Below, piece by piece: positions 1 through 56,378 of a DNA stretch of 56,378 nucleotides. The stretch spans positions 1-56,378 of the forward strand of contig JANBVI010000046.1 in NCBI GenBank assembly GCA_024239075.1, in the 5' to 3' direction. Position numbers and translations under genes: made by a program. How positions within the stretch are numbered: the first letter of the stretch is position 1; every line of letters starts with the position of its first letter. This DNA comes from Fischerella sp. CENA71. Its GTDB lineage: Bacteria; Cyanobacteriota; Cyanobacteriia; Cyanobacteriales; Nostocaceae. The notes under the pieces were generated by a model, which was given only the letters and a program-made list of their open reading frames with translations, made no database searches and had not been told where the DNA came from.

Positions 1-418
1 CGCCTTTTTGCACTCCCAATTGTTTGAGGACATTGGCAAATTGACAAACTTCCCGATGTAGCTGGGCGTAGGTGAGAGTGCGTGAGTCCCCTGGTTCTCC
101 TTCCCAAATAATCGCGGCTTTATTTTTGCGCCAAGTAGTTAAGTGTCTGTCAAGACAGTTGTAAGAAATGTTAATTTTACCGTTGACGAACCACTTGGCA
201 AACGGTGGTTGCCAATCTAATACTTGATCCCATTTAGCAAACCAGTGTAATTCTTGTTCTGCTAGTTCTGCCCAAAATTGTTCAGGATTGGCTTTAGCTT
301 TTTCGTAAAGGTGTCGATAATCTTCTAGGCTTTTGATATGGGCGTTTTCGGAGAATTCTAGGCTGGGGGAGAATAGACGTTTTTCTTGCAGGATTGAGTT
401 AATGATAATTTGCGACAT
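1..418 (-). CDS. acs: Acetyl-CoA synthetase, N-terminal part (cut by window edge)
   Basis: Read on the minus strand from ATG at 418, about 139 residues are visible and the frame runs off the left edge. They match the N-terminus of AMP-forming acetate-CoA ligase: an early [13 protein letters not shown] segment, [17 protein letters not shown], a [17 protein letters not shown] motif, and the start of the adenylation core ([21 protein letters not shown]). The family converts acetate, ATP and CoA to acetyl-CoA. Its neighbour is phosphoketolase on the same strand, and acetate kinase lies 40 kb away, so the locus can in principle turn acetyl-phosphate into acetyl-CoA through acetate. Only the first fifth or so of the protein is present; catalytic motifs lie outside the window. 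Confidence 0.88.
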
Positions 419-522
419 TGTTTTAAATTAAGTACAAAAATTTCAAAGTTGTAAACTTTGGTGGGGGAATCTAGATACTAATAACCTGGTGTTAGTAAAG
501 CTGACGTTAAACGCTATGTAAT

Positions 523-650
523 ATGGCGTTTTTCGTATTACAAAGGGGAGCCAGTGGATGGTTCTCCCCTTTGTAGACACGCTTTGCGTAGCCCTCCATA
601 GGGTATATCGACGGAGGTTTTCGTATTTCAGGTGATTGAAAAACGCTATA
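523..650. repeat. Palindromic repeat block between acs and xfp
   Basis: The spacer holds a perfect 11-bp hairpin: ACAAAGGGGAG at 540-550 pairs with CTCCCCTTTGT at 564-574. It lies inside a wider inverted pair, GGCGTTTTTC near 526 and GAAAAACGC near 638. The middle (about 575-605) resembles short dispersed repeats common in filamentous cyanobacteria. There is no T-run, so it looks more like a repeat element than a clear terminator, although it could attenuate readthrough from xfp toward acs. Confidence 0.55.
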
Positions 651-721
651 TCAAAACCTTTTATGCAATCAGAAATTCAGAGATGACATAGCGGCTTATG
701 ATATCTATGGTCGCTTAACAC

Positions 722-3112
722 CTAGTAAGACCATTGCCAATTGCGAATCTCTGGCATATCCTCACCGTACTGAGCAATGTAATGCTTGTGTTCAATCAAC
801 TTATGCTGAAGCATTTGTTTAGCATATGCTGTCTTGGTTTCCAGTTGAGGTAAGCGTTCAATAACATCAAGCACAAGGTGAAAACGATCTAGATCATTTA
901 GCACAACCATATCAAAAGGTGTAGTTGTAGTTCCTTCTTCCTTGTAACCCCGAACGTGCAGATTCGAGTGATTTGTACGACGGTAAGTCAGGCGATGAAT
1001 CAACCAAGGATAGCCATGATAAGCAAAGATAACTGGTTTATTTGTTGTGAAAATACTATCGAAGTCTTTATCTGATAATCCATGAGGATGCTCACTTGGC
1101 GGTTGTAGGGCCATTAGATCAACTATGTTGACCACTCTTACCTTCAAATCAGGGGCAATCTGTCGGAGAATATCAACAGCAGCCAGGGTTTCTAAAGTAG
1201 GAATATCACCTGCACAAGCCATGACTACATCCGGTTCGTTGTCTTGATCATTACTTGCCCATTTCCAGATACCAATGCCTTTGCTACAGTGCTTGATAGC
1301 ACTATCCATGTCAAGATACTGTAATCCAGGTTGTTTTCCTGCAACAATAACATTGACACAGTGACGACTACGTAAACACTTGTCAGTCACTACTAATAAG
1401 GTGTTAGCATCGGGTGGCAAATATACTCGGATAATATCTGCTTTTTTATTGACCACATGATCAATAAAACCAGGATCTTGATGGGAAAAACCGTTATGGT
1501 CTTGACGCCAGACATGGGAGGTCAGTAAATAATTGAGGGAAGCAACGGGTCTACGCCAAGGAATATGACGGCTTGTCTTAAGCCACTTAGCATGTTGATT
1601 GAACATTGAGTCAATAATGTGAATAAATGCCTCATAACAAGAGAAAAACCCATGACGACCAGTCAGAAGATATGCTTCCAACCAACCTTGACACATATGT
1701 TCGCTTAAAACTTCCATCACCCGACCATCAGGAGCAACATTTTCATCATGAGGAAGATTTAAGGCAGTAGATACCCGATTTGTAACTTCAAACACAGCGC
1801 TGAGGCGATTAGAGTCAGTCTCGTCAGGTCCCATCAACCTAAAGTTTTTGGCTTCTTCATTTAGTTTAATTACATCTCGTAATAAACGCCCCATAACGCG
1901 GGTAGCTTCAGCCGAAGTAGTAGCAGGTTTGGGGACAGCAATCGCATAATTTTGGAAGTTGGGCATTTTTAAATCTTTTAGCAAAATGCCACCATTAGCG
2001 TGAGGATTTGCTCCCATACGTCGTTCGCCTATGGGAGCGAGTTCCGCTAGTTCGGGAATGAGTCTACCATGTTCATCAAAAAGTTCCTCTGGCTTGTAAC
2101 TCTTCATCCAAGCCTCAAGCTTTTTCAGATGCTCCGGCTTATTTGCCAGACCTGATAAAGGAACTTGGTGCGATCGCCAAGAATCCTCAATTGCTTTGCC
2201 ATCAATTTCTTTGGGACCAGTCCAACCTTTTGGAGTCCGTAAGATAATCATTGGCCATTGTGGACGCTCATCAAAACCATGAATACGAGCTTCGCGTTGA
2301 ATGGCTTTAATCTCTTGGATAACTGTATCAAGAGTGGTTGCCATCAATTGATGAATATCTTCTACAGGATAAGAACCTTCAACAAAATAAGGTTTGTAGC
2401 CGTAACCAAGAAATAATTGTTCTAATTCCTTGTCACTCATCCGTGCTAATACTGTTGGATTTGCTATTTTATAGCCGTTGAGGTGCAAGATTGGTAAAAC
2501 GGCACCATCATGCACTGGATTGAGAAATTTGTTACTGTGCCAACTCGCAGCAAGAGGCCCGGTTTCTGCTTCTCCATCACCTACTACACAACAAACAACC
2601 AAGTCAGGGTTATCAAAGGCTGCACCGTAAGCGTGGACTAGAGCATACCCAAGTTCTCCTCCTTCATGGATGGAACCAGGAATCTCAGGAGCAACGTGAC
2701 TAGGAATACCACCAGGAAAAGAGAACTGTTTGAACAAACGCTTCATTCCTTCGGTATCTTGAGAAATATCGGGATAATGCTCGCTGTAAGTTCCTTCCAA
2801 ATATGTATTGGCAACTAAACCAGGTCCACCATGTCCAGGACCTGCAATGTAGATGGTATTCAAATCATATTTTTTAATTACGCGATTGAAATGGACGTAT
2901 ATAAAGTTAAGACCAGGAGTGGTTCCCCAATGACCAAGTAGTCTGGGCTTAACGTGTTCCAGCTTCAGAGGTTCTTTAAGCAGTGGATTATCAAGGAGAT
3001 AAATTTGTCCAACTGAAAGATAATTAGTCGCACGCCAATAAGCGTTAATTTTCCTTACTTCTTCAGCAGTAAGAAACTTTTGTTGAATTTTGGGATTAAA
3101 TGCCAGAACCAT
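722..3112 (-). CDS. xfp: Phosphoketolase (xylulose-5-P/fructose-6-P)
   Basis: The 796-residue protein is full length for the ThDP-dependent phosphoketolase family. Visible family blocks include [20 protein letters not shown] near residue 90, [20 protein letters not shown] near 135, the ThDP pyrophosphate-binding [19 protein letters not shown] near 180, [10 protein letters not shown] near 290, and [17 protein letters not shown] near 530. The enzyme cleaves xylulose-5-P or fructose-6-P with phosphate, giving acetyl-phosphate plus glyceraldehyde-3-P or erythrose-4-P. It is transcribed toward the acs fragment about 300 bp downstream. With acetate kinase and Acs it would feed acetyl-CoA to the carboxylase genes of this locus. 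The N-terminal Met begins the conserved first helix, so the start is likely right. Confidence 0.96.
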
Positions 3113-3872
3113 ATTGAACTCCTACGTAATATGAGAATTTGGACTAAGTGAAAGTGACAAACAAGAAGTTGTTATTTGTAGCTAAAATTTATAGTTACAA
3201 ATAGATTTACTAAGAGGTTGCACCAAGCAATAATCAGTCATGGCTATGCACACAAAAAAGACAAGATCAGGTTTTTCAAATCTTGGATTTTGGAGTGAAG
3301 CACGTCGGCAGATTTATTTTGTAGATTCGCGATTTATAATCGCCAGAGCTAGGTGCAATATTTGAGTTCATACGAAGATTCATTTTATTTATTAGAATTG
3401 AATATGAATCTTTGTATAATAGGAAAATTTAATTTCAATTCAAGCAAACTTGCAATATTGATGTAAAATCTCTATTTTTTAATTATGACTGAAAAATATA
3501 GATTTTACACTTAATTACCAAATACATAAATGAATTTGTTGTTTAACTTTTATTGAAATACCTTTAATATAAATTTATAAATTTAACAGCTTATTTACAA
3601 GAGATAAAATTTCGGTAAAATTGGATATTTTTTGGCTGAAAAGTTTAAAATAATAGCTTATATAAAAATTTTTATCCGGCTTTTCAACTCAAAATTTTCC
3701 TCTGTTCTACTGAAATATTTGCTATTTAAGTTAAGTTCATCCTTAATTCAGATAACTTAAATAGATAATTTTTGCTGAAAATGCCAGAATAATAGTGTAA
3801 AACATCTCTTGCGAAAGATAATTAGGCAAGAAATGTCATGATATTAAAAATTGGAAAAGACGATAAATTAGT
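3113..3872. other. AT-rich divergent intergenic region
   Basis: This 760-bp spacer separates the divergent xfp (minus) and carrier-like gene (plus). It is very AT-rich and broken by stops in all frames. It must hold promoters for both directions, but I see no convincing -35/-10 pair, NtcA-type site, riboswitch or RNA gene. Confidence 0.5.
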
Positions 3873-4283
3873 ATGGCGATAGTAAACAAGATTAGTTCAA
3901 AAATAGTACAAACCTCTCATTACAGCAATAGTGCTAATACACTTTCAAAGAGCAATAGCCAAAAACAGAGGTTGTCATTTATAAATTGTCCATCTCAAGA
4001 ATCATTAAAAGCTTATTTGATTTTGTATCTATCCAACTATTTACAAATTTCTTATCAGGAGTTAGATGTTAATCTTCCATTTCATTATTATGGGATGAAT
4101 TTAGTAGACCAATTATCTCTTACAAGTATGCTTGAAGATTACCTTGGATATTGTATTCCTAACGATATAGTTTGTAAATATCCTACTATAGAGAAACTAG
4201 CTGAGTATTTAGTTGAGGGAGTAAGCGTGCGAGTAAAACACAATTCTTGTTCATTGATTACATTCAAAAATTGTCTCATCTAA
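3873..4283 (+). CDS. Acyl-carrier-protein-like protein without the pantetheine serine
   Basis: The 136-residue protein has an unstructured, Ser/Asn-rich N-terminus (about 1-40) and then an ACP-like four-helix segment (about 42-115). The usual G-x-D-S-L block reads G74-M-N-L-V78, so the serine that carries phosphopantetheine is Leu77. The codon is TTA at 4101-4103, one transition away from TCA (Ser). The helix that follows (SLTSMLEDYLGYCIPNDI) and a YPTIEKLAEYL tail remain ACP-like. The gene lies 171 bp before the phosphopantetheinyl transferase gene on the same strand. It may be a decayed carrier or a non-carrying scaffold or partner protein. The ribosome binding site is weak (GGAAAAG, rather far from the ATG). 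Confidence 0.7.
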   Translation: MAIVNKISSKIVQTSHYSNSANTLSKSNSQKQRLSFINCPSQESLKAYLILYLSNYLQISYQELDVNLPFHYYGMNLVDQLSLTSMLEDYLGYCIPNDIVCKYPTIEKLAEYLVEGVSVRVKHNSCSLITFKNCLI

Positions 4284-4314
4284 TTTGAGATGATCAAAAG
4301 ATAAAGTATCTTCA

Positions 4315-4355
4315 ATAATTGAAGCTTTGATTGTTCCTATTCATGCTTCAATTAT
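4315..4355. terminator. Possible hairpin after the carrier-like gene
   Basis: ATAATTGAAGC (4315-4325) pairs perfectly with GCTTCAATTAT (4345-4355) around a 19-base loop, 30 bases after the carrier-like stop codon. No strong T-run follows, so a Rho-independent terminator is possible but weak; it may only be an mRNA-end structure. Confidence 0.35.
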
Positions 4356-4454
4356 CCTCAATTTTATGATCATGTCAGAGTTTTTTACTGAATAGAGCAA
4401 ATTATTTAACCAAATTAATAGGATTCTTAAATTAGATAATTATGGGCTAAGTTT

Positions 4455-5204
4455 ATGGTAGGTATCAATTATTTATGGCTTCCTCCGTCGGCCAATTGGA
4501 CACTATTGAATGATGATGTTCATGTATGGAGTGCTTCCCTCAACTTACCAACATTTCGCGTTCAACAACTGGCACAAAAACTTTCAATAGACGAATGTAT
4601 GAGGGCGGAGCGTTTTTACTTTGAGCGCGATAGAAAGCGTTTTATAGTCGGTCGTGGACTTCTCAGGACAATTCTAGGACGTTATTTGGGCATTGAAGCA
4701 GAGCGACTACAGTTTTGTTATGGCCCTCATGGAAAGCCAGCTCTTGTAGAAACACTTGGTGAAACTATAGTTAATTTTAACTTATCTCACTCTCAAGATT
4801 TAGCTTTATATGCTATAACGCGTAAGCGCAAAATAGGTATAGATGTTGAATACATTCGTCCTATTGCAGATATTGAACAATTTGCAGCACGTTTTTTTTC
4901 GATTCGTGAACAAGCTGTTTTTAATGCTCTCCCTGCAAACCAAAAGCTAACAGCACTTTTTCATTGCTGGACTTGCAAGGAAGCTTTTGTTAAAGCCATT
5001 GGAGATGGATTAACTTTTCCCCTGAATCAGTTTGATGTCTCTTTATCCTCAAATGAACCAGCTCAACTGCTCAATATTAGAGGTGATTCTTCTTGTGTAA
5101 ACCATTGGTCTCTGAAGAAATTGAAGCCACTCCCTAAATATGTAGCAGCTTTAGCTGTAGAAGGAAACGGTTGGCATCTTACATGTTGGCGGTGGCCAGA
5201 GTGA
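4455..5204 (+). CDS. Sfp/HetI-type 4'-phosphopantetheinyl transferase
   Basis: The 249-residue protein has the full Sfp-class signature: FNLSHSQDLALYA (108-120), the Mg-binding G-I-D130-V-E132, and W172-T-C-K175-E176-A-F-V-K180 with A-I-G-D-G after it. The N-terminal half has GRGLLRTILGRYLGI and GPHGKPAL, also typical. The enzyme transfers phosphopantetheine from CoA to carrier-protein serines, here most plausibly the two ACP domains of the PKS at 12190-17253. Because the PKS tail seems to hold only a dead PPTase-like segment, this free enzyme would be needed in trans. It converges on the lipocalin-like gene with a 36-bp gap. Confidence 0.95.
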   Translation: MVGINYLWLPPSANWTLLNDDVHVWSASLNLPTFRVQQLAQKLSIDECMRAERFYFERDRKRFIVGRGLLRTILGRYLGIEAERLQFCYGPHGKPALVETLGETIVNFNLSHSQDLALYAITRKRKIGIDVEYIRPIADIEQFAARFFSIREQAVFNALPANQKLTALFHCWTCKEAFVKAIGDGLTFPLNQFDVSLSSNEPAQLLNIRGDSSCVNHWSLKKLKPLPKYVAALAVEGNGWHLTCWRWPE

Positions 5205-5240
5205 GCTACATGTAACTGAACTCTAGAAATTAGAGAAGAT

Positions 5241-5732
5241 TTAAATACGCTTCCACTCTAAATATTGAGATGCTCCATCTAGAGATGGTGTAGTTAATAA
5301 CAATTTCTGACTTGTAATTTCAAAAGTACGCTCTAAGTCTTTTCCTATCCAATCAGGTATTAAACTAACTTCTACATGATGAATAATTTTATCTCCTTGA
5401 ATTTCATATTTACCACTATAAGAAATATAGTTTATGGATGCTTTAAAATACCTAATTATCGCTTTGATAGACTTTCTACCGTCCCTCAGTAAGAGGCAGG
5501 GTTTTAATAAAAGTTTCCTTGCTTTTACTAGTTCTTCAGAAGATATTCCAAGAGGTAAACAATTATTTTTCATAATATTGACAGACATATATCCATCTTG
5601 TGTGTAAGTCAAATAACCGATGGGATTTTTACCATAAGGATAAATAATCTCTCCATCAGAACTTTCAGTTTTCCAAGAACTAAGTTTCCAAACACCGATA
5701 AAATTAGAACTTGTCATCTCTAAAATACCCAT
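5241..5732 (-). CDS. Lipocalin-like domain protein
   Basis: The 163-residue protein begins, after a few residues, with NFIGVWKLSSWK and carries GYLTYTQDGYMSVNIM and a late YSGKYEIQGDKIIHHVEVS segment. These are features of the small lipocalin-like beta-barrel family (Lipocalin_5 type). Such proteins bind small hydrophobic ligands and appear as accessory proteins or cyclase-like folds in secondary metabolism; no catalytic residues can be named here. It is the last gene of the minus-strand run coming from the PKS. Met1 and Met6 (5717) are both possible starts. Confidence 0.7.
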   Translation of the reverse strand: MGILEMTSSNFIGVWKLSSWKTESSDGEIIYPYGKNPIGYLTYTQDGYMSVNIMKNNCLPLGISSEELVKARKLLLKPCLLLRDGRKSIKAIIRYFKASINYISYSGKYEIQGDKIIHHVEVSLIPDWIGKDLERTFEITSQKLLLTTPSLDGASQYLEWKRI

Positions 5733-5820
5733 GATTTTTCTGAATATTTAACTAATACAATAGTTCCTGCTACAAAAATTTCGTGTTTATAAACTAGTTT
5801 CCTGATAAATATATTGGCTA

Positions 5821-6141
5821 CTAGCAATAAGGTGTGATATCTTCACCACATTCATCTACCAGATAAGATAATGATTTATAGCGAAGATTGATTATCTGTT
5901 GATACACAGGATTAATTTTACACAAAGGTGGAATGCGAAATACAGTGATGCCAAACAATTTAATTTTCCGCTCAAAAGGACAATTTGCAGGAATAATTTT
6001 ACATAAAATACGAGCTATCGTAGGTTCGTGAATCTCGATAGATTCAAGCCAATGGCGTACTGTCTCTAATAGGTTAGCACTCTGAAAAAAATTTTTAGTA
6101 TGAGCATAAACTTTTTGCCACATAATTATTTTTTCGAGCAT
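5821..6141 (-). CDS. Small Mo-dependent nitrogenase C-terminal-domain-like protein
   Basis: The 106-residue protein matches the small cyanobacterial family named after the 'Mo-dependent nitrogenase C-terminal' domain. The signature is CKIIPANCPFER, IKLFGITVFRIPPLCKINP, and a closing YLVDECGEDITPYC. Four to five conserved cysteines suggest metal binding or disulfides, but the biochemical role is unknown. Despite the family name there is no nitrogenase gene nearby and I do not infer nitrogen fixation. It lies between accD and the lipocalin-like gene on the same strand. Met7 (6123) is an alternative start. Confidence 0.75.
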   Translation of the reverse strand: MLEKIIMWQKVYAHTKNFFQSANLLETVRHWLESIEIHEPTIARILCKIIPANCPFERKIKLFGITVFRIPPLCKINPVYQQIINLRYKSLSYLVDECGEDITPYC

Positions 6142-6281
6142 AATACACCTCTTCCAGATTATTAGTATAATTTGCCGAGTGTAGAGCTAAAACTTTGTGT
6201 TTTATTTCACAAATCTACTTTGTTCATTTATGTTGTTGAAAAAGGATTGCAATGTATACAATCCTGGTTGCTTTGTTAGTG

Positions 6282-7199
6282 TTATCTAGAAATCAATACC
6301 ATTTCTTCCAACTGCTTCAGAGAAGGCGTAGTCGAGTAAGGCTGATGCAGGGAAATGATTTCAGCTAATGTTTTCTTTAACTGTGTGCGAGCTACAATTT
6401 TATCAACAAAGCCGTGACGCATCTGGTCTTCAGCAGTTTGGAAATCATCAGGTAACTTTTCTCGCAGTGTTTGCTCAATGACTCGACGACCTGCAAAACC
6501 AATTAACGCCTTTGGTTCTGCTATGATAAAATCGCCTAACATAGCAAAACTAGCAGTTACACCTCCTGTGGTTGGATGAGTCAAAACAGGGATATAAAGC
6601 AAGTTCGCTTCACGATGGTACTCTAGAGCTCCTGAAATTTTAGCCATCTGCATCAGACTGAGCATTCCTTCTTGCATTCTGGCACCACCTGAAGCACAAA
6701 CAATGACCACAGGGTAACGCTTTTGTGTCGCTCGTTCGATGAGACGAGTAAGTTTTTCACCGACTACAGAACCCATACTTCCGCCCATAAATTGGAAGTC
6801 CATGACCCCAAGAGCGATGGAAAAGCCTTCAAGTTGACCTAAACCAGTTTGTACAGCATCTACTAAACCAACTTTTTTCTGAGTTTGTGTCAGGCGATCG
6901 CTATAAGCTTTGTGATCGCGGAATTTCAGTGGATCAGTTGAACTTATTTGTTCATCGAGAGCTACCCAAGTATCAGGATCAATAAGCTGATGGATACGTT
7001 CGTAGCTATCTACTCGTTCATGATGTCCACATGCTACACAAACCATCTGATTTACTCGTAGGTCTTTAGTATAAGTTAAAATAGCACATACAGTACATTT
7101 ACTCCATAAACCAGAGGCAAAATCACGCTCTTGGCGCTCTGCATTTGCATTTATAGGTAAAGATTTGCGACGATTTGCAAACCAATCAAATAGAGACAT
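6282..7199 (-). CDS. accD: Acetyl-CoA carboxylase carboxyltransferase beta subunit
   Basis: The 305-residue protein starts with [13 protein letters not shown] and carries the AccD zinc ribbon (W-S-K-C-T-V-C ... C-V-A-C-G-H). The carboxyltransferase core follows: [15 protein letters not shown], a glycine-rich [45 protein letters not shown], and [18 protein letters not shown]. With AccA it transfers carboxyl from biotin on AccB to acetyl-CoA, making malonyl-CoA. It belongs to the minus-strand gene run coming from the PKS. A complete AccABCD set lies in this window, which suggests a paralogous enzyme dedicated to the PKS; whether another accD exists in the genome cannot be seen. An AGGAGG-like site precedes the ATG. 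Confidence 0.96.
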
Positions 7200-7245
7200 T
7201 AAACCTCCTAAATTATCTGTTAGTACTTTGTCTGACTTAAATTAA

Positions 7246-7294
7246 GTTCGTAGTAAGGACTTATTTTTTAAGTACTAAAGTGCTTACTACAAAC
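7246..7294. repeat. Palindromic dispersed repeat, copy 1
   Basis: The ends are inverted (GTTCGTAGTAAGGACTT and AAAGTGCTTACTACAAAC), forming a long imperfect hairpin just upstream of accD. Related copies lie at 12099-12164 and 41425-41481. Confidence 0.65.
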
Positions 7295-7323
7295 CCTTCT
7301 GTATTCTGCCTTATTTACATTGA

Positions 7324-7683
7324 CTAATTGCTAATACTAACAATTGGCTTCCCATCTACAAAATTGAAATAAAGACAGCTTTGTTCTGGAGCTTGAGAAT
7401 CCCAGCTATATATAGGGATGCCAGAAGAGTTTACAGAATCTAAGTCTTGTTGAGGCAAGTTTTGAAATGTAATCTTCTGTTTAGATAAAGCATCTAATAG
7501 TATGAAAGCTAAACCCATTTCACTTAGACCTCTGCTTTCTAGAGAAATGCTTTTTCTTTCCCTAAGTTCATCAAGTTCAGATTCTGATATTGTCAAACCA
7601 ACACGATAAAATCCTTTTTTAATTTCAGCAGTGTCTATAGTTTCAGGAAGTTGAGTTAATTGATACATAGTTACAATCTCCAT
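7324..7683 (-). CDS. Hypothetical protein, unrecognised
   Basis: I do not recognise this 119-residue protein. It is acidic, has no membrane segment or signal, and contains a helical part (about 20-75, with TISESELDELRERKSIS and GLAFILLDALSKQ) followed by a beta-rich tail ending CLYFNFVDGKPIVSIS. It sits between the NTF2-like gene (gap 34 bp) and accD in the PKS gene run, so it is probably co-transcribed. Two start codons, 7683 and 7668, both have purine-rich sequence upstream (AAGGAA and GGAG). Confidence 0.65.
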   Translation of the reverse strand: MEIVTMYQLTQLPETIDTAEIKKGFYRVGLTISESELDELRERKSISLESRGLSEMGLAFILLDALSKQKITFQNLPQQDLDSVNSSGIPIYSWDSQAPEQSCLYFNFVDGKPIVSISN

Positions 7684-7717
7684 CTAAATTTAATTCCTTA
7701 CACATGTATTCAAAGCT

Positions 7718-8125
7718 CTAGTTTTGGTTAATATCCAAAACAGCGTTAGGTAAAATCAATTTCATACGTTCAAATACCCGTTCATATAGTAATCTCATGA
7801 CTGGAAATGGACGCGCCATCAACATGAGTTCTTTAACTTTCCCATCAGTCCCATGAGTTATTATGTCTACAGCTTGAATTGAATAACCATCAATTTCTCC
7901 AGCCCAAACAAGCACAGTCTTATTATCTTGTCTCAATTCATCAATGCATTTGATATTTTTGATAGTTGGCAAAACATTTTGAAGAACATTTAAAACTAAA
8001 TCTCTTCCAACAATTGGAGTGATTGCTAATGGACTGAAAAAGATAATGTCTGGGTTCAACAAATGTGCAACGCTCTCTAGTGAATTGTGTGTTTCAACAG
8101 CAATGCGAAATGGATGCTTTTCCAT
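7718..8125 (-). CDS. NTF2-like (SnoaL-type fold) protein
   Basis: From ATG at 8125 the protein is 135 residues. The frame opens further upstream (to 8215), but 8125 has AAGGAAG before it and starts where family homology begins (FRIAVETHNSLESVAHLLNPD). The pattern LNPDIIFFSP ... VGRDLVLNVL ... VLVWAGEIDGYSIQAVDIITHGTDGKV is typical of the SnoaL/NTF2-like alpha+beta cone fold. Members act as polyketide cyclases, isomerases or ligand-binding proteins. The position after asnB in the PKS run suggests a tailoring or cyclase-like role; the reaction cannot be deduced. Confidence 0.7.
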   Translation of the reverse strand: MEKHPFRIAVETHNSLESVAHLLNPDIIFFSPLAITPIVGRDLVLNVLQNVLPTIKNIKCIDELRQDNKTVLVWAGEIDGYSIQAVDIITHGTDGKVKELMLMARPFPVMRLLYERVFERMKLILPNAVLDINQN

Positions 8126-8218
8126 ACAGGTTCTATTCTTCCTTAAAATGAGTGTGTTGTAATTAGCGTTATCAATTGCAGATATACATATTCCACAATT
8201 TGAATGTGAAAACAAGTG

Positions 8219-10147
8219 TTAAGTAAGTTGCAATCTTTTATGAATGATGCAAGCACTGAGTACTCTCATCAAAAAAGGTTCTATAGAGGTACGTTGACTT
8301 GTGTCCATTTTTGGCAGTTGCTCAAGCAAATCAATAATTGCAGCCTGGTTATAGAATGGTACACCAGACATATCTGAACCTCTGAGGGTGTCTTGAATAA
8401 GCTGATGTAAAGGCTGCTCAGGTTTAAAAGAAGAAGGAGGAGCCAAAAAAGGATGTTTTTGGCGTTGATATACTGTCTTGGTGAGGAAAGGTTGCGCTGC
8501 TTGTCTCAATACATATTTTTCAGTCAGACCATGAATTTTGAGTCTAGCAGGCATATTGCAGACTAATTCAACAACTTTATGATCCAAAAATGGTAGCCGT
8601 CCTTCTATAGAATTTGCCATTTCCACACCATCACCCAACATCCTCAACAGATAATTGGGTAGCATCGTTTTGGCCCACAAATAGAGAGATTGATGCACAT
8701 GTTCTCTACCTTGGAGTTGTCCTTGTACATCTATTTGATTGAAAAATTTACGATAGATATCATGTTGGGCAAATCGTGCCGTGAATTCTGGTGAATAGAA
8801 GCTAACAGACTTCAAATGTCCCGCAGCAGAAGCTCTCATCCAAGCAGGAAGAAAACCTAGCAAGCGCTGGACACTGTTTAAAGTTTGACTTGATTTATCC
8901 TCAGCTAACAACAAACCTACCGAAACTTGATTTGTCCGTTTTAACTGTTCTAGTTGGTCTTGTATTGTCTGCTCATCTTGTCCATGCTGGTTATCAAGCA
9001 ACATATCCTGACGAAAATGAGCATAACCACCAAAAATTTCATCTGCACCTTCACCTGTGAGGACTACTTTGTAACCTGCGTTTCGAGCTGCACGACTTAA
9101 TAAATACTTGGCAGTTGTATGAGCATTAATGCAAAGCATCTCACAGTTTGTAACTGCATCAGCGAAATGTTCAGCGAGGTCGGATTGGCGAATAGGGATA
9201 ATTTGGAGATTAGCTCCAGTGTGTGCTGCTGTTTCGCGAGCTATTGTTTCTTCGTTATAAGCTTCATCATCAAAAGCGAGAGTGAACGCTTGGACAGGTT
9301 GAGAGCTATGAGTTGCTGCCATTCCTAAGACAGCAGAGGAGTCAAGACCACCACTTAAATAGCAACCAACTGGGACATCTGCTTTCAAACGTAACTGAAT
9401 AGCCTCATCTAATGTATGACGGAGTCTTTCAATATCATCCTTTGGAGTGGATTGCTTTATCGTGTCATGCGCGAGGGGATAATTAAAATCCCAGTAAGAC
9501 TGCAATTGTATACCAGAGCTAGATGCAAGCAGAAAATGACCAGGTGGCACTTGATACACATTGGCAAACAAAGTACGGTCATTTTCTAGGATACCGTGAT
9601 TAGATTGCCAAAAAGATTCATAATCCCAAGCAGCTGGTACACCTGCTGCAAACAATGCTTTGACTTCAGAAGCAAGATAAAGATTACCGCCGTAATAAGA
9701 GTAATATAAAGGCTTAATACCAAAGCGATCGCGTGCAGCAAATAACAACTCGTTACGTTGATCCCAAATTACAAAAGCAAACTCACCCCGTAGATGATGT
9801 AAACATTGTGTTCCAAATTCGTTGTACAAGTGAAGTGCAATTTCACTGTCAGAATGAGTTTGCAGCTGATAGCCCCAGCGCTTCAAATCATGTTGTATCC
9901 GCTCAAAGTCGTAAAACTCTCCATTAGCAACAATGCGTAGATTTCCCTCTGCATTCTGAATTGGTTGTTCTCCTCCAACAAGGTCAATAATACTCAGTCG
10001 GGTATGACCCAAAGCGACTCTATGGGTAGAGTCTATCCAATATTTTTGTCCATCTGGGCCTCGATGATGTAAACTAGCCAGAGCTTGCTGGATTGATGGC
10101 TCAGAAATCTGCCTTTGATTTGAGAATAGCGCGACTATTCCACACAT
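8219..10147 (-). CDS. asnB: Asparagine synthetase (glutamine-hydrolysing) family amidotransferase
   Basis: The 642-residue protein begins M-C-G-I-V-A-L-F with the N-terminal nucleophile Cys2 of class II glutamine amidotransferases. It continues with HHRGPDG and GHTRLSIIDL, and carries the ATP-pyrophosphatase loop GCYLSGGLDSSAVLG near residue 260 and LTGEGADEIFGGYAHF near 365. The family converts aspartate to asparagine, but many cluster-borne homologs amidate or cyclise carboxylic acids in natural products. Its place in a PKS operon (36 bp after the flavoprotein gene, GGAAG before ATG) suggests amidation of a polyketide acid, which is inference. The length is usual for the family. Confidence 0.93.
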   Translation of the reverse strand: MCGIVALFSNQRQISEPSIQQALASLHHRGPDGQKYWIDSTHRVALGHTRLSIIDLVGGEQPIQNAEGNLRIVANGEFYDFERIQHDLKRWGYQLQTHSDSEIALHLYNEFGTQCLHHLRGEFAFVIWDQRNELLFAARDRFGIKPLYYSYYGGNLYLASEVKALFAAGVPAAWDYESFWQSNHGILENDRTLFANVYQVPPGHFLLASSSGIQLQSYWDFNYPLAHDTIKQSTPKDDIERLRHTLDEAIQLRLKADVPVGCYLSGGLDSSAVLGMAATHSSQPVQAFTLAFDDEAYNEETIARETAAHTGANLQIIPIRQSDLAEHFADAVTNCEMLCINAHTTAKYLLSRAARNAGYKVVLTGEGADEIFGGYAHFRQDMLLDNQHGQDEQTIQDQLEQLKRTNQVSVGLLLAEDKSSQTLNSVQRLLGFLPAWMRASAAGHLKSVSFYSPEFTARFAQHDIYRKFFNQIDVQGQLQGREHVHQSLYLWAKTMLPNYLLRMLGDGVEMANSIEGRLPFLDHKVVELVCNMPARLKIHGLTEKYVLRQAAQPFLTKTVYQRQKHPFLAPPSSFKPEQPLHQLIQDTLRGSDMSGVPFYNQAAIIDLLEQLPKMDTSQRTSIEPFLMRVLSACIIHKRLQLT

Positions 10148-10183
10148 AAGTTAGTCTTCCCTGCTTTTTTTGATGAATGAAAC

Positions 10184-12028
10184 TCAAATTTTCGCTGAGA
10201 CAGCACTAATTTTTTTTTGATCAAAATTACTGTTTAACTCACCTTGAGAAAGTTGATTTTCTTGAGTAAATTCTTCAGGTATCCAAGGTTGTAATTCGGG
10301 GCGATATTGATAGTTTTTAAATTCTTGCCGCATCTTCTCAATTGAACTATTGTCAGATAATCCTTTCTTGATTTGGAAGCGATAAATTAACTCTAGGAGC
10401 GCCCATTGGCCCGATACAGTTAAGAGTCGGAAGAAATGATACAAATGTCTTGGATTTAAGCAACCAGCTAAACCAAAACTTTTCCATTGAAACAATGCAT
10501 ACCAAATCGCAGCATTAAAGAAGTTAGATTTGACGCCAGCAAACACATTGCATCGTAGAGGCTCAAATTTAGTATTCTCTAGAAAATCATCGAAATATTT
10601 AGGTGTATGATATCCTCCAAATAACTGATCTGCTCGATAAAGATCCATTAATCCAATATTTGCTCCTTGATTTACCAACTGCTGAAATTCTTTAAATAGA
10701 TCAATCCAAAATCCTCCTATATTTTTGTAGCTAAGTTTCAAATACATGTTGGTAAATTCTGGATTCAAATGCCACTTTCCTGCATAAGTTGGTACGTGAA
10801 TACTGAACCACCACATCCAGTCGAGATAAATACGCCAACTCATCAGACTTGCATGACCTAGCTGTTTAGCATGATCATAGTAGACATGGTTAATCAAGTT
10901 GTGATAATAGAGATTAAACTCATTGTAAGCAGAACGTTTTTTATCTACATCTGCTTCACCTGCGATTTTTGCTCGAATAATTTCCGTAACACTTTCGATT
11001 GCAAATGCTAATAAAGTAGTTTCAATACAATAGAAACCACCAAAGAAAGAAGCAGAATTACCAATGACATACCAATTATCTTCAGAGAAAAGTTTTTTAC
11101 TTTTATAAGCAATTCTTGGCATGTAATGAAAATCAACGATTTCACCACTATCAATGAGTTGATAAACAAGTTTATGATTAGCTTGCATAAATGCAAGGAA
11201 TTTCTCCTGTGTATCAATTCCCTCAGCTGGTAATACTTCATGATAATGAACAATACCCACAGAAAGTTCTCTTGATGGAATATCAGTGGGAGTCATCCAT
11301 AACCAATGACCATAGCCAAAATAATGATTAGTGGAATAGTAACGGCTAGTAGATGTTTCATTTGGGCTATAACCATCATGGAAGATGGTGCGATTCACAT
11401 TTTTTACTCGCAACCATGCTGTACCATTATTCAATCCACAAAGATGTTGTGGCCCAAGCAGAAGATTATCCGTTTTACGTCCAATAATAAATTGACGACC
11501 AGCACCATCAACAACATAATCGGCTTTCAGTGCTATTTCTTGATCAGCGACTTGAATTTTAACAATATTAACAGCATCACCCTCAGTTAACTCTACATCA
11601 ACCACAGAACCTTTGTAGACAATGGCTCCCATGGCTTCATTCATGAGCACTAAATCCTGCTCAAATTTAGTACGATTAATTTGATAAGAAGCAATCGAAA
11701 GTTGTCGGTTACACCAAATATGATAGTAATCGTCTAAAGTCGTAGTTTGATCTGGACGCTTGGGCCAATGAAAACTCAATGTAGACCTGAGAATGTGGTT
11801 TTCAATTAAGTAATCATGAAGCCCTAATTCCTTACAAAAAAATAAATCGGCAATTTCAATTGTGGAATCGTTAATGGCAGGTTCATTTTCTAATTCTTGT
11901 GCAGGCAAATCAACCAGAGCTACTTTGATATTAGGAATGTTCAGCATTAGGTGGCGAGCTTGGCTTAAACCTGCCAAAGTTGTACCTAGAATTACAACAT
12001 CGTATTTTAATGATTGAGTGGTGTACAT
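10184..12028 (-). CDS. Divergent FAD-dependent halogenase/monooxygenase-like protein
   Basis: The 614-residue protein has an N-terminal Rossmann start (YDVVILGTTLAGLSQARHL) in which the usual GxGxxG reads G15-T-T-L-A-G20. The region where halogenases have G-E-S/A reads N-D-S-T-I (53-57). The later motif W242-L-W244-M-T-P247 resembles the W-x-W-x-I-P motif of the tryptophan-halogenase superfamily, and VVDGAGRQFIIG and WYVIGNSASFFGGFYCIET match FAD-contacting segments. About 230 C-terminal residues are rich in Trp, Tyr and Phe. It may halogenate, hydroxylate or desaturate the polyene, or have lost catalysis. It follows the PKS gene on the same strand. Confidence 0.7.
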   Translation of the reverse strand: MYTTQSLKYDVVILGTTLAGLSQARHLMLNIPNIKVALVDLPAQELENEPAINDSTIEIADLFFCKELGLHDYLIENHILRSTLSFHWPKRPDQTTTLDDYYHIWCNRQLSIASYQINRTKFEQDLVLMNEAMGAIVYKGSVVDVELTEGDAVNIVKIQVADQEIALKADYVVDGAGRQFIIGRKTDNLLLGPQHLCGLNNGTAWLRVKNVNRTIFHDGYSPNETSTSRYYSTNHYFGYGHWLWMTPTDIPSRELSVGIVHYHEVLPAEGIDTQEKFLAFMQANHKLVYQLIDSGEIVDFHYMPRIAYKSKKLFSEDNWYVIGNSASFFGGFYCIETTLLAFAIESVTEIIRAKIAGEADVDKKRSAYNEFNLYYHNLINHVYYDHAKQLGHASLMSWRIYLDWMWWFSIHVPTYAGKWHLNPEFTNMYLKLSYKNIGGFWIDLFKEFQQLVNQGANIGLMDLYRADQLFGGYHTPKYFDDFLENTKFEPLRCNVFAGVKSNFFNAAIWYALFQWKSFGLAGCLNPRHLYHFFRLLTVSGQWALLELIYRFQIKKGLSDNSSIEKMRQEFKNYQYRPELQPWIPEEFTQENQLSQGELNSNFDQKKISAVSAKI

Positions 12029-12098
12029 AAAAGTATCTTCTGTTTTGATGGGTGGGAAGTGACGCGGAGATTAGTACTCTGTCAAGTCAACTTTATGG

Positions 12099-12164
12099 GT
12101 TTGTAGTGAGCAGCTCTAGCCCTAAAACTAGTTATGAAAGAGGGCTAAAGCCCTGACTACAAAC
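12099..12164. repeat. Palindromic dispersed repeat, copy 2
   Basis: Inverted ends (GTTTGTAGTGAG and CTGACTACAAAC) enclose an internal inverted pair (CTCTAGCCCTAAA and AGGGCTAAAG). It sits in the 161-bp gap between the PKS gene and the flavoprotein gene, where it could act as a processing or attenuation structure. Confidence 0.65.
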
Positions 12165-12189
12165 ACCGTATAATTCGTGTGGCGCACTA

Positions 12190-15100
12190 CTAAAGCGCAA
12201 GTACAGCAGCTGGCTTTGCAGATGTCTCGACAAGAGCATTGAATAACTCTTGTGGCCAAGGAGTGGCTATAGGAGTACCATCAGCAAGGTGCTTAATCCA
12301 TAACACTTCTTGTTGTCCAACATGCAGTTTTTCTGTAGTACCGTCTTGCAGTTCGCGGAAAAATTCTAAATTGAATGTAGCTCCACACTCTGAAACAGAC
12401 TCTACATAAAGAAGAACACGAATCTTATCGAAAGGCATTGCTTCTCGTAAATAATTCATTTGGCTGTAAAGACAAATCATTTCTCCTTGAGACTGAGAAC
12501 TCAGTAAGTAATCAGGAGCAACTGAGTAAAGAAAGAGGTCTAAAATTCGACCTTGCCAAATGAAATAGTTGCTGTAGTAGATATTACCGACTAAGTTTGA
12601 TTCTTCTAAGGTCGTTTGGAAGAGTTCAGACTTGATTAATCTGCCTCGACGATTATCGTCTGAAGAAGCATGATAAATTACATTGCCAGAATTTAGTTGA
12701 GACAGAGATGCAGGTAGTATTGGCAGAGATGGAAACGTTGATTGTTTGAGATTGAGAGTAGCTGGTTGTTTAGCACCAAATTCTTGCAAATATTCTTGGA
12801 AGTATTTGGGAAATAGTTGAGATGAAGCTGTTCCATTACTACCTTTATGTACCCAAGTTGCTTTGACTTCAGCAATTGCCAAACGCTCTAGAGAATTATT
12901 CGGCAATACTTTACAAAACTCAATGTAGGTAGCAAAAGCGGAACCGACTACATCACCTAGCCAGCAGCGTGCTTGGATGGTATCGTAGGCAGTTGCTTCG
13001 CCCACTACTCGCAAGCTCACAGTTTTAGTCAATAAACTCCAATCACCATCTTGAAAATCTGTCAACATCTGTGAAGCAATACTTTTCATTGGTAGTTCGC
13101 GGATTTTTCCGACCCAATTGAAGTATTGTGAAAAGTATACATGGCGACTGATACTAGCGCTTTCTCTCAAGCTGACTTGAAAACTTTGTTCAAAAACTGG
13201 TTGTTCTTGAGGACCATTGTCCTTAGCAATACTTAACGTTGATGAGCGCTCTGTTGAATTTGTTTTTTCTTGAGATTGAGAAACAACGATGGCAATCATT
13301 CTTTGTGGAGGACGAGTCAACTTCACAGGTATGGTAATGACGTAATAGTCTCCAGAAGAAGTTTGACTTGCTAGTAGTACTGCATCTTTCTGTTTGGCTA
13401 CGAGTCTAAAGTTTGGTTGCGCTTGGTCAGTAACATTGAGGATAGCTTCAACTGCTGACCAGATACGAGTTCTAGCTGTGTCTGTTGTGTCTCCCTGCTG
13501 AATTAATTGATTTAGTAGTGGACGGTAAGAGTTACTTAGCTGACTTATTTCATCATCTTCTGATTGGTCTAGGACTGGTTGAATGTGACATCCTTGGGGA
13601 TGTTCTCCGACTGTGCATAGATAGTAGCGATCGCAACCAGACAAAGATAAATAGATGGCATTTGAACTATTTTCTTTGAACGTAAATTTTCCACTAGCAA
13701 GTGCTGCTTCAAAATCAAAGTCTACTTCCTCTTGTGGTTTTAACCCCAACATCTGCAACGCCTGAGTTACAAGCGAATGCTTTTGCTGTTGTTCGTGTTG
13801 AGGAGCGTACGCGAGATTAACTGTTGGTTGATTGATCCCAAATCCAGGAAAGGTAGTATTGAACAATTTTTGCAGATGACTGCGATCGCGAGCTTCAGGA
13901 GCAGCTAATTCAACTGCTGTGGGATTTTCTGGGTGTTCTTCCAAAATACGCAGACGATAACCAGTAATTCGCTCTACGATATATCCCTGTTCATCAAAAG
14001 CCACAACCTCACTGATATACTCACGTCCTTCTAGTTTTTGTAAAACAACATTAACGATCCTTGATGATTCCTGTGCATTCGGATTGGGGAATAATTCAAT
14101 CTGGTCAATTTGTACAGGTAAACAAATGTGCTTGGGAATGGTTAGTTGTACAGATTGCAGCAAAACATCCCGGAAATAGGGATCACCTAAGAGAATATAA
14201 CTATCTTGACCAGGAGCAAAACTATCTGCTACAAGCTCAGTTACAGAACTAACATAAGAACGGAAAACACTAGTTTTTTCGTTCAGCGAAAAGATACTAC
14301 CCATCCGTTGGAAACGCGTACCCTGGAAAAGTAAATCTCCGTACAGGTCTTTGAGAGGTTCTATATCTAGTGGTTGACCCAATTCCAACGGCGTTTTTGC
14401 TGTTTGTGTTGGCTGACCCAGAACTAGAGTAGCAGCAAAATGATCAGAGGTAAAACCGCTTTGCTCAGTACGGATTCCGACTTTGACTCGTGTTTCTCCA
14501 TAGGCGTTAACTTCCAAAACCTCAGCATGAAGCTCAATTTCCGTTCCGTCTGTAGGATGAACAACTATAGGACGCCTTAAAGAAATATCTTCAAGCCGTA
14601 AAATTGCAGGCTGTTGTTGACCAGTGACATAAGCAGTAACTTGTGTCATCGCTTCCAAACCAAATACAGTCGGGAAGAGGTATGAACCACGCCAGACGTG
14701 ATCCTGAACATAAAGATCTCGTTCTAAGCTCAAACGAGTTCGAGTCACTAATTCTACACAGGGTTCCACATAAAGCACTTGATCAACAAACCGAAGTCCT
14801 GTTGAGAATGGTAAATTTACAGGAGACCAAGTATCTAGACCGCCTAATCTAGCAGCGATCACAACTTGTGAGACTCCAGGATCGTAACTAAACAATTTGA
14901 GAAAGCGATCGACACCTTCTTGGGTAGGAATAGCACCAATACCCATACGTTCTAGATTTTTGACGCTACCCATGCGCGCACCCATACCAACTTCACCCCA
15001 AACACTGTAAGCTAAGGAGATAGTTTGAGTTGTAGGATATTTGTTTGCAAAGTCCTGAAACAGAAGTGCTAGAGACTCATTTGCAAAAGCATACCACGCA

Positions 15101-17253
15101 TTACCAGGCATTCCCGTGACTCCAATTATGGAGCTAAAAGCAACCAAAAGTTTTGGAGGATTTTCAGCTAAAGCTTGTAAAAGATTGTAAGCTCCAAGAA
15201 GTTTTGGTGACACTTCAACCACAGCTTCATCAATCTTGACCTGTTCTACTCGACGCGGCTTATTTAGACCTGCACCATGAACAACTCCTGTAATTGTGCC
15301 TAATTCGTCAGTAATTTTTGTCACTAACTGAGATACAACTTCAGCGTTAGTAATGTCACAAGAGTAATAACGACAAGTTAATCCTTGCTCGGCAAACCTT
15401 TCTAAGGTACGTGTAATCTCGTTTGTACCATCTTTAGGAGCAGGAGAACTGCCAACTAAAGCCATTTTGGTACCAGTGAACTGAGCAAGAGCTAACGCAC
15501 ATTCCGCAGTAATACCCTTTGCTCCTCCAGTCACAAGGATGACATCATCTTTTGACCAAGAAATTGCTCGTTGAGTATAGCTATTTGGCTGTTGAAGACG
15601 GTGTTGAGGTACTAGGCGTACTAAATTAGCGTCATAGCCAACCGTAGATATAGGTGCGTTTCCTGATACTTCACCTATTACCAAGCTTGCAGCAGAGCTA
15701 GCCTCAATTTCTGGAGCTAAGTCTACTACCCGAACTCGCACATCTGGTCGCTCAAAATGTAAACTGCGAGCAAACGCAGCAGCGCAACAGACATCTGGAG
15801 CAATTGTTTGCAAATCGTTCCCAAAACGACCACCACCAAATTGTACGTATGCAATGCAAGTATGAGCATCTTTCTTCGCAATTGTGGCAATGCTTTGTAG
15901 ACGTTCTACCATTGATTTGATTGGTAGAGGCGATCGCTGTTCTTGAGAGCTTGTTTGCGGTAAAATCGCAAAATAATGAGAGAAATCTTTTGGTAAAGAT
16001 TGTTCGTTAGCAAAAATTTGCTGGTAAGTGACTTGCTCAACTTGCGCCCCAAAACCGAGGAGTTGATTGCTCAAAGCACTGACTACTGGGTTTTCTACAA
16101 CATCAGCAACAACTAAGACTCTAGCTTGAGACCAGTTTTCTGTTGTTTGTGGAGCAGATGCTTGAGCTACATACTCAACAGCAAAATTTCTCACCCAGTT
16201 AAAACTTTGTTGAGAGTTAGTGGCAGATGCTTGAGGAGTCTTTGCTGCTGTTGCAACTGGAGCAGGCGCTCGATTAACTTTTGGTTCAGGATTTTTGGCT
16301 TTTTCAAAAACTGCTGCAACATCAGCTAAAGTTGAATTGGCTAACGCAGAAGCGTCTATTTGACCTCCAATACCAAATTGTTTAGCCGCAGTAGCAATAA
16401 ATTCCGCAGCTTTTATAGAATCTAGATTCAAATCATCTAGTAAGCGTAGCTCCAAAGATAAGGTTTCTTGAGGGAAGCCTGTTTTTTCTTCAACTAGCTT
16501 TAAAAGCAGTTGCGTTAAGTCAACCGACTCCTGTACAGACTCTGTACTTGCAGATATTTGTTTTGTTGAAGCCGATAGTGTATTCTCCTCCTCCGGCATA
16601 GCAGAGCGAATAACTGTTGCTATTTCTTGTAAAGTGGAGTTATTCAAAGAAGAAGAGTCAATTGTCCCAACAACACCAAATTTTCTGGCAGCAGTAGTGA
16701 CTAATTCACTGGCTTTAATGGAATCTAAATTTAAATCGTCTAAAAGTTTTGCTTCTGGGGTAACGATTTCTTTTGGATATCCGGTTTGCTGAACTACTAA
16801 ATCTACTAAAACAGTTTCAACATCTGGGGTATCCTGACGAGAATTAGCTGTTTGAGTAACTTCCTCTCTATCGATTACAGCAGTGTTGGAGTGATGCTTG
16901 CCATTGGTAGAAGCCGTACCATTACCATTGTGAGTAGCTATTCCATTAGTTTTAGCCTTACCATTGCCATTACCGTTGTGAGCAGCTACCCCGTTAGTTT
17001 TACCCTTACCGTTACCATTGCCATTACCGTTGGTAATAGGTAAACCACTAGAGAGCTTTTTAGAATTGTGATTACCGTTACCGTTTCCATTGAGGATAAC
17101 CGGGTTATGCCGATTTCTCAAGTGTGGCAAACTTTGTAAATCGGCGCGGATGACTTTAGCTAAAAATGAACTACGTTGGGAAAAGTAACTCGATAGAAAC
17201 TCAATTAGCTCTTCTCTTGGCAAAGAGTTTGACGAATGACTGGAGTTATGCAT
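12190..17253 (-). CDS. Type I iterative PKS, ACP-ACP-KR-DH with dead PPTase-like segment and two hot-dog domains
   Basis: The 1687-residue protein shows, in order: a docking-like helix (13-43); an Asn/Gly linker (about 55-120); ACP1 (LDDLNLD177-S178) and ACP2 (LD278-S279); KR (VTGGAKG at 574-580, SS at 707-708, Y721); and DH with H852-V-W-R-G856 plus xxxxP861 and a second half with D1029-V-L-L-Q1033. A segment at about 1195-1275 recalls the PPTase domain of enediyne PKSs but has G-C-H-I-Q for G-x-D-x-E and W-S-A-V-E-A for WxxKEA. Two hot-dog domains follow (about 1355-1475 and 1535-1660); the second has N-L-V-G-N-I-Y-Y-S-N-Y-F, like enediyne-type thioesterases. The KS-AT gene ends 5 bp upstream, so the two proteins probably form one split synthase. 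A hgl- or PUFA-type synthase is the main alternative. Confidence 0.88.
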   Translation of the reverse strand: MHNSSHSSNSLPREELIEFLSSYFSQRSSFLAKVIRADLQSLPHLRNRHNPVILNGNGNGNHNSKKLSSGLPITNGNGNGNGKGKTNGVAAHNGNGNGKAKTNGIATHNGNGTASTNGKHHSNTAVIDREEVTQTANSRQDTPDVETVLVDLVVQQTGYPKEIVTPEAKLLDDLNLDSIKASELVTTAARKFGVVGTIDSSSLNNSTLQEIATVIRSAMPEEENTLSASTKQISASTESVQESVDLTQLLLKLVEEKTGFPQETLSLELRLLDDLNLDSIKAAEFIATAAKQFGIGGQIDASALANSTLADVAAVFEKAKNPEPKVNRAPAPVATAAKTPQASATNSQQSFNWVRNFAVEYVAQASAPQTTENWSQARVLVVADVVENPVVSALSNQLLGFGAQVEQVTYQQIFANEQSLPKDFSHYFAILPQTSSQEQRSPLPIKSMVERLQSIATIAKKDAHTCIAYVQFGGGRFGNDLQTIAPDVCCAAAFARSLHFERPDVRVRVVDLAPEIEASSAASLVIGEVSGNAPISTVGYDANLVRLVPQHRLQQPNSYTQRAISWSKDDVILVTGGAKGITAECALALAQFTGTKMALVGSSPAPKDGTNEITRTLERFAEQGLTCRYYSCDITNAEVVSQLVTKITDELGTITGVVHGAGLNKPRRVEQVKIDEAVVEVSPKLLGAYNLLQALAENPPKLLVAFSSIIGVTGMPGNAWYAFANESLALLFQDFANKYPTTQTISLAYSVWGEVGMGARMGSVKNLERMGIGAIPTQEGVDRFLKLFSYDPGVSQVVIAARLGGLDTWSPVNLPFSTGLRFVDQVLYVEPCVELVTRTRLSLERDLYVQDHVWRGSYLFPTVFGLEAMTQVTAYVTGQQQPAILRLEDISLRRPIVVHPTDGTEIELHAEVLEVNAYGETRVKVGIRTEQSGFTSDHFAATLVLGQPTQTAKTPLELGQPLDIEPLKDLYGDLLFQGTRFQRMGSIFSLNEKTSVFRSYVSSVTELVADSFAPGQDSYILLGDPYFRDVLLQSVQLTIPKHICLPVQIDQIELFPNPNAQESSRIVNVVLQKLEGREYISEVVAFDEQGYIVERITGYRLRILEEHPENPTAVELAAPEARDRSHLQKLFNTTFPGFGINQPTVNLAYAPQHEQQQKHSLVTQALQMLGLKPQEEVDFDFEAALASGKFTFKENSSNAIYLSLSGCDRYYLCTVGEHPQGCHIQPVLDQSEDDEISQLSNSYRPLLNQLIQQGDTTDTARTRIWSAVEAILNVTDQAQPNFRLVAKQKDAVLLASQTSSGDYYVITIPVKLTRPPQRMIAIVVSQSQEKTNSTERSSTLSIAKDNGPQEQPVFEQSFQVSLRESASISRHVYFSQYFNWVGKIRELPMKSIASQMLTDFQDGDWSLLTKTVSLRVVGEATAYDTIQARCWLGDVVGSAFATYIEFCKVLPNNSLERLAIAEVKATWVHKGSNGTASSQLFPKYFQEYLQEFGAKQPATLNLKQSTFPSLPILPASLSQLNSGNVIYHASSDDNRRGRLIKSELFQTTLEESNLVGNIYYSNYFIWQGRILDLFLYSVAPDYLLSSQSQGEMICLYSQMNYLREAMPFDKIRVLLYVESVSECGATFNLEFFRELQDGTTEKLHVGQQEVLWIKHLADGTPIATPWPQELFNALVETSAKPAAVLAL
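16885..17095. repeat. In-frame minisatellite coding an Asn-Gly linker
   Basis: Short tandem units of the CCATTAC/CCGTTAC kind (plus strand) encode repeated N-G-N-G, K-T-N-G and A-H-N-G-N-G blocks at about residues 53-122 of the PKS protein. Unit lengths are multiples of three, so copy number could vary without frameshift. It likely makes a flexible tether between the docking helix and ACP1. Confidence 0.8.
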
Positions 17254-17258
17254 GATTT

Positions 17259-20200
17259 TTATTTACCCTCATTTTCTCCGTTGTTGGATGCCATAATCGG
17301 TAGACTTTCCAAGTCAGCTTGAATCAGGTTGGCTAAAAATGAACCACGTTCAGCAAAGTAATTGGATAGCATAGATTCCAACTCTTCTTCTATTTGCCAA
17401 GGACGTGCTAAATCTGAGCGCTGTTCTGGTTCATATTCAGCGTTGAGGATTTGTCTCATTTCCAGCAAATCTCCAGCAGTTAGCATATCGGAAAATGGTT
17501 TTGCAGGAGGAATTTGCAGAGGACGTTCACAGGGATTTTCGATGAAAACACGTTGAGAAGTTGGAATGAAAGCACGTACAAGTCGGTTTTCGTAAAGTGC
17601 ATTCCATTTAATTTCACCACCATGAATAAAGAAACTACCTAAAAAGGTGTTGAGGTCTTCATCACGGTCTGGCTTTGATTCTAAAGGAAAGCACTGGGGT
17701 TGTTGCTGTTCAGTTATGGTATTAACTAGATTAGAAAGCACTTTACCAGGGCCGACTTCTACCATGAGATCACATTTTGATGCGATCGCTTTGACTGTGG
17801 AAATAAAATCTACTTGAGAAACGACCTGCTGAGAAAAATGTTCACGCATATTTAGTCCAGGCTGGACTAACTGACCATTCACACTGGAGAATAATTCTAC
17901 GGAAGTTGCTTTTAGTTCCTGGGGAATTGGTGCATTTGCTTGTAGATATTCCGCAGCTTTGGAGACAAGCTGAGAATGAAAAGCGTTACTAACTGGTAAA
18001 ACAGTGGTTTGAATATTTTGGTCAGCAGCAAGCTTGACAACAGCTTCCACACTAGAACTCTCGCCAGAGATCACAGTCTGTTTTGGACTGTTGATATTTG
18101 CCACTACTACGTAACCATCTACTTGTTGTATTAGCTGTGTCGCAACTTCCGAGGAGCAACCGAGACTAGCCATAATTCCAGCATTATCATTAGACGCAGA
18201 CATCGCCTGTCCTCGCACTGCTGCTAAACAAAGCAAGGATTTTTCGTCAAATGCTCCAGCCGCGGCGAATGCACTCAGCTCACCAAGACTATGACCACCG
18301 ACTGCTACAGGTTGAATACCAAGACGTTCGAGATAATGCTTCCACAATAGGGAAACAAGACAAATAGCTGGTTGAGCAACTTCAGTTTGTGCTAGCTGTT
18401 TTGACCATGTTTGTAGCTGTTCTGCATCCACAGCACGCTCTAGAAAACGATAAATCAATTCACTAACTGGCTTAACTCCTAATTCCTCCAGATATGTATT
18501 TGCTTGGTTAACTATTTCTCTGGTCCAGTCGTAGCGTTCTACAAGTACACGAGCCATATTTAACTTTTGTGAACCCTGACCAGGAAACAGAAAAGCAACT
18601 CGGCTGCGTTTGACGTTATTCGAGATCCAGATTTCTTTTTGAGGAGAAACAACCACCTCTCCAACAGCTGGAGGTGTATCGTTGAGCATTTGTTCGAGTT
18701 GTTTAAGGCCCTGAATCAATTCTTCTGGCGTACCAGCAATGACAGCAGCCCGGACTGGTTGTTGAGATTTGATTTCATTGGCAAGTTTTGCTGCTAAATC
18801 CAGAAGTTCAGCGATACTGATTCCTGCTGCTATGTCTCTGACGGCTTGAGTACGTTCAAGCAAAGCTTCAACAGAAACCGCACTCATAACAAATAATTCT
18901 GTATTTTGGTGAGAAACTAGCAGTGCTTGTTCAGCTATCGACGGTTTTAGGCGGGGTGTAGGAGCATCTCCAGATTCAATAGTTATGTGACAATTGATAC
19001 CTCCAAATCCCATCCCAGAAACACCTGCTCGAATCTTGTCTGTTTGGTTGCGGACTTCTCCCTGGATAATCGGGTAAACAGACAAAGCAGATTTTTCCAA
19101 TACTGGATTTAGTTCTTGACAGCCTGCGGTTGGAGGTAGGATTCGCTGGTTAACACCCATAACCGCCTTAATAAAGCCACCTACGCCTGAAGCTGCTTTG
19201 GTATGTCCCACCAAGGATTTGAAGGAAGTTATACCGATCGTACGAGGTTTTACTTCACCTTCCATACTCATGGCTAGTGCAACAGCATCTAGTTCTGTGC
19301 GATCGCCCAGAGGTGTACCAGTACCATGTCCTTCTATAAAATCAACGCTGTGTAAACTATAACCTGCTCTATCATAGGCACGACGAATTGCTTTTGCTTG
19401 ACCAGTTTTAGAAGGTGCTGTAATTCCACCTTTACCATCAGATGAAATTCCCCAACCATTGATTACTGCATAGATATAATCTCCATTTGCTTGAGCATCT
19501 TCTAAACGTTTGAGAACCACAAAACCACAGCCTTCACCAGGAATAAAGCCATTGGCGCGGCGATCATAAACGTTCATGTCTTGGGTAGCAAGCGCACCAG
19601 CTTTAGCAAATCCAATTAATTCAAATGTGTCTAAGCTGACATCTACACCTCCGGCTAATGCCAAGTCAAGGTCGCCGTTAGTTAAAGCTGTAGCAGCTGT
19701 TGCTATGGCGATGAGAGAAGAAGCGCAGGCTCCATCTACAGTATATCCACCACCATCAAAGTTATAAAAATTGCAAACACGACCAGCAATAGTATTGGAA
19801 AGACCAGCAGCTAGTGCATCCTCAGTTACTGGTGGGAATACAGACTTATAAACTTCCTCCATTGTCTCTAAAAGGGTTTCCACAATTCCTTGTGGTAAAC
19901 CTTTTACTTGTGCAGATACACGCAGGACTTTCTGCACATATGGCCAGCGTAATCGAATTGAACTGGCTCGTGATTGCTCTCCTGTTAAAGTATTTCCGAG
20001 AATAACTCCTGTGCGATCAGTAGGAACACTATCACGAGTATATCCAGCATCTTTTAAAGCTTTATCAGCGACTTCTAGAGCTAACCAATGGACAATATCA
20101 GTATGCTCAAAAGTTTTTTTGGGAATTCGCTTACCCATCCAGTCAAATTCAAAACCATCTATTACACCTGCACGTGTACCGTAGGTTTTGTCTGGTGCTA

Positions 20201-20393
20201 GAGGATCTGGATCATGGTACTCAGATAGTGGTAATCGTTGATCAGGTAATTGTCTGAATTGACGTCGCCTTGCTAATATATTTTCCCAGAGTTGTTTGAG
20301 GTCATTAGCACCAGCATAGTGACAACCCATACCAACTACAGCGATCGCATTTTTAGAAGTTAAAGATTCTATTGTGGGTGTTGTTATTGTCAT
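17259..20393 (-). CDS. Type I iterative PKS, KS-AT protein (PKSE-like)
   Basis: The 1044-residue protein carries a KS (about 14-475) with the full triad: Cys223 in VDGACASSL, His356 in EGHGTGTPLGD, His397 in VGHTKAASG. The AT (about 597-900) has FPGQGSQ, G-H-S702-L-G-E and an N-A-F-H806-S block typical of malonyl selection. KS blocks such as GVILGNTLTGEQSRA, RLRWPYV, TEDALAAGLSNTIAGRVCN and GWGISSDGKGGITAP are those I associate with enediyne/PKSE-type iterative synthases. The C-terminus (1001-1032) repeats the helix found at the N-terminus of the partner protein encoded 5 bp downstream. A heterocyst-glycolipid or PUFA-type KS is the alternative. It follows an HTH-less TetR-like gene by 112 bp. 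Confidence 0.92.
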   Translation of the reverse strand: MTITTPTIESLTSKNAIAVVGMGCHYAGANDLKQLWENILARRRQFRQLPDQRLPLSEYHDPDPLAPDKTYGTRAGVIDGFEFDWMGKRIPKKTFEHTDIVHWLALEVADKALKDAGYTRDSVPTDRTGVILGNTLTGEQSRASSIRLRWPYVQKVLRVSAQVKGLPQGIVETLLETMEEVYKSVFPPVTEDALAAGLSNTIAGRVCNFYNFDGGGYTVDGACASSLIAIATAATALTNGDLDLALAGGVDVSLDTFELIGFAKAGALATQDMNVYDRRANGFIPGEGCGFVVLKRLEDAQANGDYIYAVINGWGISSDGKGGITAPSKTGQAKAIRRAYDRAGYSLHSVDFIEGHGTGTPLGDRTELDAVALAMSMEGEVKPRTIGITSFKSLVGHTKAASGVGGFIKAVMGVNQRILPPTAGCQELNPVLEKSALSVYPIIQGEVRNQTDKIRAGVSGMGFGGINCHITIESGDAPTPRLKPSIAEQALLVSHQNTELFVMSAVSVEALLERTQAVRDIAAGISIAELLDLAAKLANEIKSQQPVRAAVIAGTPEELIQGLKQLEQMLNDTPPAVGEVVVSPQKEIWISNNVKRSRVAFLFPGQGSQKLNMARVLVERYDWTREIVNQANTYLEELGVKPVSELIYRFLERAVDAEQLQTWSKQLAQTEVAQPAICLVSLLWKHYLERLGIQPVAVGGHSLGELSAFAAAGAFDEKSLLCLAAVRGQAMSASNDNAGIMASLGCSSEVATQLIQQVDGYVVVANINSPKQTVISGESSSVEAVVKLAADQNIQTTVLPVSNAFHSQLVSKAAEYLQANAPIPQELKATSVELFSSVNGQLVQPGLNMREHFSQQVVSQVDFISTVKAIASKCDLMVEVGPGKVLSNLVNTITEQQQPQCFPLESKPDRDEDLNTFLGSFFIHGGEIKWNALYENRLVRAFIPTSQRVFIENPCERPLQIPPAKPFSDMLTAGDLLEMRQILNAEYEPEQRSDLARPWQIEEELESMLSNYFAERGSFLANLIQADLESLPIMASNNGENEGK

Positions 20394-20446
20394 TGGTTTA
20401 CCTTGTTATATCAAGCTCCTGTATTGAAAATGGGTGTGGGGTATAA

Positions 20447-20470
20447 GGGTGTAGGAGTGTAGGAGGAGTC
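20447..20470. repeat. Short GTAGGAGT heptamer-type repeat, copy 1
   Basis: The core GTGTAGGAGTGTAGGAGGAG just upstream of the KS-AT gene is repeated exactly at 22986-23009. It resembles the short tandemly repeated heptamers known in Nostocales. Confidence 0.6.
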
Positions 20471-20505
20471 TTTAATAGAAGACATTGATTTTTGCACTCT
20501 GCATG

Positions 20506-21018
20506 TCAACACCCAAGTCCCTCAACTAATTTGTGGGTAACGAAGCTGGCAAAAATTTCGATATCATCAGGCTTCGATAATGGTAATTGACCATCAATTA
20601 ACAACATTGCTAGACCATGAACTAATGACCAAGCAACCCATGCAATTTGTCTGGGTTCTCCAGCTCGGATAACTCCGGCGGCTTGTCCTTCCACAATAAT
20701 ATTTACCAATCCTATAAATGATTGCTGACTTACTTCAGTTAAAGATGGATACTTATTGCTATCACTTGGGAAAGTTCCAAACATGACTCGATAATTGGAA
20801 GGATGCTTGCTTGCATATTGCACATAAGCAACACCACAGGCTTCTAAGCGTCTTAGCGGATGCTTGGGAGCTTGTTCAATTGCAACTTTAAGAGCTTGTA
20901 TTAATCCCAAAAATCCTTCTTTTGCCACAGCAGCTAAAAGTGCTTCTTTATCTTCAACTTGAAAACTAAAAGATGTAGTAGAGATTTGGTCTTCTACTTG
21001 AGTTATTTGTGTATTCAT
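20506..21018 (-). CDS. TetR-family C-terminal (WHG-type) domain protein lacking the HTH
   Basis: The 170-residue protein matches the ligand-binding half of TetR/AcrR regulators: VEDKEALLAAVAKEGFLGLIQAL sits where the helix after the recognition helix begins, followed by YVQYASKHPSNYRVMFG and AWVAWSLVHGLAMLLIDGQL. The 45 or so residues that should form the DNA-binding HTH are absent. The protein starts with about 20 unrelated polar residues behind a good GAGGAG site, and I found no HTH in the upstream 200 bp in other frames. It may be a ligand-sensing or dimerisation partner that cannot bind DNA alone, or a truncated remnant. It is the first gene before the PKS pair. Confidence 0.78.
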   Translation of the reverse strand: MNTQITQVEDQISTTSFSFQVEDKEALLAAVAKEGFLGLIQALKVAIEQAPKHPLRRLEACGVAYVQYASKHPSNYRVMFGTFPSDSNKYPSLTEVSQQSFIGLVNIIVEGQAAGVIRAGEPRQIAWVAWSLVHGLAMLLIDGQLPLSKPDDIEIFASFVTHKLVEGLGC

Positions 21019-21620
21019 TGCTTTATTTTCTCCTCATGATTGTGTTGCTACAATTAAGAATGTACGAATTTAGATAGCTTTAAAGGCTGAAAGACATGGG
21101 ACACTTTATCTAAGATACGTTACTTATAAATTGCCAATGAAACTATCTAATTCCTGCTTAAATTCAACAAAATTACTAAGATAGAGAGAGTATTTATTTC
21201 CTACTTCTCTTTCATACTGACTTTTATAAATAGTTTAAAGAGTATTATTTAAAATAACAATTGAAACTTTTTAGAAAAGATAGGATATTTTTTTCTAATG
21301 TCTTAGAAAATATAGGAATCCGGTGGTTTATAAACCGCAGAGGTACAGAGAACACAGAGAGAGAAGAAGAGATTTATTACAACATTTTACTTGACGCGCC
21401 AATAGGGTGGCTTCCCGGAGGGTAGAAGTCCTGACAGGTGTAGGTTTTTAATAAAGCAATGAGTGATGACTGTAAAACTAACGAAGTAATCGTCGTTTCA
21501 TAAACTTCTACACCCTTACAGCCTAAAACCAGTATTTTTTGGGCAAAACGTAAAAAATCTCTATGAAGGGTAGAGGTCGGGGATCTGAATCTCTTAATTT
21601 TCAGCAATCAGATAAGATTG
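21019..21620. other. Intergenic region with repeat debris
   Basis: The 600-bp gap is AT-rich near the TetR-like gene. From about 21300 it holds dispersed-repeat sequence (AACCGCAGAGGTACAGAGAA and a GGTGGCTTCCCGGAGGGTAG block). A 76-codon open frame crosses these repeats, but its protein resembles nothing I know. No gene is called. Confidence 0.55.
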
Positions 21621-22901
21621 CTATACAGGAGTACGTAAATAGGCTTGGGGATTTTCTGGGTCAAATTCTAAGCCATTGAAGAATTTCTCTACCCCTCGTG
21701 ATGTACTAGGAGGAATCGCTTGTTCTTGACCAATAAACTTAGCGGCTTCTCGCCATAAATCTTCACGGTTAACACTATCAATGATTGGTTTAGGATTAAA
21801 ATCTGGAGAGCGATTGCCCCAGCGCATATCTTCAATAAAAAACCATAAATCATGGCTTTTATATGGATAGGAAGCATTGTCACGCCAAAACTTAATGGTA
21901 TGGGGGCTATTCTCGACTATGCGCCCATTACCATAATCGAACTTACCCAAGAGGCGATCGCTCAACAATTCACTGCGGACTCCAATCCACTGCCGTTGCG
22001 ATAAAATTTGAAATAGTTCGGCTTTATTCTCTGAGCGATCGCACCAAATTTGAGCTTCCAAAACTGCCCTTAATAAAGCCTTCGCTGCTTTAGGATGTTT
22101 ATCTACCCAGTCAGAACGCACTCCTAGCGCCTTTTCTGGGTGATTGTTCCATAACTCTCCACTGGTGACAGTAGAGTAACCAATTCCTTGTTTAATCAAG
22201 CGATGATGCCAAGGATCTACCACACAAAAAGCTTCCATTGAGCCACCCCGCATATTAGCGACCATTTGCGGTGGTGGAACTACAATCAGCGACACATCCC
22301 TATCTGGATCAATCCCGCCATAAGCTAGCCACCAACGCATAAAAAAGTCACCGGTGACTCTGCGATAGGGTATGGCACAGCGCACATTTTCCCCGCCTAA
22401 ACTTTTTTTGGCAAACACCGACTTGAGTTGTGAACTATCTAGCCCTAGTTTCAAATCTTGATAAGCATTGGTGACAGAAATACCCTGACCGTTAACATTC
22501 AATCGAGCCAGAATATACATCGGGATTTTACGCCCATAGCTAATTTCACCAGTGGTCATCAAATACACCATAGGAAACAGTAGATGAGCGCCATCCAAAC
22601 CTTCATCATTTGAACCTAAGATCAGTTTGTCACGCATTACTGCCCAAGAAGGCTGCTTTAACACCTCTACATCAGGCATTCCATGCTTGGCGAAAAAACC
22701 CTTAGCTTTAGCAATAATTAAAGGACAGCAACTAGTCACAGGTATAAAACCTAGCTTTACCCTTGTAACCTCTGGCGCGTCACTATACCCAGCATATAAA
22801 CCTGTACAAGATGGCATACCCGCAGAACGATGACCCAGGGTTGTGGATAGAAACGCTGCACCACCAGCTGCTATAAAATTTCTTCTAGTAAACTTTGCCA
22901 T
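21621..22901 (-). CDS. NrtA/CmpA-type ABC transporter substrate-binding protein
   Basis: The 426-residue protein begins with a twin-arginine style leader (TRRNFIAAGGAAFLSTTLG), pointing to export and possibly a lipid anchor at a Cys near 32. The mature part has the NrtA/CmpA/SsuA pattern: VKLGFIPVTSCCPLIIAKAKGFFAKHG, GLDGAHLLFPMVYLM, RWWLAYGGIDPDRDVSLIVVPPPQMVANMR, and FCVVDPWHHRL. The family binds nitrate, bicarbonate, sulfonates or thiamin-pathway precursors; the ligand cannot be fixed by reading alone. It is the last gene of a permease-ATPase-binding protein operon, reversed from the classical nrtABCD order. Confidence 0.87.
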   Translation of the reverse strand: MAKFTRRNFIAAGGAAFLSTTLGHRSAGMPSCTGLYAGYSDAPEVTRVKLGFIPVTSCCPLIIAKAKGFFAKHGMPDVEVLKQPSWAVMRDKLILGSNDEGLDGAHLLFPMVYLMTTGEISYGRKIPMYILARLNVNGQGISVTNAYQDLKLGLDSSQLKSVFAKKSLGGENVRCAIPYRRVTGDFFMRWWLAYGGIDPDRDVSLIVVPPPQMVANMRGGSMEAFCVVDPWHHRLIKQGIGYSTVTSGELWNNHPEKALGVRSDWVDKHPKAAKALLRAVLEAQIWCDRSENKAELFQILSQRQWIGVRSELLSDRLLGKFDYGNGRIVENSPHTIKFWRDNASYPYKSHDLWFFIEDMRWGNRSPDFNPKPIIDSVNREDLWREAAKFIGQEQAIPPSTSRGVEKFFNGLEFDPENPQAYLRTPV

Positions 22902-22985
22902 ATCTTAGATACGATTTTGGATTTTAGATTTGATCTGGGTTGTCAGATTTACTAGATTTATCCGTTTACCTCCTAGCTTGAAAGT

Positions 22986-23009
22986 GGGTGTAGGAGTGTA
23001 GGAGGAGTC
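22986..23009. repeat. Short GTAGGAGT heptamer-type repeat, copy 2
   Basis: It is identical over 24 bp to 20447-20470 and lies between the ATPase and substrate-binding protein genes. Confidence 0.6.
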
Positions 23010-23056
23010 CTATTTTCATGCTTGGCAATGAAATTTTTTCATTGGGACTATCGAGT

Positions 23057-23884
23057 TCAAGCAGCGGATTTCAAAACAGGTATCCTTTCAACTTCCATAT
23101 ACTGGGCTTGCTTCTGATCATGCAAAAAATTGAGCAATTTGTGGCGCAGATTATGATATAGTGGGTTATCCACAATCTCTGATAAAATGCGAGAACGCGT
23201 AAAAGGTACATCTAAAATTTGACCGATAGTAGCAGCAGGGCCATTGTTCAACATCACCACACGATCAGAAAGCAACAGTGCTTCATCCACATCATGAGTC
23301 ACCATAATGACCGTTGTGTGAGCCATGTTGCATATATTCATTAATTCTGCTTGTAGAGATTTGCGGGTGAGAGCATCTAATGCCCCGAATGGTTCATCTA
23401 AAAGTAATAATTTGGGTTGAATTGCTAAAGCGCGGGCGAGGGCAACTCTTTGCTTCATCCCTCCAGAAAGTTGTCCTGGTTTCTTGCAGGCTGCATCTTT
23501 TAAACCAACCATTTCTAAGTGGGTAGCTACAATGCGAGCGCGTTCAGCTTTTGATTTGCGAGACAGGACTTTATCTACAGCTAAAGCTACATTATCCCAA
23601 GCACTGAGCCAAGGTAACAGCGAATAGTTTTGAAATACCATCATCCGTTCTGGTCCTGAACGTTGTACTCGTATACTATCGACTTCCACATAACCTCTTG
23701 AAGGCTTGTCCATACCAGCAACAATATTCAGTAAAGTAGACTTACCGCAACCAGAATGACCAATCAGAGAAATAAAATCTCCCTGTTTAATTTCTAAATT
23801 GATATCTTTGAGAATGATATTTTTAGCACCATTGGGTGCATGATATTCTTTACCGATGCCTTGAATATTGACAAAACTTTGCAT
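23057..23884 (-). CDS. ABC transporter ATPase, nitrate/sulfonate/taurine type
   Basis: The 275-residue ATPase has Walker A GHSGCGKST near residue 43, Q-loop FQNYSLLPWLSAWDNVALAV, signature LSGGMKQRVALARAL, Walker B LLLLDEPFGALD and switch His in VTHDVDEALLLSDR. PW(L)SAWDNV and the DEPFGALDALTR form are typical of NrtD/SsuB/TauB. It energises uptake with the permease upstream (gap 69 bp) and the binding protein downstream. No NrtC-like fused regulatory domain is present. Confidence 0.92.
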   Translation of the reverse strand: MQSFVNIQGIGKEYHAPNGAKNIILKDINLEIKQGDFISLIGHSGCGKSTLLNIVAGMDKPSRGYVEVDSIRVQRSGPERMMVFQNYSLLPWLSAWDNVALAVDKVLSRKSKAERARIVATHLEMVGLKDAACKKPGQLSGGMKQRVALARALAIQPKLLLLDEPFGALDALTRKSLQAELMNICNMAHTTVIMVTHDVDEALLLSDRVVMLNNGPAATIGQILDVPFTRSRILSEIVDNPLYHNLRHKLLNFLHDQKQAQYMEVERIPVLKSAA

Positions 23885-23953
23885 TCGAAGAGTTCCTGTA
23901 TGAGCAAAATAATATTTGCATTCTCGAAATTTTAAATTATGTCTGCATAAAAG

Positions 23954-24778
23954 CTAATTTTGTGGTGTAACTTTGAAAGCTATATAAGCCATAATTTTAT
24001 CAAGAATCAGACCAACTACACCCAAATAAATAATTGCCAATATTATTTCACTAATATTAGAGTTGTTGTAAGCATCCACAATAAAAAAGCCCAATCCATC
24101 ATCAGCAAGCAACATTTCCGCAGCGACAATTGCCAACCAACATAAACCAATAGCTATTCTTAAACCAGTGAAGATGTAAGGTAGTGTTGCAGGTAAGAGA
24201 ACTTTGTAAAAGTTCTCAAATATTGATAGCCCTAAAATTTTGGAGACATTGGTGTAATCTTTCGGAACCATCTGTACACCCAAAGCTGTATTAATAATAA
24301 TTGGCCAAATGGCAGTAATCGTAATTACAAAAATAGCAGATGGATTGGGCTTCAAAAATATAGCTTGGGCTAAAGGTAGCCAAGCTAGAGGAGCAACAGG
24401 ACGTAAAAGCTGAATTACTGGATCTATGGCTTGTCTTAAAAATTGATTGAGGCTAATTAAAAAACCAATAGGTATGCCAATCATGACAGCTATAAAATAG
24501 CCAAAAATGACTCTTTTGAGGCTAGCCAGTATCAGCCAAAAAAAACCTTTATTTAGTCCGCCATGATTGAAGAAGGGATTAATAATCAATTCCCAAGTAT
24601 TGTTGATGACCACCACAGGAGAAGGTAAGGATGTATTAATGGTAATACTCATCAAATGCCAAAAAATTAAAATAGTGGCAATACCACACAAAGGTGCAAA
24701 GATTTGTTTTATAATGCTAAAAAAAACTTGCGTGAGTCTTTGACTTTGAGAAAAATTTTGTCTGTGATTTATTAGCAT
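23954..24778 (-). CDS. ABC transporter permease, NrtB/SsuC type
   Basis: The 274-residue protein has about six hydrophobic segments and the binding-protein-dependent permease domain: LLRPVAPLAWLPLAQAIFLKPNPSAIFVITITAIWPIIINTALGV. The EAA-like loop reads ILGLSIFENFYKVLLPATLPYIFTGLRIAIG. This matches nitrate/sulfonate/taurine permeases. It starts 95 bp after devA on the same strand, so transcription may continue from the exporter genes. Confidence 0.9.
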   Translation of the reverse strand: MLINHRQNFSQSQRLTQVFFSIIKQIFAPLCGIATILIFWHLMSITINTSLPSPVVVINNTWELIINPFFNHGGLNKGFFWLILASLKRVIFGYFIAVMIGIPIGFLISLNQFLRQAIDPVIQLLRPVAPLAWLPLAQAIFLKPNPSAIFVITITAIWPIIINTALGVQMVPKDYTNVSKILGLSIFENFYKVLLPATLPYIFTGLRIAIGLCWLAIVAAEMLLADDGLGFFIVDAYNNSNISEIILAIIYLGVVGLILDKIMAYIAFKVTPQN

Positions 24779-24873
24779 ATAGTTAAATTACCTGATTTCA
24801 CACTAACTATTGAGAATAACAATAGTGTAAGATGACGGATTTAAAATGTTAGCTTTATTTGCGCTGTGGTGTA

Positions 24874-25605
24874 CTAGTTTTTTACAGTCACACCTATTTT
24901 ATGAGCCTCATCCGCTAAATTAGTATTTTGGGCTAAATACCCATCTTCCATACGAACAATACGGTCAGCAATATCTAGAATACGATTATCATGAGTCACA
25001 ATCAGGATAGTACAACCTTGTTCTTTAGCAAGGCGTTGCATAAGTTCAACAACATCACGACCTGATTTTTTATCTAAAGCTGCTGTAGGTTCGTCAGCCA
25101 AAACTAATTTAGGTTTTCCAACTAAAGCTCTGGCGATCGCTATTCTTTGTTTTTGTCCTCCCGAAAGATTTTCTGGATAATAGTTAATACGTTGCTCTAA
25201 ACCAACTGCTTGCAGCATGGCTTCAGACCTAGCACGTATTTCTTGCTGAGAGAGGCCATCGTTCAGTTCTAAAGATAACTGAACATTTTGTCGAGCCGTT
25301 AAGAATCCTAGCAAGTTGTGAGCTTGGAAAATATAACCTATTTGACGACGGACTTGCACCAGTTGTTTTTCACTGCTTCCGTATAGTTCTTGACCGAGAA
25401 ATTTCAGACTACCTGCTTGCACAGAACGTAAGCTACCGATCAAGCTCAATAAAGTTGTTTTACCTGAGCCTGATGGGCCAGTCATAATAACAATTTCTCC
25501 AGCTTCAATTTGCAGATTAATATCAAATAAAATCTGCTTTTTTAATGCGCCTCTACCATAGTAGTGATCAAGATTTTTGATATCAATAACAGGTATTGTC
25601 ATCAT
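24874..25605 (-). CDS. devA: DevA-type ABC exporter ATPase
   Basis: The 243-residue ATPase has TGPSGSGKTTLLSLIG, LSGGQKQRIAIARALVG, LVLADEPTAALDKKSG and an ILIVTHDNRILDIADRI switch. The start (IDIKNLDHYYGRGALKKQILFDINL) is characteristic of DevA/MacB-like ATPases of cyanobacteria. With DevC and DevB encoded upstream it forms an exporter that works with a TolC-type outer-membrane protein; the founding DevBCA exports heterocyst glycolipids. Inside this locus it is the likeliest export route for the polyketide product. Confidence 0.92.
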   Translation of the reverse strand: MMTIPVIDIKNLDHYYGRGALKKQILFDINLQIEAGEIVIMTGPSGSGKTTLLSLIGSLRSVQAGSLKFLGQELYGSSEKQLVQVRRQIGYIFQAHNLLGFLTARQNVQLSLELNDGLSQQEIRARSEAMLQAVGLEQRINYYPENLSGGQKQRIAIARALVGKPKLVLADEPTAALDKKSGRDVVELMQRLAKEQGCTILIVTHDNRILDIADRIVRMEDGYLAQNTNLADEAHKIGVTVKN

Positions 25606-25632
25606 AAGTTTTATTCAAAAAATACAACTTTA

Positions 25633-26787
25633 CTAAAAAATATCTGCTGGATCAGCTGATTGGAGTTTTCGTACTGCGATCGCACCAGAAATAGAACACA
25701 TTAATATTGTTAAAGTTAATACTTTTAAAGCTGTATCAAGAGTCATAATCATAGGCAGGAGTGTAACTTGCCTTGCTAAATGATATTGAAAAATTGCAAA
25801 ACTAAATCCAGGTATATAACCAAGAATTGCTAATATCAAAGCTTCTTTTAAAATTACAAATAACAAGTAATTATTTGTATATCCCATTGCTTTTAAAGTT
25901 GCATATTCAGGTAGATGGTCGGAAACTTCTGTATAAAGAATTTGATAGACAATAACAGTTCCAACAAAAAAACCTATAGCTATACCTAAACCAAAAATAA
26001 ATCCTAGTGGTGTATTACTGTGCCAGTAATCTTTTTCAAAATCAAATAGTTCTTCTTTTGATAAAACTTTAACGTTTTTCGGTAAATATTTTTTTAATTC
26101 TTCTAAAATAATTTCTTTATCTGTTCCTGGTTCTAAAGAAATCATTCCTATATCAATTAAACCAGACTTACGCTTGTTAAATATACGTAAAAAAGTTAAA
26201 TCACTTGTGGTTATTGTACCATTAATGGCAAAAGATGTTCCTAACTCAAACACTCCTCCAACTTTTACTCTACGATTACCAACTTCTGTTGTAATTTGTT
26301 TTCCTTGATTAAATTCATCAACAATATCTCCAAATTCTTTTCGAGATCCTCTATCAAACAAAACTATATCTAACAAGCTAATCCTATCTAGATTATGTTC
26401 AATATCTGGAATTTTAAAAACATTATTATCTGGGTTTATGCCAACAATAAATATACTGTGAATCTGATGATTCTGAGGATTTTTCCAACTATTAAAACCA
26501 AAATATACAGGATATACAGACTTTACACCTTTTAATCCCAAAGATTGGTATAAAGTTCTTTGAGAAAAGGTTTTCATATCAACTAGTGATTTAGAACGAG
26601 GGTTGATTAAAGCAATATCACCATCTAAGTTTTTATAAAAACTAACAGCACTTTCAAAAAGAGATTGATTAAAACCCATTTGCATGAACATCAAGATGTC
26701 TGCAAATCCAATTCCAGCCAATGCCACAAAAAGACGAATTTTTTTTCTAGTTAGTTGTAACCATGCTAAAGATGTTTTTCTAGCCAT
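25633..26787 (-). CDS. devC: DevC-type exporter membrane subunit
   Basis: The 384-residue protein begins RKTSLAWLQLTRKKIRLFVALAGIGFADILMFMQMGF, the hallmark N-terminus of DevC proteins. It has a large periplasmic middle and three C-terminal membrane helices with an FtsX-like YATLKAMGYTNNYLL block. It lies 27 bp before devA and 133 bp after devB. An AGGTGA site precedes the ATG. Length is normal for the family. Confidence 0.93.
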   Translation of the reverse strand: MARKTSLAWLQLTRKKIRLFVALAGIGFADILMFMQMGFNQSLFESAVSFYKNLDGDIALINPRSKSLVDMKTFSQRTLYQSLGLKGVKSVYPVYFGFNSWKNPQNHQIHSIFIVGINPDNNVFKIPDIEHNLDRISLLDIVLFDRGSRKEFGDIVDEFNQGKQITTEVGNRRVKVGGVFELGTSFAINGTITTSDLTFLRIFNKRKSGLIDIGMISLEPGTDKEIILEELKKYLPKNVKVLSKEELFDFEKDYWHSNTPLGFIFGLGIAIGFFVGTVIVYQILYTEVSDHLPEYATLKAMGYTNNYLLFVILKEALILAILGYIPGFSFAIFQYHLARQVTLLPMIMTLDTALKVLTLTILMCSISGAIAVRKLQSADPADIF

Positions 26788-26920
26788 AATTGTTTCACCT
26801 AAAATTATTGTTTTTATCTAATGATCTAGAAAATGGGCAGTTTGGGATAGAAATCTAATTAATCATCAGATTTCCTAATCCCAAAATGAATTTTGATATT
26901 AATATAATGACGAGCAAATT

Positions 26921-28033
26921 TTATTTTGAGATATTAATCTTTACAACAACTTTGGCATAAGTTAAACCCGATACTAGTTTGCTATCTTTTGGAATTAGGC
27001 GAACTTTGACTTCCACAATTCTGGCATCCATATCTGCTGATGGATCTGTATCAAGCACATTTTGTTTACTAATTTTTTTGCCGATATTAATTACGGTTCC
27101 CTGTAATTTTCCAGGAAAAGCGCCATAGTTACTGGTGATAGTAACTTTTTGACCTAAACGTACTTTACCAATATCGTTTTCATTAACCTCTGCTACTGCC
27201 ATCATTTTAGTAGTTTGGCCAAGTTCTAAAATTCCTTCATTCAGAATGTTTTCGCCAGGTCGTGTATGAATTTTTAGTACTTGCCCATTTATTGGACTAT
27301 GAATATATGATAAGTTGAGATTTGCTTGCGCTTGTTTAACAGCCGCGATGGAATACTCTACCTGAGCTTGAGCTGCTTGCACATCAGTGGGGCGAACTTC
27401 AGAAATACTTACTAAGGTAGATTTAGCTTGGTTTATTTGTTCGCGATCTGTTTCTACTGCTAAACGTTTATTATCTAAAAGGGAAGCAGAAATAGCACCA
27501 GCTTGGTGAAGATATTGATAACGTTCAAATTCTTTTTGATCAATCTTTAATTGCACTTCTAAGCGGTCAATTATTGCTTTTTGGGCTTGAATATCTCCAA
27601 CTTTTGCTCCAGCTTTCACTTTTTTTAAATTGGCTCGTTCAACTTGAACTTGCTGTTTAGCAGCAACTAAAGCTGTTTGACTTTGCTCAAGGTTATCTAA
27701 GGTTGCAATCACCTGACCTTTACGCACAACATCCCCATCTTTTACAAATAACTGAGCTATTCTTGCTCCTTGTCCTACAACTGGGGTTGGTGCAGACACC
27801 TTAATTACCTCTCCTTCTGGTTTTAGGATTCCTAAAGCACTAACATTGATAACTTGAGGAACTACATTTTGTTTAGGGATTGGTAACGGTTGTTGCAAAA
27901 CTTGCTGAGAACGTAAAAGGTTATAAATAGTAACTGTACCAACAGCTAAGGTGACACTAAATGCTAAGATAGAAAGCCGTTGAGCTATCGTTTTAACACC
28001 GACTTGATGATTCTGAATAGATTTATGTGTCAT
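26921..28033 (-). CDS. devB: DevB-type membrane fusion (HlyD-like) adaptor
   Basis: From ATG at 28033, which has AAGGA 8 bases upstream, the protein is about 370 residues. The frame extends to 28072 but with poorer starts. It has one N-terminal membrane helix, then VSALGILKPEGEVIKVSAP, a lipoyl-like half (QLFVKDGDVVRKGQVIATLD), a long coiled-coil hairpin, and the second half (IHSPINGQVLKIHTRPGENI). DevB-type adaptors link DevC/DevA to TolC. The upstream 309 bp (28034-28342) hold only AT-rich sequence; I saw no GTAN8TAC NtcA site. Confidence 0.9.
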   Translation of the reverse strand: MTHKSIQNHQVGVKTIAQRLSILAFSVTLAVGTVTIYNLLRSQQVLQQPLPIPKQNVVPQVINVSALGILKPEGEVIKVSAPTPVVGQGARIAQLFVKDGDVVRKGQVIATLDNLEQSQTALVAAKQQVQVERANLKKVKAGAKVGDIQAQKAIIDRLEVQLKIDQKEFERYQYLHQAGAISASLLDNKRLAVETDREQINQAKSTLVSISEVRPTDVQAAQAQVEYSIAAVKQAQANLNLSYIHSPINGQVLKIHTRPGENILNEGILELGQTTKMMAVAEVNENDIGKVRLGQKVTITSNYGAFPGKLQGTVINIGKKISKQNVLDTDPSADMDARIVEVKVRLIPKDSKLVSGLTYAKVVVKINISK

Positions 28034-28342
28034 ATGAAAGTCCTTAAATTTTTCTTTCATTGATACTCGCAATTGAATAACAAATTATATTGATTTTTAC
28101 GGATAATTTTTAACTATATTGACGATTGCCTTTTAGATATTGCGCTACATTGTATTTGTAATAACAGCAAACTAATATGTTGTCTTTAGCTTAATTTATG
28201 GAGCATTAAGTTCATGTTATATGAGCTAAAAAATTTGTCACATAAGATAAGGATAATAAGCATGAATTTAAACATTTTGCAAACCCCCATACTCTAAAAA
28301 GTAGGGGATTCGCACTGAATTAGCGTTAAAGAAGCAACAGAA

Positions 28343-30202
28343 CTAGCTTCCGAAACTTTCATTTGTTTCTGGTTTGAGATGCAATTTCAGATTTCTGTTG
28401 TGATTAACCTTACTTGAAATTCTAGAAATTTCTTCAGATGCTATATTGACAGCAGAGGCTTTACTTGTATTCAGCCAGTCATGATTCCAAGTGATAAAGA
28501 GGTCTCTTGGAAAAGAGATTAGTGTCTGTGTATATTTTTTGGTATGACGCCAAAGATACTTCATAACTTCCAGAATCAGTACTAACAAGTTGAAGTCGCT
28601 ATAATACTGATGTAATTTTTGCTGACCTAAACTTCTAAACCAAAATTGTAAGCGTAAAGCAGATGGAACTGTAAAGGTTATAGGACAACGGGATGAGGGC
28701 GATGATAGCTTAAGATAGGCTGGAGCAATATCAATATTTTCAAATAATTTAAAAATACGATTTGCTGTTTCTTCTGATGACTGACGTTCTTCTTGCATAG
28801 CTTCTACTTCAGAAATTGCACTATCAAAAAGAGCTTTGTATTCTTGTAAACTGCTTGCTAATGCTCCGTTGTATGGTGGTAGATCAGCCTCTGCCAAATA
28901 AGCAGGATCTTGTGTTTCCAAATACTTGCAATACAATCGAATTTGACCTTGACCTGCAAGGATGTTCCCAAGACTCCAAACACGAAACCAAGCGTTCCAA
29001 AGCTCGAAACCTTTAGTAAAACAGGAATAACCACTTGAAATCAAGCGATCGTGGTGGGTAAGAGCATCCTCTACCAACTTTTCATAGTGAACAAAACGTT
29101 GTCGAGAAAAATTATTATCTACACATGCTTTAAGTAGATAATCACTAAGTTTTGTAATTGCAGCACATGTGAGTGACAATCCACCAGAAAAAAGTGGATC
29201 AATAAACCCTGCTGCACTTGGTAAAAGAGACCATCTATCACCTACTATTTGCTTTGAAGAATATTGAAGACGGTCAGAAGAAATCCATTCACGAACAGCC
29301 TTAGCGTCTTGAAACTGCTGGGCGATTGATGGGAACCGTTGAATAAATTTGTTAAACTCTTCTTCAGGAGAAATATCCGTTTTTGGATAGATATTTCTGT
29401 CCAAGGTCAGTCCAACACTACACAAAGGATTAGTAGAGTTTGGGTGATTATTAAAGGGAATAATCCAGAACCATCCACCCTCAAAGAAATGGTGTAAAGT
29501 TGTTTGAGAAAACGGATAAGGAAACCCATATGTAGTTTTTGCTGAAGCAACCTCGTCATAAGGTTTAACATTCACCATGTGAGTAAACAGACTACGGGTA
29601 TTGGTTTTATAACGTGGTTCACTTTCACGTAAACCCATCTGCTTACTTAATGGAGAATTAAAACCTGAACCATCAACTAAGTAACGTGAGAAAAACTTCT
29701 GACCTTTATTACTTTGCAAATATACACCTTGCTCATCAAAACTAATCTCAGAAATACGAGTATTTTGATAAGCGACAGCACCATATTTCACAGCCGTAGC
29801 AAACATATAGGCATCGGTTTCATGACGTAGCCAATGACAATCAGGGCCAAAAGGTGCAGTTAATGTTGGAAGTTGATTTGATTCTTGCGGTTGCTGTTCT
29901 CGATTTTCTCGATGATATAAAAAGCTAAAACCCCGCTTCACCCCGCTTCCTGTACTGATGTTATCACGAAGAGTATAGAAGTTAGAAAGATACCCAATCT
30001 CAGGAACTGAAAATCGGCGAGCTATTAACTTCATTTTAATAGAGGTATCTGGAACTGTAGACTCTCCAATTGCAAATTTGGGATGACTACCTCCATCAAT
30101 CATAACTACTCGAAGACCATTTCGAGCTAGAATTGCACCTAGCATTGTTCCGCCAATCCCAGTACCTAGAATGGCGACATCATAACTATCTACTACACTC
30201 AT
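28343..30202 (-). CDS. Flavin-dependent halogenase-like enzyme
   Basis: The 619-residue protein has the FAD-binding G13-T-G-I-G-G18, the G46-E-S block typical of flavin-dependent halogenases, GSGVK89RGFSFLYH with a candidate lysine, and W244-F-W246-I-I-P249, the W-x-W-x-I-P motif of the tryptophan-halogenase superfamily. SAAGFIDPLFSGGLSLT closes the FAD site. The C-terminal 230 residues form a helical extension. It may chlorinate or brominate, or oxygenate, an activated carrier-bound substrate. A free flavin reductase is not visible in the window. AAGGAG lies before the ATG. It follows the DUF1702 gene on the same strand. Confidence 0.85.
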   Translation of the reverse strand: MSVVDSYDVAILGTGIGGTMLGAILARNGLRVVMIDGGSHPKFAIGESTVPDTSIKMKLIARRFSVPEIGYLSNFYTLRDNISTGSGVKRGFSFLYHRENREQQPQESNQLPTLTAPFGPDCHWLRHETDAYMFATAVKYGAVAYQNTRISEISFDEQGVYLQSNKGQKFFSRYLVDGSGFNSPLSKQMGLRESEPRYKTNTRSLFTHMVNVKPYDEVASAKTTYGFPYPFSQTTLHHFFEGGWFWIIPFNNHPNSTNPLCSVGLTLDRNIYPKTDISPEEEFNKFIQRFPSIAQQFQDAKAVREWISSDRLQYSSKQIVGDRWSLLPSAAGFIDPLFSGGLSLTCAAITKLSDYLLKACVDNNFSRQRFVHYEKLVEDALTHHDRLISSGYSCFTKGFELWNAWFRVWSLGNILAGQGQIRLYCKYLETQDPAYLAEADLPPYNGALASSLQEYKALFDSAISEVEAMQEERQSSEETANRIFKLFENIDIAPAYLKLSSPSSRCPITFTVPSALRLQFWFRSLGQQKLHQYYSDFNLLVLILEVMKYLWRHTKKYTQTLISFPRDLFITWNHDWLNTSKASAVNIASEEISRISSKVNHNRNLKLHLKPETNESFGS

Positions 30203-30453
30203 GAATTGCTCCTTAATGATTAAATTTTACTGAATACTAATGGTTCATTGCATTAATTTTGCTGGGTTACATAATTTGATAATTGATCCTTTTTTCCTCT
30301 TTTCTTGGCGCCCTACCGTTCCAGCAGCCGCTTGCGCGTCTAAGGCATCTTGGCGGTTTGTTTTCTACCCATCATAATTAATGCGATAAACCACTAGAAA
30401 ATCAATCAACATCATCAGTCATTTAACTTTGTTGGATACATTCACCCAGTTGA
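30203..30453. other. Intergenic region, possible repeat remnant
   Basis: The first 90 bp are AT-rich. From about 30310 to 30360 there is a GC-rich block (GCGCCCTACCGTTCCAGCAG and following) unlike its surroundings, perhaps a dispersed-repeat fragment. No gene is supported. Confidence 0.35.
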
Positions 30454-31467
30454 TTAACATCTCACGCCGTTATTAGCAAGATCTACTATGACTGTTTCTG
30501 CATTCTGTGCTAGCAAGTTATTGAATTGAAATTGAATACGTTGCCGCCATATTTCATAAGCTGGGTTTTCAAACCAGTCCTCGCGATCAAATGGTAATTC
30601 TACACGTGTTGTATCAACAAGTCTAACTACTGGTTCAATTGGCATTCCACACAATACAGAAGATGCTAAGGCTGTATAAGAAGTTTGATTTTCTGCTACA
30701 TGCCGACACTTTATTGCCATAGCACCACCTTGAGCTAGGTCTAGTAGATTTTTTCCTGAAGATTTTTTTAGTAATTCTAGAGCATCGCGATCTACTTCAC
30801 CAGCATAGATGCTAGCAAAACCAACGCCACTCCAAAGATCACGTTGACGTGATAAAGGAAAAGAATTAACGATTTCTGAAATACCTACGATATCTGCACT
30901 GAGTGAAAACCAAATCGCTCGTCCTAATCCTTGATCGAAAGCTCGACAAGCATAACCAGTCAATCCCTTAGGAACAATACCTTTTTTTACAAAATGTTGC
31001 CAATGATTCATTCCTAAACAGAAACCATAGCCATCGATCGCCAACCAACGTTGTAGAGGATCTAATGATGCTAAAGATTTCTTGATTCCTCTTTGTAAAC
31101 CAACAATTGCAAAACCAACTCCTATATGTATTAAATGGGAATATTTTGCTCCAGCACTGCTGAGAAAATTTTCTAGTCTATTTTGTCGCCAGGGACTGAG
31201 GTAATCAAGTATGGCTAAACCCATTCCTGCTCCTTCATAGGCAAATCCCCGTAAATTAGGTTTAATAGCTTCTAGCTGACTAACAAGAACATCTGTGTTA
31301 CCAAGTTCAAGAGCTGCATTACATCCATTAATGAAAGTAAAACTAATCTGCTTGACGTGACGTTGTGCTTCAGTAGAATCTCCTGGAAAGTTAATCCAAA
31401 GCTTATCAATGTTTTCAAGTGAAACACCAAAGAAATTTCTACGCAATAATCCCCAGGTAAGTGCCAT
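30454..31467 (-). CDS. DUF1702-family protein (enediyne-cassette-associated)
   Basis: The 337-residue protein has a DUF1702 pattern: an early RRNFFGVSLEN, FINGCNAALELG, LRGFAYEGAGMGLAILDYL, HIGVGFAIVGLQRG, DGYGFCLGMNHWQHF, ACRAFDQGLGRAIWFSLSADI, and WSGVGFASIYAGEVD. Proteins of this family accompany PKSE-type synthases in enediyne cassettes (I recall the UnbL/E4-E5 group; the exact label is from memory). Their biochemical role is unknown. It has no signal peptide and no clear membrane segment. An AAAGGA site precedes the ATG. The mobile mosaic begins about 200 bp upstream, on the other side of its promoter. Confidence 0.78.
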   Translation of the reverse strand: MALTWGLLRRNFFGVSLENIDKLWINFPGDSTEAQRHVKQISFTFINGCNAALELGNTDVLVSQLEAIKPNLRGFAYEGAGMGLAILDYLSPWRQNRLENFLSSAGAKYSHLIHIGVGFAIVGLQRGIKKSLASLDPLQRWLAIDGYGFCLGMNHWQHFVKKGIVPKGLTGYACRAFDQGLGRAIWFSLSADIVGISEIVNSFPLSRQRDLWSGVGFASIYAGEVDRDALELLKKSSGKNLLDLAQGGAMAIKCRHVAENQTSYTALASSVLCGMPIEPVVRLVDTTRVELPFDREDWFENPAYEIWRQRIQFQFNNLLAQNAETVIVDLANNGVRC

Positions 31468-31723
31468 TCGTATATCCTTTAGTTGATACAGTAATTAAAT
31501 TTTGACCTCAAATTTTCTATCCATTTACTATTGCAGATAGAATCTGATTAAGAATTTTTAGTCAAGCCTTTGCGCTTGCTCATTCACTTAACTACACTCA
31601 TGATATTAATAGCTGTACAAAATACTTACAATGGAATATTTTTTGACAAGATAGGATATTTATGTAAGGATTCAGGTGGTGGGGTATTGACAAGTGTGAT
31701 ATGGGAGGCAGAATATAGCAATT

Positions 31724-32491
31724 ATGGAAAAAGACCTGCCCCCAAAACTAGAAAGTGATAAATTGAGACAGTTGACGATAGAGCAAGTGGTAGAGATCAT
31801 CATTGAGCAGGCAAACGCAATAGAGCAGTTGAAAACCAGAGTAATAGAACTAGAATCTGTAATAGAGAAACTCAAAGTTAGTAGAGATTTAGATAGCACA
31901 ACATCATCAAAACCACCGTCAGGAGACATTCTCAAAAAAACCGAGAACAAACTTGAAGATAAACCAGAAGAGAGTGAGACTCCAAAACGGAAAGCAGGAG
32001 GGCAACCAGGACATCCGGGAAAAACGAGAAAGGGTTTTGGGAGAGTAGATAGGTTTGAGATATTACGACCGCAAATGTGTAAATGCTGTGGTCAAAGGGA
32101 ATTCAGTGGTGAACCAATAAAAATAGAAATATTATTGGGAGAAGATGTAAAAAGTAATTACATCAATGACGACAAAATTGGCAGAGTTATGGATAAATTA
32201 TATAAAAATGGATTGGATAATCTGTTTATGAAAATTGTATTATCAGTGATTAAGAAATTTAGAATATCTCCGAAATACTCACATTTGGATGCAACATCAT
32301 TTCATCTGCATGGAGAATATAACAGTGAAGAGAATCAGGAAAAAGAACCAGGAATAACCAGAGAAAGACCAATAATTATAACTAAAGGATATTCTCGTGA
32401 CCACAGACCAGATTTGAAACAATGTGTTTTAGATTTAATAACTAGTGGGTCATTTGGCACGCTTATAGCCATTTTTGTAAAAGAATTTTAG
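31724..32491 (+). pseudogene. IS66 transposase N-terminus fused to an IS1634-type fragment
   Basis: The first 135 or so residues are IS66-like: a coiled coil (IEQLKTRVIELESVIEKL), then TTSSKPPSGD, GGQPGHPGKTRKGF and a C-K-C-C-G ribbon. From about 32140 the frame changes identity to an IS1634-type transposase (YINDDKIGRVMDKLYKNG, SHLDATSFHLHGEYN, KGYSRDHRPDLKQCVLDL) and ends soon after. The chimera marks an insertion with deletion inside IS66. Confidence 0.82.
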
Positions 32492-33125
32492 GGGTTCTAA
32501 TGTGCCGAAAAGTATAAGCACCGGAGCCTCCTAATCGGTGTTGGTGCGATCGCCAACGATTACGTTGACGACGAGCAGATCGTTTACCTGCCCATTCAAA
32601 AGGAGTTGGGCTTTGATTCCAAGAATGTGCGACAGTTTCTAACCAGTCAATAATTTGACCAGGGGTTTTGGGATGTTGGCTATCGAGTGCACGATGTTTA
32701 AGAATGCGTTGAATAGACTCTGCCATGTTGAGCCAACTGCCACACTCGGGAGTGTACAAGGGTAGAATACCTTGATGGCATAGCCAAACCACGAAATCAG
32801 GGGTCTTATGCCCAACTAAATTGTCACACACCAGTAGCATCCGTAAAGGTGGAAGTTCTTCAGGTAGGCTAAATTTAACTTTTAACCCTTGCCGCCAACT
32901 TGACCACAAAGCGTAATTTTCCTGAGTAGACACAGCCGCCACCGATTGTGGCAAAGACTGGACAATATCACTCAATTGCTGTTTGAGCCAAGCGTGTAAC
33001 ACAGTATTAGGGCAAGTTTCAACACCTTTGACTCGCACTACTCCACTAGCTGGGTGAAATAGCGTTACGCGCGCGAGTAGCAATGGAACAGGAATGTACG
33101 TTAAGCCCGAAAAGCTTACTATCAC
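32463..33125 (-). pseudogene. IS630-like DDE transposase fragment
   Basis: The 220-residue frame carries the C-terminal catalytic part of a DDE transposase ([41 protein letters not shown]), where D and E of the triad are visible. The N-terminal DNA-binding part is missing. It lies antisense to the chimera at its left and the last residues read through the junction. Confidence 0.75.
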
Positions 33126-33173
33126 TAGACTCTAGACAACGGCAATCGGGAGCAATCACGCGCATAGTGATCG

Positions 33174-34043
33174 CTACTGATAACCTTGTTCATGGTGTCG
33201 TCGCCAAGCCCGCAGTTCTGCGTCAGCAGTAGCATCTGACTGTTCTGTGTAACGGAGAGTAGTTTGCAAGTTTTTGTGACCAAGGCGCTTGCGGATAGTA
33301 TTTAGGCTTACCCCATTGTTGATAAGTTCAGTTGCGTGTGCGTGTCTTAGGTCATGAATACTACAGGTTATACCAGCTTTTTTACAATAACTAGACCACT
33401 TCTGTTGAACTGATTGGTAACGTAGAGAACCACCCCTAAAATTCTTAAAGGCTCGGAACAGAGGTCCATATTTATATCCAGTTTGTTTAAGATAGTTACG
33501 TAGCATTGCTACCAATCGTTGATCATCCAGCAGCACCGTGCGCCGTTGACTGCCTTTACCCAACACATTGATGTGTTCATCGTCAGTGGTAAGGCTTAAA
33601 TCCTCAATATATATACTCAGTGCTTCTCCTACTCTCAGTCCGGTTTCAAACAGCAACCGAAATAATAGTTGGTCACGAGATGCAGATTTAGGAATTACAG
33701 CCAGAATCTTATATACTTGCTCTCGACTTATACTGTTTGGCTTTGGCGCAGTCAGCTTAACTCGCTCAATCCTTACCATTGGGTTAGCATCAATTAGTTC
33801 CTGACGGTAAGCCCAGTTGAAGAAACTGGCTAAAGTTGCCTGCTGGCGTGCTTGGGTTGCAATACTAAGATGAATAGTTGAACGAAAAGTTCTCTTGCCT
33901 GGTGTTAGTGTTTTAGCACGTTTGGTTGCCAGTGTGCGCGACCGTGCTGCTAACCGTCTGTGGCGAGTTCTGTCCCAGCTTCCTAACACCAAACAACGGA
34001 CACGTCTGGATGATTTACTACAAATCACTCCTAACACCCGCAC
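33174..34043 (-). pseudogene. Tyrosine recombinase, 5'-truncated
   Basis: The 289-residue frame keeps the catalytic core of phage-type integrases: Arg in ETGLRVGEAL, H-D-L-R-H-A-H-A-T, GHKNLQTTLRYTE with the nucleophilic Tyr. The first 45 or so residues are antisense readthrough of the Tn3-type fragment, so the native N-terminus is lost. Recognisable core-binding domain starts at about TIHLSIATQARQQATLASFF. The core might still fold, but a functional start is doubtful. Confidence 0.78.
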
Positions 34044-34803
34044 TACACCCCTAGACCGCCTACGCCGTTCCCCTACCCGCTCCTCGGCTCCGGCTTTGGT
34101 TGGTGCTTTAAACCGATTGGTTGAGGTGCGAGCTATAGGAGTGAATACACTATCATTATCTGCTATACCGTCAAGCCAACTGAAGGTGTTAGCTCGAACA
34201 GCTTCTTCTGCACGCGCCCAAGCTATTGCTAGGATGCCTCCTCTCCGCAGAACAGCTACACTGCTGGCTTTTGTTCATGTTTTAGAGGCCACGGCTACTG
34301 ATGATGCCATAGATTTACTTGATTTGCTAATTGGGGATTTATTAGCGAAGTCAAAACGTATTGGGGAGCGAGAACGTCTGCGTACCATCAAAGACTTGGA
34401 TGCAGCAGCGTTGCAACTGTGCAAAGCTTGTGGAATTCTCCTTGATTCTAGTTGTGATGACCAGAAGGTACGTGACGAAATTTTTACACGCATCAGCAAA
34501 GAGCAGTTGACACAGGCTATTTCCAAGGTAGAGGCACTGGCAATTTGAGCAAAGAAAATGCCCGTGTAGAGGACTTGTCTACAAGTATTTGTGCGGTACT
34601 GTTAGCCGAAGCTTGTAATATTGGACTGGAGCCATTGATCCGTCCAGATGTCCCAGCATTAACTCGCGGACGACTCTCGCGGGTACAACAAAACTATATC
34701 CGCATGGACACGCTGACTAGTGCCAATGCCAGATTAGTTGATGCCCAAACTCACATTCCCTTAGTGCGAGCCTGGGGAGGAGGCGAGGTAGCATCTGCAA
34801 CCA
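33897..34803 (+). pseudogene. Tn3-family transposase fragment in two frames
   Basis: One frame (33895-34548) has LDLLIGDLLAKSKRIGERERLRTIKDL, typical of the Tn3 TnpA middle. The next frame (34545-34803) has CAVLLAEACNIGLEPLIRPD, VQQNYIRMDTLTSANARLVDAQ and WGGGEVASA, from the TnpA catalytic part. A large internal segment is missing between them and both termini are gone. It is GC-richer than its surroundings, consistent with a separate origin. Confidence 0.8.
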
Positions 34804-34889
34804 TCCTAATTTTTGGCTTTTCTCTTCTGTGTAATCTCTCTGTAATTCAATTTGAAGTGCGGAATGTGGGTAAAACTACGATTTATTCC

Positions 34890-35290
34890 AACAAACTCAA
34901 AACATTGATGAGTTCTGGAGTTGGACATCCGAATTTCAACTAAAAGTTGAATCTTCTATTCATTTATGGATTGATAAAGCTGGAGGGGAAGCCGGTAAAC
35001 TTTTACGCTCCTTGCGGAACAGAGCTACACAGTGGTGGTATTTTTTAGACCACCCGGAGATACCGCCTGATAATAATTTAGCAGAACGAACGTTACGTTT
35101 AGCAGTCACAAAAAGAAAAGTTAGTGGAGGTTCCCGCTCTATGGAGCGGTTCCAAGATACTGCCAATTTACTGACGGTTATACAAACTTGCCGTTGTCAA
35201 GGAGGTTCTGTAATTGACTTTTTTGACCAAGCTATCAAAGCTATGGTTAACCCTGCTGTGCAGACCCCTTCTTTAATTCCTCTAGTTTAG
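34890..35290 (+). pseudogene. IS66 transposase C-terminal part
   Basis: Reading from about 34890 (NIDEFWSW) through ESSIHLWIDKAGGEAGKLL, the frame gives RNRATQWWYFLDHPEIPPDN and NLAERTLRLAVTKRKVSGGS, the conserved IS66 C-terminus, and stops one base before the right inverted repeat. It pairs with the N-terminal part at 31724. Confidence 0.85.
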
Positions 35291-35312
35291 ACCTGAATCC
35301 TTACATATTTAT

Positions 35313-35772
35313 TAACTGATAAAAATCATCTACATGCCTAGAATAAGCTGACGCATCTATAATATCTGCATATATTATTTTTGCATATATACTTTTCTAA
35401 ATCACAAGGTTTAAAGCATAATTACCTTAATCTGTATTTAACTTTGATTAGTTAATTTTACAAATATTTACTTGGATTATAAAATTTTTATACACATCAT
35501 ATATAAATTTATAGAATTTTCAGGGTTAAATATCTATGCTTTCAGCGAGTTTTCGGCAAAATCTGGAGTTTTATCGTTTGACATTTATTTTGTTTTTTGA
35601 TAGTTTCGTAAGTACTTAAGTAACTAAGTACTTTTAGTACTTTTAACCAAGCACAAGAATAATAAGACTAAAAGAATTTACAAAAGCTAGCTTACAGTTA
35701 TAAGCGTATTATCTAAGTATTAATACTTCTACATCCTTGCTTTTAGTAGTTACTAGAGATTTATATACAAGA
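35313..35772. promoter_or_regulatory. Upstream region of the WD40 gene with AAGTACTT palindromes
   Basis: The 460-bp AT-rich leader carries a cluster of 8-bp palindromes: AAGTACTT at 35610-35617 and 35626-35633, and a near copy TAGTACTT at 35635-35642. An overlapping ACTTAAGT sits between them. Related CTTAAGTACT sequences occur upstream of the ThDP gene (50540) and the histidine kinase gene (51677). A shared operator is possible. Confidence 0.35.
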
Positions 35773-38700
35773 ATGAATCCACAAAAACAGAGGCGCAAAC
35801 GTGGTGTCATCCTGACCTCAGAAGGATGGCAAAAGTTTCAGAAGGTGAAAATGGAGCTGGAGCTTCAGGAGAATTATGGAGATAGATATAAGTTAGAAGA
35901 ATTAAGCGATCGCGCTGGATTAAATCCAAGCACTGTGGCAAAAATCCTTGCCCGTCAGGAAGGGGTTGACAAACAGACACTGGAAATATTTTTTACTTCT
36001 TTTAACTTAGTATTGAGTAAAGATTATTATTCTAATGCAGTCGCAAGCAAGTACCAAGACTGGGGAGAAGCAATTGATGTTTCAATGTTTTATGGGCGTA
36101 CAGATGAACTGGCAATATTAGAAGAGTGGCTCCTTAAAGACAACTGTCGGTTAGTAGCTATTTTGGGAATGGGAGGAATAGGTAAAACAACTCTATCTAT
36201 CAAACTGGCTAAACAGATTCAAGATCGCTTTGAGTATGTTATTTGGCAATCACTACGAGATGCTCCACCTATCAATATTATTCTTAGTAAACTGAATCAA
36301 TTTTTCTATCAAGAACGAGACACAGAAGCTAACTTATCAAAAACTACAGGTGAAAAAATATCGCAGTTAATCAGCCATCTACGAGAACACCGTAGTCTAA
36401 TTATATTAGATAATATAGAGTCAATACTAGCTAGTGGTAGCCGTTCTGGACAATATCTAAAAGGATATGAAGAATACGGTCAGTTCTTTAAAGAAGTAGG
36501 GGAAGTACCTCATCAAAGCTGCTTACTAATCACCAGTCGAGAAAAGCCTAAAGAAGTAGTTTTACTGCAAGGAGAAAAATTACCTGTTCGTTCATTGAGA
36601 ATAAATGGATTGCAATGTGTAGATGGACAAGAAATCCTGAAAATAAAAGGATTATCTGGTACACCATCTGAATTATCAAACTTAGTCAATCACTATGCAG
36701 GGAATGCCTTGGCTTTGAAAGTAGTTGCTACTACTATTCAAGATTTATTTGATGGTAATGTTTCTGATTTTTTTCAACAAGAAACTGGTATTTTCGGTGA
36801 TATTTATGAGTTATTAGAGCAGCAGTTTGAACGCTTATCCAATTTAGAAAAGAGTGTAATGTATTGGTTAGCAATCAATCGCGACTCAATTACATTATCA
36901 GAATTAAAATCGGATTTTGTCTTAAATGAACTGCATTTAAAACTGTTTGAGGCTTTAGAATCTCTTGGGAGGCGAGCGCTAATAGAGAAAAACGCATCAT
37001 TCTTCACTTTACAACCTGTAGTGATGGAGTATGTGACATGTCGATTTAGAGAACAAATTTGCAAAGAAATTATTACTCAAGACATCAACCTTTTTAGAAC
37101 TCATGCCATTTTGAAGGCGACAGCAAAAGATTATATCAGAGATGCCCAAATTCGTTTTATTTTTAAGCCCATCATCGATGGGCTTTTTACTGTTTTCACG
37201 AACCAAAGAAATCTGGAAAATCACTTGAAGCAAATTATTGTTAGGTTACAAAATGAATCTCCTTTACAATTAGGATATACAGCTGGTAATATCTTAAATT
37301 TATTTTGTTATCTGAAAACTAACTTAAATAGTTATGATTTTTCTAATTTAAATATCTGGCAAGCGTTTTTGCATAGTGTAAATTTACATGATGTAAATCT
37401 TCAAAATGCCAACTTAGCTAAGTGTATTTTTACTGACACTATTGGTGGTATTCATTCTGTAGTCTTTAGCCCTAATGGAGAACTTTTAGCTACAGGTGAT
37501 ACTAATGATGAAGTTCGTTTGTACCAAGTTGCAGATGGAAAGCTAATGCTCATTTGCAAAGGACATACAGATTGGGTTTGGCCAGTCACTTTCAACCCTC
37601 AAGGTACAGTGATTGCTAGTGGTAGTGTTGACCAAACAATCAAGTTATGGGATGTGAGTACGGGCCAATGTCTAAAGACTTTGTATGGCCATAATGGTGG
37701 GATTTGGTCATTGAGTTTTAGTTCAGATAACGGCACACTTGCAAGTGGTAGCGATGACAAAACGGTGAAGTTATGGAATGTAAACACAGGTAAATGTTTA
37801 AAAACTTTTCAGGGACACAGTAATCGAGTTACATCAGTTACCTTCAGTCCTTGTGGTAATATTCTTGCTAGTGGGAGTGATGACCATCTAATATATTGCT
37901 GGGATATTAAGACTGGTAAACACTTGAAGATATTAGAAGGACATACCCGCCAAGTTTGGTCGATTGCTTTCAGTTTAGATGGTCAAACTCTTGTCAGTGG
38001 TAGTCATGACCAAACGATCAAAGTATGGGATATCAAAACTAATCGTTGCATCCGGACTTTGGAAGATCATACTGATTGTGTAAATTCAGTTACTTTTATT
38101 TCCAACGACCGTATGCTTGCAAGTGGTAGCGATGACAAAACAGTGAAGTTATGGGATATCAACACTGGCAGATGTGTTACTACCTTAAGGGGACATAGCA
38201 GTAGGGTCTGGTCAGTTGCTTCTAATCTAAATTCTTGTGTAATTGCTACTGGCAGCGATGACCAAACGGTAAAATTATGGAATATTAATACTAGCCAATG
38301 TCTCAAAAGCTTACAGGGTTACTGTAATGGCATTTGGTCTGTTGCTTTTAGTCCTCAAGGTGATATGCTTGCGAGTGGCAGTGGAGATCAAACAGTAAAG
38401 TTGTGGGACACTGCTAACGGTCAATGTCTTGAAACTTGGCATGGGCATAATAATCGAGTCACATCAGTTGCTTTTAGTCCAGATGGCCGTATCCTTGCCA
38501 GTGGTAGTGAAGATCAAACGGTGAAGTTATGGGATACCAAAACAGGTGAATGCATCAAAACTTTTTCTGGTCATAGTAATCGAGTTGTTTCAGTAGCCTT
38601 CAATCCTGAAGGTACGTTACTGGCAAGCAGCAGCGATGACCAAACAGTAAAATTGTGGAATGTGGACACTGGTCGATACATTCAAACTTTGCAAGGACAT

Positions 38701-39342
38701 ACTAATCGAGTTTGGTCAGTTGACTTTAGTCCCCAAGGTAATATTTTGGCTACTGGTTGTCTTGACCAAATAGTAAGACTGTGGGACATTAACACTGGTC
38801 AGTGTATTGCAACTTTATCGGGTCATATGGGTGGAGTTTGGTCAGTCGCTTTTAGTCCCGATGGTTCTATCGTTGCAAGTGGTAGCAGCGATCAAAAGAT
38901 TAAACTTTGGGATGTTAACACCAGTCAATGCATAGGAACCTTGCAGGGACATAGCAACTGTGTATATTCACTAGTTTTTCTCAATGATCTCACCTTAGTG
39001 AGTGGCAGTGGGGATCAAACAGTACGCTGTTGGAACATCAAAACCAATAGCTGTGTAGAAACATTTTTAGGACATACCAAATTAGTTTGGTCAGTCGCCT
39101 ACAATCATCAACAGAAAATATTAGTTAGTGCTAGTGAAGATGAAACAATAAAACTTTGGGATCTCTTAAGTTCTAAATGCTTAAAAACTTTGAGAAGCAA
39201 AAGACCTTATGAAGGCACAAATATTATAGGCACAACTGGTATCACCGAGGATCAAAAGACTACATTAAAAGCTTTAGGAGCAATTGATTCAAAGCTTTTA
39301 ATGTCAATAAAAGATGTATCTGCGGAAATTTTGATGGACTAA
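35773..39342 (+). CDS. STAND NTPase with HTH-like N-terminus and 14 WD40 repeats
   Basis: From ATG at 35773 (an upstream TTG at 35737 is less likely) the protein is about 1189 residues. It has an HTH-like N-terminus (LTSEGWQKFQKV ... LSDRAGLNPSTVAKILARQ), an NB-ARC-type NTPase with P-loop G-M-G-G-I-G-K-T-T near 135 and a Walker B-like LIILDNIES, a linker with pentapeptide-like NLHDVNLQNANLAKC, and 14 WD40 repeats (about 555-1140), enough for two seven-blade propellers. The repeats are closely alike (ASGSDDKTVKLWD type), suggesting recent expansion. STAND proteins act as ligand-triggered switches in signalling or phage defence; the trigger is unknown. It borders the IS66 mosaic. Confidence 0.93.
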   Translation: MNPQKQRRKRGVILTSEGWQKFQKVKMELELQENYGDRYKLEELSDRAGLNPSTVAKILARQEGVDKQTLEIFFTSFNLVLSKDYYSNAVASKYQDWGEAIDVSMFYGRTDELAILEEWLLKDNCRLVAILGMGGIGKTTLSIKLAKQIQDRFEYVIWQSLRDAPPINIILSKLNQFFYQERDTEANLSKTTGEKISQLISHLREHRSLIILDNIESILASGSRSGQYLKGYEEYGQFFKEVGEVPHQSCLLITSREKPKEVVLLQGEKLPVRSLRINGLQCVDGQEILKIKGLSGTPSELSNLVNHYAGNALALKVVATTIQDLFDGNVSDFFQQETGIFGDIYELLEQQFERLSNLEKSVMYWLAINRDSITLSELKSDFVLNELHLKLFEALESLGRRALIEKNASFFTLQPVVMEYVTCRFREQICKEIITQDINLFRTHAILKATAKDYIRDAQIRFIFKPIIDGLFTVFTNQRNLENHLKQIIVRLQNESPLQLGYTAGNILNLFCYLKTNLNSYDFSNLNIWQAFLHSVNLHDVNLQNANLAKCIFTDTIGGIHSVVFSPNGELLATGDTNDEVRLYQVADGKLMLICKGHTDWVWPVTFNPQGTVIASGSVDQTIKLWDVSTGQCLKTLYGHNGGIWSLSFSSDNGTLASGSDDKTVKLWNVNTGKCLKTFQGHSNRVTSVTFSPCGNILASGSDDHLIYCWDIKTGKHLKILEGHTRQVWSIAFSLDGQTLVSGSHDQTIKVWDIKTNRCIRTLEDHTDCVNSVTFISNDRMLASGSDDKTVKLWDINTGRCVTTLRGHSSRVWSVASNLNSCVIATGSDDQTVKLWNINTSQCLKSLQGYCNGIWSVAFSPQGDMLASGSGDQTVKLWDTANGQCLETWHGHNNRVTSVAFSPDGRILASGSEDQTVKLWDTKTGECIKTFSGHSNRVVSVAFNPEGTLLASSSDDQTVKLWNVDTGRYIQTLQGHTNRVWSVDFSPQGNILATGCLDQIVRLWDINTGQCIATLSGHMGGVWSVAFSPDGSIVASGSSDQKIKLWDVNTSQCIGTLQGHSNCVYSLVFLNDLTLVSGSGDQTVRCWNIKTNSCVETFLGHTKLVWSVAYNHQQKILVSASEDETIKLWDLLSSKCLKTLRSKRPYEGTNIIGTTGITEDQKTTLKALGAIDSKLLMSIKDVSAEILMD

Positions 39343-39512
39343 AAATAGATTCAATCAAAAGTTTTCACAACTGTCTTAAAATTAATGATGGGGCTAGTAG
39401 CTTGAGTCTTTGCACATAAGATTGAGTAAGCTTTTAGTCTAAATTTTATGCTGGAAAATGGCTCAAGTTTAAAGTTTAAATTTTACTTTCATAAAAGGAG
39501 GTTAAACTAGTT

Positions 39513-40073
39513 GTGTCTTTAAATTTTCATGAACTTCAGCAACTTCTGCTAACAATTGCTCAAAGTAATCTCGCAGAACTAATACTAAAAACTCATGATT
39601 TTGAACTGACAGTGCGTAAGTCTACTAGTGTGAAAGAACAATTGCTTTTAGAAAACCAGCTGGAGCTTGGAAAAAGTGTTGTTGCTAAGTTCGACTCAAC
39701 CTCACTCACTGCAATCTCAACAGCAGCATTAAGTACTGAAGTTAATCCAGCTAACAGCATAGTTGTTGATTCTGCTAAAGTTTCAACACAAGAGCAATTA
39801 GCAATGACTGTATCGTTACCACTTGAGTCAAATTTGGTTGAAATAGTTTCTCCAATGGTAGGAACCTTTTATCGGACTCCAGCTCCTAGTGAGCCACCTT
39901 TCGTAGAGGTGGGCGATCGCGTTAAAGTTGGTCAAACCGTTTGTATCATCGAAGCTATGAAGCTGATGAATGAGATCGAGGCTGAAATATCTGGACAAAT
40001 TGTAGAAATACTAGTACAAAGTGGCCAAGCAGTAGAATTTGGACAGCATTTAATGCGAATCAAACCAGACTAG
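39513..40073 (+). CDS. accB: Biotin carboxyl carrier protein of acetyl-CoA carboxylase
   Basis: The 186-residue protein starts at GTG 39513 after a strong AAAGGAGG. It has the AccB N-terminal helix ([23 protein letters not shown]), an Ala/Thr/Ser linker, and the biotinyl domain [24 protein letters not shown] with E-A-M-K-L-M-N, where Lys is biotinylated. It is the only acc gene on the plus strand here. A 44-bp gap separates its stop from the convergent ackA stop. Confidence 0.96.
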
Positions 40074-40117
40074 GGGAGACACGGAGGACACGGGGATAAT
40101 TTATTTTTTAGAGTCCC

Positions 40118-41350
40118 CTAAGCAAAAAGCCGAGAAGGAACACACAGTCGCCAACACTCAGTTGCGATCGCCCAATCTTCTTGGGTATGGATTGTCAATA
40201 CTCGCACTGCTGAATCAGGAGTAGCAATATCTTGATCAAGGGGAGAATTTATATTTTTTTTGGGATCGAGTTTTAGCCCTAAAAACTTAAACGCATCACA
40301 GGCGGCTTGGCGAATAGCAGGAGAATTTTCACCTACACCTGCGGTGAACACCAAAGCATCTAATCCATCTAAACTAGCAAGCATCGCACCTATATAAGAG
40401 CGCAAGCGATGGATATACATATCCCATGCAAGTTGAGCGCGGGAGTTACCTTGAATCATCGCTTCCATCACCAAGCGCAAATCATTAGATATACCAGAAA
40501 TTCCCTTTAGACCAGAAACTTGATTGAGAATGTATTCCAGCTGTTCTGGAGAATAATTATGTTGCCGCAATAGGTAAATTGCAATACCGGGATCAATGGA
40601 ACCAGAACGACTGCCCATCATCAACCCATCTAGAGGTGTAAAACCCATTGTTGTGTCAACACTGCGACCATTTTTAATTGCTGTTAAGGAGCAACCATTG
40701 CCAAGATGACAGACAATCAACCGCAGTGATTCTAAATCTCGATCAAGGATGTGAGCAGTACGTTGAGCACAGTATTTGTGACTAGTGCCATGAAATCCAT
40801 AGCGGCGAATACCTTGCTCCACCCACTCGTAAGGGCCGGGATAAATGGCAGCAGCATCAGGTATCTGGGCATGGAATGCAGTATCAAAAACTGCCACTTG
40901 CCTAACTTTTCCCAATGCCTGTTCAATCACTTGTATTCCCTGCAAGTTTGCTGGATTGTGAACAGGAGCAAGGGTAGAAAGACGAGCGATCGCTTCTTTG
41001 ACATCATCAGTGATAATGACGCTATCTCGGTAATGTTGCCCGCCATGTACTACGCGATGTCCGACAACATCAATTTCTGATAAATCCTTGATTACCTGAG
41101 TGTGACCTTGAGTCAAGGTATCAAGTACATCAGCCATCACGACAGCTTCGTTTTGGGCTTCACTTTTTTTTTGCAGCACTTTACCGCTAGCTGTTTTGAT
41201 ATCGATTTTGGCGATACCCTGAAGATAAGTCCAATCTACTTTTGCTTCCCAAGCAGGTAGAGGTACTTGTTGGGGAAGAACTTCGCCTGATATCTCATAG
41301 AGGCAACTTTTTTGGCTGCTTGATCCAGCATTTAGTACTAGTATCTTCAT
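40118..41350 (-). CDS. ackA: Acetate kinase
   Basis: The protein of about 410 residues shows LVLNAGSSSQKSCLYE at the N-terminus, VVHGGQHYRDSVIITDDV, the AFHAQIPDAAAIYPGPYEW block, RYGFHGTSHKYCAQR, CHLGNGCSLTAI and TMGFTPLDGLMMGSRSGSIDPG, all signatures of acetate kinase. It interconverts acetyl-phosphate plus ADP and acetate plus ATP, linking phosphoketolase to acetyl-CoA synthetase. It is the last gene of a minus-strand group running from accA. ATG at 41350 is preferred over GTG at 41353. Confidence 0.96.
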   Translation of the reverse strand: MKILVLNAGSSSQKSCLYEISGEVLPQQVPLPAWEAKVDWTYLQGIAKIDIKTASGKVLQKKSEAQNEAVVMADVLDTLTQGHTQVIKDLSEIDVVGHRVVHGGQHYRDSVIITDDVKEAIARLSTLAPVHNPANLQGIQVIEQALGKVRQVAVFDTAFHAQIPDAAAIYPGPYEWVEQGIRRYGFHGTSHKYCAQRTAHILDRDLESLRLIVCHLGNGCSLTAIKNGRSVDTTMGFTPLDGLMMGSRSGSIDPGIAIYLLRQHNYSPEQLEYILNQVSGLKGISGISNDLRLVMEAMIQGNSRAQLAWDMYIHRLRSYIGAMLASLDGLDALVFTAGVGENSPAIRQAACDAFKFLGLKLDPKKNINSPLDQDIATPDSAVRVLTIHTQEDWAIATECWRLCVPSRLFA

Positions 41351-41424
41351 CACTTTAAAAAAGATTTAGGGGCGTTTGTCGCCCTATCAATGACACAAGT
41401 TTAAATTGATGGATAAGAAAGAAA

Positions 41425-41481
41425 GTTTGTAGTAAAGACTTAAGTCCCTATTTTTTAAGCACTAAAGTGCTTACTACAAAC
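41425..41481. repeat. Palindromic dispersed repeat, copy 3
   Basis: The inverted ends GTTTGTAGTAAAGACTT and AAGTGCTTACTACAAAC form a long hairpin immediately upstream of ackA. It is close to copy 1 at 7246-7294. Confidence 0.65.
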
Positions 41482-41505
41482 TCTTAATTCAAACTTGAAA
41501 AACTA

Positions 41506-41745
41506 CTAGCTATCACTCATAGCCCTAATATTAATTTGATCTGATTTGCCTTTAATCAGTTTCTTCAGCAAGGCTTGTTTCCACATAACGATACCAGTTA
41601 GTGAGAGAACTGGAATGATTACGAACTGCATAAGTGCGGTAAAGGCAGAATTACTGCTCCAAGGTGAATAGATATATGTACCGATAAAGCCTGCACCAAC
41701 AATATGAATCCAGCGCATGGTAACTCGCAGATTTTTGTTAGACAT
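41506..41745 (-). CDS. Small membrane protein, unknown
   Basis: The 79-residue protein has two hydrophobic segments (about WIHIVGAGFIGTYIY and FVIIPVLSLTGIVMW) and a basic tail (KKLIKGKSDQ). An AAAGGAACG site lies before the ATG. I do not recognise the family with certainty. It sits between the other membrane protein and ackA on the same strand, so it may belong to the same transcript. Confidence 0.72.
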   Translation of the reverse strand: MSNKNLRVTMRWIHIVGAGFIGTYIYSPWSSNSAFTALMQFVIIPVLSLTGIVMWKQALLKKLIKGKSDQINIRAMSDS

Positions 41746-41986
41746 AATACGTTCCTTTGATTAGTGAATGGAAATTGAAATTTGATACTCAATGCAACAC
41801 TTTTGAGATGACTATACTAATTCTTCCCTCGTGTTTCCCAAGTCATCTGTAGTGCAATTGAATATTTGAGATTTGCATAATTGCAGAATGATTTTGGAAT
41901 TTGCACCAAATAATTACTGTATCTGCGTGTCTTTGCATCCTAGCGTTAGCCTCAATCATCCCACTATTCAGCAATTGCGAATATTT

Positions 41987-42460
41987 TTATTTGGAAGTAA
42001 CTAAGCGAGCATCTCGAATTAATTCCAATAATGCGAAGATAAATGCAACTGAAAGCAGAAGCGATAGAAGCACAGCATAAATTCCCATTGCAGGCGAAGC
42101 AATTCCTAGTAGATTAGGTTGACCGAAAGCATGTGATGCATTACTAATTCCGTACGCCCATGTAGAATACTGATCGACAGGGGTTTCTATAAAGATATGT
42201 CCCATTTGAGTGGCAATGTAAGCAAATGTTATTGCTACTACTCGATACCAGGGATATGAACGTGTAAGAAAAACGCTGATAAAAAGTGGATAAACTAACA
42301 AGCTAAAGGTAAACGGGGTGATTTCAGATGTGAATGGCCAACCACTACGATCAGCACGGAGAATATGATCTATGTGATGCAGAAAACCCAGAGAAAGTGT
42401 GACTGCTAGTAATACTTCACTACGCAATAGTCTCAGGTTTTGATACCTTTTAACTTCCAT
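41987..42460 (-). CDS. Polytopic membrane protein, unknown
   Basis: From ATG at 42460, which follows AGGAACAGGAACG, the protein is 157 residues. The frame could start at 42547 but that extension is polar and lacks a good site. It has about four hydrophobic helices and a histidine-bearing motif LGFLHHIDHILRADRSGWP near the N-terminus, with further His in the later QMGHIFIETPVDQYSTWAYG. The His/Asp residues at membrane borders suggest metal or heme binding or a membrane enzyme, but no family is recognised. It lies 89 bp after accA. Confidence 0.72.
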   Translation of the reverse strand: MEVKRYQNLRLLRSEVLLAVTLSLGFLHHIDHILRADRSGWPFTSEITPFTFSLLVYPLFISVFLTRSYPWYRVVAITFAYIATQMGHIFIETPVDQYSTWAYGISNASHAFGQPNLLGIASPAMGIYAVLLSLLLSVAFIFALLELIRDARLVTSK

Positions 42461-42549
42461 AAATATCGTTCCTGTTCCTAAGTTGAAGATACGCTTTTTG
42501 TCTTCTTCGGCACTTTGAATTAAGTTGTGTGAGACTTGTTTGTACAAAA

Positions 42550-43530
42550 CTAGCCAGAAGATTCCAAGAAGACACCAAGACGACGAAACTTTTGATATCG
42601 CAGTTCGCGGCGCTGTTGTCCTGTCAGACGGCTTAGTTCCTCTAAGTTATGCAACAGGGCTTGCTTGAGGATTTTAGCTGTCTCAAGCGGATTTAAATGT
42701 GCGCCACCTAAAGGTTCTGGCAATATCTCGTCTATAATACCTAAACTTTTGAGATCCGCAGCCATCATTTTGAGAGCAGCAGCAGCTTGAGGAGCTTTAC
42801 TAGCATCTTTCCATAAGATAGCTGCACAAGCTTCTGGTGGAGCAACACTGTAAACAGCATGTTCAAACATTAATAGACGCTCACCGACACCAATACCTAA
42901 AGCACCACCGGAGCCTCCTTCACCGATAACTGTACAAATAATGGGAACTTCCAGTCGAAACATCTCTCGTAAATTGTAGGCGATCGCCTCTCCTTGACCA
43001 TGATGTTCTGCTTCTACTCCAGCCCAAGCGGCTGGTGTATCAATAAAAGTCAATATTGGCAAACCAAAACGGTTAGCATGTTCCATTAATCGGATTGCTT
43101 TGCGGTAGCCGCTAGGATGAGCCATGCCAAAATTTCGGAGAATGTTGTCTTTGGTATCGCGTCCTTTTTGATGACCGAGCATTACTATCGGTCGTCCATC
43201 TAGTCTTCCTATCCCACCAACTATAGCTGGATCATCAAAGCCGCCGCGATCGCCATGTAATTCTACCCATACATCACTGATCGCTTGAATGTAATCAAGT
43301 GTATTGGGACGACGGGGATGACGCGCAAGTTGTAGGCGTTGGGCTGGAGAAAGATTAGTGAAAGTTTCCTCATACAATTGCAGAGTGCGAGACTCCAATT
43401 GCAAGATTTGTGCGGAAACATCTACTCCATTTTCTGCTGCTAGTTCACGAATTTGATTAATCCGCGATTTTAGCTCGAACAAGGGTTTTTCAAAATCTAA
43501 GAGTAATGGTTTGTGATTAGTTGTTACCAT
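42550..43530 (-). CDS. accA: Acetyl-CoA carboxylase carboxyltransferase alpha subunit
   Basis: The 326-residue protein has [100 protein letters not shown] and [20 protein letters not shown], which define AccA. It pairs with AccD (6282-7199). Normal length for cyanobacteria. The gene heads a minus-strand group with two membrane proteins and ackA. Confidence 0.97.
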
Positions 43531-43673
43531 CTCAAAAAATATAAGTTTAGGTAAGTTAAAAACTCTAATTAAGCTAAAAATGTTTCATTTACTGAAGCAG
43601 CAATTACACTATTAAGACTAACGCTTACATCATTTAATCTCAATAGAGAAACTTTCGATAACATAGGATATTT

Positions 43674-43805
43674 CTTAGAGGATGTTTGAAAAGTCTGAAA
43701 AGGTATAATTTTGTCATTCTGAGCGATCTTCGGGAAGCCACACAAAGTGCGTCTAAGGCTGCATATAGCATGACATTAAAAGACCCTTTTAAAACATCCT
43801 CTAAG
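43674..43805. repeat. MITE-like element upstream of accA
   Basis: About 23-bp imperfect inverted ends, CTTAGAGGATGTTTGAAAAG at the left and AAAACATCCTCTAAG at the right, enclose about 85 bp without an open frame. This size and structure fit a non-autonomous miniature transposable element. No clear target duplication was found. Confidence 0.65.
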
Positions 43806-43868
43806 GAATATACTCTTAATTATTCATCCTTCATCATTATAAGCTGAAGATTTTTTTAGTTATGATGC

Positions 43869-44297
43869 TCAAAAATCTTTGCTAGAAAGACGTTGACTAC
43901 ACCATTTTTTCAAGGCTTGCTCATAAGCTTTTCCTTCATTCCGTGAAACACTCCAACCATGAAAAAATAAACCTAGACTCCATCCTAGTAATGGAAATAC
44001 TGCCCAAAAATAACTAGGACTAGTAAATAGATTTAACAAAATCAGGAATGAATTCACCGCCAAAAAAGAGATTAGATGTGCCGAGAAACCTTTGCGTCGA
44101 AAATTATTAAATGCTCGTCGTCGGTGTTGCTCTGATCGCTGAGTTAGCCATTTTTGTTCAGCTTTTTCCAACATCTGAGGAGAAATATTTAACTCACATG
44201 CCATTTCTACTAATTGTTCACGTGAAAATTCACCTTCTTGTTTTTGAGCAAGTGCCATTTGGAGAATTTGTTGGATATCTTCTGAATCATAAGTCAT
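43869..44297 (-). CDS. 2TM-domain protein
   Basis: The 142-residue protein has a soluble helical N-terminus with a SHOCT-like pattern (EFSREQLVEMACELNISPQMLEKAEQ) and two closely spaced membrane helices (AHLISFLAVNSFLILLNLF and FWAVFPLLGWSLGLFFHGW), as in the small 2TM domain family. Function is unknown. An AGGAGAGG site precedes the ATG. It sits between accC and accA on the same strand. Confidence 0.82.
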   Translation of the reverse strand: MTYDSEDIQQILQMALAQKQEGEFSREQLVEMACELNISPQMLEKAEQKWLTQRSEQHRRRAFNNFRRKGFSAHLISFLAVNSFLILLNLFTSPSYFWAVFPLLGWSLGLFFHGWSVSRNEGKAYEQALKKWCSQRLSSKDF

Positions 44298-44413
44298 AAA
44301 AACCTCTCCTCTGGAGAGCTTGGTAATTTAACCTTAGACAAACTTTAGACAAACTTTCCTACAGAGAAATCGTAGCTTGAGGCAACAATAGTGATGAAGT
44401 AGTTTGTGTTAGC

Positions 44414-45769
44414 TTAGTGAAATCGAGCAGTTACTACCTTTTCTACAAAATCAGTGTATACCTCACCTCGCAAAAATTCTGGTGTCTCCAAAATTTTTTG
44501 ATGAAATCCAATTGTAGTGGGTAATCCTGTGAGAGCACACTCTTGTAAAGCTCGTTTCATGCGGTTAATTGCAGCATTACGATCTGCTCCCCAAACAATT
44601 AACTTACCAAGCAACGAGTCGTAGTTAGGAGGAATTTGATAATCAGTGTAGATATGAGAATCCATCCGCACACCAAAACCACCTGGTGGTAAATAGCTAT
44701 TAACTCGACCTGGGTAGGGACGAAAGTCATGTTCGGGATCTTCTGCATTAATCCGACATTCAATAGCATGACCACGAAATACCACATCTTTTTGAGTTAT
44801 TTGTAGTTTCTCACCTTGAGCAATCCGAATTTGTTCTGCAACCAAATCTAAACCAGAGATTATTTCTGTAACTGGATGCTCAACTTGTATCCGGGTGTTC
44901 ATTTCCATAAAATAAAATTTGCCCGTTTGCGAGAGTAGAAACTCAACTGTGCCTGCACCTACATAGTTTATTGATTTAGCAGCCATGACAGCAGCTTCTC
45001 CCATTTCCTCTCGCAATTGCGGAGTCAGAGCAGGACTTGGAGCTTCTTCGAGCAACTTCTGATGACGACGTTGGATTGAACAGTCTCGTTCACCAAGATG
45101 AATAATATTGCCATGACTATCACCCAAAATTTGGAATTCAATATGGCGAGGGCGTTCAATAAATTTTTCTAGGTAAAGACTAGCATTACCAAAGGCAGCT
45201 CTTGCTTCCCCTTGAGCAGCTAGAAACAGCTTTACAAGTTCGCTATCATCTCGTACCAACCGCATCCCTCGACCACCACCACCAGCAGTAGCTTTAAGCA
45301 TCACAGGATAACCAATTTTTCGAGCGATCGCCTGTGCTTCCTGCTCATTTTTGAGTAACCCATCGCTACCAGGTACAGTAGGTACGCCAGCCCGGATCAT
45401 AGTTTCCTTGGCAGTTGATTTATCACCCATTGCTCGAATAGCTTCTGGAGAAGGGCCAATAAAAGTAATGTCGTGAGCCGCACAGATTTCAGCAAACTTA
45501 GCGTTTTCAGCTAAAAAACCATAACCAGGATGAATAGCTGTGGCATTTTTAGTTATAGCAGCAGAAATAATACTAGGAATGTTGAGATAACTTTTAGTAC
45601 TCGCAGCTTCGCCAATACAAACTGCTTCATCAGCCAGTTGGACATGTAGACAATGACGATCAGCCGTAGAATGAACTGCAACAGTAGCAATTCCCATTTC
45701 TCTGCATGTGCGAATAATCCGTAGTGCGATTTCGCCGCGATTAGCAATTAATATTTTATGAATTTGCAT
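44414..45769 (-). CDS. accC: Biotin carboxylase of acetyl-CoA carboxylase
   Basis: From ATG at 45769 (a TTG at 45775 opens the frame but is unlikely) the 451-residue protein shows [55 protein letters not shown], the ATP-grasp loop [44 protein letters not shown] and [14 protein letters not shown]. It carboxylates biotin on AccB. It begins 12-18 bp after the methyltransferase stop, so it is the fifth gene of the ThDP-KAS III-SDR-methyltransferase operon. This ties the carboxylase directly to the biosynthetic genes. Confidence 0.97.
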
Positions 45770-45787
45770 TTTCAAACTCTGTTAACA

Positions 45788-46465
45788 TCATAAAGGATTT
45801 GACACTTGTAGTAATTTGTTACCACCCTTTTGAAACTCATAGGTAACTTCTTTAATTTGGATTGTGTATCCTTGCTCCCTTAAATCGTTGATCACAGGTT
45901 GCACAAGTGAAGATAGTTTTCCAGATGTACTTAATAGTGGAAAAATTCGTGTTTGTTTAGCTACTCTACACATTTCCATAATCGAAGCTAAATGGAACTC
46001 TAGAGAAAGACAGTGAGAATAAGTGAACAATAAGTGAGAGCATAAAGCTAAATCAAATTGTCTATCAGCAAATGGTAAACTAGGCAATGCACTTGTAATG
46101 TAACGATTTTCTTGCACTCCTAATGTAAAGTCTTCAAGAAATATTTGCATTGTTGCCGTTCTAAGTTTCTGAAGCTGGCATGGAGACTGAATTTTCTGCC
46201 ACACAAAACTATCTGAGTTTGTTAGTAGCGCATTCATAATTGGCTGATTAGCTTCTCGAATGCGATGAGCAATTTCATTGGCAGTCAAATTGTAGATAGT
46301 ATCGCAGGAAATAACATTAAGCCCTTGCCGTGTCATTTCGGCATTAAAGCTTGCAGGCCCACCAGCACAATCAAGAATATTCAATTTTAAATCTGCTGCA
46401 ACGAGATCAAACATTTGGATATATTCTGTGGTAGAACGTCCCCACACAGCAATGTCTTTTAGCAT
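45788..46465 (-). CDS. Class I SAM-dependent methyltransferase-like protein
   Basis: The 225-residue protein has a Rossmann-like motif I, NILDCAGGPASFNAEMTRQG, a motif II-like VISCDTIYNL, and LPFADRQFDLALCSHLLFTYS, which matches motif IV-V of class I methyltransferases. The C-terminal half is divergent. Substrate is unknown; O-, N- or C-methylation of the pathway product is possible. It is fourth in a five-gene operon and nearly abuts accC. Confidence 0.78.
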   Translation of the reverse strand: MLKDIAVWGRSTTEYIQMFDLVAADLKLNILDCAGGPASFNAEMTRQGLNVISCDTIYNLTANEIAHRIREANQPIMNALLTNSDSFVWQKIQSPCQLQKLRTATMQIFLEDFTLGVQENRYITSALPSLPFADRQFDLALCSHLLFTYSHCLSLEFHLASIMEMCRVAKQTRIFPLLSTSGKLSSLVQPVINDLREQGYTIQIKEVTYEFQKGGNKLLQVSNPL

Positions 46466-46556
46466 AAGTAGATTGGTACAAATAAGGCTAACTGGTTAGG
46501 ATCGTCATTTGTCATTGGTTATTGGTTATTGATAGAAGAGTCAAAAGTGACATAGA

Positions 46557-47309
46557 TCATTGAGCTGTGTATCCTCCATCACACAACAAATTATGTCCAA
46601 TCACAAAAGAGGAGGCATCTGAACACAACCAAACTACAGTTTCCGCAATTTCTTCTGGCTTACCAATACGTCCTACAGGATGGAGTGCTGTAAATTTAGC
46701 AAGCACGTCGGGAGGTAAAGTTGCTAGCATTTCAGTATCAACTCCACTGGGACTGATAACATTAATTCGGATACCTTTGTCCGCATATTCCAGTGCCGCA
46801 GTTCGGCTGAGGGCAACAATCCCACCCTTTGTAGCACAGTAGCCAGCATATCCAGTCAAACCCACCACGCTAGCAGCTGAAGCTATATTGACGATCGCAC
46901 CACCACCCTGTTTAAGCATTGTGCTGATTTCGTACTTGAGACAGAGCCAGGTTCCTTTCAGATTTATATCAACCAAATAGTTCCAATTTTCTTCCGACAT
47001 ATCAACAAGCAGGTTGTATGTTCCTCCCAATCCTGCATTGTTACAAACACAGTCCAAACTACCATAGATATCGACTGTTTTATTGACCAGTGTGTCTACC
47101 TCATCGGCTTTTGACACGTCTGTCTGAACAAAAATTGCCTCACCTCCTATTTCTTTTATCTGGCATACAGTTTTCTCTCCCTCAACACTTCTGCGACTAG
47201 CAACTACAACCTTCGCTCCCGCACGAGCAAATGCAATTGCTGTAGCTCGACCAATACCTGATGAAGCTCCTGTCACTAATCCTACTTTTCCATCTAATTG
47301 ACCTTTCAT
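46557..47309 (-). CDS. Short-chain dehydrogenase/reductase (FabG-like)
   Basis: The 250-residue SDR has the NAD(P) loop TGASSGIGRATAIAFARAGAKV, the NNAG block (CVCNNAGLGG), catalytic Ser in VNIASAASVVG, Tyr/Lys in YAGYCATKGG, and the C-terminal IGHNLLCDGGYTAQ. GAGGAG precedes the ATG. It follows the KAS III-like gene by 30 bp. Likely role: reduction of a ketone or oxidation of an alcohol on the intermediate made by its neighbours; it is a classical SDR of usual length. Confidence 0.9.
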   Translation of the reverse strand: MKGQLDGKVGLVTGASSGIGRATAIAFARAGAKVVVASRRSVEGEKTVCQIKEIGGEAIFVQTDVSKADEVDTLVNKTVDIYGSLDCVCNNAGLGGTYNLLVDMSEENWNYLVDINLKGTWLCLKYEISTMLKQGGGAIVNIASAASVVGLTGYAGYCATKGGIVALSRTAALEYADKGIRINVISPSGVDTEMLATLPPDVLAKFTALHPVGRIGKPEEIAETVVWLCSDASSFVIGHNLLCDGGYTAQ

Positions 47310-47339
47310 AAAATCTCCTCAGACAACAAGAATGAAAAA

Positions 47340-48446
47340 TCAATTTACTCTTGAGTAAGATTTTTGGTGAGATATGGGAGCTAGTGCTATGTCACTCCAC
47401 CGTATGACATTAGCGGCTGCGACACCTCCGACACCAAATCCATATACTAGGACTAAGTCGTTTTCACGAATTTTACCTAACTGGGCAGCGTGATACAAAT
47501 TGACTAATGTAATTACTGGCCCAATATTTGCGTACTCAGGATAAAGATTAAGTGTACGTTTTGGATCAATATCTAATATGCGAGCGCAAAAACTCGCAAA
47601 CCAAGCCATAGGTGTATGAAATAGGAAAAAGTCAATTTGATCTAAAGTGAGATTAGCGGCAGCAACAGCACCTTCACAACAAGTACGAAGTAAATCAGCA
47701 GCAGTATCACGCAAAAGTTTGCTGGCACTCTCGTTCACTCGCACACATACCGATGGATTCCCGTAGCGGTCTGCTTCTAGAACAGGAATTAAGATATCAG
47801 ACAATATACCTGTATGAATAGTTTTAGTTCCAAGAATTCCCTGTTGTTTTGGCAGTGAACCGACTACAAAAGCTCCTGCTCCATCACTGATAAACCATGA
47901 TACAGTATCATCTTCGGCAAACAAGCGAGAGTATGTACATGAAATCACTACTAGAATATTTTGATACTCTCCCGCTCTAACTAATGCACAGGCAGTTTGC
48001 AATGCAACTGGAGTCACACCACTAGCCGCATCCAAATTCCAGGCAGCACCTTTGACTCCAAGTTGGCGAGCAAGGAAGGTTGCATTACCAAATCCGATTT
48101 GTTCAGGCCAGACTGAAGCAACTATCATGAGATCGATGTCTTCAGCAGAAAGCTTGGCTGCTTTGAGAGCATCTTGGGCAGCACGATACTCTAGCATGAG
48201 ATCTGATTCTTCTGAAGAGAGTATCCATTGTTGAATAGTTCCGCGAAAAGGATCTTGAAGATAAGGCTCCATTTCTATATCGAATTCATTGCTAGGAATG
48301 GACTCGGTGAATGAAAATAATTTAGCTAAGGTTTGTTGTTGGGCAGTTGCAACTAACTCAGGATAATTTTTGTTGTAATAATCATTGGTACGGAGGGTAC
48401 TTGGAAGACTGATAGCAAGTGATCGCAATCCTACTGAGGAATACAC
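47340..48446 (-). CDS. KAS III-like protein with Ser replacing the catalytic Cys
   Basis: The 368-residue protein has the thiolase fold pattern of FabH relatives: EYRAAQDALKAAKLSAEDIDLMIVASVWP, SWFISDGAGAFVVG, and a C-terminal DLVLVYGFGVGGVAAANVIRW. Where FabH has the nucleophilic Cys, the line reads D139-A-A-S142-G-V-T (codon AGT at 48021-48023). His277 (FFLFHTPM) and Asn307 (EYANIGP) of the triad are present. Ser-type members such as DpsC transfer or load starter acyl groups rather than condense by decarboxylation. It starts at GTG with AGGAG upstream, 15 bp after the ThDP gene. Confidence 0.85.
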   Translation of the reverse strand: MYSSVGLRSLAISLPSTLRTNDYYNKNYPELVATAQQQTLAKLFSFTESIPSNEFDIEMEPYLQDPFRGTIQQWILSSEESDLMLEYRAAQDALKAAKLSAEDIDLMIVASVWPEQIGFGNATFLARQLGVKGAAWNLDAASGVTPVALQTACALVRAGEYQNILVVISCTYSRLFAEDDTVSWFISDGAGAFVVGSLPKQQGILGTKTIHTGILSDILIPVLEADRYGNPSVCVRVNESASKLLRDTAADLLRTCCEGAVAAANLTLDQIDFFLFHTPMAWFASFCARILDIDPKRTLNLYPEYANIGPVITLVNLYHAAQLGKIRENDLVLVYGFGVGGVAAANVIRWSDIALAPISHQKSYSRVN

Positions 48447-48461
48447 AGTAACAATCTCCTG

Positions 48462-50351
48462 TTAGTGCTTGGCGCTTTGTGACATTAAATTATAGACACG
48501 GCTTCCTACTGGTGCAGCTTGACTCGGATCAATAGCTACATCAACTACAAATGGGCCTGTTGCAGCTAGGGCTTTCTCCAATGCTGCTTGTATATCAGAC
48601 TCGCGCTCTACACGAATACCATCGGCTCCCATTCCCCGAGCAAGCATGACAAAATCAACTGATGGAATCTCTGCATCTATATTTTTAAAGCCCAGCAGTG
48701 CCATTCCTTGTTTACACATGTTGTAACTTGCGTCGTTGAGTACAATCCAAACGGCAGGAATTTGATATTTTACAGCTGTACTCACTTCATTGTTCATTAG
48801 CATAGCACCATCGCCAACGATCGCAACGGCTTTACTGTTTTGTGCGAGCGCCGCACCCACAACACCAGTCACAAAATGACCCATAGACCCAAAACCAGAG
48901 CCGCTTCGATACTGCTCTGGTCTGCTGAACTTCAGTAAATGGGTTGCCCAGGCAAGCGAGTTACCCGACTCAGCCATGACTAATGTGTTACTTGCTTGAA
49001 CAATGACTTTTTGAATGATACTGAAGAGGACTTGAGGACGCACCAGACCATTATCTTGGATATCAGGCACAGAATAACTAGGTAATGGTAATTCTTTAGT
49101 TTGCAGACGAGTTAGGCGTTTAGGAAAGTGTTTCAACAATGCTTTGACAAACACTTCTATATCAGCCTGGACAGCAAAGGTTTCGGCAAATGGATATGCA
49201 GTTCCAGCTATCTCTGGATCGATATCAACATGTACAAAACCTTTTGAGGGAACCATTATCGGGTTCCAGGAAGAAGTACGTTCACTCAAGCGGGTTCCTA
49301 GCACTAGTATCCGTGAAGGACAGTTTTCCCGCATATATTTAAAAACAGAATTATGCCCACCGAAACCAGTTACACCTACAAATTGCGGATGATCTTCTGG
49401 AAAAATACCCTTACCACGCGGTGAAGACATCACAGCTACTCCCGTTCTCTTAGCAAGTTCACGGATGATCCCCGCCGCTTTGCGTGCTCCAAATCCAACC
49501 CATATCGCAAAAGATCCTTCTGACAACAAATGTACACATTTTGTAATTGTTTCTTTATTAGCACTAGCTGGGCTATGCGAAAGATTAATTTTTGGTAATG
49601 GTTCTTTCAGGAAGCTAGTTTGAACATCTACGGGGAGACTTAAATGAGCTACAAAACCTCCAGGTTGTGATAAGCCAGACGCTAGTTTGCGAGAAATTTC
49701 GGGAAGTTGAGCGCCTGATTCAACAACAGTAGCATAGTGAAATAGTGAACCGGAAGTAAAGATACCTGCACTAGGCATTCTATGGGCGCTGGTTTCCTGA
49801 AGCGCCCATCGCCCGCGTTGAGCACAGGAAGTAGAACCTGATAAGAAAATTACCTTTGCACCTTCCCAGCGAGCAGCCAAAAGACCTGTCAGAGCATTGG
49901 TAATTCCTGGACCTGTTGTACCAAACACTACGATTGGGGAACCACTAGCAAAATAAGCCTCTGTTACTGCAAAGGCTGCTCCTGCTTCGTGGCGAAAATG
50001 AATTACTTTAATCGAACTGTTTTCTAATGCAGCCCATAATGGTGCGATCGCTCCCCCGGAAACCCCGAATGCATACTTCACTCCCAAATCTTCTAATATT
50101 TTGACTACTGTAGAGACAACTGAAACATTTGTAGTTAACTGCTGACTGTTAAGAGGTATAACATCTGAGGTGATGTTTGATGGGAAATTTATCAGAAGCG
50201 GGTAATGTAAAAGCGATGGAGATGGTAGAGAAGCAGAAGAGTCAAACAGGTGTTGAAAGTGGATGATTTTCTCTGAGGAAACCGAACCGGGGGTACGACA
50301 ATTCGGTTTTGCACTCTTATTCATATTATTGAGAGGTTGTGTAACACTCAT
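48462..50351 (-). CDS. ThDP-dependent acetolactate synthase-like enzyme
   Basis: The 629-residue protein has a 75-residue low-similarity N-terminal extension. The ThDP-fold parts follow: GVKYAFGVSGGAIAPLWAAL, catalytic-type Glu in FRHEAGAAFAVTEAYF, GTTGPGITNALTGLLAARWEG, a central domain with DIDPEIAG, and the cofactor motif GDGAMLMNNEVSTAVKYQ followed by LNDASYN. Family members join two keto acids or an aldehyde and a keto acid (acyloin chemistry); ScyA of scytonemin synthesis is a cyanobacterial relative of similar size. No other scytonemin genes are here. It is the first gene of the operon ending in accC. Confidence 0.88.
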   Translation of the reverse strand: MSVTQPLNNMNKSAKPNCRTPGSVSSEKIIHFQHLFDSSASLPSPSLLHYPLLINFPSNITSDVIPLNSQQLTTNVSVVSTVVKILEDLGVKYAFGVSGGAIAPLWAALENSSIKVIHFRHEAGAAFAVTEAYFASGSPIVVFGTTGPGITNALTGLLAARWEGAKVIFLSGSTSCAQRGRWALQETSAHRMPSAGIFTSGSLFHYATVVESGAQLPEISRKLASGLSQPGGFVAHLSLPVDVQTSFLKEPLPKINLSHSPASANKETITKCVHLLSEGSFAIWVGFGARKAAGIIRELAKRTGVAVMSSPRGKGIFPEDHPQFVGVTGFGGHNSVFKYMRENCPSRILVLGTRLSERTSSWNPIMVPSKGFVHVDIDPEIAGTAYPFAETFAVQADIEVFVKALLKHFPKRLTRLQTKELPLPSYSVPDIQDNGLVRPQVLFSIIQKVIVQASNTLVMAESGNSLAWATHLLKFSRPEQYRSGSGFGSMGHFVTGVVGAALAQNSKAVAIVGDGAMLMNNEVSTAVKYQIPAVWIVLNDASYNMCKQGMALLGFKNIDAEIPSVDFVMLARGMGADGIRVERESDIQAALEKALAATGPFVVDVAIDPSQAAPVGSRVYNLMSQSAKH

Positions 50352-50608
50352 AGGATGAAAAACTACCTGGGTAAGAATTTACAGTTGATAAAGTTATAAA
50401 GCAAAAGAATCTCTTGCAAAGATTAGATTTTTGGCTTCCGTCAACTTAAGTTATGAATTTGATTCAACTGTACTTAATTTTGCAATTCTTAAGGGGTCTT
50501 GTCTAGCGAAAATAAGGGACTTAAGCACGAACTTAAGTCCTTAAGTACTTTTTCCCTTTATTTCTTTGTGCACGAAGTACGGTTATATGAAGCGTCTGAG
50601 ATTATATG
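50352..50608. promoter_or_regulatory. Promoter region of the ThDP operon with hairpin
   Basis: A hairpin, AAGGGACTTAAG at 50514-50525 pairing with CTTAAGTCCTT at 50532-50542 over a CACGAA loop, lies about 165 bp upstream of the ThDP start codon and is followed at once by CTTAAGTACTT and a T-run. It could terminate transcription coming from the left on the plus strand or serve as an operator. Confidence 0.4.
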
Positions 50609-50920
50609 TCACTCATTGTTTGCGTAATCCAAATTGGAAATAATTAATTTCCAAAAAATGTCTGAAACCATTGCTATATCTAGCTTTGATATTCTTGTAT
50701 ATAATCGGCAATTTTCACGGATGCGACTTTCACGCTCACATGTTGCTAGGAATTTAGATGTGCCGAATGCGATCGCACTTTTACTGGGCAAATCTCTAAA
50801 GTCTATATACTTCAAAGACTTGATGTGTTGAATCAATATTATAGTAAGGGTTTTTGCCCTTTGGATTAATTCTTTATTTCCAGAATCGATTACCGAATGG
50901 CGAGTTAATACTTTACTCAA
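50609..50920 (-). CDS. Small hypothetical protein, doubtful
   Basis: A 103-codon frame starts at TTG 50920 behind a reasonable AAAGAGGAAG site. The product is basic, with no signal, membrane helix or recognised domain. A shorter antisense frame overlaps it. It could be a real small gene, but only the site and the length support it. Confidence 0.3.
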   Translation of the reverse strand: MSKVLTRHSVIDSGNKELIQRAKTLTIILIQHIKSLKYIDFRDLPSKSAIAFGTSKFLATCERESRIRENCRLYTRISKLDIAMVSDIFWKLIISNLDYANNE

Positions 50921-51071
50921 GTTAACTTCCTCTTTAACTTCCTAATGTTCAGTAGTAAAAACAGTTAAATTGTATAATATAAGCTCATTACCTGACGATT
51001 AAAGAGATTTTGAGGCAAGTAAAATTATTTTTCTACTACGAACAAAAACAAGCTCCAAGTCCAGTTGTGTT

Positions 51072-51464
51072 ATGCCTATAGTACCTGAAACCTATAACTA
51101 TTGTTGTTGCGAATTGAATGACGATAACAAGAAAGAAGAATATGCAGTTATTAAAGGAGCTATACCCAAAGACATAAAGTATAGATTCAAGGTTGTGTGC
51201 ATTCAGAAAGAATTAGAGATGAGTACTGTTTTAGAAGAATTAATCCAAGAATGGGTACAAAAAAAGTCACCTATTGTAGAATCTTATGTTAATTTCGCTA
51301 AGGACGAATTAGAGGATGTTAAAGGATACATCTCAAAATCTCTCAAACTTCAGTTCAAAATTATTTGTGCTCAGAAAAAGGTTAAGATGCGCTCTGTCCT
51401 ATACTATCTAATCAATCAATGGTTACAATCTGTTGAGCCGATGTTTGAACCTTCTGATGGTTAA
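51072..51464 (+). CDS. Tandem ribbon-helix-helix-like protein
   Basis: The 130-residue protein holds two homologous segments: VIKGAIPKDIKYRFKVVCIQ with MSTVLEELIQEWVQ (about 26-63), and VKGYISKSLKLQFKIICAQ with MRSVLYYLINQWLQ (about 83-121). Each has the strand-helix-helix pattern of ribbon-helix-helix DNA-binding proteins (CopG/ParG-like). Such proteins usually bind DNA as dimers of one unit each; here one chain may mimic the dimer. It could regulate nearby genes or be a partition or antitoxin-type protein; no toxin gene is adjacent. The ribosome binding site is weak. Confidence 0.72.
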   Translation: MPIVPETYNYCCCELNDDNKKEEYAVIKGAIPKDIKYRFKVVCIQKELEMSTVLEELIQEWVQKKSPIVESYVNFAKDELEDVKGYISKSLKLQFKIICAQKKVKMRSVLYYLINQWLQSVEPMFEPSDG

Positions 51465-51732
51465 AATCGTGAAGACAAACAGGCGTAAAATGACTTTTGT
51501 GCTTGTTGGATATTATGACCGCAATCTATGTTTAGATATGGCTGAATATCCATCAAGTTTATTACTAGTATGAACAAAAGCAAATTGGCTAAGTATGAAT
51601 AAATATTCTTCACGTCTGATGTCTTCTGCACATCACTAAATCTCCCTGTCTATCTTCATCCAGATATTTTGAGTTGCTTAAGTACTAGATAATTATCATT
51701 TCACGAAATCAAAGACATTCTGGAGCAAAATA
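51465..51732. other. Spacer before the two-component pair
   Basis: This AT-rich spacer contains CTTAAGTACTAG at 51677-51688, related to palindromes upstream of the WD40 and ThDP genes. No open frame of note. Confidence 0.4.
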
Positions 51733-52962
51733 ATGGAAGGATATTCGCCTATTACTATGAATTTTAATTGCTTATTAAAAAAATATAATCGTACACTTCC
51801 ACTCTCTTGGGAATTAACAAAATATAGAAAATTAAAGAAACCAATACGACATAATTATAATTGGTTTCAAACTTTAGTAGAAGCTACTGAAACTATCCTT
51901 TTTATCAAACAAGATACGCAATTATATTATATCAATTCAGTCGCAGAATTAATTACAGGTTACACAAAAGAAGAGTTTTTTAATCAACCCGACATTAATG
52001 AACTCATACAAAAATATTGGCATTCTTGTCAATCTAATCAATTTCCCTATTCTGAACTAAAAAATTTTAAGCATCATCAAGAAATCAAAATTATCACCAA
52101 AAATGGTGATGAATGTTGGCTAGATTGCTACGTACAGACAATTAAATTCAAAGGAAAATTAGCTGTAATGGGTACAGCATTTAATATCACTCAGTATAAA
52201 AAAGCAGAAGCAAAAATTAGGGAGACTCTAGAAAAAGCAAAAGAATTCATCGAACTCCAGACTAATTTCGTTTCAATCATCTCCCATGAAATTCGTGTTC
52301 CCATGCATAATATTTCCTTCTCTGCTAGTCTATTAAAGCGTTATGGTCAACAATGTACTGACTTAGAAAAATTTGAGTATATAAATTTTATTGAAACCTC
52401 TGTCGATCAACTCAATTATTTACTAGATAATGCTCGGATGTTAGTCGAAGCAGACATAGGCAAACACAAATTTGAACCGCAATTAATTAATGTTGTTCAA
52501 TTATGCCAAGAAACAATAAACAAAATACAATTTTATGATCAACAGCAACATATAATATCTTTCGTTAATCATAATATTTGTCCATCAGCTTGGTTAGATA
52601 AAAAGTTAGTACAGCCAATTTTAATCAATTTACTCTCCAATGCAATTAAATATTCTTCTCCAGGTAGCATGATTAATTTTGAGCTTTATTGTGAGAATGA
52701 AAATATTGTTTTTCAAATAGAAGATCAAGGAATTGGAATTCCAGCTATAAGCCAAAAACAAATATTTGAACCATTTTATCGTGGTCAAAATATTAGTAAT
52801 ATTCCAGGTGAAGGAATCGGATTGGCAATTGTTAAAAGATTTGTGGATTTACACGGTGGCACAATTAGTTTGATAAGCGAAGTAGGGATAGGTACCACAT
52901 TCACTATTAGATTACCAATGAAGCAGTCATTAGCAATCTCGGAAATCTTATCTGTCGCTTAA
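51733..52962 (+). CDS. PAS-domain sensor histidine kinase
   Basis: The 409-residue protein has no membrane helix. A PAS domain (about 45-155: LFIKQDTQLYYINSVAELITGYTKEEFF ... AVMGTAFNITQYKKAEAKI) is followed by HisKA with phospho-acceptor His in IISHEIRVPMHNISF and by an HATPase domain (N-box LLSNAIKYSSPG, G1 EDQGIGIPA, G2 GEGIGLAIVKRFVDLHGG). It is a soluble hybrid-free kinase. GGAG precedes the ATG. The response regulator gene starts 27 bp after its stop, so the two form a pair. Confidence 0.95.
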   Translation: MEGYSPITMNFNCLLKKYNRTLPLSWELTKYRKLKKPIRHNYNWFQTLVEATETILFIKQDTQLYYINSVAELITGYTKEEFFNQPDINELIQKYWHSCQSNQFPYSELKNFKHHQEIKIITKNGDECWLDCYVQTIKFKGKLAVMGTAFNITQYKKAEAKIRETLEKAKEFIELQTNFVSIISHEIRVPMHNISFSASLLKRYGQQCTDLEKFEYINFIETSVDQLNYLLDNARMLVEADIGKHKFEPQLINVVQLCQETINKIQFYDQQQHIISFVNHNICPSAWLDKKLVQPILINLLSNAIKYSSPGSMINFELYCENENIVFQIEDQGIGIPAISQKQIFEPFYRGQNISNIPGEGIGLAIVKRFVDLHGGTISLISEVGIGTTFTIRLPMKQSLAISEILSVA

Positions 52963-52989
52963 ATAGTCAATGAGGAGCAAATCAAAACA

Positions 52990-53775
52990 ATGAAAAAGAT
53001 TTTATTAATTGAAGATGAAATAAAAACTAAGAACTTTTTTCTAAATTGTCTTAATATCGAAGGTTTCCATACCATTAGTGCAGAAAATGGTTTAACTGGC
53101 ATACAATCGGCAAAAGAACAATTACCTGATTTGGTGATTTGCGATGTTGTGATGCAAGAGCTTGATGGCTATAGCGTTCTAAATAAACTACGGCAAGATC
53201 CTGCTACAGCAATTATTCCTTTTATTTTTCTCACAGGGAAAGCATCTTACACTGATATCCGTAGAGGGATGGAATTAGGGGCAGATGATTACATCATTAA
53301 GCCTTGTAAGATAGAGGAAATACTAAAAGCAATTACAACACAATTAGAAAAACAGAAAATCATCAAGCAGTGGTATACTCATGAAATACAATGTGCTAAC
53401 TCTAAATTACTAACAGGCTCTCAGTCAATTTTTCCTAATTGTTCTCAATTAAATCAAGTTTTTCAATTTATTGAGGAAAATTATTACCGCCCCATAAAAC
53501 TTAGTGATATTGCCCTTGTAGTTGGTTACTCTCCTGCTTACTTAACTAACTTAGTAAAACGTAAGACTAATCGCAGTGTACATTGCTGGGTTACTGAGCG
53601 ACGCATGGCGGAAGCGCGCTTCTTGCTTATAAATACCGATGAACCAGTTAATCAAATTGCTGCTAAAGTAGGCTACCCAGATGCAGGGTATTTCATTCGT
53701 CAATTTCGTCAACTTTATAAAATCCCTCCAAAAGCATGGAGAAAAGCACAGAGCATAGATTCCGCTATCCGATAA
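52990..53775 (+). CDS. Response regulator with AraC-type HTH output
   Basis: The 261-residue protein has a receiver domain (KKILLIEDEIKTKNFFLNCL; phospho-Asp in DLVICDVVMQELDGYSVL; Lys in DDYIIKPCK) and a C-terminal AraC/XylS DNA-binding domain (YRPIKLSDIALVVGYSPAYL and VNQIAAKVGYPDAGYFIRQF). It is a transcription factor paired with the kinase upstream (GAGGAG site). Target genes are unknown; the adjacent biosynthetic locus is a plausible target. Confidence 0.95.
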   Translation: MKKILLIEDEIKTKNFFLNCLNIEGFHTISAENGLTGIQSAKEQLPDLVICDVVMQELDGYSVLNKLRQDPATAIIPFIFLTGKASYTDIRRGMELGADDYIIKPCKIEEILKAITTQLEKQKIIKQWYTHEIQCANSKLLTGSQSIFPNCSQLNQVFQFIEENYYRPIKLSDIALVVGYSPAYLTNLVKRKTNRSVHCWVTERRMAEARFLLINTDEPVNQIAAKVGYPDAGYFIRQFRQLYKIPPKAWRKAQSIDSAIR

Positions 53776-53973
53776 GTGGTTGGACAAAATTAAATTCATT
53801 CGTGGGCTATCCTTGAGTCACATATTAGACATCTCCGAAAATTATCAAAGCTGCTTTGTGACTGATTTATAAGCGGTAGATACAAGTTTTGCAGATTAGC
53901 TAGTCTAGACGATAAAATAAGACTTTGAGATATTTGTTGTTGCTAACAAGACAAAAAACTCTATTAATGTGCG

Positions 53974-54677
53974 TTAATTTCCGTATGATGAAATAGGAGA
54001 TACTGGTATTGGTAAAATTAGCGCTCCAATTCTTAATCTTACTAATCCACAAATGGTCATAATCACTTGTTCATACTTTTTAGAATTCAATTTAAATCTG
54101 TCTTGTACAACTCGAAATATTTTCACGGAACGGATGCGGTGTTCAACAAATATTCGTTTAGATGAAAATTTTTGATTTTCATCTTTTTGTTCAATTGTTA
54201 ACTCGCCATTTCTAGGTTTCTTAATTGGAGTTTCAATTAAATCTTCTCCAATATATCCCAGGTATCCTTTAAATTTTTGTTTTGTATGAAAGCGGTCGCG
54301 GTTTTCACGGAATAAAGTTATATCGCTTTTTGGTCCTGGTTCACCTGCAATGACATCAACAATATCTCTACCATCAGGTAAGATGACCATCTGAGTTTTA
54401 AATGTATGATTACTCTTTTTTCCTGAATAATATTTTTCTTGCTCGTCGTTATCTACAGGTCTTTGCCTGACTTGCTCATAGCTGTCAATAGTTAATTCAT
54501 ATTCTGTGAGAATCTCTTTAACAAGTTCACAATCTAACTCGTTTTTTTTTACTTGTTCAAGTAAACTAGGTGGCAACAACTCTCTTCAAAGTGGTAACCA
54601 ATAATTAAAGGTGTCATTTGCTGTCGATTCACTGACACCAAACTGGATACCAAGCAGTTGAAAAGTCGGTCGGGTAA
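53974..54677 (-). pseudogene. IS5-type (DDE_Tnp_4-like) transposase, broken
   Basis: The frame below 54579 carries the catalytic part (DGRDIVDVIAGEPGPKSDITLF, KIFVEHRIRSVKIFRVVQ-like end). In the same frame further upstream, sequence up to about 54677 encodes FQLLGIQFGVSESTANDTFN, the transposase HTH, but is cut by TGA at 54586-54588. Just beyond, group II intron sequence begins, so the gene has both a nonsense codon and an intron insertion. Confidence 0.8.
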
Positions 54678-54743
54678 CATTGGGGTGTCACCACCCCGCA
54701 GGTCGGGTAAGAAGATAGCGTTACCGCCATCCCCTCGGTGCGC

Positions 54744-54777
54744 GAACTAACCTTGAAAGTTTCCCCTCAGTTAGCTC
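54744..54777 (-). ncRNA. Group II intron domain V
   Basis: On the minus strand a 34-base element starts GAGCTAACTGAGG, has a GAAA loop segment and ends AAGGTTAGTTC. The ends pair (GAGCTAAC with GTTAGTTC), which is the size and layout of domain V, the catalytic core of group II introns. A domain VI-like hairpin follows toward 54705 and the intron 3' end lies between about 54665 and 54710. Confidence 0.72.
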
Positions 54778-54784
54778 AAGCATC

Positions 54785-55205
54785 TCAAACGCCCGATTGT
54801 GGACGCGGCTTCACTACCTGTAAATTTTGGCTGTGGACTTGTCGGTGACAATTAGGATGGAGCAGTACAAGGTTTTGTGCGCCATCAATTCCACCATGTG
54901 TTCGCCAAACCAGGTGATGGCTGTGCCATCCAGTAATTTTAGTAATTTTCTGGTTGCAAACAGGACAAATGCCGTTTTGTTCTTTCCATAGATGAAGCAG
55001 AGTTCGCTTACTTTTAAGGTTGTCTTCCATCTTTACGTCAAGACGTTTCTCGAAGTACTCTTCCCAGTTAGGGTCATAAGGATTAGCTTCTCCATGTACT
55101 TTAAAGTGCCGCTTAATCGGGACATTGGGGTATTTTCCCTCAACTTTTTCTCCAAACCATCTAAAACCATATTCGCCAGAACCGGCGAGCAAATAGCTCC
55201 TTGAG
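54785..55205 (-). pseudogene. Group II intron reverse transcriptase, C-terminal HNH part
   Basis: The frame holds the C-terminal part of an intron-encoded protein: VPIKRHFKVHGEANPYDPNW and EEYFEKRL, then an HNH endonuclease (GICPVCNQKI, WHSHHLVWRTHGG, LVLLHPNCHRQVHS). The reverse transcriptase and maturase domains are missing because the ISAs1-type element begins at 55206. It should be inactive. Confidence 0.85.
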
Positions 55206-56378
55206 CAGGGTGGTTTCATACAAACAGAGAAAAAACCTGAGCGAGTTGATTGGACAAAGCTCGTTGTGCTTGGGGAATAGTGCGGAAACCAAAAAAACGA
55301 GCGATCGTAATAAAGAAATTATGTAAAATAGCCCAGTTGAAAGGTGCATTCCCGCCACGTCGTAGCGGGAAGTCCTTAGAAAAAGTTACATCTCTAACCC
55401 AGTGCAATCGGTTTTCAATTCCCCAATGTCCAATAGTGTCAGCTAATAACTGCTGTGCATCATGAATTTGACTACTAATGTAAAACTGCCGTTCATACCA
55501 AGACATCGCATTACGAATCCCAGTTCGTTCAACGACTACAAAAGCTTTGAGTCCAGCCCATTGTTTTTGAATGTTGTCACTGACAGCAAAAACTTTGCAC
55601 TCACGTTGAGTGGTGCGTGAATGATGATGTTCACTCTTTGTGGCACAAGAGAGTGGAGTATCTTGTAATAATTGAGATTGTGCCATGTTGTAGAGCTTTG
55701 GTTGGTTGGATTTGAGACCGATTAAATAGTCATTGCCACTGTCGATGATTTGCTGGACAGTTTAGGCATGGCAGTGTAAAGCATCAAGGGTGAAAACTAC
55801 CTGCTGCTGTTTAAATCCTTGAATTAATTGTTCGACAATTGCTATCTCACTTTCTTGCTTGTTAGACATGGGCTGCATTCTCAAGACTATCCCTCGTTTG
55901 TGGCTATACACCGAAACTACGGAAATAAAGTTTTGGTATGATTTGCTGTAATCCGTCACTGTGCAACGGATGCCTTTACCATCTATGGCTAATCTTTCTC
56001 CTGGTTCTGGTGGCACAAATACTTGCGCCCAGCTATTGAATATTTCGGTTAATGGTTGAAAATCAATATTTTTCAGGATACGTCGGAATGTTGAGTACGA
56101 TGGAAATTTAACTGTTGGCTCCAAACAAAGCAATTCTATTAACTTTTGTCTGTGTACAACTGTAAAATCTTCTAGTGGTCTGTATCCCCAATATCCTGTC
56201 ATTGCTCCTAATAGTATCAGCAACAGCACCAACCACAACTCATGTCTCATACCTTTAATGTTTCGGTAGTCTGGGATTTGTTGCAATTGCTCTATCAGGT
56301 TCATACTTGTACATCCGTAGATACTTAAATACCTTTATCTGTATTCTCATTTTTCTACGGTTGTATGAAACCACCCTG
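55206..56378 (-). mobile_element. ISAs1-type insertion sequence, complete ends
   Basis: Perfect 17-bp inverted repeats, CAGGGTGGTTTCATACA at 55206-55222 and its complement at 56362-56378, bound an element of 1173 bp. The right end coincides with the window edge, so the target duplication cannot be checked. It truncates the group II intron protein gene. Confidence 0.88.
55216..56304 (-). pseudogene. ISAs1-family transposase with one in-frame stop
   Basis: Residues from 56304 show the ISAs1 N-terminus (LIEQLQQIPDYRNIKGMRHE, SYSTFRRILKNIDF, LAIDGKGIRCT, FTLDALHCHA). A TAA at 55762-55764 interrupts it, and the same frame goes on with TVQQIIDSGNDYLIGLKSNQ to the C-terminal block (HWGIENRLHWVRDVTFSKD). 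A single nonsense change therefore separates two halves of an otherwise complete gene. Confidence 0.88.

Follow-up and report, generated by a model that had tools for sequence, protein, structure and literature searches.

The window, a stretch of 56,378 bases which constitutes a whole contig (G000:C46) of its genome, carries two adjacent genes that probably work together as a single iterative PKS of the RerA/RerB type, fed with malonyl units and making a linear polyene which would then be modified and exported. A linear polyene, possibly halogenated, appears to be the most likely product; polyene formation had already been proposed in an earlier sequence-only reading of this DNA, and the analogy with a characterised system supports it. 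In Rhodococcus erythropolis PR4, RerA (KS-AT-ACP-ACP-KR-DH) and RerB (PPTase-unknown domain Y-TE), described in 2024, have an enediyne-like KS and give polyenes up to C22 (nonaenes), with colour being lost when either the KS or the PPTase is inactivated (PMC11563203). The order found in the window, KS-AT-ACP-ACP-KR-DH-PPT-Y-TE, matches this type, domain by domain with Rer-like gene pairs, and as judged from sequence the RerA/RerB type is its nearest characterised analogue. The window synthase differs in its cut site, with a copy of a linker left on each side of the cut: RerA is a single chain through DH, followed by RerB with PPT-Y-TE, while the window synthase is cut between AT and ACP.

Domain layout of the two synthase genes

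Both open reading frames lie on the minus strand and are separated by 5 bp, where the sequence-only reading had placed them. Pfam searches have detected KS and AT on 17259-20393 and, on 12190-17253, two ACPs, KR and DH together with a 4HBT_2 match at the C-terminus, which confirms the proposed succession of a KS-AT protein and an ACP-ACP-KR-DH protein. The KS blocks that had been quoted, GNTLTGEQSRA, RLRWPYV and GLSNTIAGRVCN, are present in the KS-AT protein. The earlier domain list holds as given, but it lacked a second hot-dog domain (12811-13182) and a linker motif found on both sides of the gene break. The synthase features are as follows.

17259..20393, minus strand: KS-AT protein, 1044 aa, first gene of the split PKS (ORF, Pfam, KS trees)
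19119..20351, minus strand: KS domain with active-site motifs (Pfam, motif reading)
17706..18593, minus strand: AT domain with GHSLGE and AFHS (Pfam, motif reading)
17304..17378, minus strand: AT-ACP linker motif, upstream copy, at the C-terminus of KS-AT (motif comparison)
12190..17253, minus strand: linker-ACP-ACP-KR-DH-PPT relic-TE1-TE2 protein, 1687 aa (ORF, Pfam, comparison with relatives)
17131..17205, minus strand: AT-ACP linker motif, downstream copy, at the N-terminus of the second protein (motif comparison)
16624..16827, minus strand: ACP1, LDSIK (Pfam, motif reading)
16312..16509, minus strand: ACP2, LDSIK (Pfam, motif reading)
15004..15540, minus strand: KR domain (Pfam, motif reading)
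13927..14754, minus strand: DH domain, HxxxGxxxxP and DxxxQ present (Pfam, motif reading)
13249..13695, minus strand: degenerate PPTase domain, GCHIQP and EAILNV (alignment, motif reading)
12811..13182, minus strand: TE1, N-terminal hot-dog half, without the Asn motif of TE2 (alignment, structure model)
12193..12624, minus strand: TE2, C-terminal hot-dog half, like enediyne thioesterases (PDB match, alignment, structure model)

Catalytic motifs can be read in KS, AT, ACP1, ACP2, KR and DH, which we take to have the roles usually given to them; an AT with GHSLGE and AFHS is presumably of the malonyl type. The KS would extend the chain with malonyl units, the KR reduce it and the DH dehydrate it, and since no ER domain was seen in the two PKS proteins, the chain held on the tandem ACPs would become a linear conjugated polyene, of a length that is not readable from sequence.

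The domain following DH had been described as a PPTase-like relic, and it proved to be a real one. It can be aligned with the PPT domains of SgcE and RerB-like proteins, where the Asp of GCD and the Lys of RKA are kept in 23 of 25 PPT rows and lost only in the window and its sister L059. From the loss of both residues the built-in domain is predicted to be catalytically degenerate, unlike the PPTase required for colour in the Rer system, and it may retain a structural role. As this domain lacks the Asp and the Lys, activation of the ACPs probably happens in trans, with the discrete PPTase encoded at 4455..5204 as one candidate; discrete genes may have taken the place of the degenerate ones. 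Westiellopsis prolifica, which has the discrete PPTase at the same place, holds a further PPTase elsewhere (50% identical), so the clustered enzyme need not serve these ACPs.

A fused hot-dog domain with NLVGNIYYSNY had also been noticed. This domain, TE2, indeed matches enediyne thioesterases in the PDB (SgcE10 4e-12, CalE7 6e-12, DynE7 1e-7), and the match to SgcE10 indicates that an E10-type hot-dog thioesterase is present as a fused domain. It is however half of a larger unit and not a single domain, since TE1 and TE2, when modelled together, are predicted to form one FatA-like double hot-dog thioesterase. Identity of TE1-TE2 to the plant acyl-ACP thioesterases FatA and FatB is about 12%, and unlike these the pair is fused to a PKS and carries in TE2 a motif as in enediyne thioesterases. 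The unknown domain Y of RerB, which corresponds to TE1, is likely the N-terminal half of such a double hot-dog thioesterase. The unit would release the polyene, catalysis likely falling to TE2 and a structural or substrate-binding role to TE1.

Placement among enediyne-type, Rer-type and Pfa/Hgl synthases

Two KS trees were built. The first had 78 rows, seven of 85 having been dropped beforehand (three duplicates, four short or distant); the second had 73, with Rer-like KSs included, five rows added and further long, odd or short KSs left out. In the first, the window stands among 53 rows, sister to a group of seven enediyne-type PKSEs from actinobacteria, among them SgcE, and the cyanobacterial PKSE G078, and the second tree is consistent with it. 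The window’s own position is within a 17-row cyanobacterial clade, supported at 99/98 and 99/96 in the two trees. Rer-like rows and the window share a 55-row clade in the second tree (96/81), the next node, of 53 rows, having 90/52. Rows from Nitrospiraceae and Desulfobulbaceae fall within a wider cyanobacterial group in the first tree and have no resolved place in the second; as they may belong inside, this wider group is not strictly cyanobacterial. Neither tree places the window KS inside the actinobacterial enediyne PKSE clade, where the cyanobacterial G078 does group, and neither groups it with PfaA or Hgl-like KSs. The proposal of a PKSE-like iterative PKS is borne out: the window KS falls with the enediyne-type KSs, away from the PfaA or Hgl-like ones whose company would have spoken against it. 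It needs amending in that the KS belongs to a sister lineage found in several phyla and not to the actinobacterial PKSE clade. Searches of plasmids by tblastn gave a similar picture for KS-AT, with 59% identity in Gloeothece verrucosa, 39-44% to enediyne-type PKSs of Streptomyces and Nonomuraea and, as the next match, 34% to a Persicobacter PKS which joins PfaA on the KS tree.

The tandem ACPs, the cyanobacterial host and the 459 bits which KS-AT scores with the PfaA model TIGR02813 might point to an unusually arranged Hgl/Pfa enzyme, a synthase of heterocyst glycolipids or PUFAs. This score is far under the model’s cut-off of 1010, and on the first KS tree the PfaA rows that pass the NCBI cut-off are placed outside at 100/100, together with the Hgl-like and the modular rows. 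This parts the window KS from the PfaA and Hgl-like KSs of its own genome. That genome also has separate loci of the Pfa/Hgl kind: C64 and C88 exceed the TIGR02813 cut-off, and C57, which we take to be Hgl-like, has by Pfam a KS-AT-ACP protein that includes an NMO domain and lies next to KR-DH. Such an identity thus has a very remote chance of being correct.

Rer-like pairs were sought in a draw of 351 genomes from the family to which the genome of L107 belongs, with 22 matches at 1e-120, five of which were examined. The four best of the 22 are gene pairs for proteins of 2053-2056 aa and 518-528 aa with exactly the Rer domains; protein sizes and domain order suggest that they are Rhodococcus. 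The remaining one, G659, encodes an enediyne-type PKSE of canonical form, along with E4 and E5. No DUF1702 or FAD relatives were seen beside the four pairs within stretches of 18-19 kb.

Members of the lineage of the window synthase come from several families of cyanobacteria and also from other phyla. Versions on one chain, with PPT-TE1-TE2, are encoded at loci labelled Thermoflavimicrobium, Myxococcota, Nitrospiraceae, Desulfobacterales and Methylococcus. Enediyne-type KSs have already been reported from cyanobacteria (PMC4247773, PMC10308959), as has a lake bin resembling a Microcystis PKS (PMC5826242); the available portions of these three papers give no product for the cyanobacterial members of the lineage. 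The genome of the window has a second such PKS (G000:C30:163704-174347), a single chain from KS to DH, with PPT on a protein of its own (209 aa) and two FAD proteins alongside. Fischerella muscicola PCC 73103 has two different loci with such PKSs (L069, L103).

The break between AT and ACP

The division into two proteins that the sequence-only reading had described is genuine, and is a shared trait of a supported cyanobacterial clade. Each of the 14 complete split pairs (about 11 distinct) has a linker motif of about 25 residues to either side of the break, once at the KS-AT C-terminus and once at the N-terminus of the ACP protein. This count excludes L061, which runs into a contig end, L071 and L076, whose breaks lie elsewhere or are unsure, and the duplicates G235, G237 and G357. 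Among fused relatives the motif occurs in 20 of 24, one copy each. Upstream copies have another upstream copy as best match in 10 of 11 cases, and downstream copies another downstream copy in 11 of 11. With L061 scored as split and L071 and L076 left unscored, the 15 split and 38 fused rows need two changes on the KS tree, the exception being G097, which is fused within the split clade and has no significant linker motif (0.42). On a plain reading of these sequences, the linker would have been duplicated once, with a stop coming to lie between the copies, and in one case the two genes would have fused again later. The duplicated linker thus suggests how a one-chain PKS became two proteins.

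The gap of just 5 bp might raise the suspicion that a single-chain PKS was broken by faulty sequencing or assembly. The same break however recurs in the 14 complete pairs, from several genera, with the linker on both sides and with intergenic gaps of -8 to 199 bp, and two changes on the tree are sufficient for the whole set, so the chance of such an error is practically nil. The two linker copies may instead serve as a docking pair through which the KS-AT protein and the second protein come together.

The same split is shared by the plasmid locus of Gloeothece verrucosa PCC 7822 (L017), which resembles the window also in its three ‘tryptophan 7-halogenase’ genes and a Dev-type exporter. This locus differs in having a PPT domain which keeps the Asp and the Lys. 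The Gloeothece plasmid record gave no match to DUF1702, no Gloeothece being among the 49 plasmid records that matched this family.

Neighbouring genes and possible later steps

Outside the synthase, the window contains the following genes of interest.

3873..4283, plus strand: stand-alone ACP-like protein (domain search)
4455..5204, plus strand: discrete PPTase, 92% identical at the same place in W. prolifica (homology, synteny)
6282..7199, minus strand: AccD-like carboxyl transferase, second genomic copy at 76% (Pfam Carboxyl_trans)
8219..10147, minus strand: AsnB-like amidotransferase, with just a 258-aa match at the same place in the sister genome (Pfam, synteny)
10184..12028, minus strand: FADa, PKS-linked FAD halogenase-like protein with degenerate motifs (Pfam, alignment)
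24874..28072, minus strand: exporter set of three genes for an ABC ATPase, an FtsX-type permease and an HlyD-type adaptor (Pfam, homology)
28343..30202, minus strand: FADb, flavin-dependent halogenase near CtcP and PltM (Pfam, homology, motifs)
30454..31467, minus strand: DUF1702 protein of the E3-type enediyne-cassette family (Pfam/profile searches, tree)

A dedicated malonyl-CoA supply is possible from the gene content of the contig, which includes XFP, AckA, AccA, AccC, BCCP and the carboxyl transferase presumed to be AccD. Synteny with W. prolifica covers XFP, AckA, AccA and the AccD-like gene; in the 80 kb around that place, BCCP, AccC, 2TM, SDR and KAS III have no match. The exporter set is related to loci annotated DevA/DevC, and such a DevBCA-like exporter would carry the product out.

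FAD proteins of at least 500 aa of the FADa kind occur in 27 of 34 cyanobacterial loci (some of which end at contig ends) and in the Myxococcales locus L095, where an FADb-like protein and a DUF1702 protein flank the PKS. In an alignment of 57 rows, from which G235, G237 and G357 (repeats of L064, L063 and L065) had been removed, a Lys is kept in 51 rows; the window FADa and the L059 copy have Arg instead, together with Asp for a Glu kept in the other 55 rows and Asn for an Asp kept in 52. The conserved Lys and the GES/GD motifs are accordingly absent from these two copies, which read R for K, NDST and GNSA. FADb matches characterised halogenases, aligns with CtcP over 516 of its residues (4e-135) and has the Lys and the WxWxIP motif, both presumably with their usual roles in flavin-dependent halogenases. 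Its nearest solved relatives act on aromatic rings; unlike CtcP, a tetracycline 7-halogenase, and PltM, FADb sits in a PKSE-like cluster, where it would probably halogenate the released or ACP-bound polyene.

DUF1702, present in a single copy in this genome, would join a later step. It is above cut-off in 7 of 386 cyanobacterial genomes, two of which lack a KS match at the cut-off: G278, whose contig starts within the ACP-KR-DH part, and G143, with no PKS of the window kind seen near its DUF1702. The family was found in 13 of the 34 cyanobacterial loci around the PKS and in 3 of 16 genomes reached via other loci, those of L102 (Streptomyces), L095 and L099; 47 of the 49 matching plasmid records are Streptomyces. 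FAD-family and DUF1702 neighbours are mostly both missing beside non-cyanobacterial relatives, which puts the later steps outside the core machine. We take E3 to be DUF1702, which fits the gene order in the C-1027 locus (L018), and to our knowledge the role of E3/DUF1702 is not settled.

The sequence-only reading had found no partners of the enediyne cassette and held that a warhead need not form. The first claim has to be revised, as the DUF1702 protein and the two halogenase-like FAD proteins lie in a conserved block, but it remains correct for E4 and for a close E5. A true enediyne pathway, in which DUF1702 and FAD enzymes would turn the polyene into a 9- or 10-membered enediyne, is suggested by the enediyne-type KS, the enediyne-like TE2 and the DUF1702 gene; set against the cassette E3/E4/E5/E/E10, as outlined in PMC5181780, three of five functions are present (E3-like, E, E10-like). 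A sister KS clade, the KS-AT-ACP-KR-DH-PPT order, an E10-like thioesterase and DUF1702 are thus shared with the actinobacterial C-1027 system, from which the window differs by its two ACPs, fused double hot-dog and split gene. However, a search of the genome for E4 (UnbV) gave no homologue, G078 serving as a positive control, and E5 has only a distant match on another contig (26%, 3e-11). Moreover, the KS lies outside the actinobacterial enediyne clade and the cyanobacterial DUF1702 copies lie outside the clade formed by the actinobacterial E2/E3-type copies. An enediyne is accordingly highly unlikely. The presence of DUF1702 beside a PKSE-like synthase with neither E4 nor a close E5 offers a smaller system for testing this family.

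A halogenated or alkynyl polyene could also be envisaged, by a route parallel to that of enediynes with CtcP-like halogenation, DUF1702 acting on the halogenated chain without E4 or E5 and the linker as a docking pair; we give this variant a low probability. If it were true, the duplicated AT-ACP linker would let one iterative PKS function as two proteins.

Parts of the cluster may be decaying, since FADa is degenerate and the sister locus has a short AsnB and lacks BCCP, AccC, SDR and KAS III. That the whole cluster is decaying and makes nothing now would be consistent with the degenerate PPT domain and FADa, the short AsnB of the sister genome, transposase and integrase pieces at 31.7-35.3 kb and the in-frame stops which interrupt the KS-AT match in two relatives, L055 (G149) and L056 (G022). 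This is unlikely considering that all core PKS motifs are present and that W. prolifica keeps both frames open, with 94.7% identity for KS-AT, 89.7% for the second protein, 92% for the PPTase and 93% for FADb. A functional synthase of the RerA/RerB type remains the preferred reading.

Additional observations have been made on the loci surveyed. The cyanobacterial genome G078 (G078:C15:1-39800, L045/L046) encodes every member of the canonical enediyne-type cassette at joined positions 12986-24171, with identities to C-1027 of 52% (TE), 47% (PKSE), 51% (E5), 44% (E4) and 40% (DUF1702); ten neighbouring proteins (Pfam) include an aminotransferase and a glyoxalase, with no P450 or halogenase in those ten. 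Loci L040 (G382), L041 (G191) and L047 (G278) combine a pair of DUF1702 copies with an RPE65-type carotenoid oxygenase and a relative of aldehyde dehydrogenases (Pfam on the G382 copies). In the window, the transposase-like and phage-integrase-like pieces at 31724-35300, between the two parts of the cluster, are unmatched in W. prolifica, and the NMT1/ABC transporter genes at 21621-24778 have counterparts there with a DNA identity of 72-76%, about 25 kb distant and pointing the other way. Lastly, 7324-7683 encodes a member of a small protein family without a Pfam match, which lies beside these PKSs in 12 of the 34 cyanobacterial loci.
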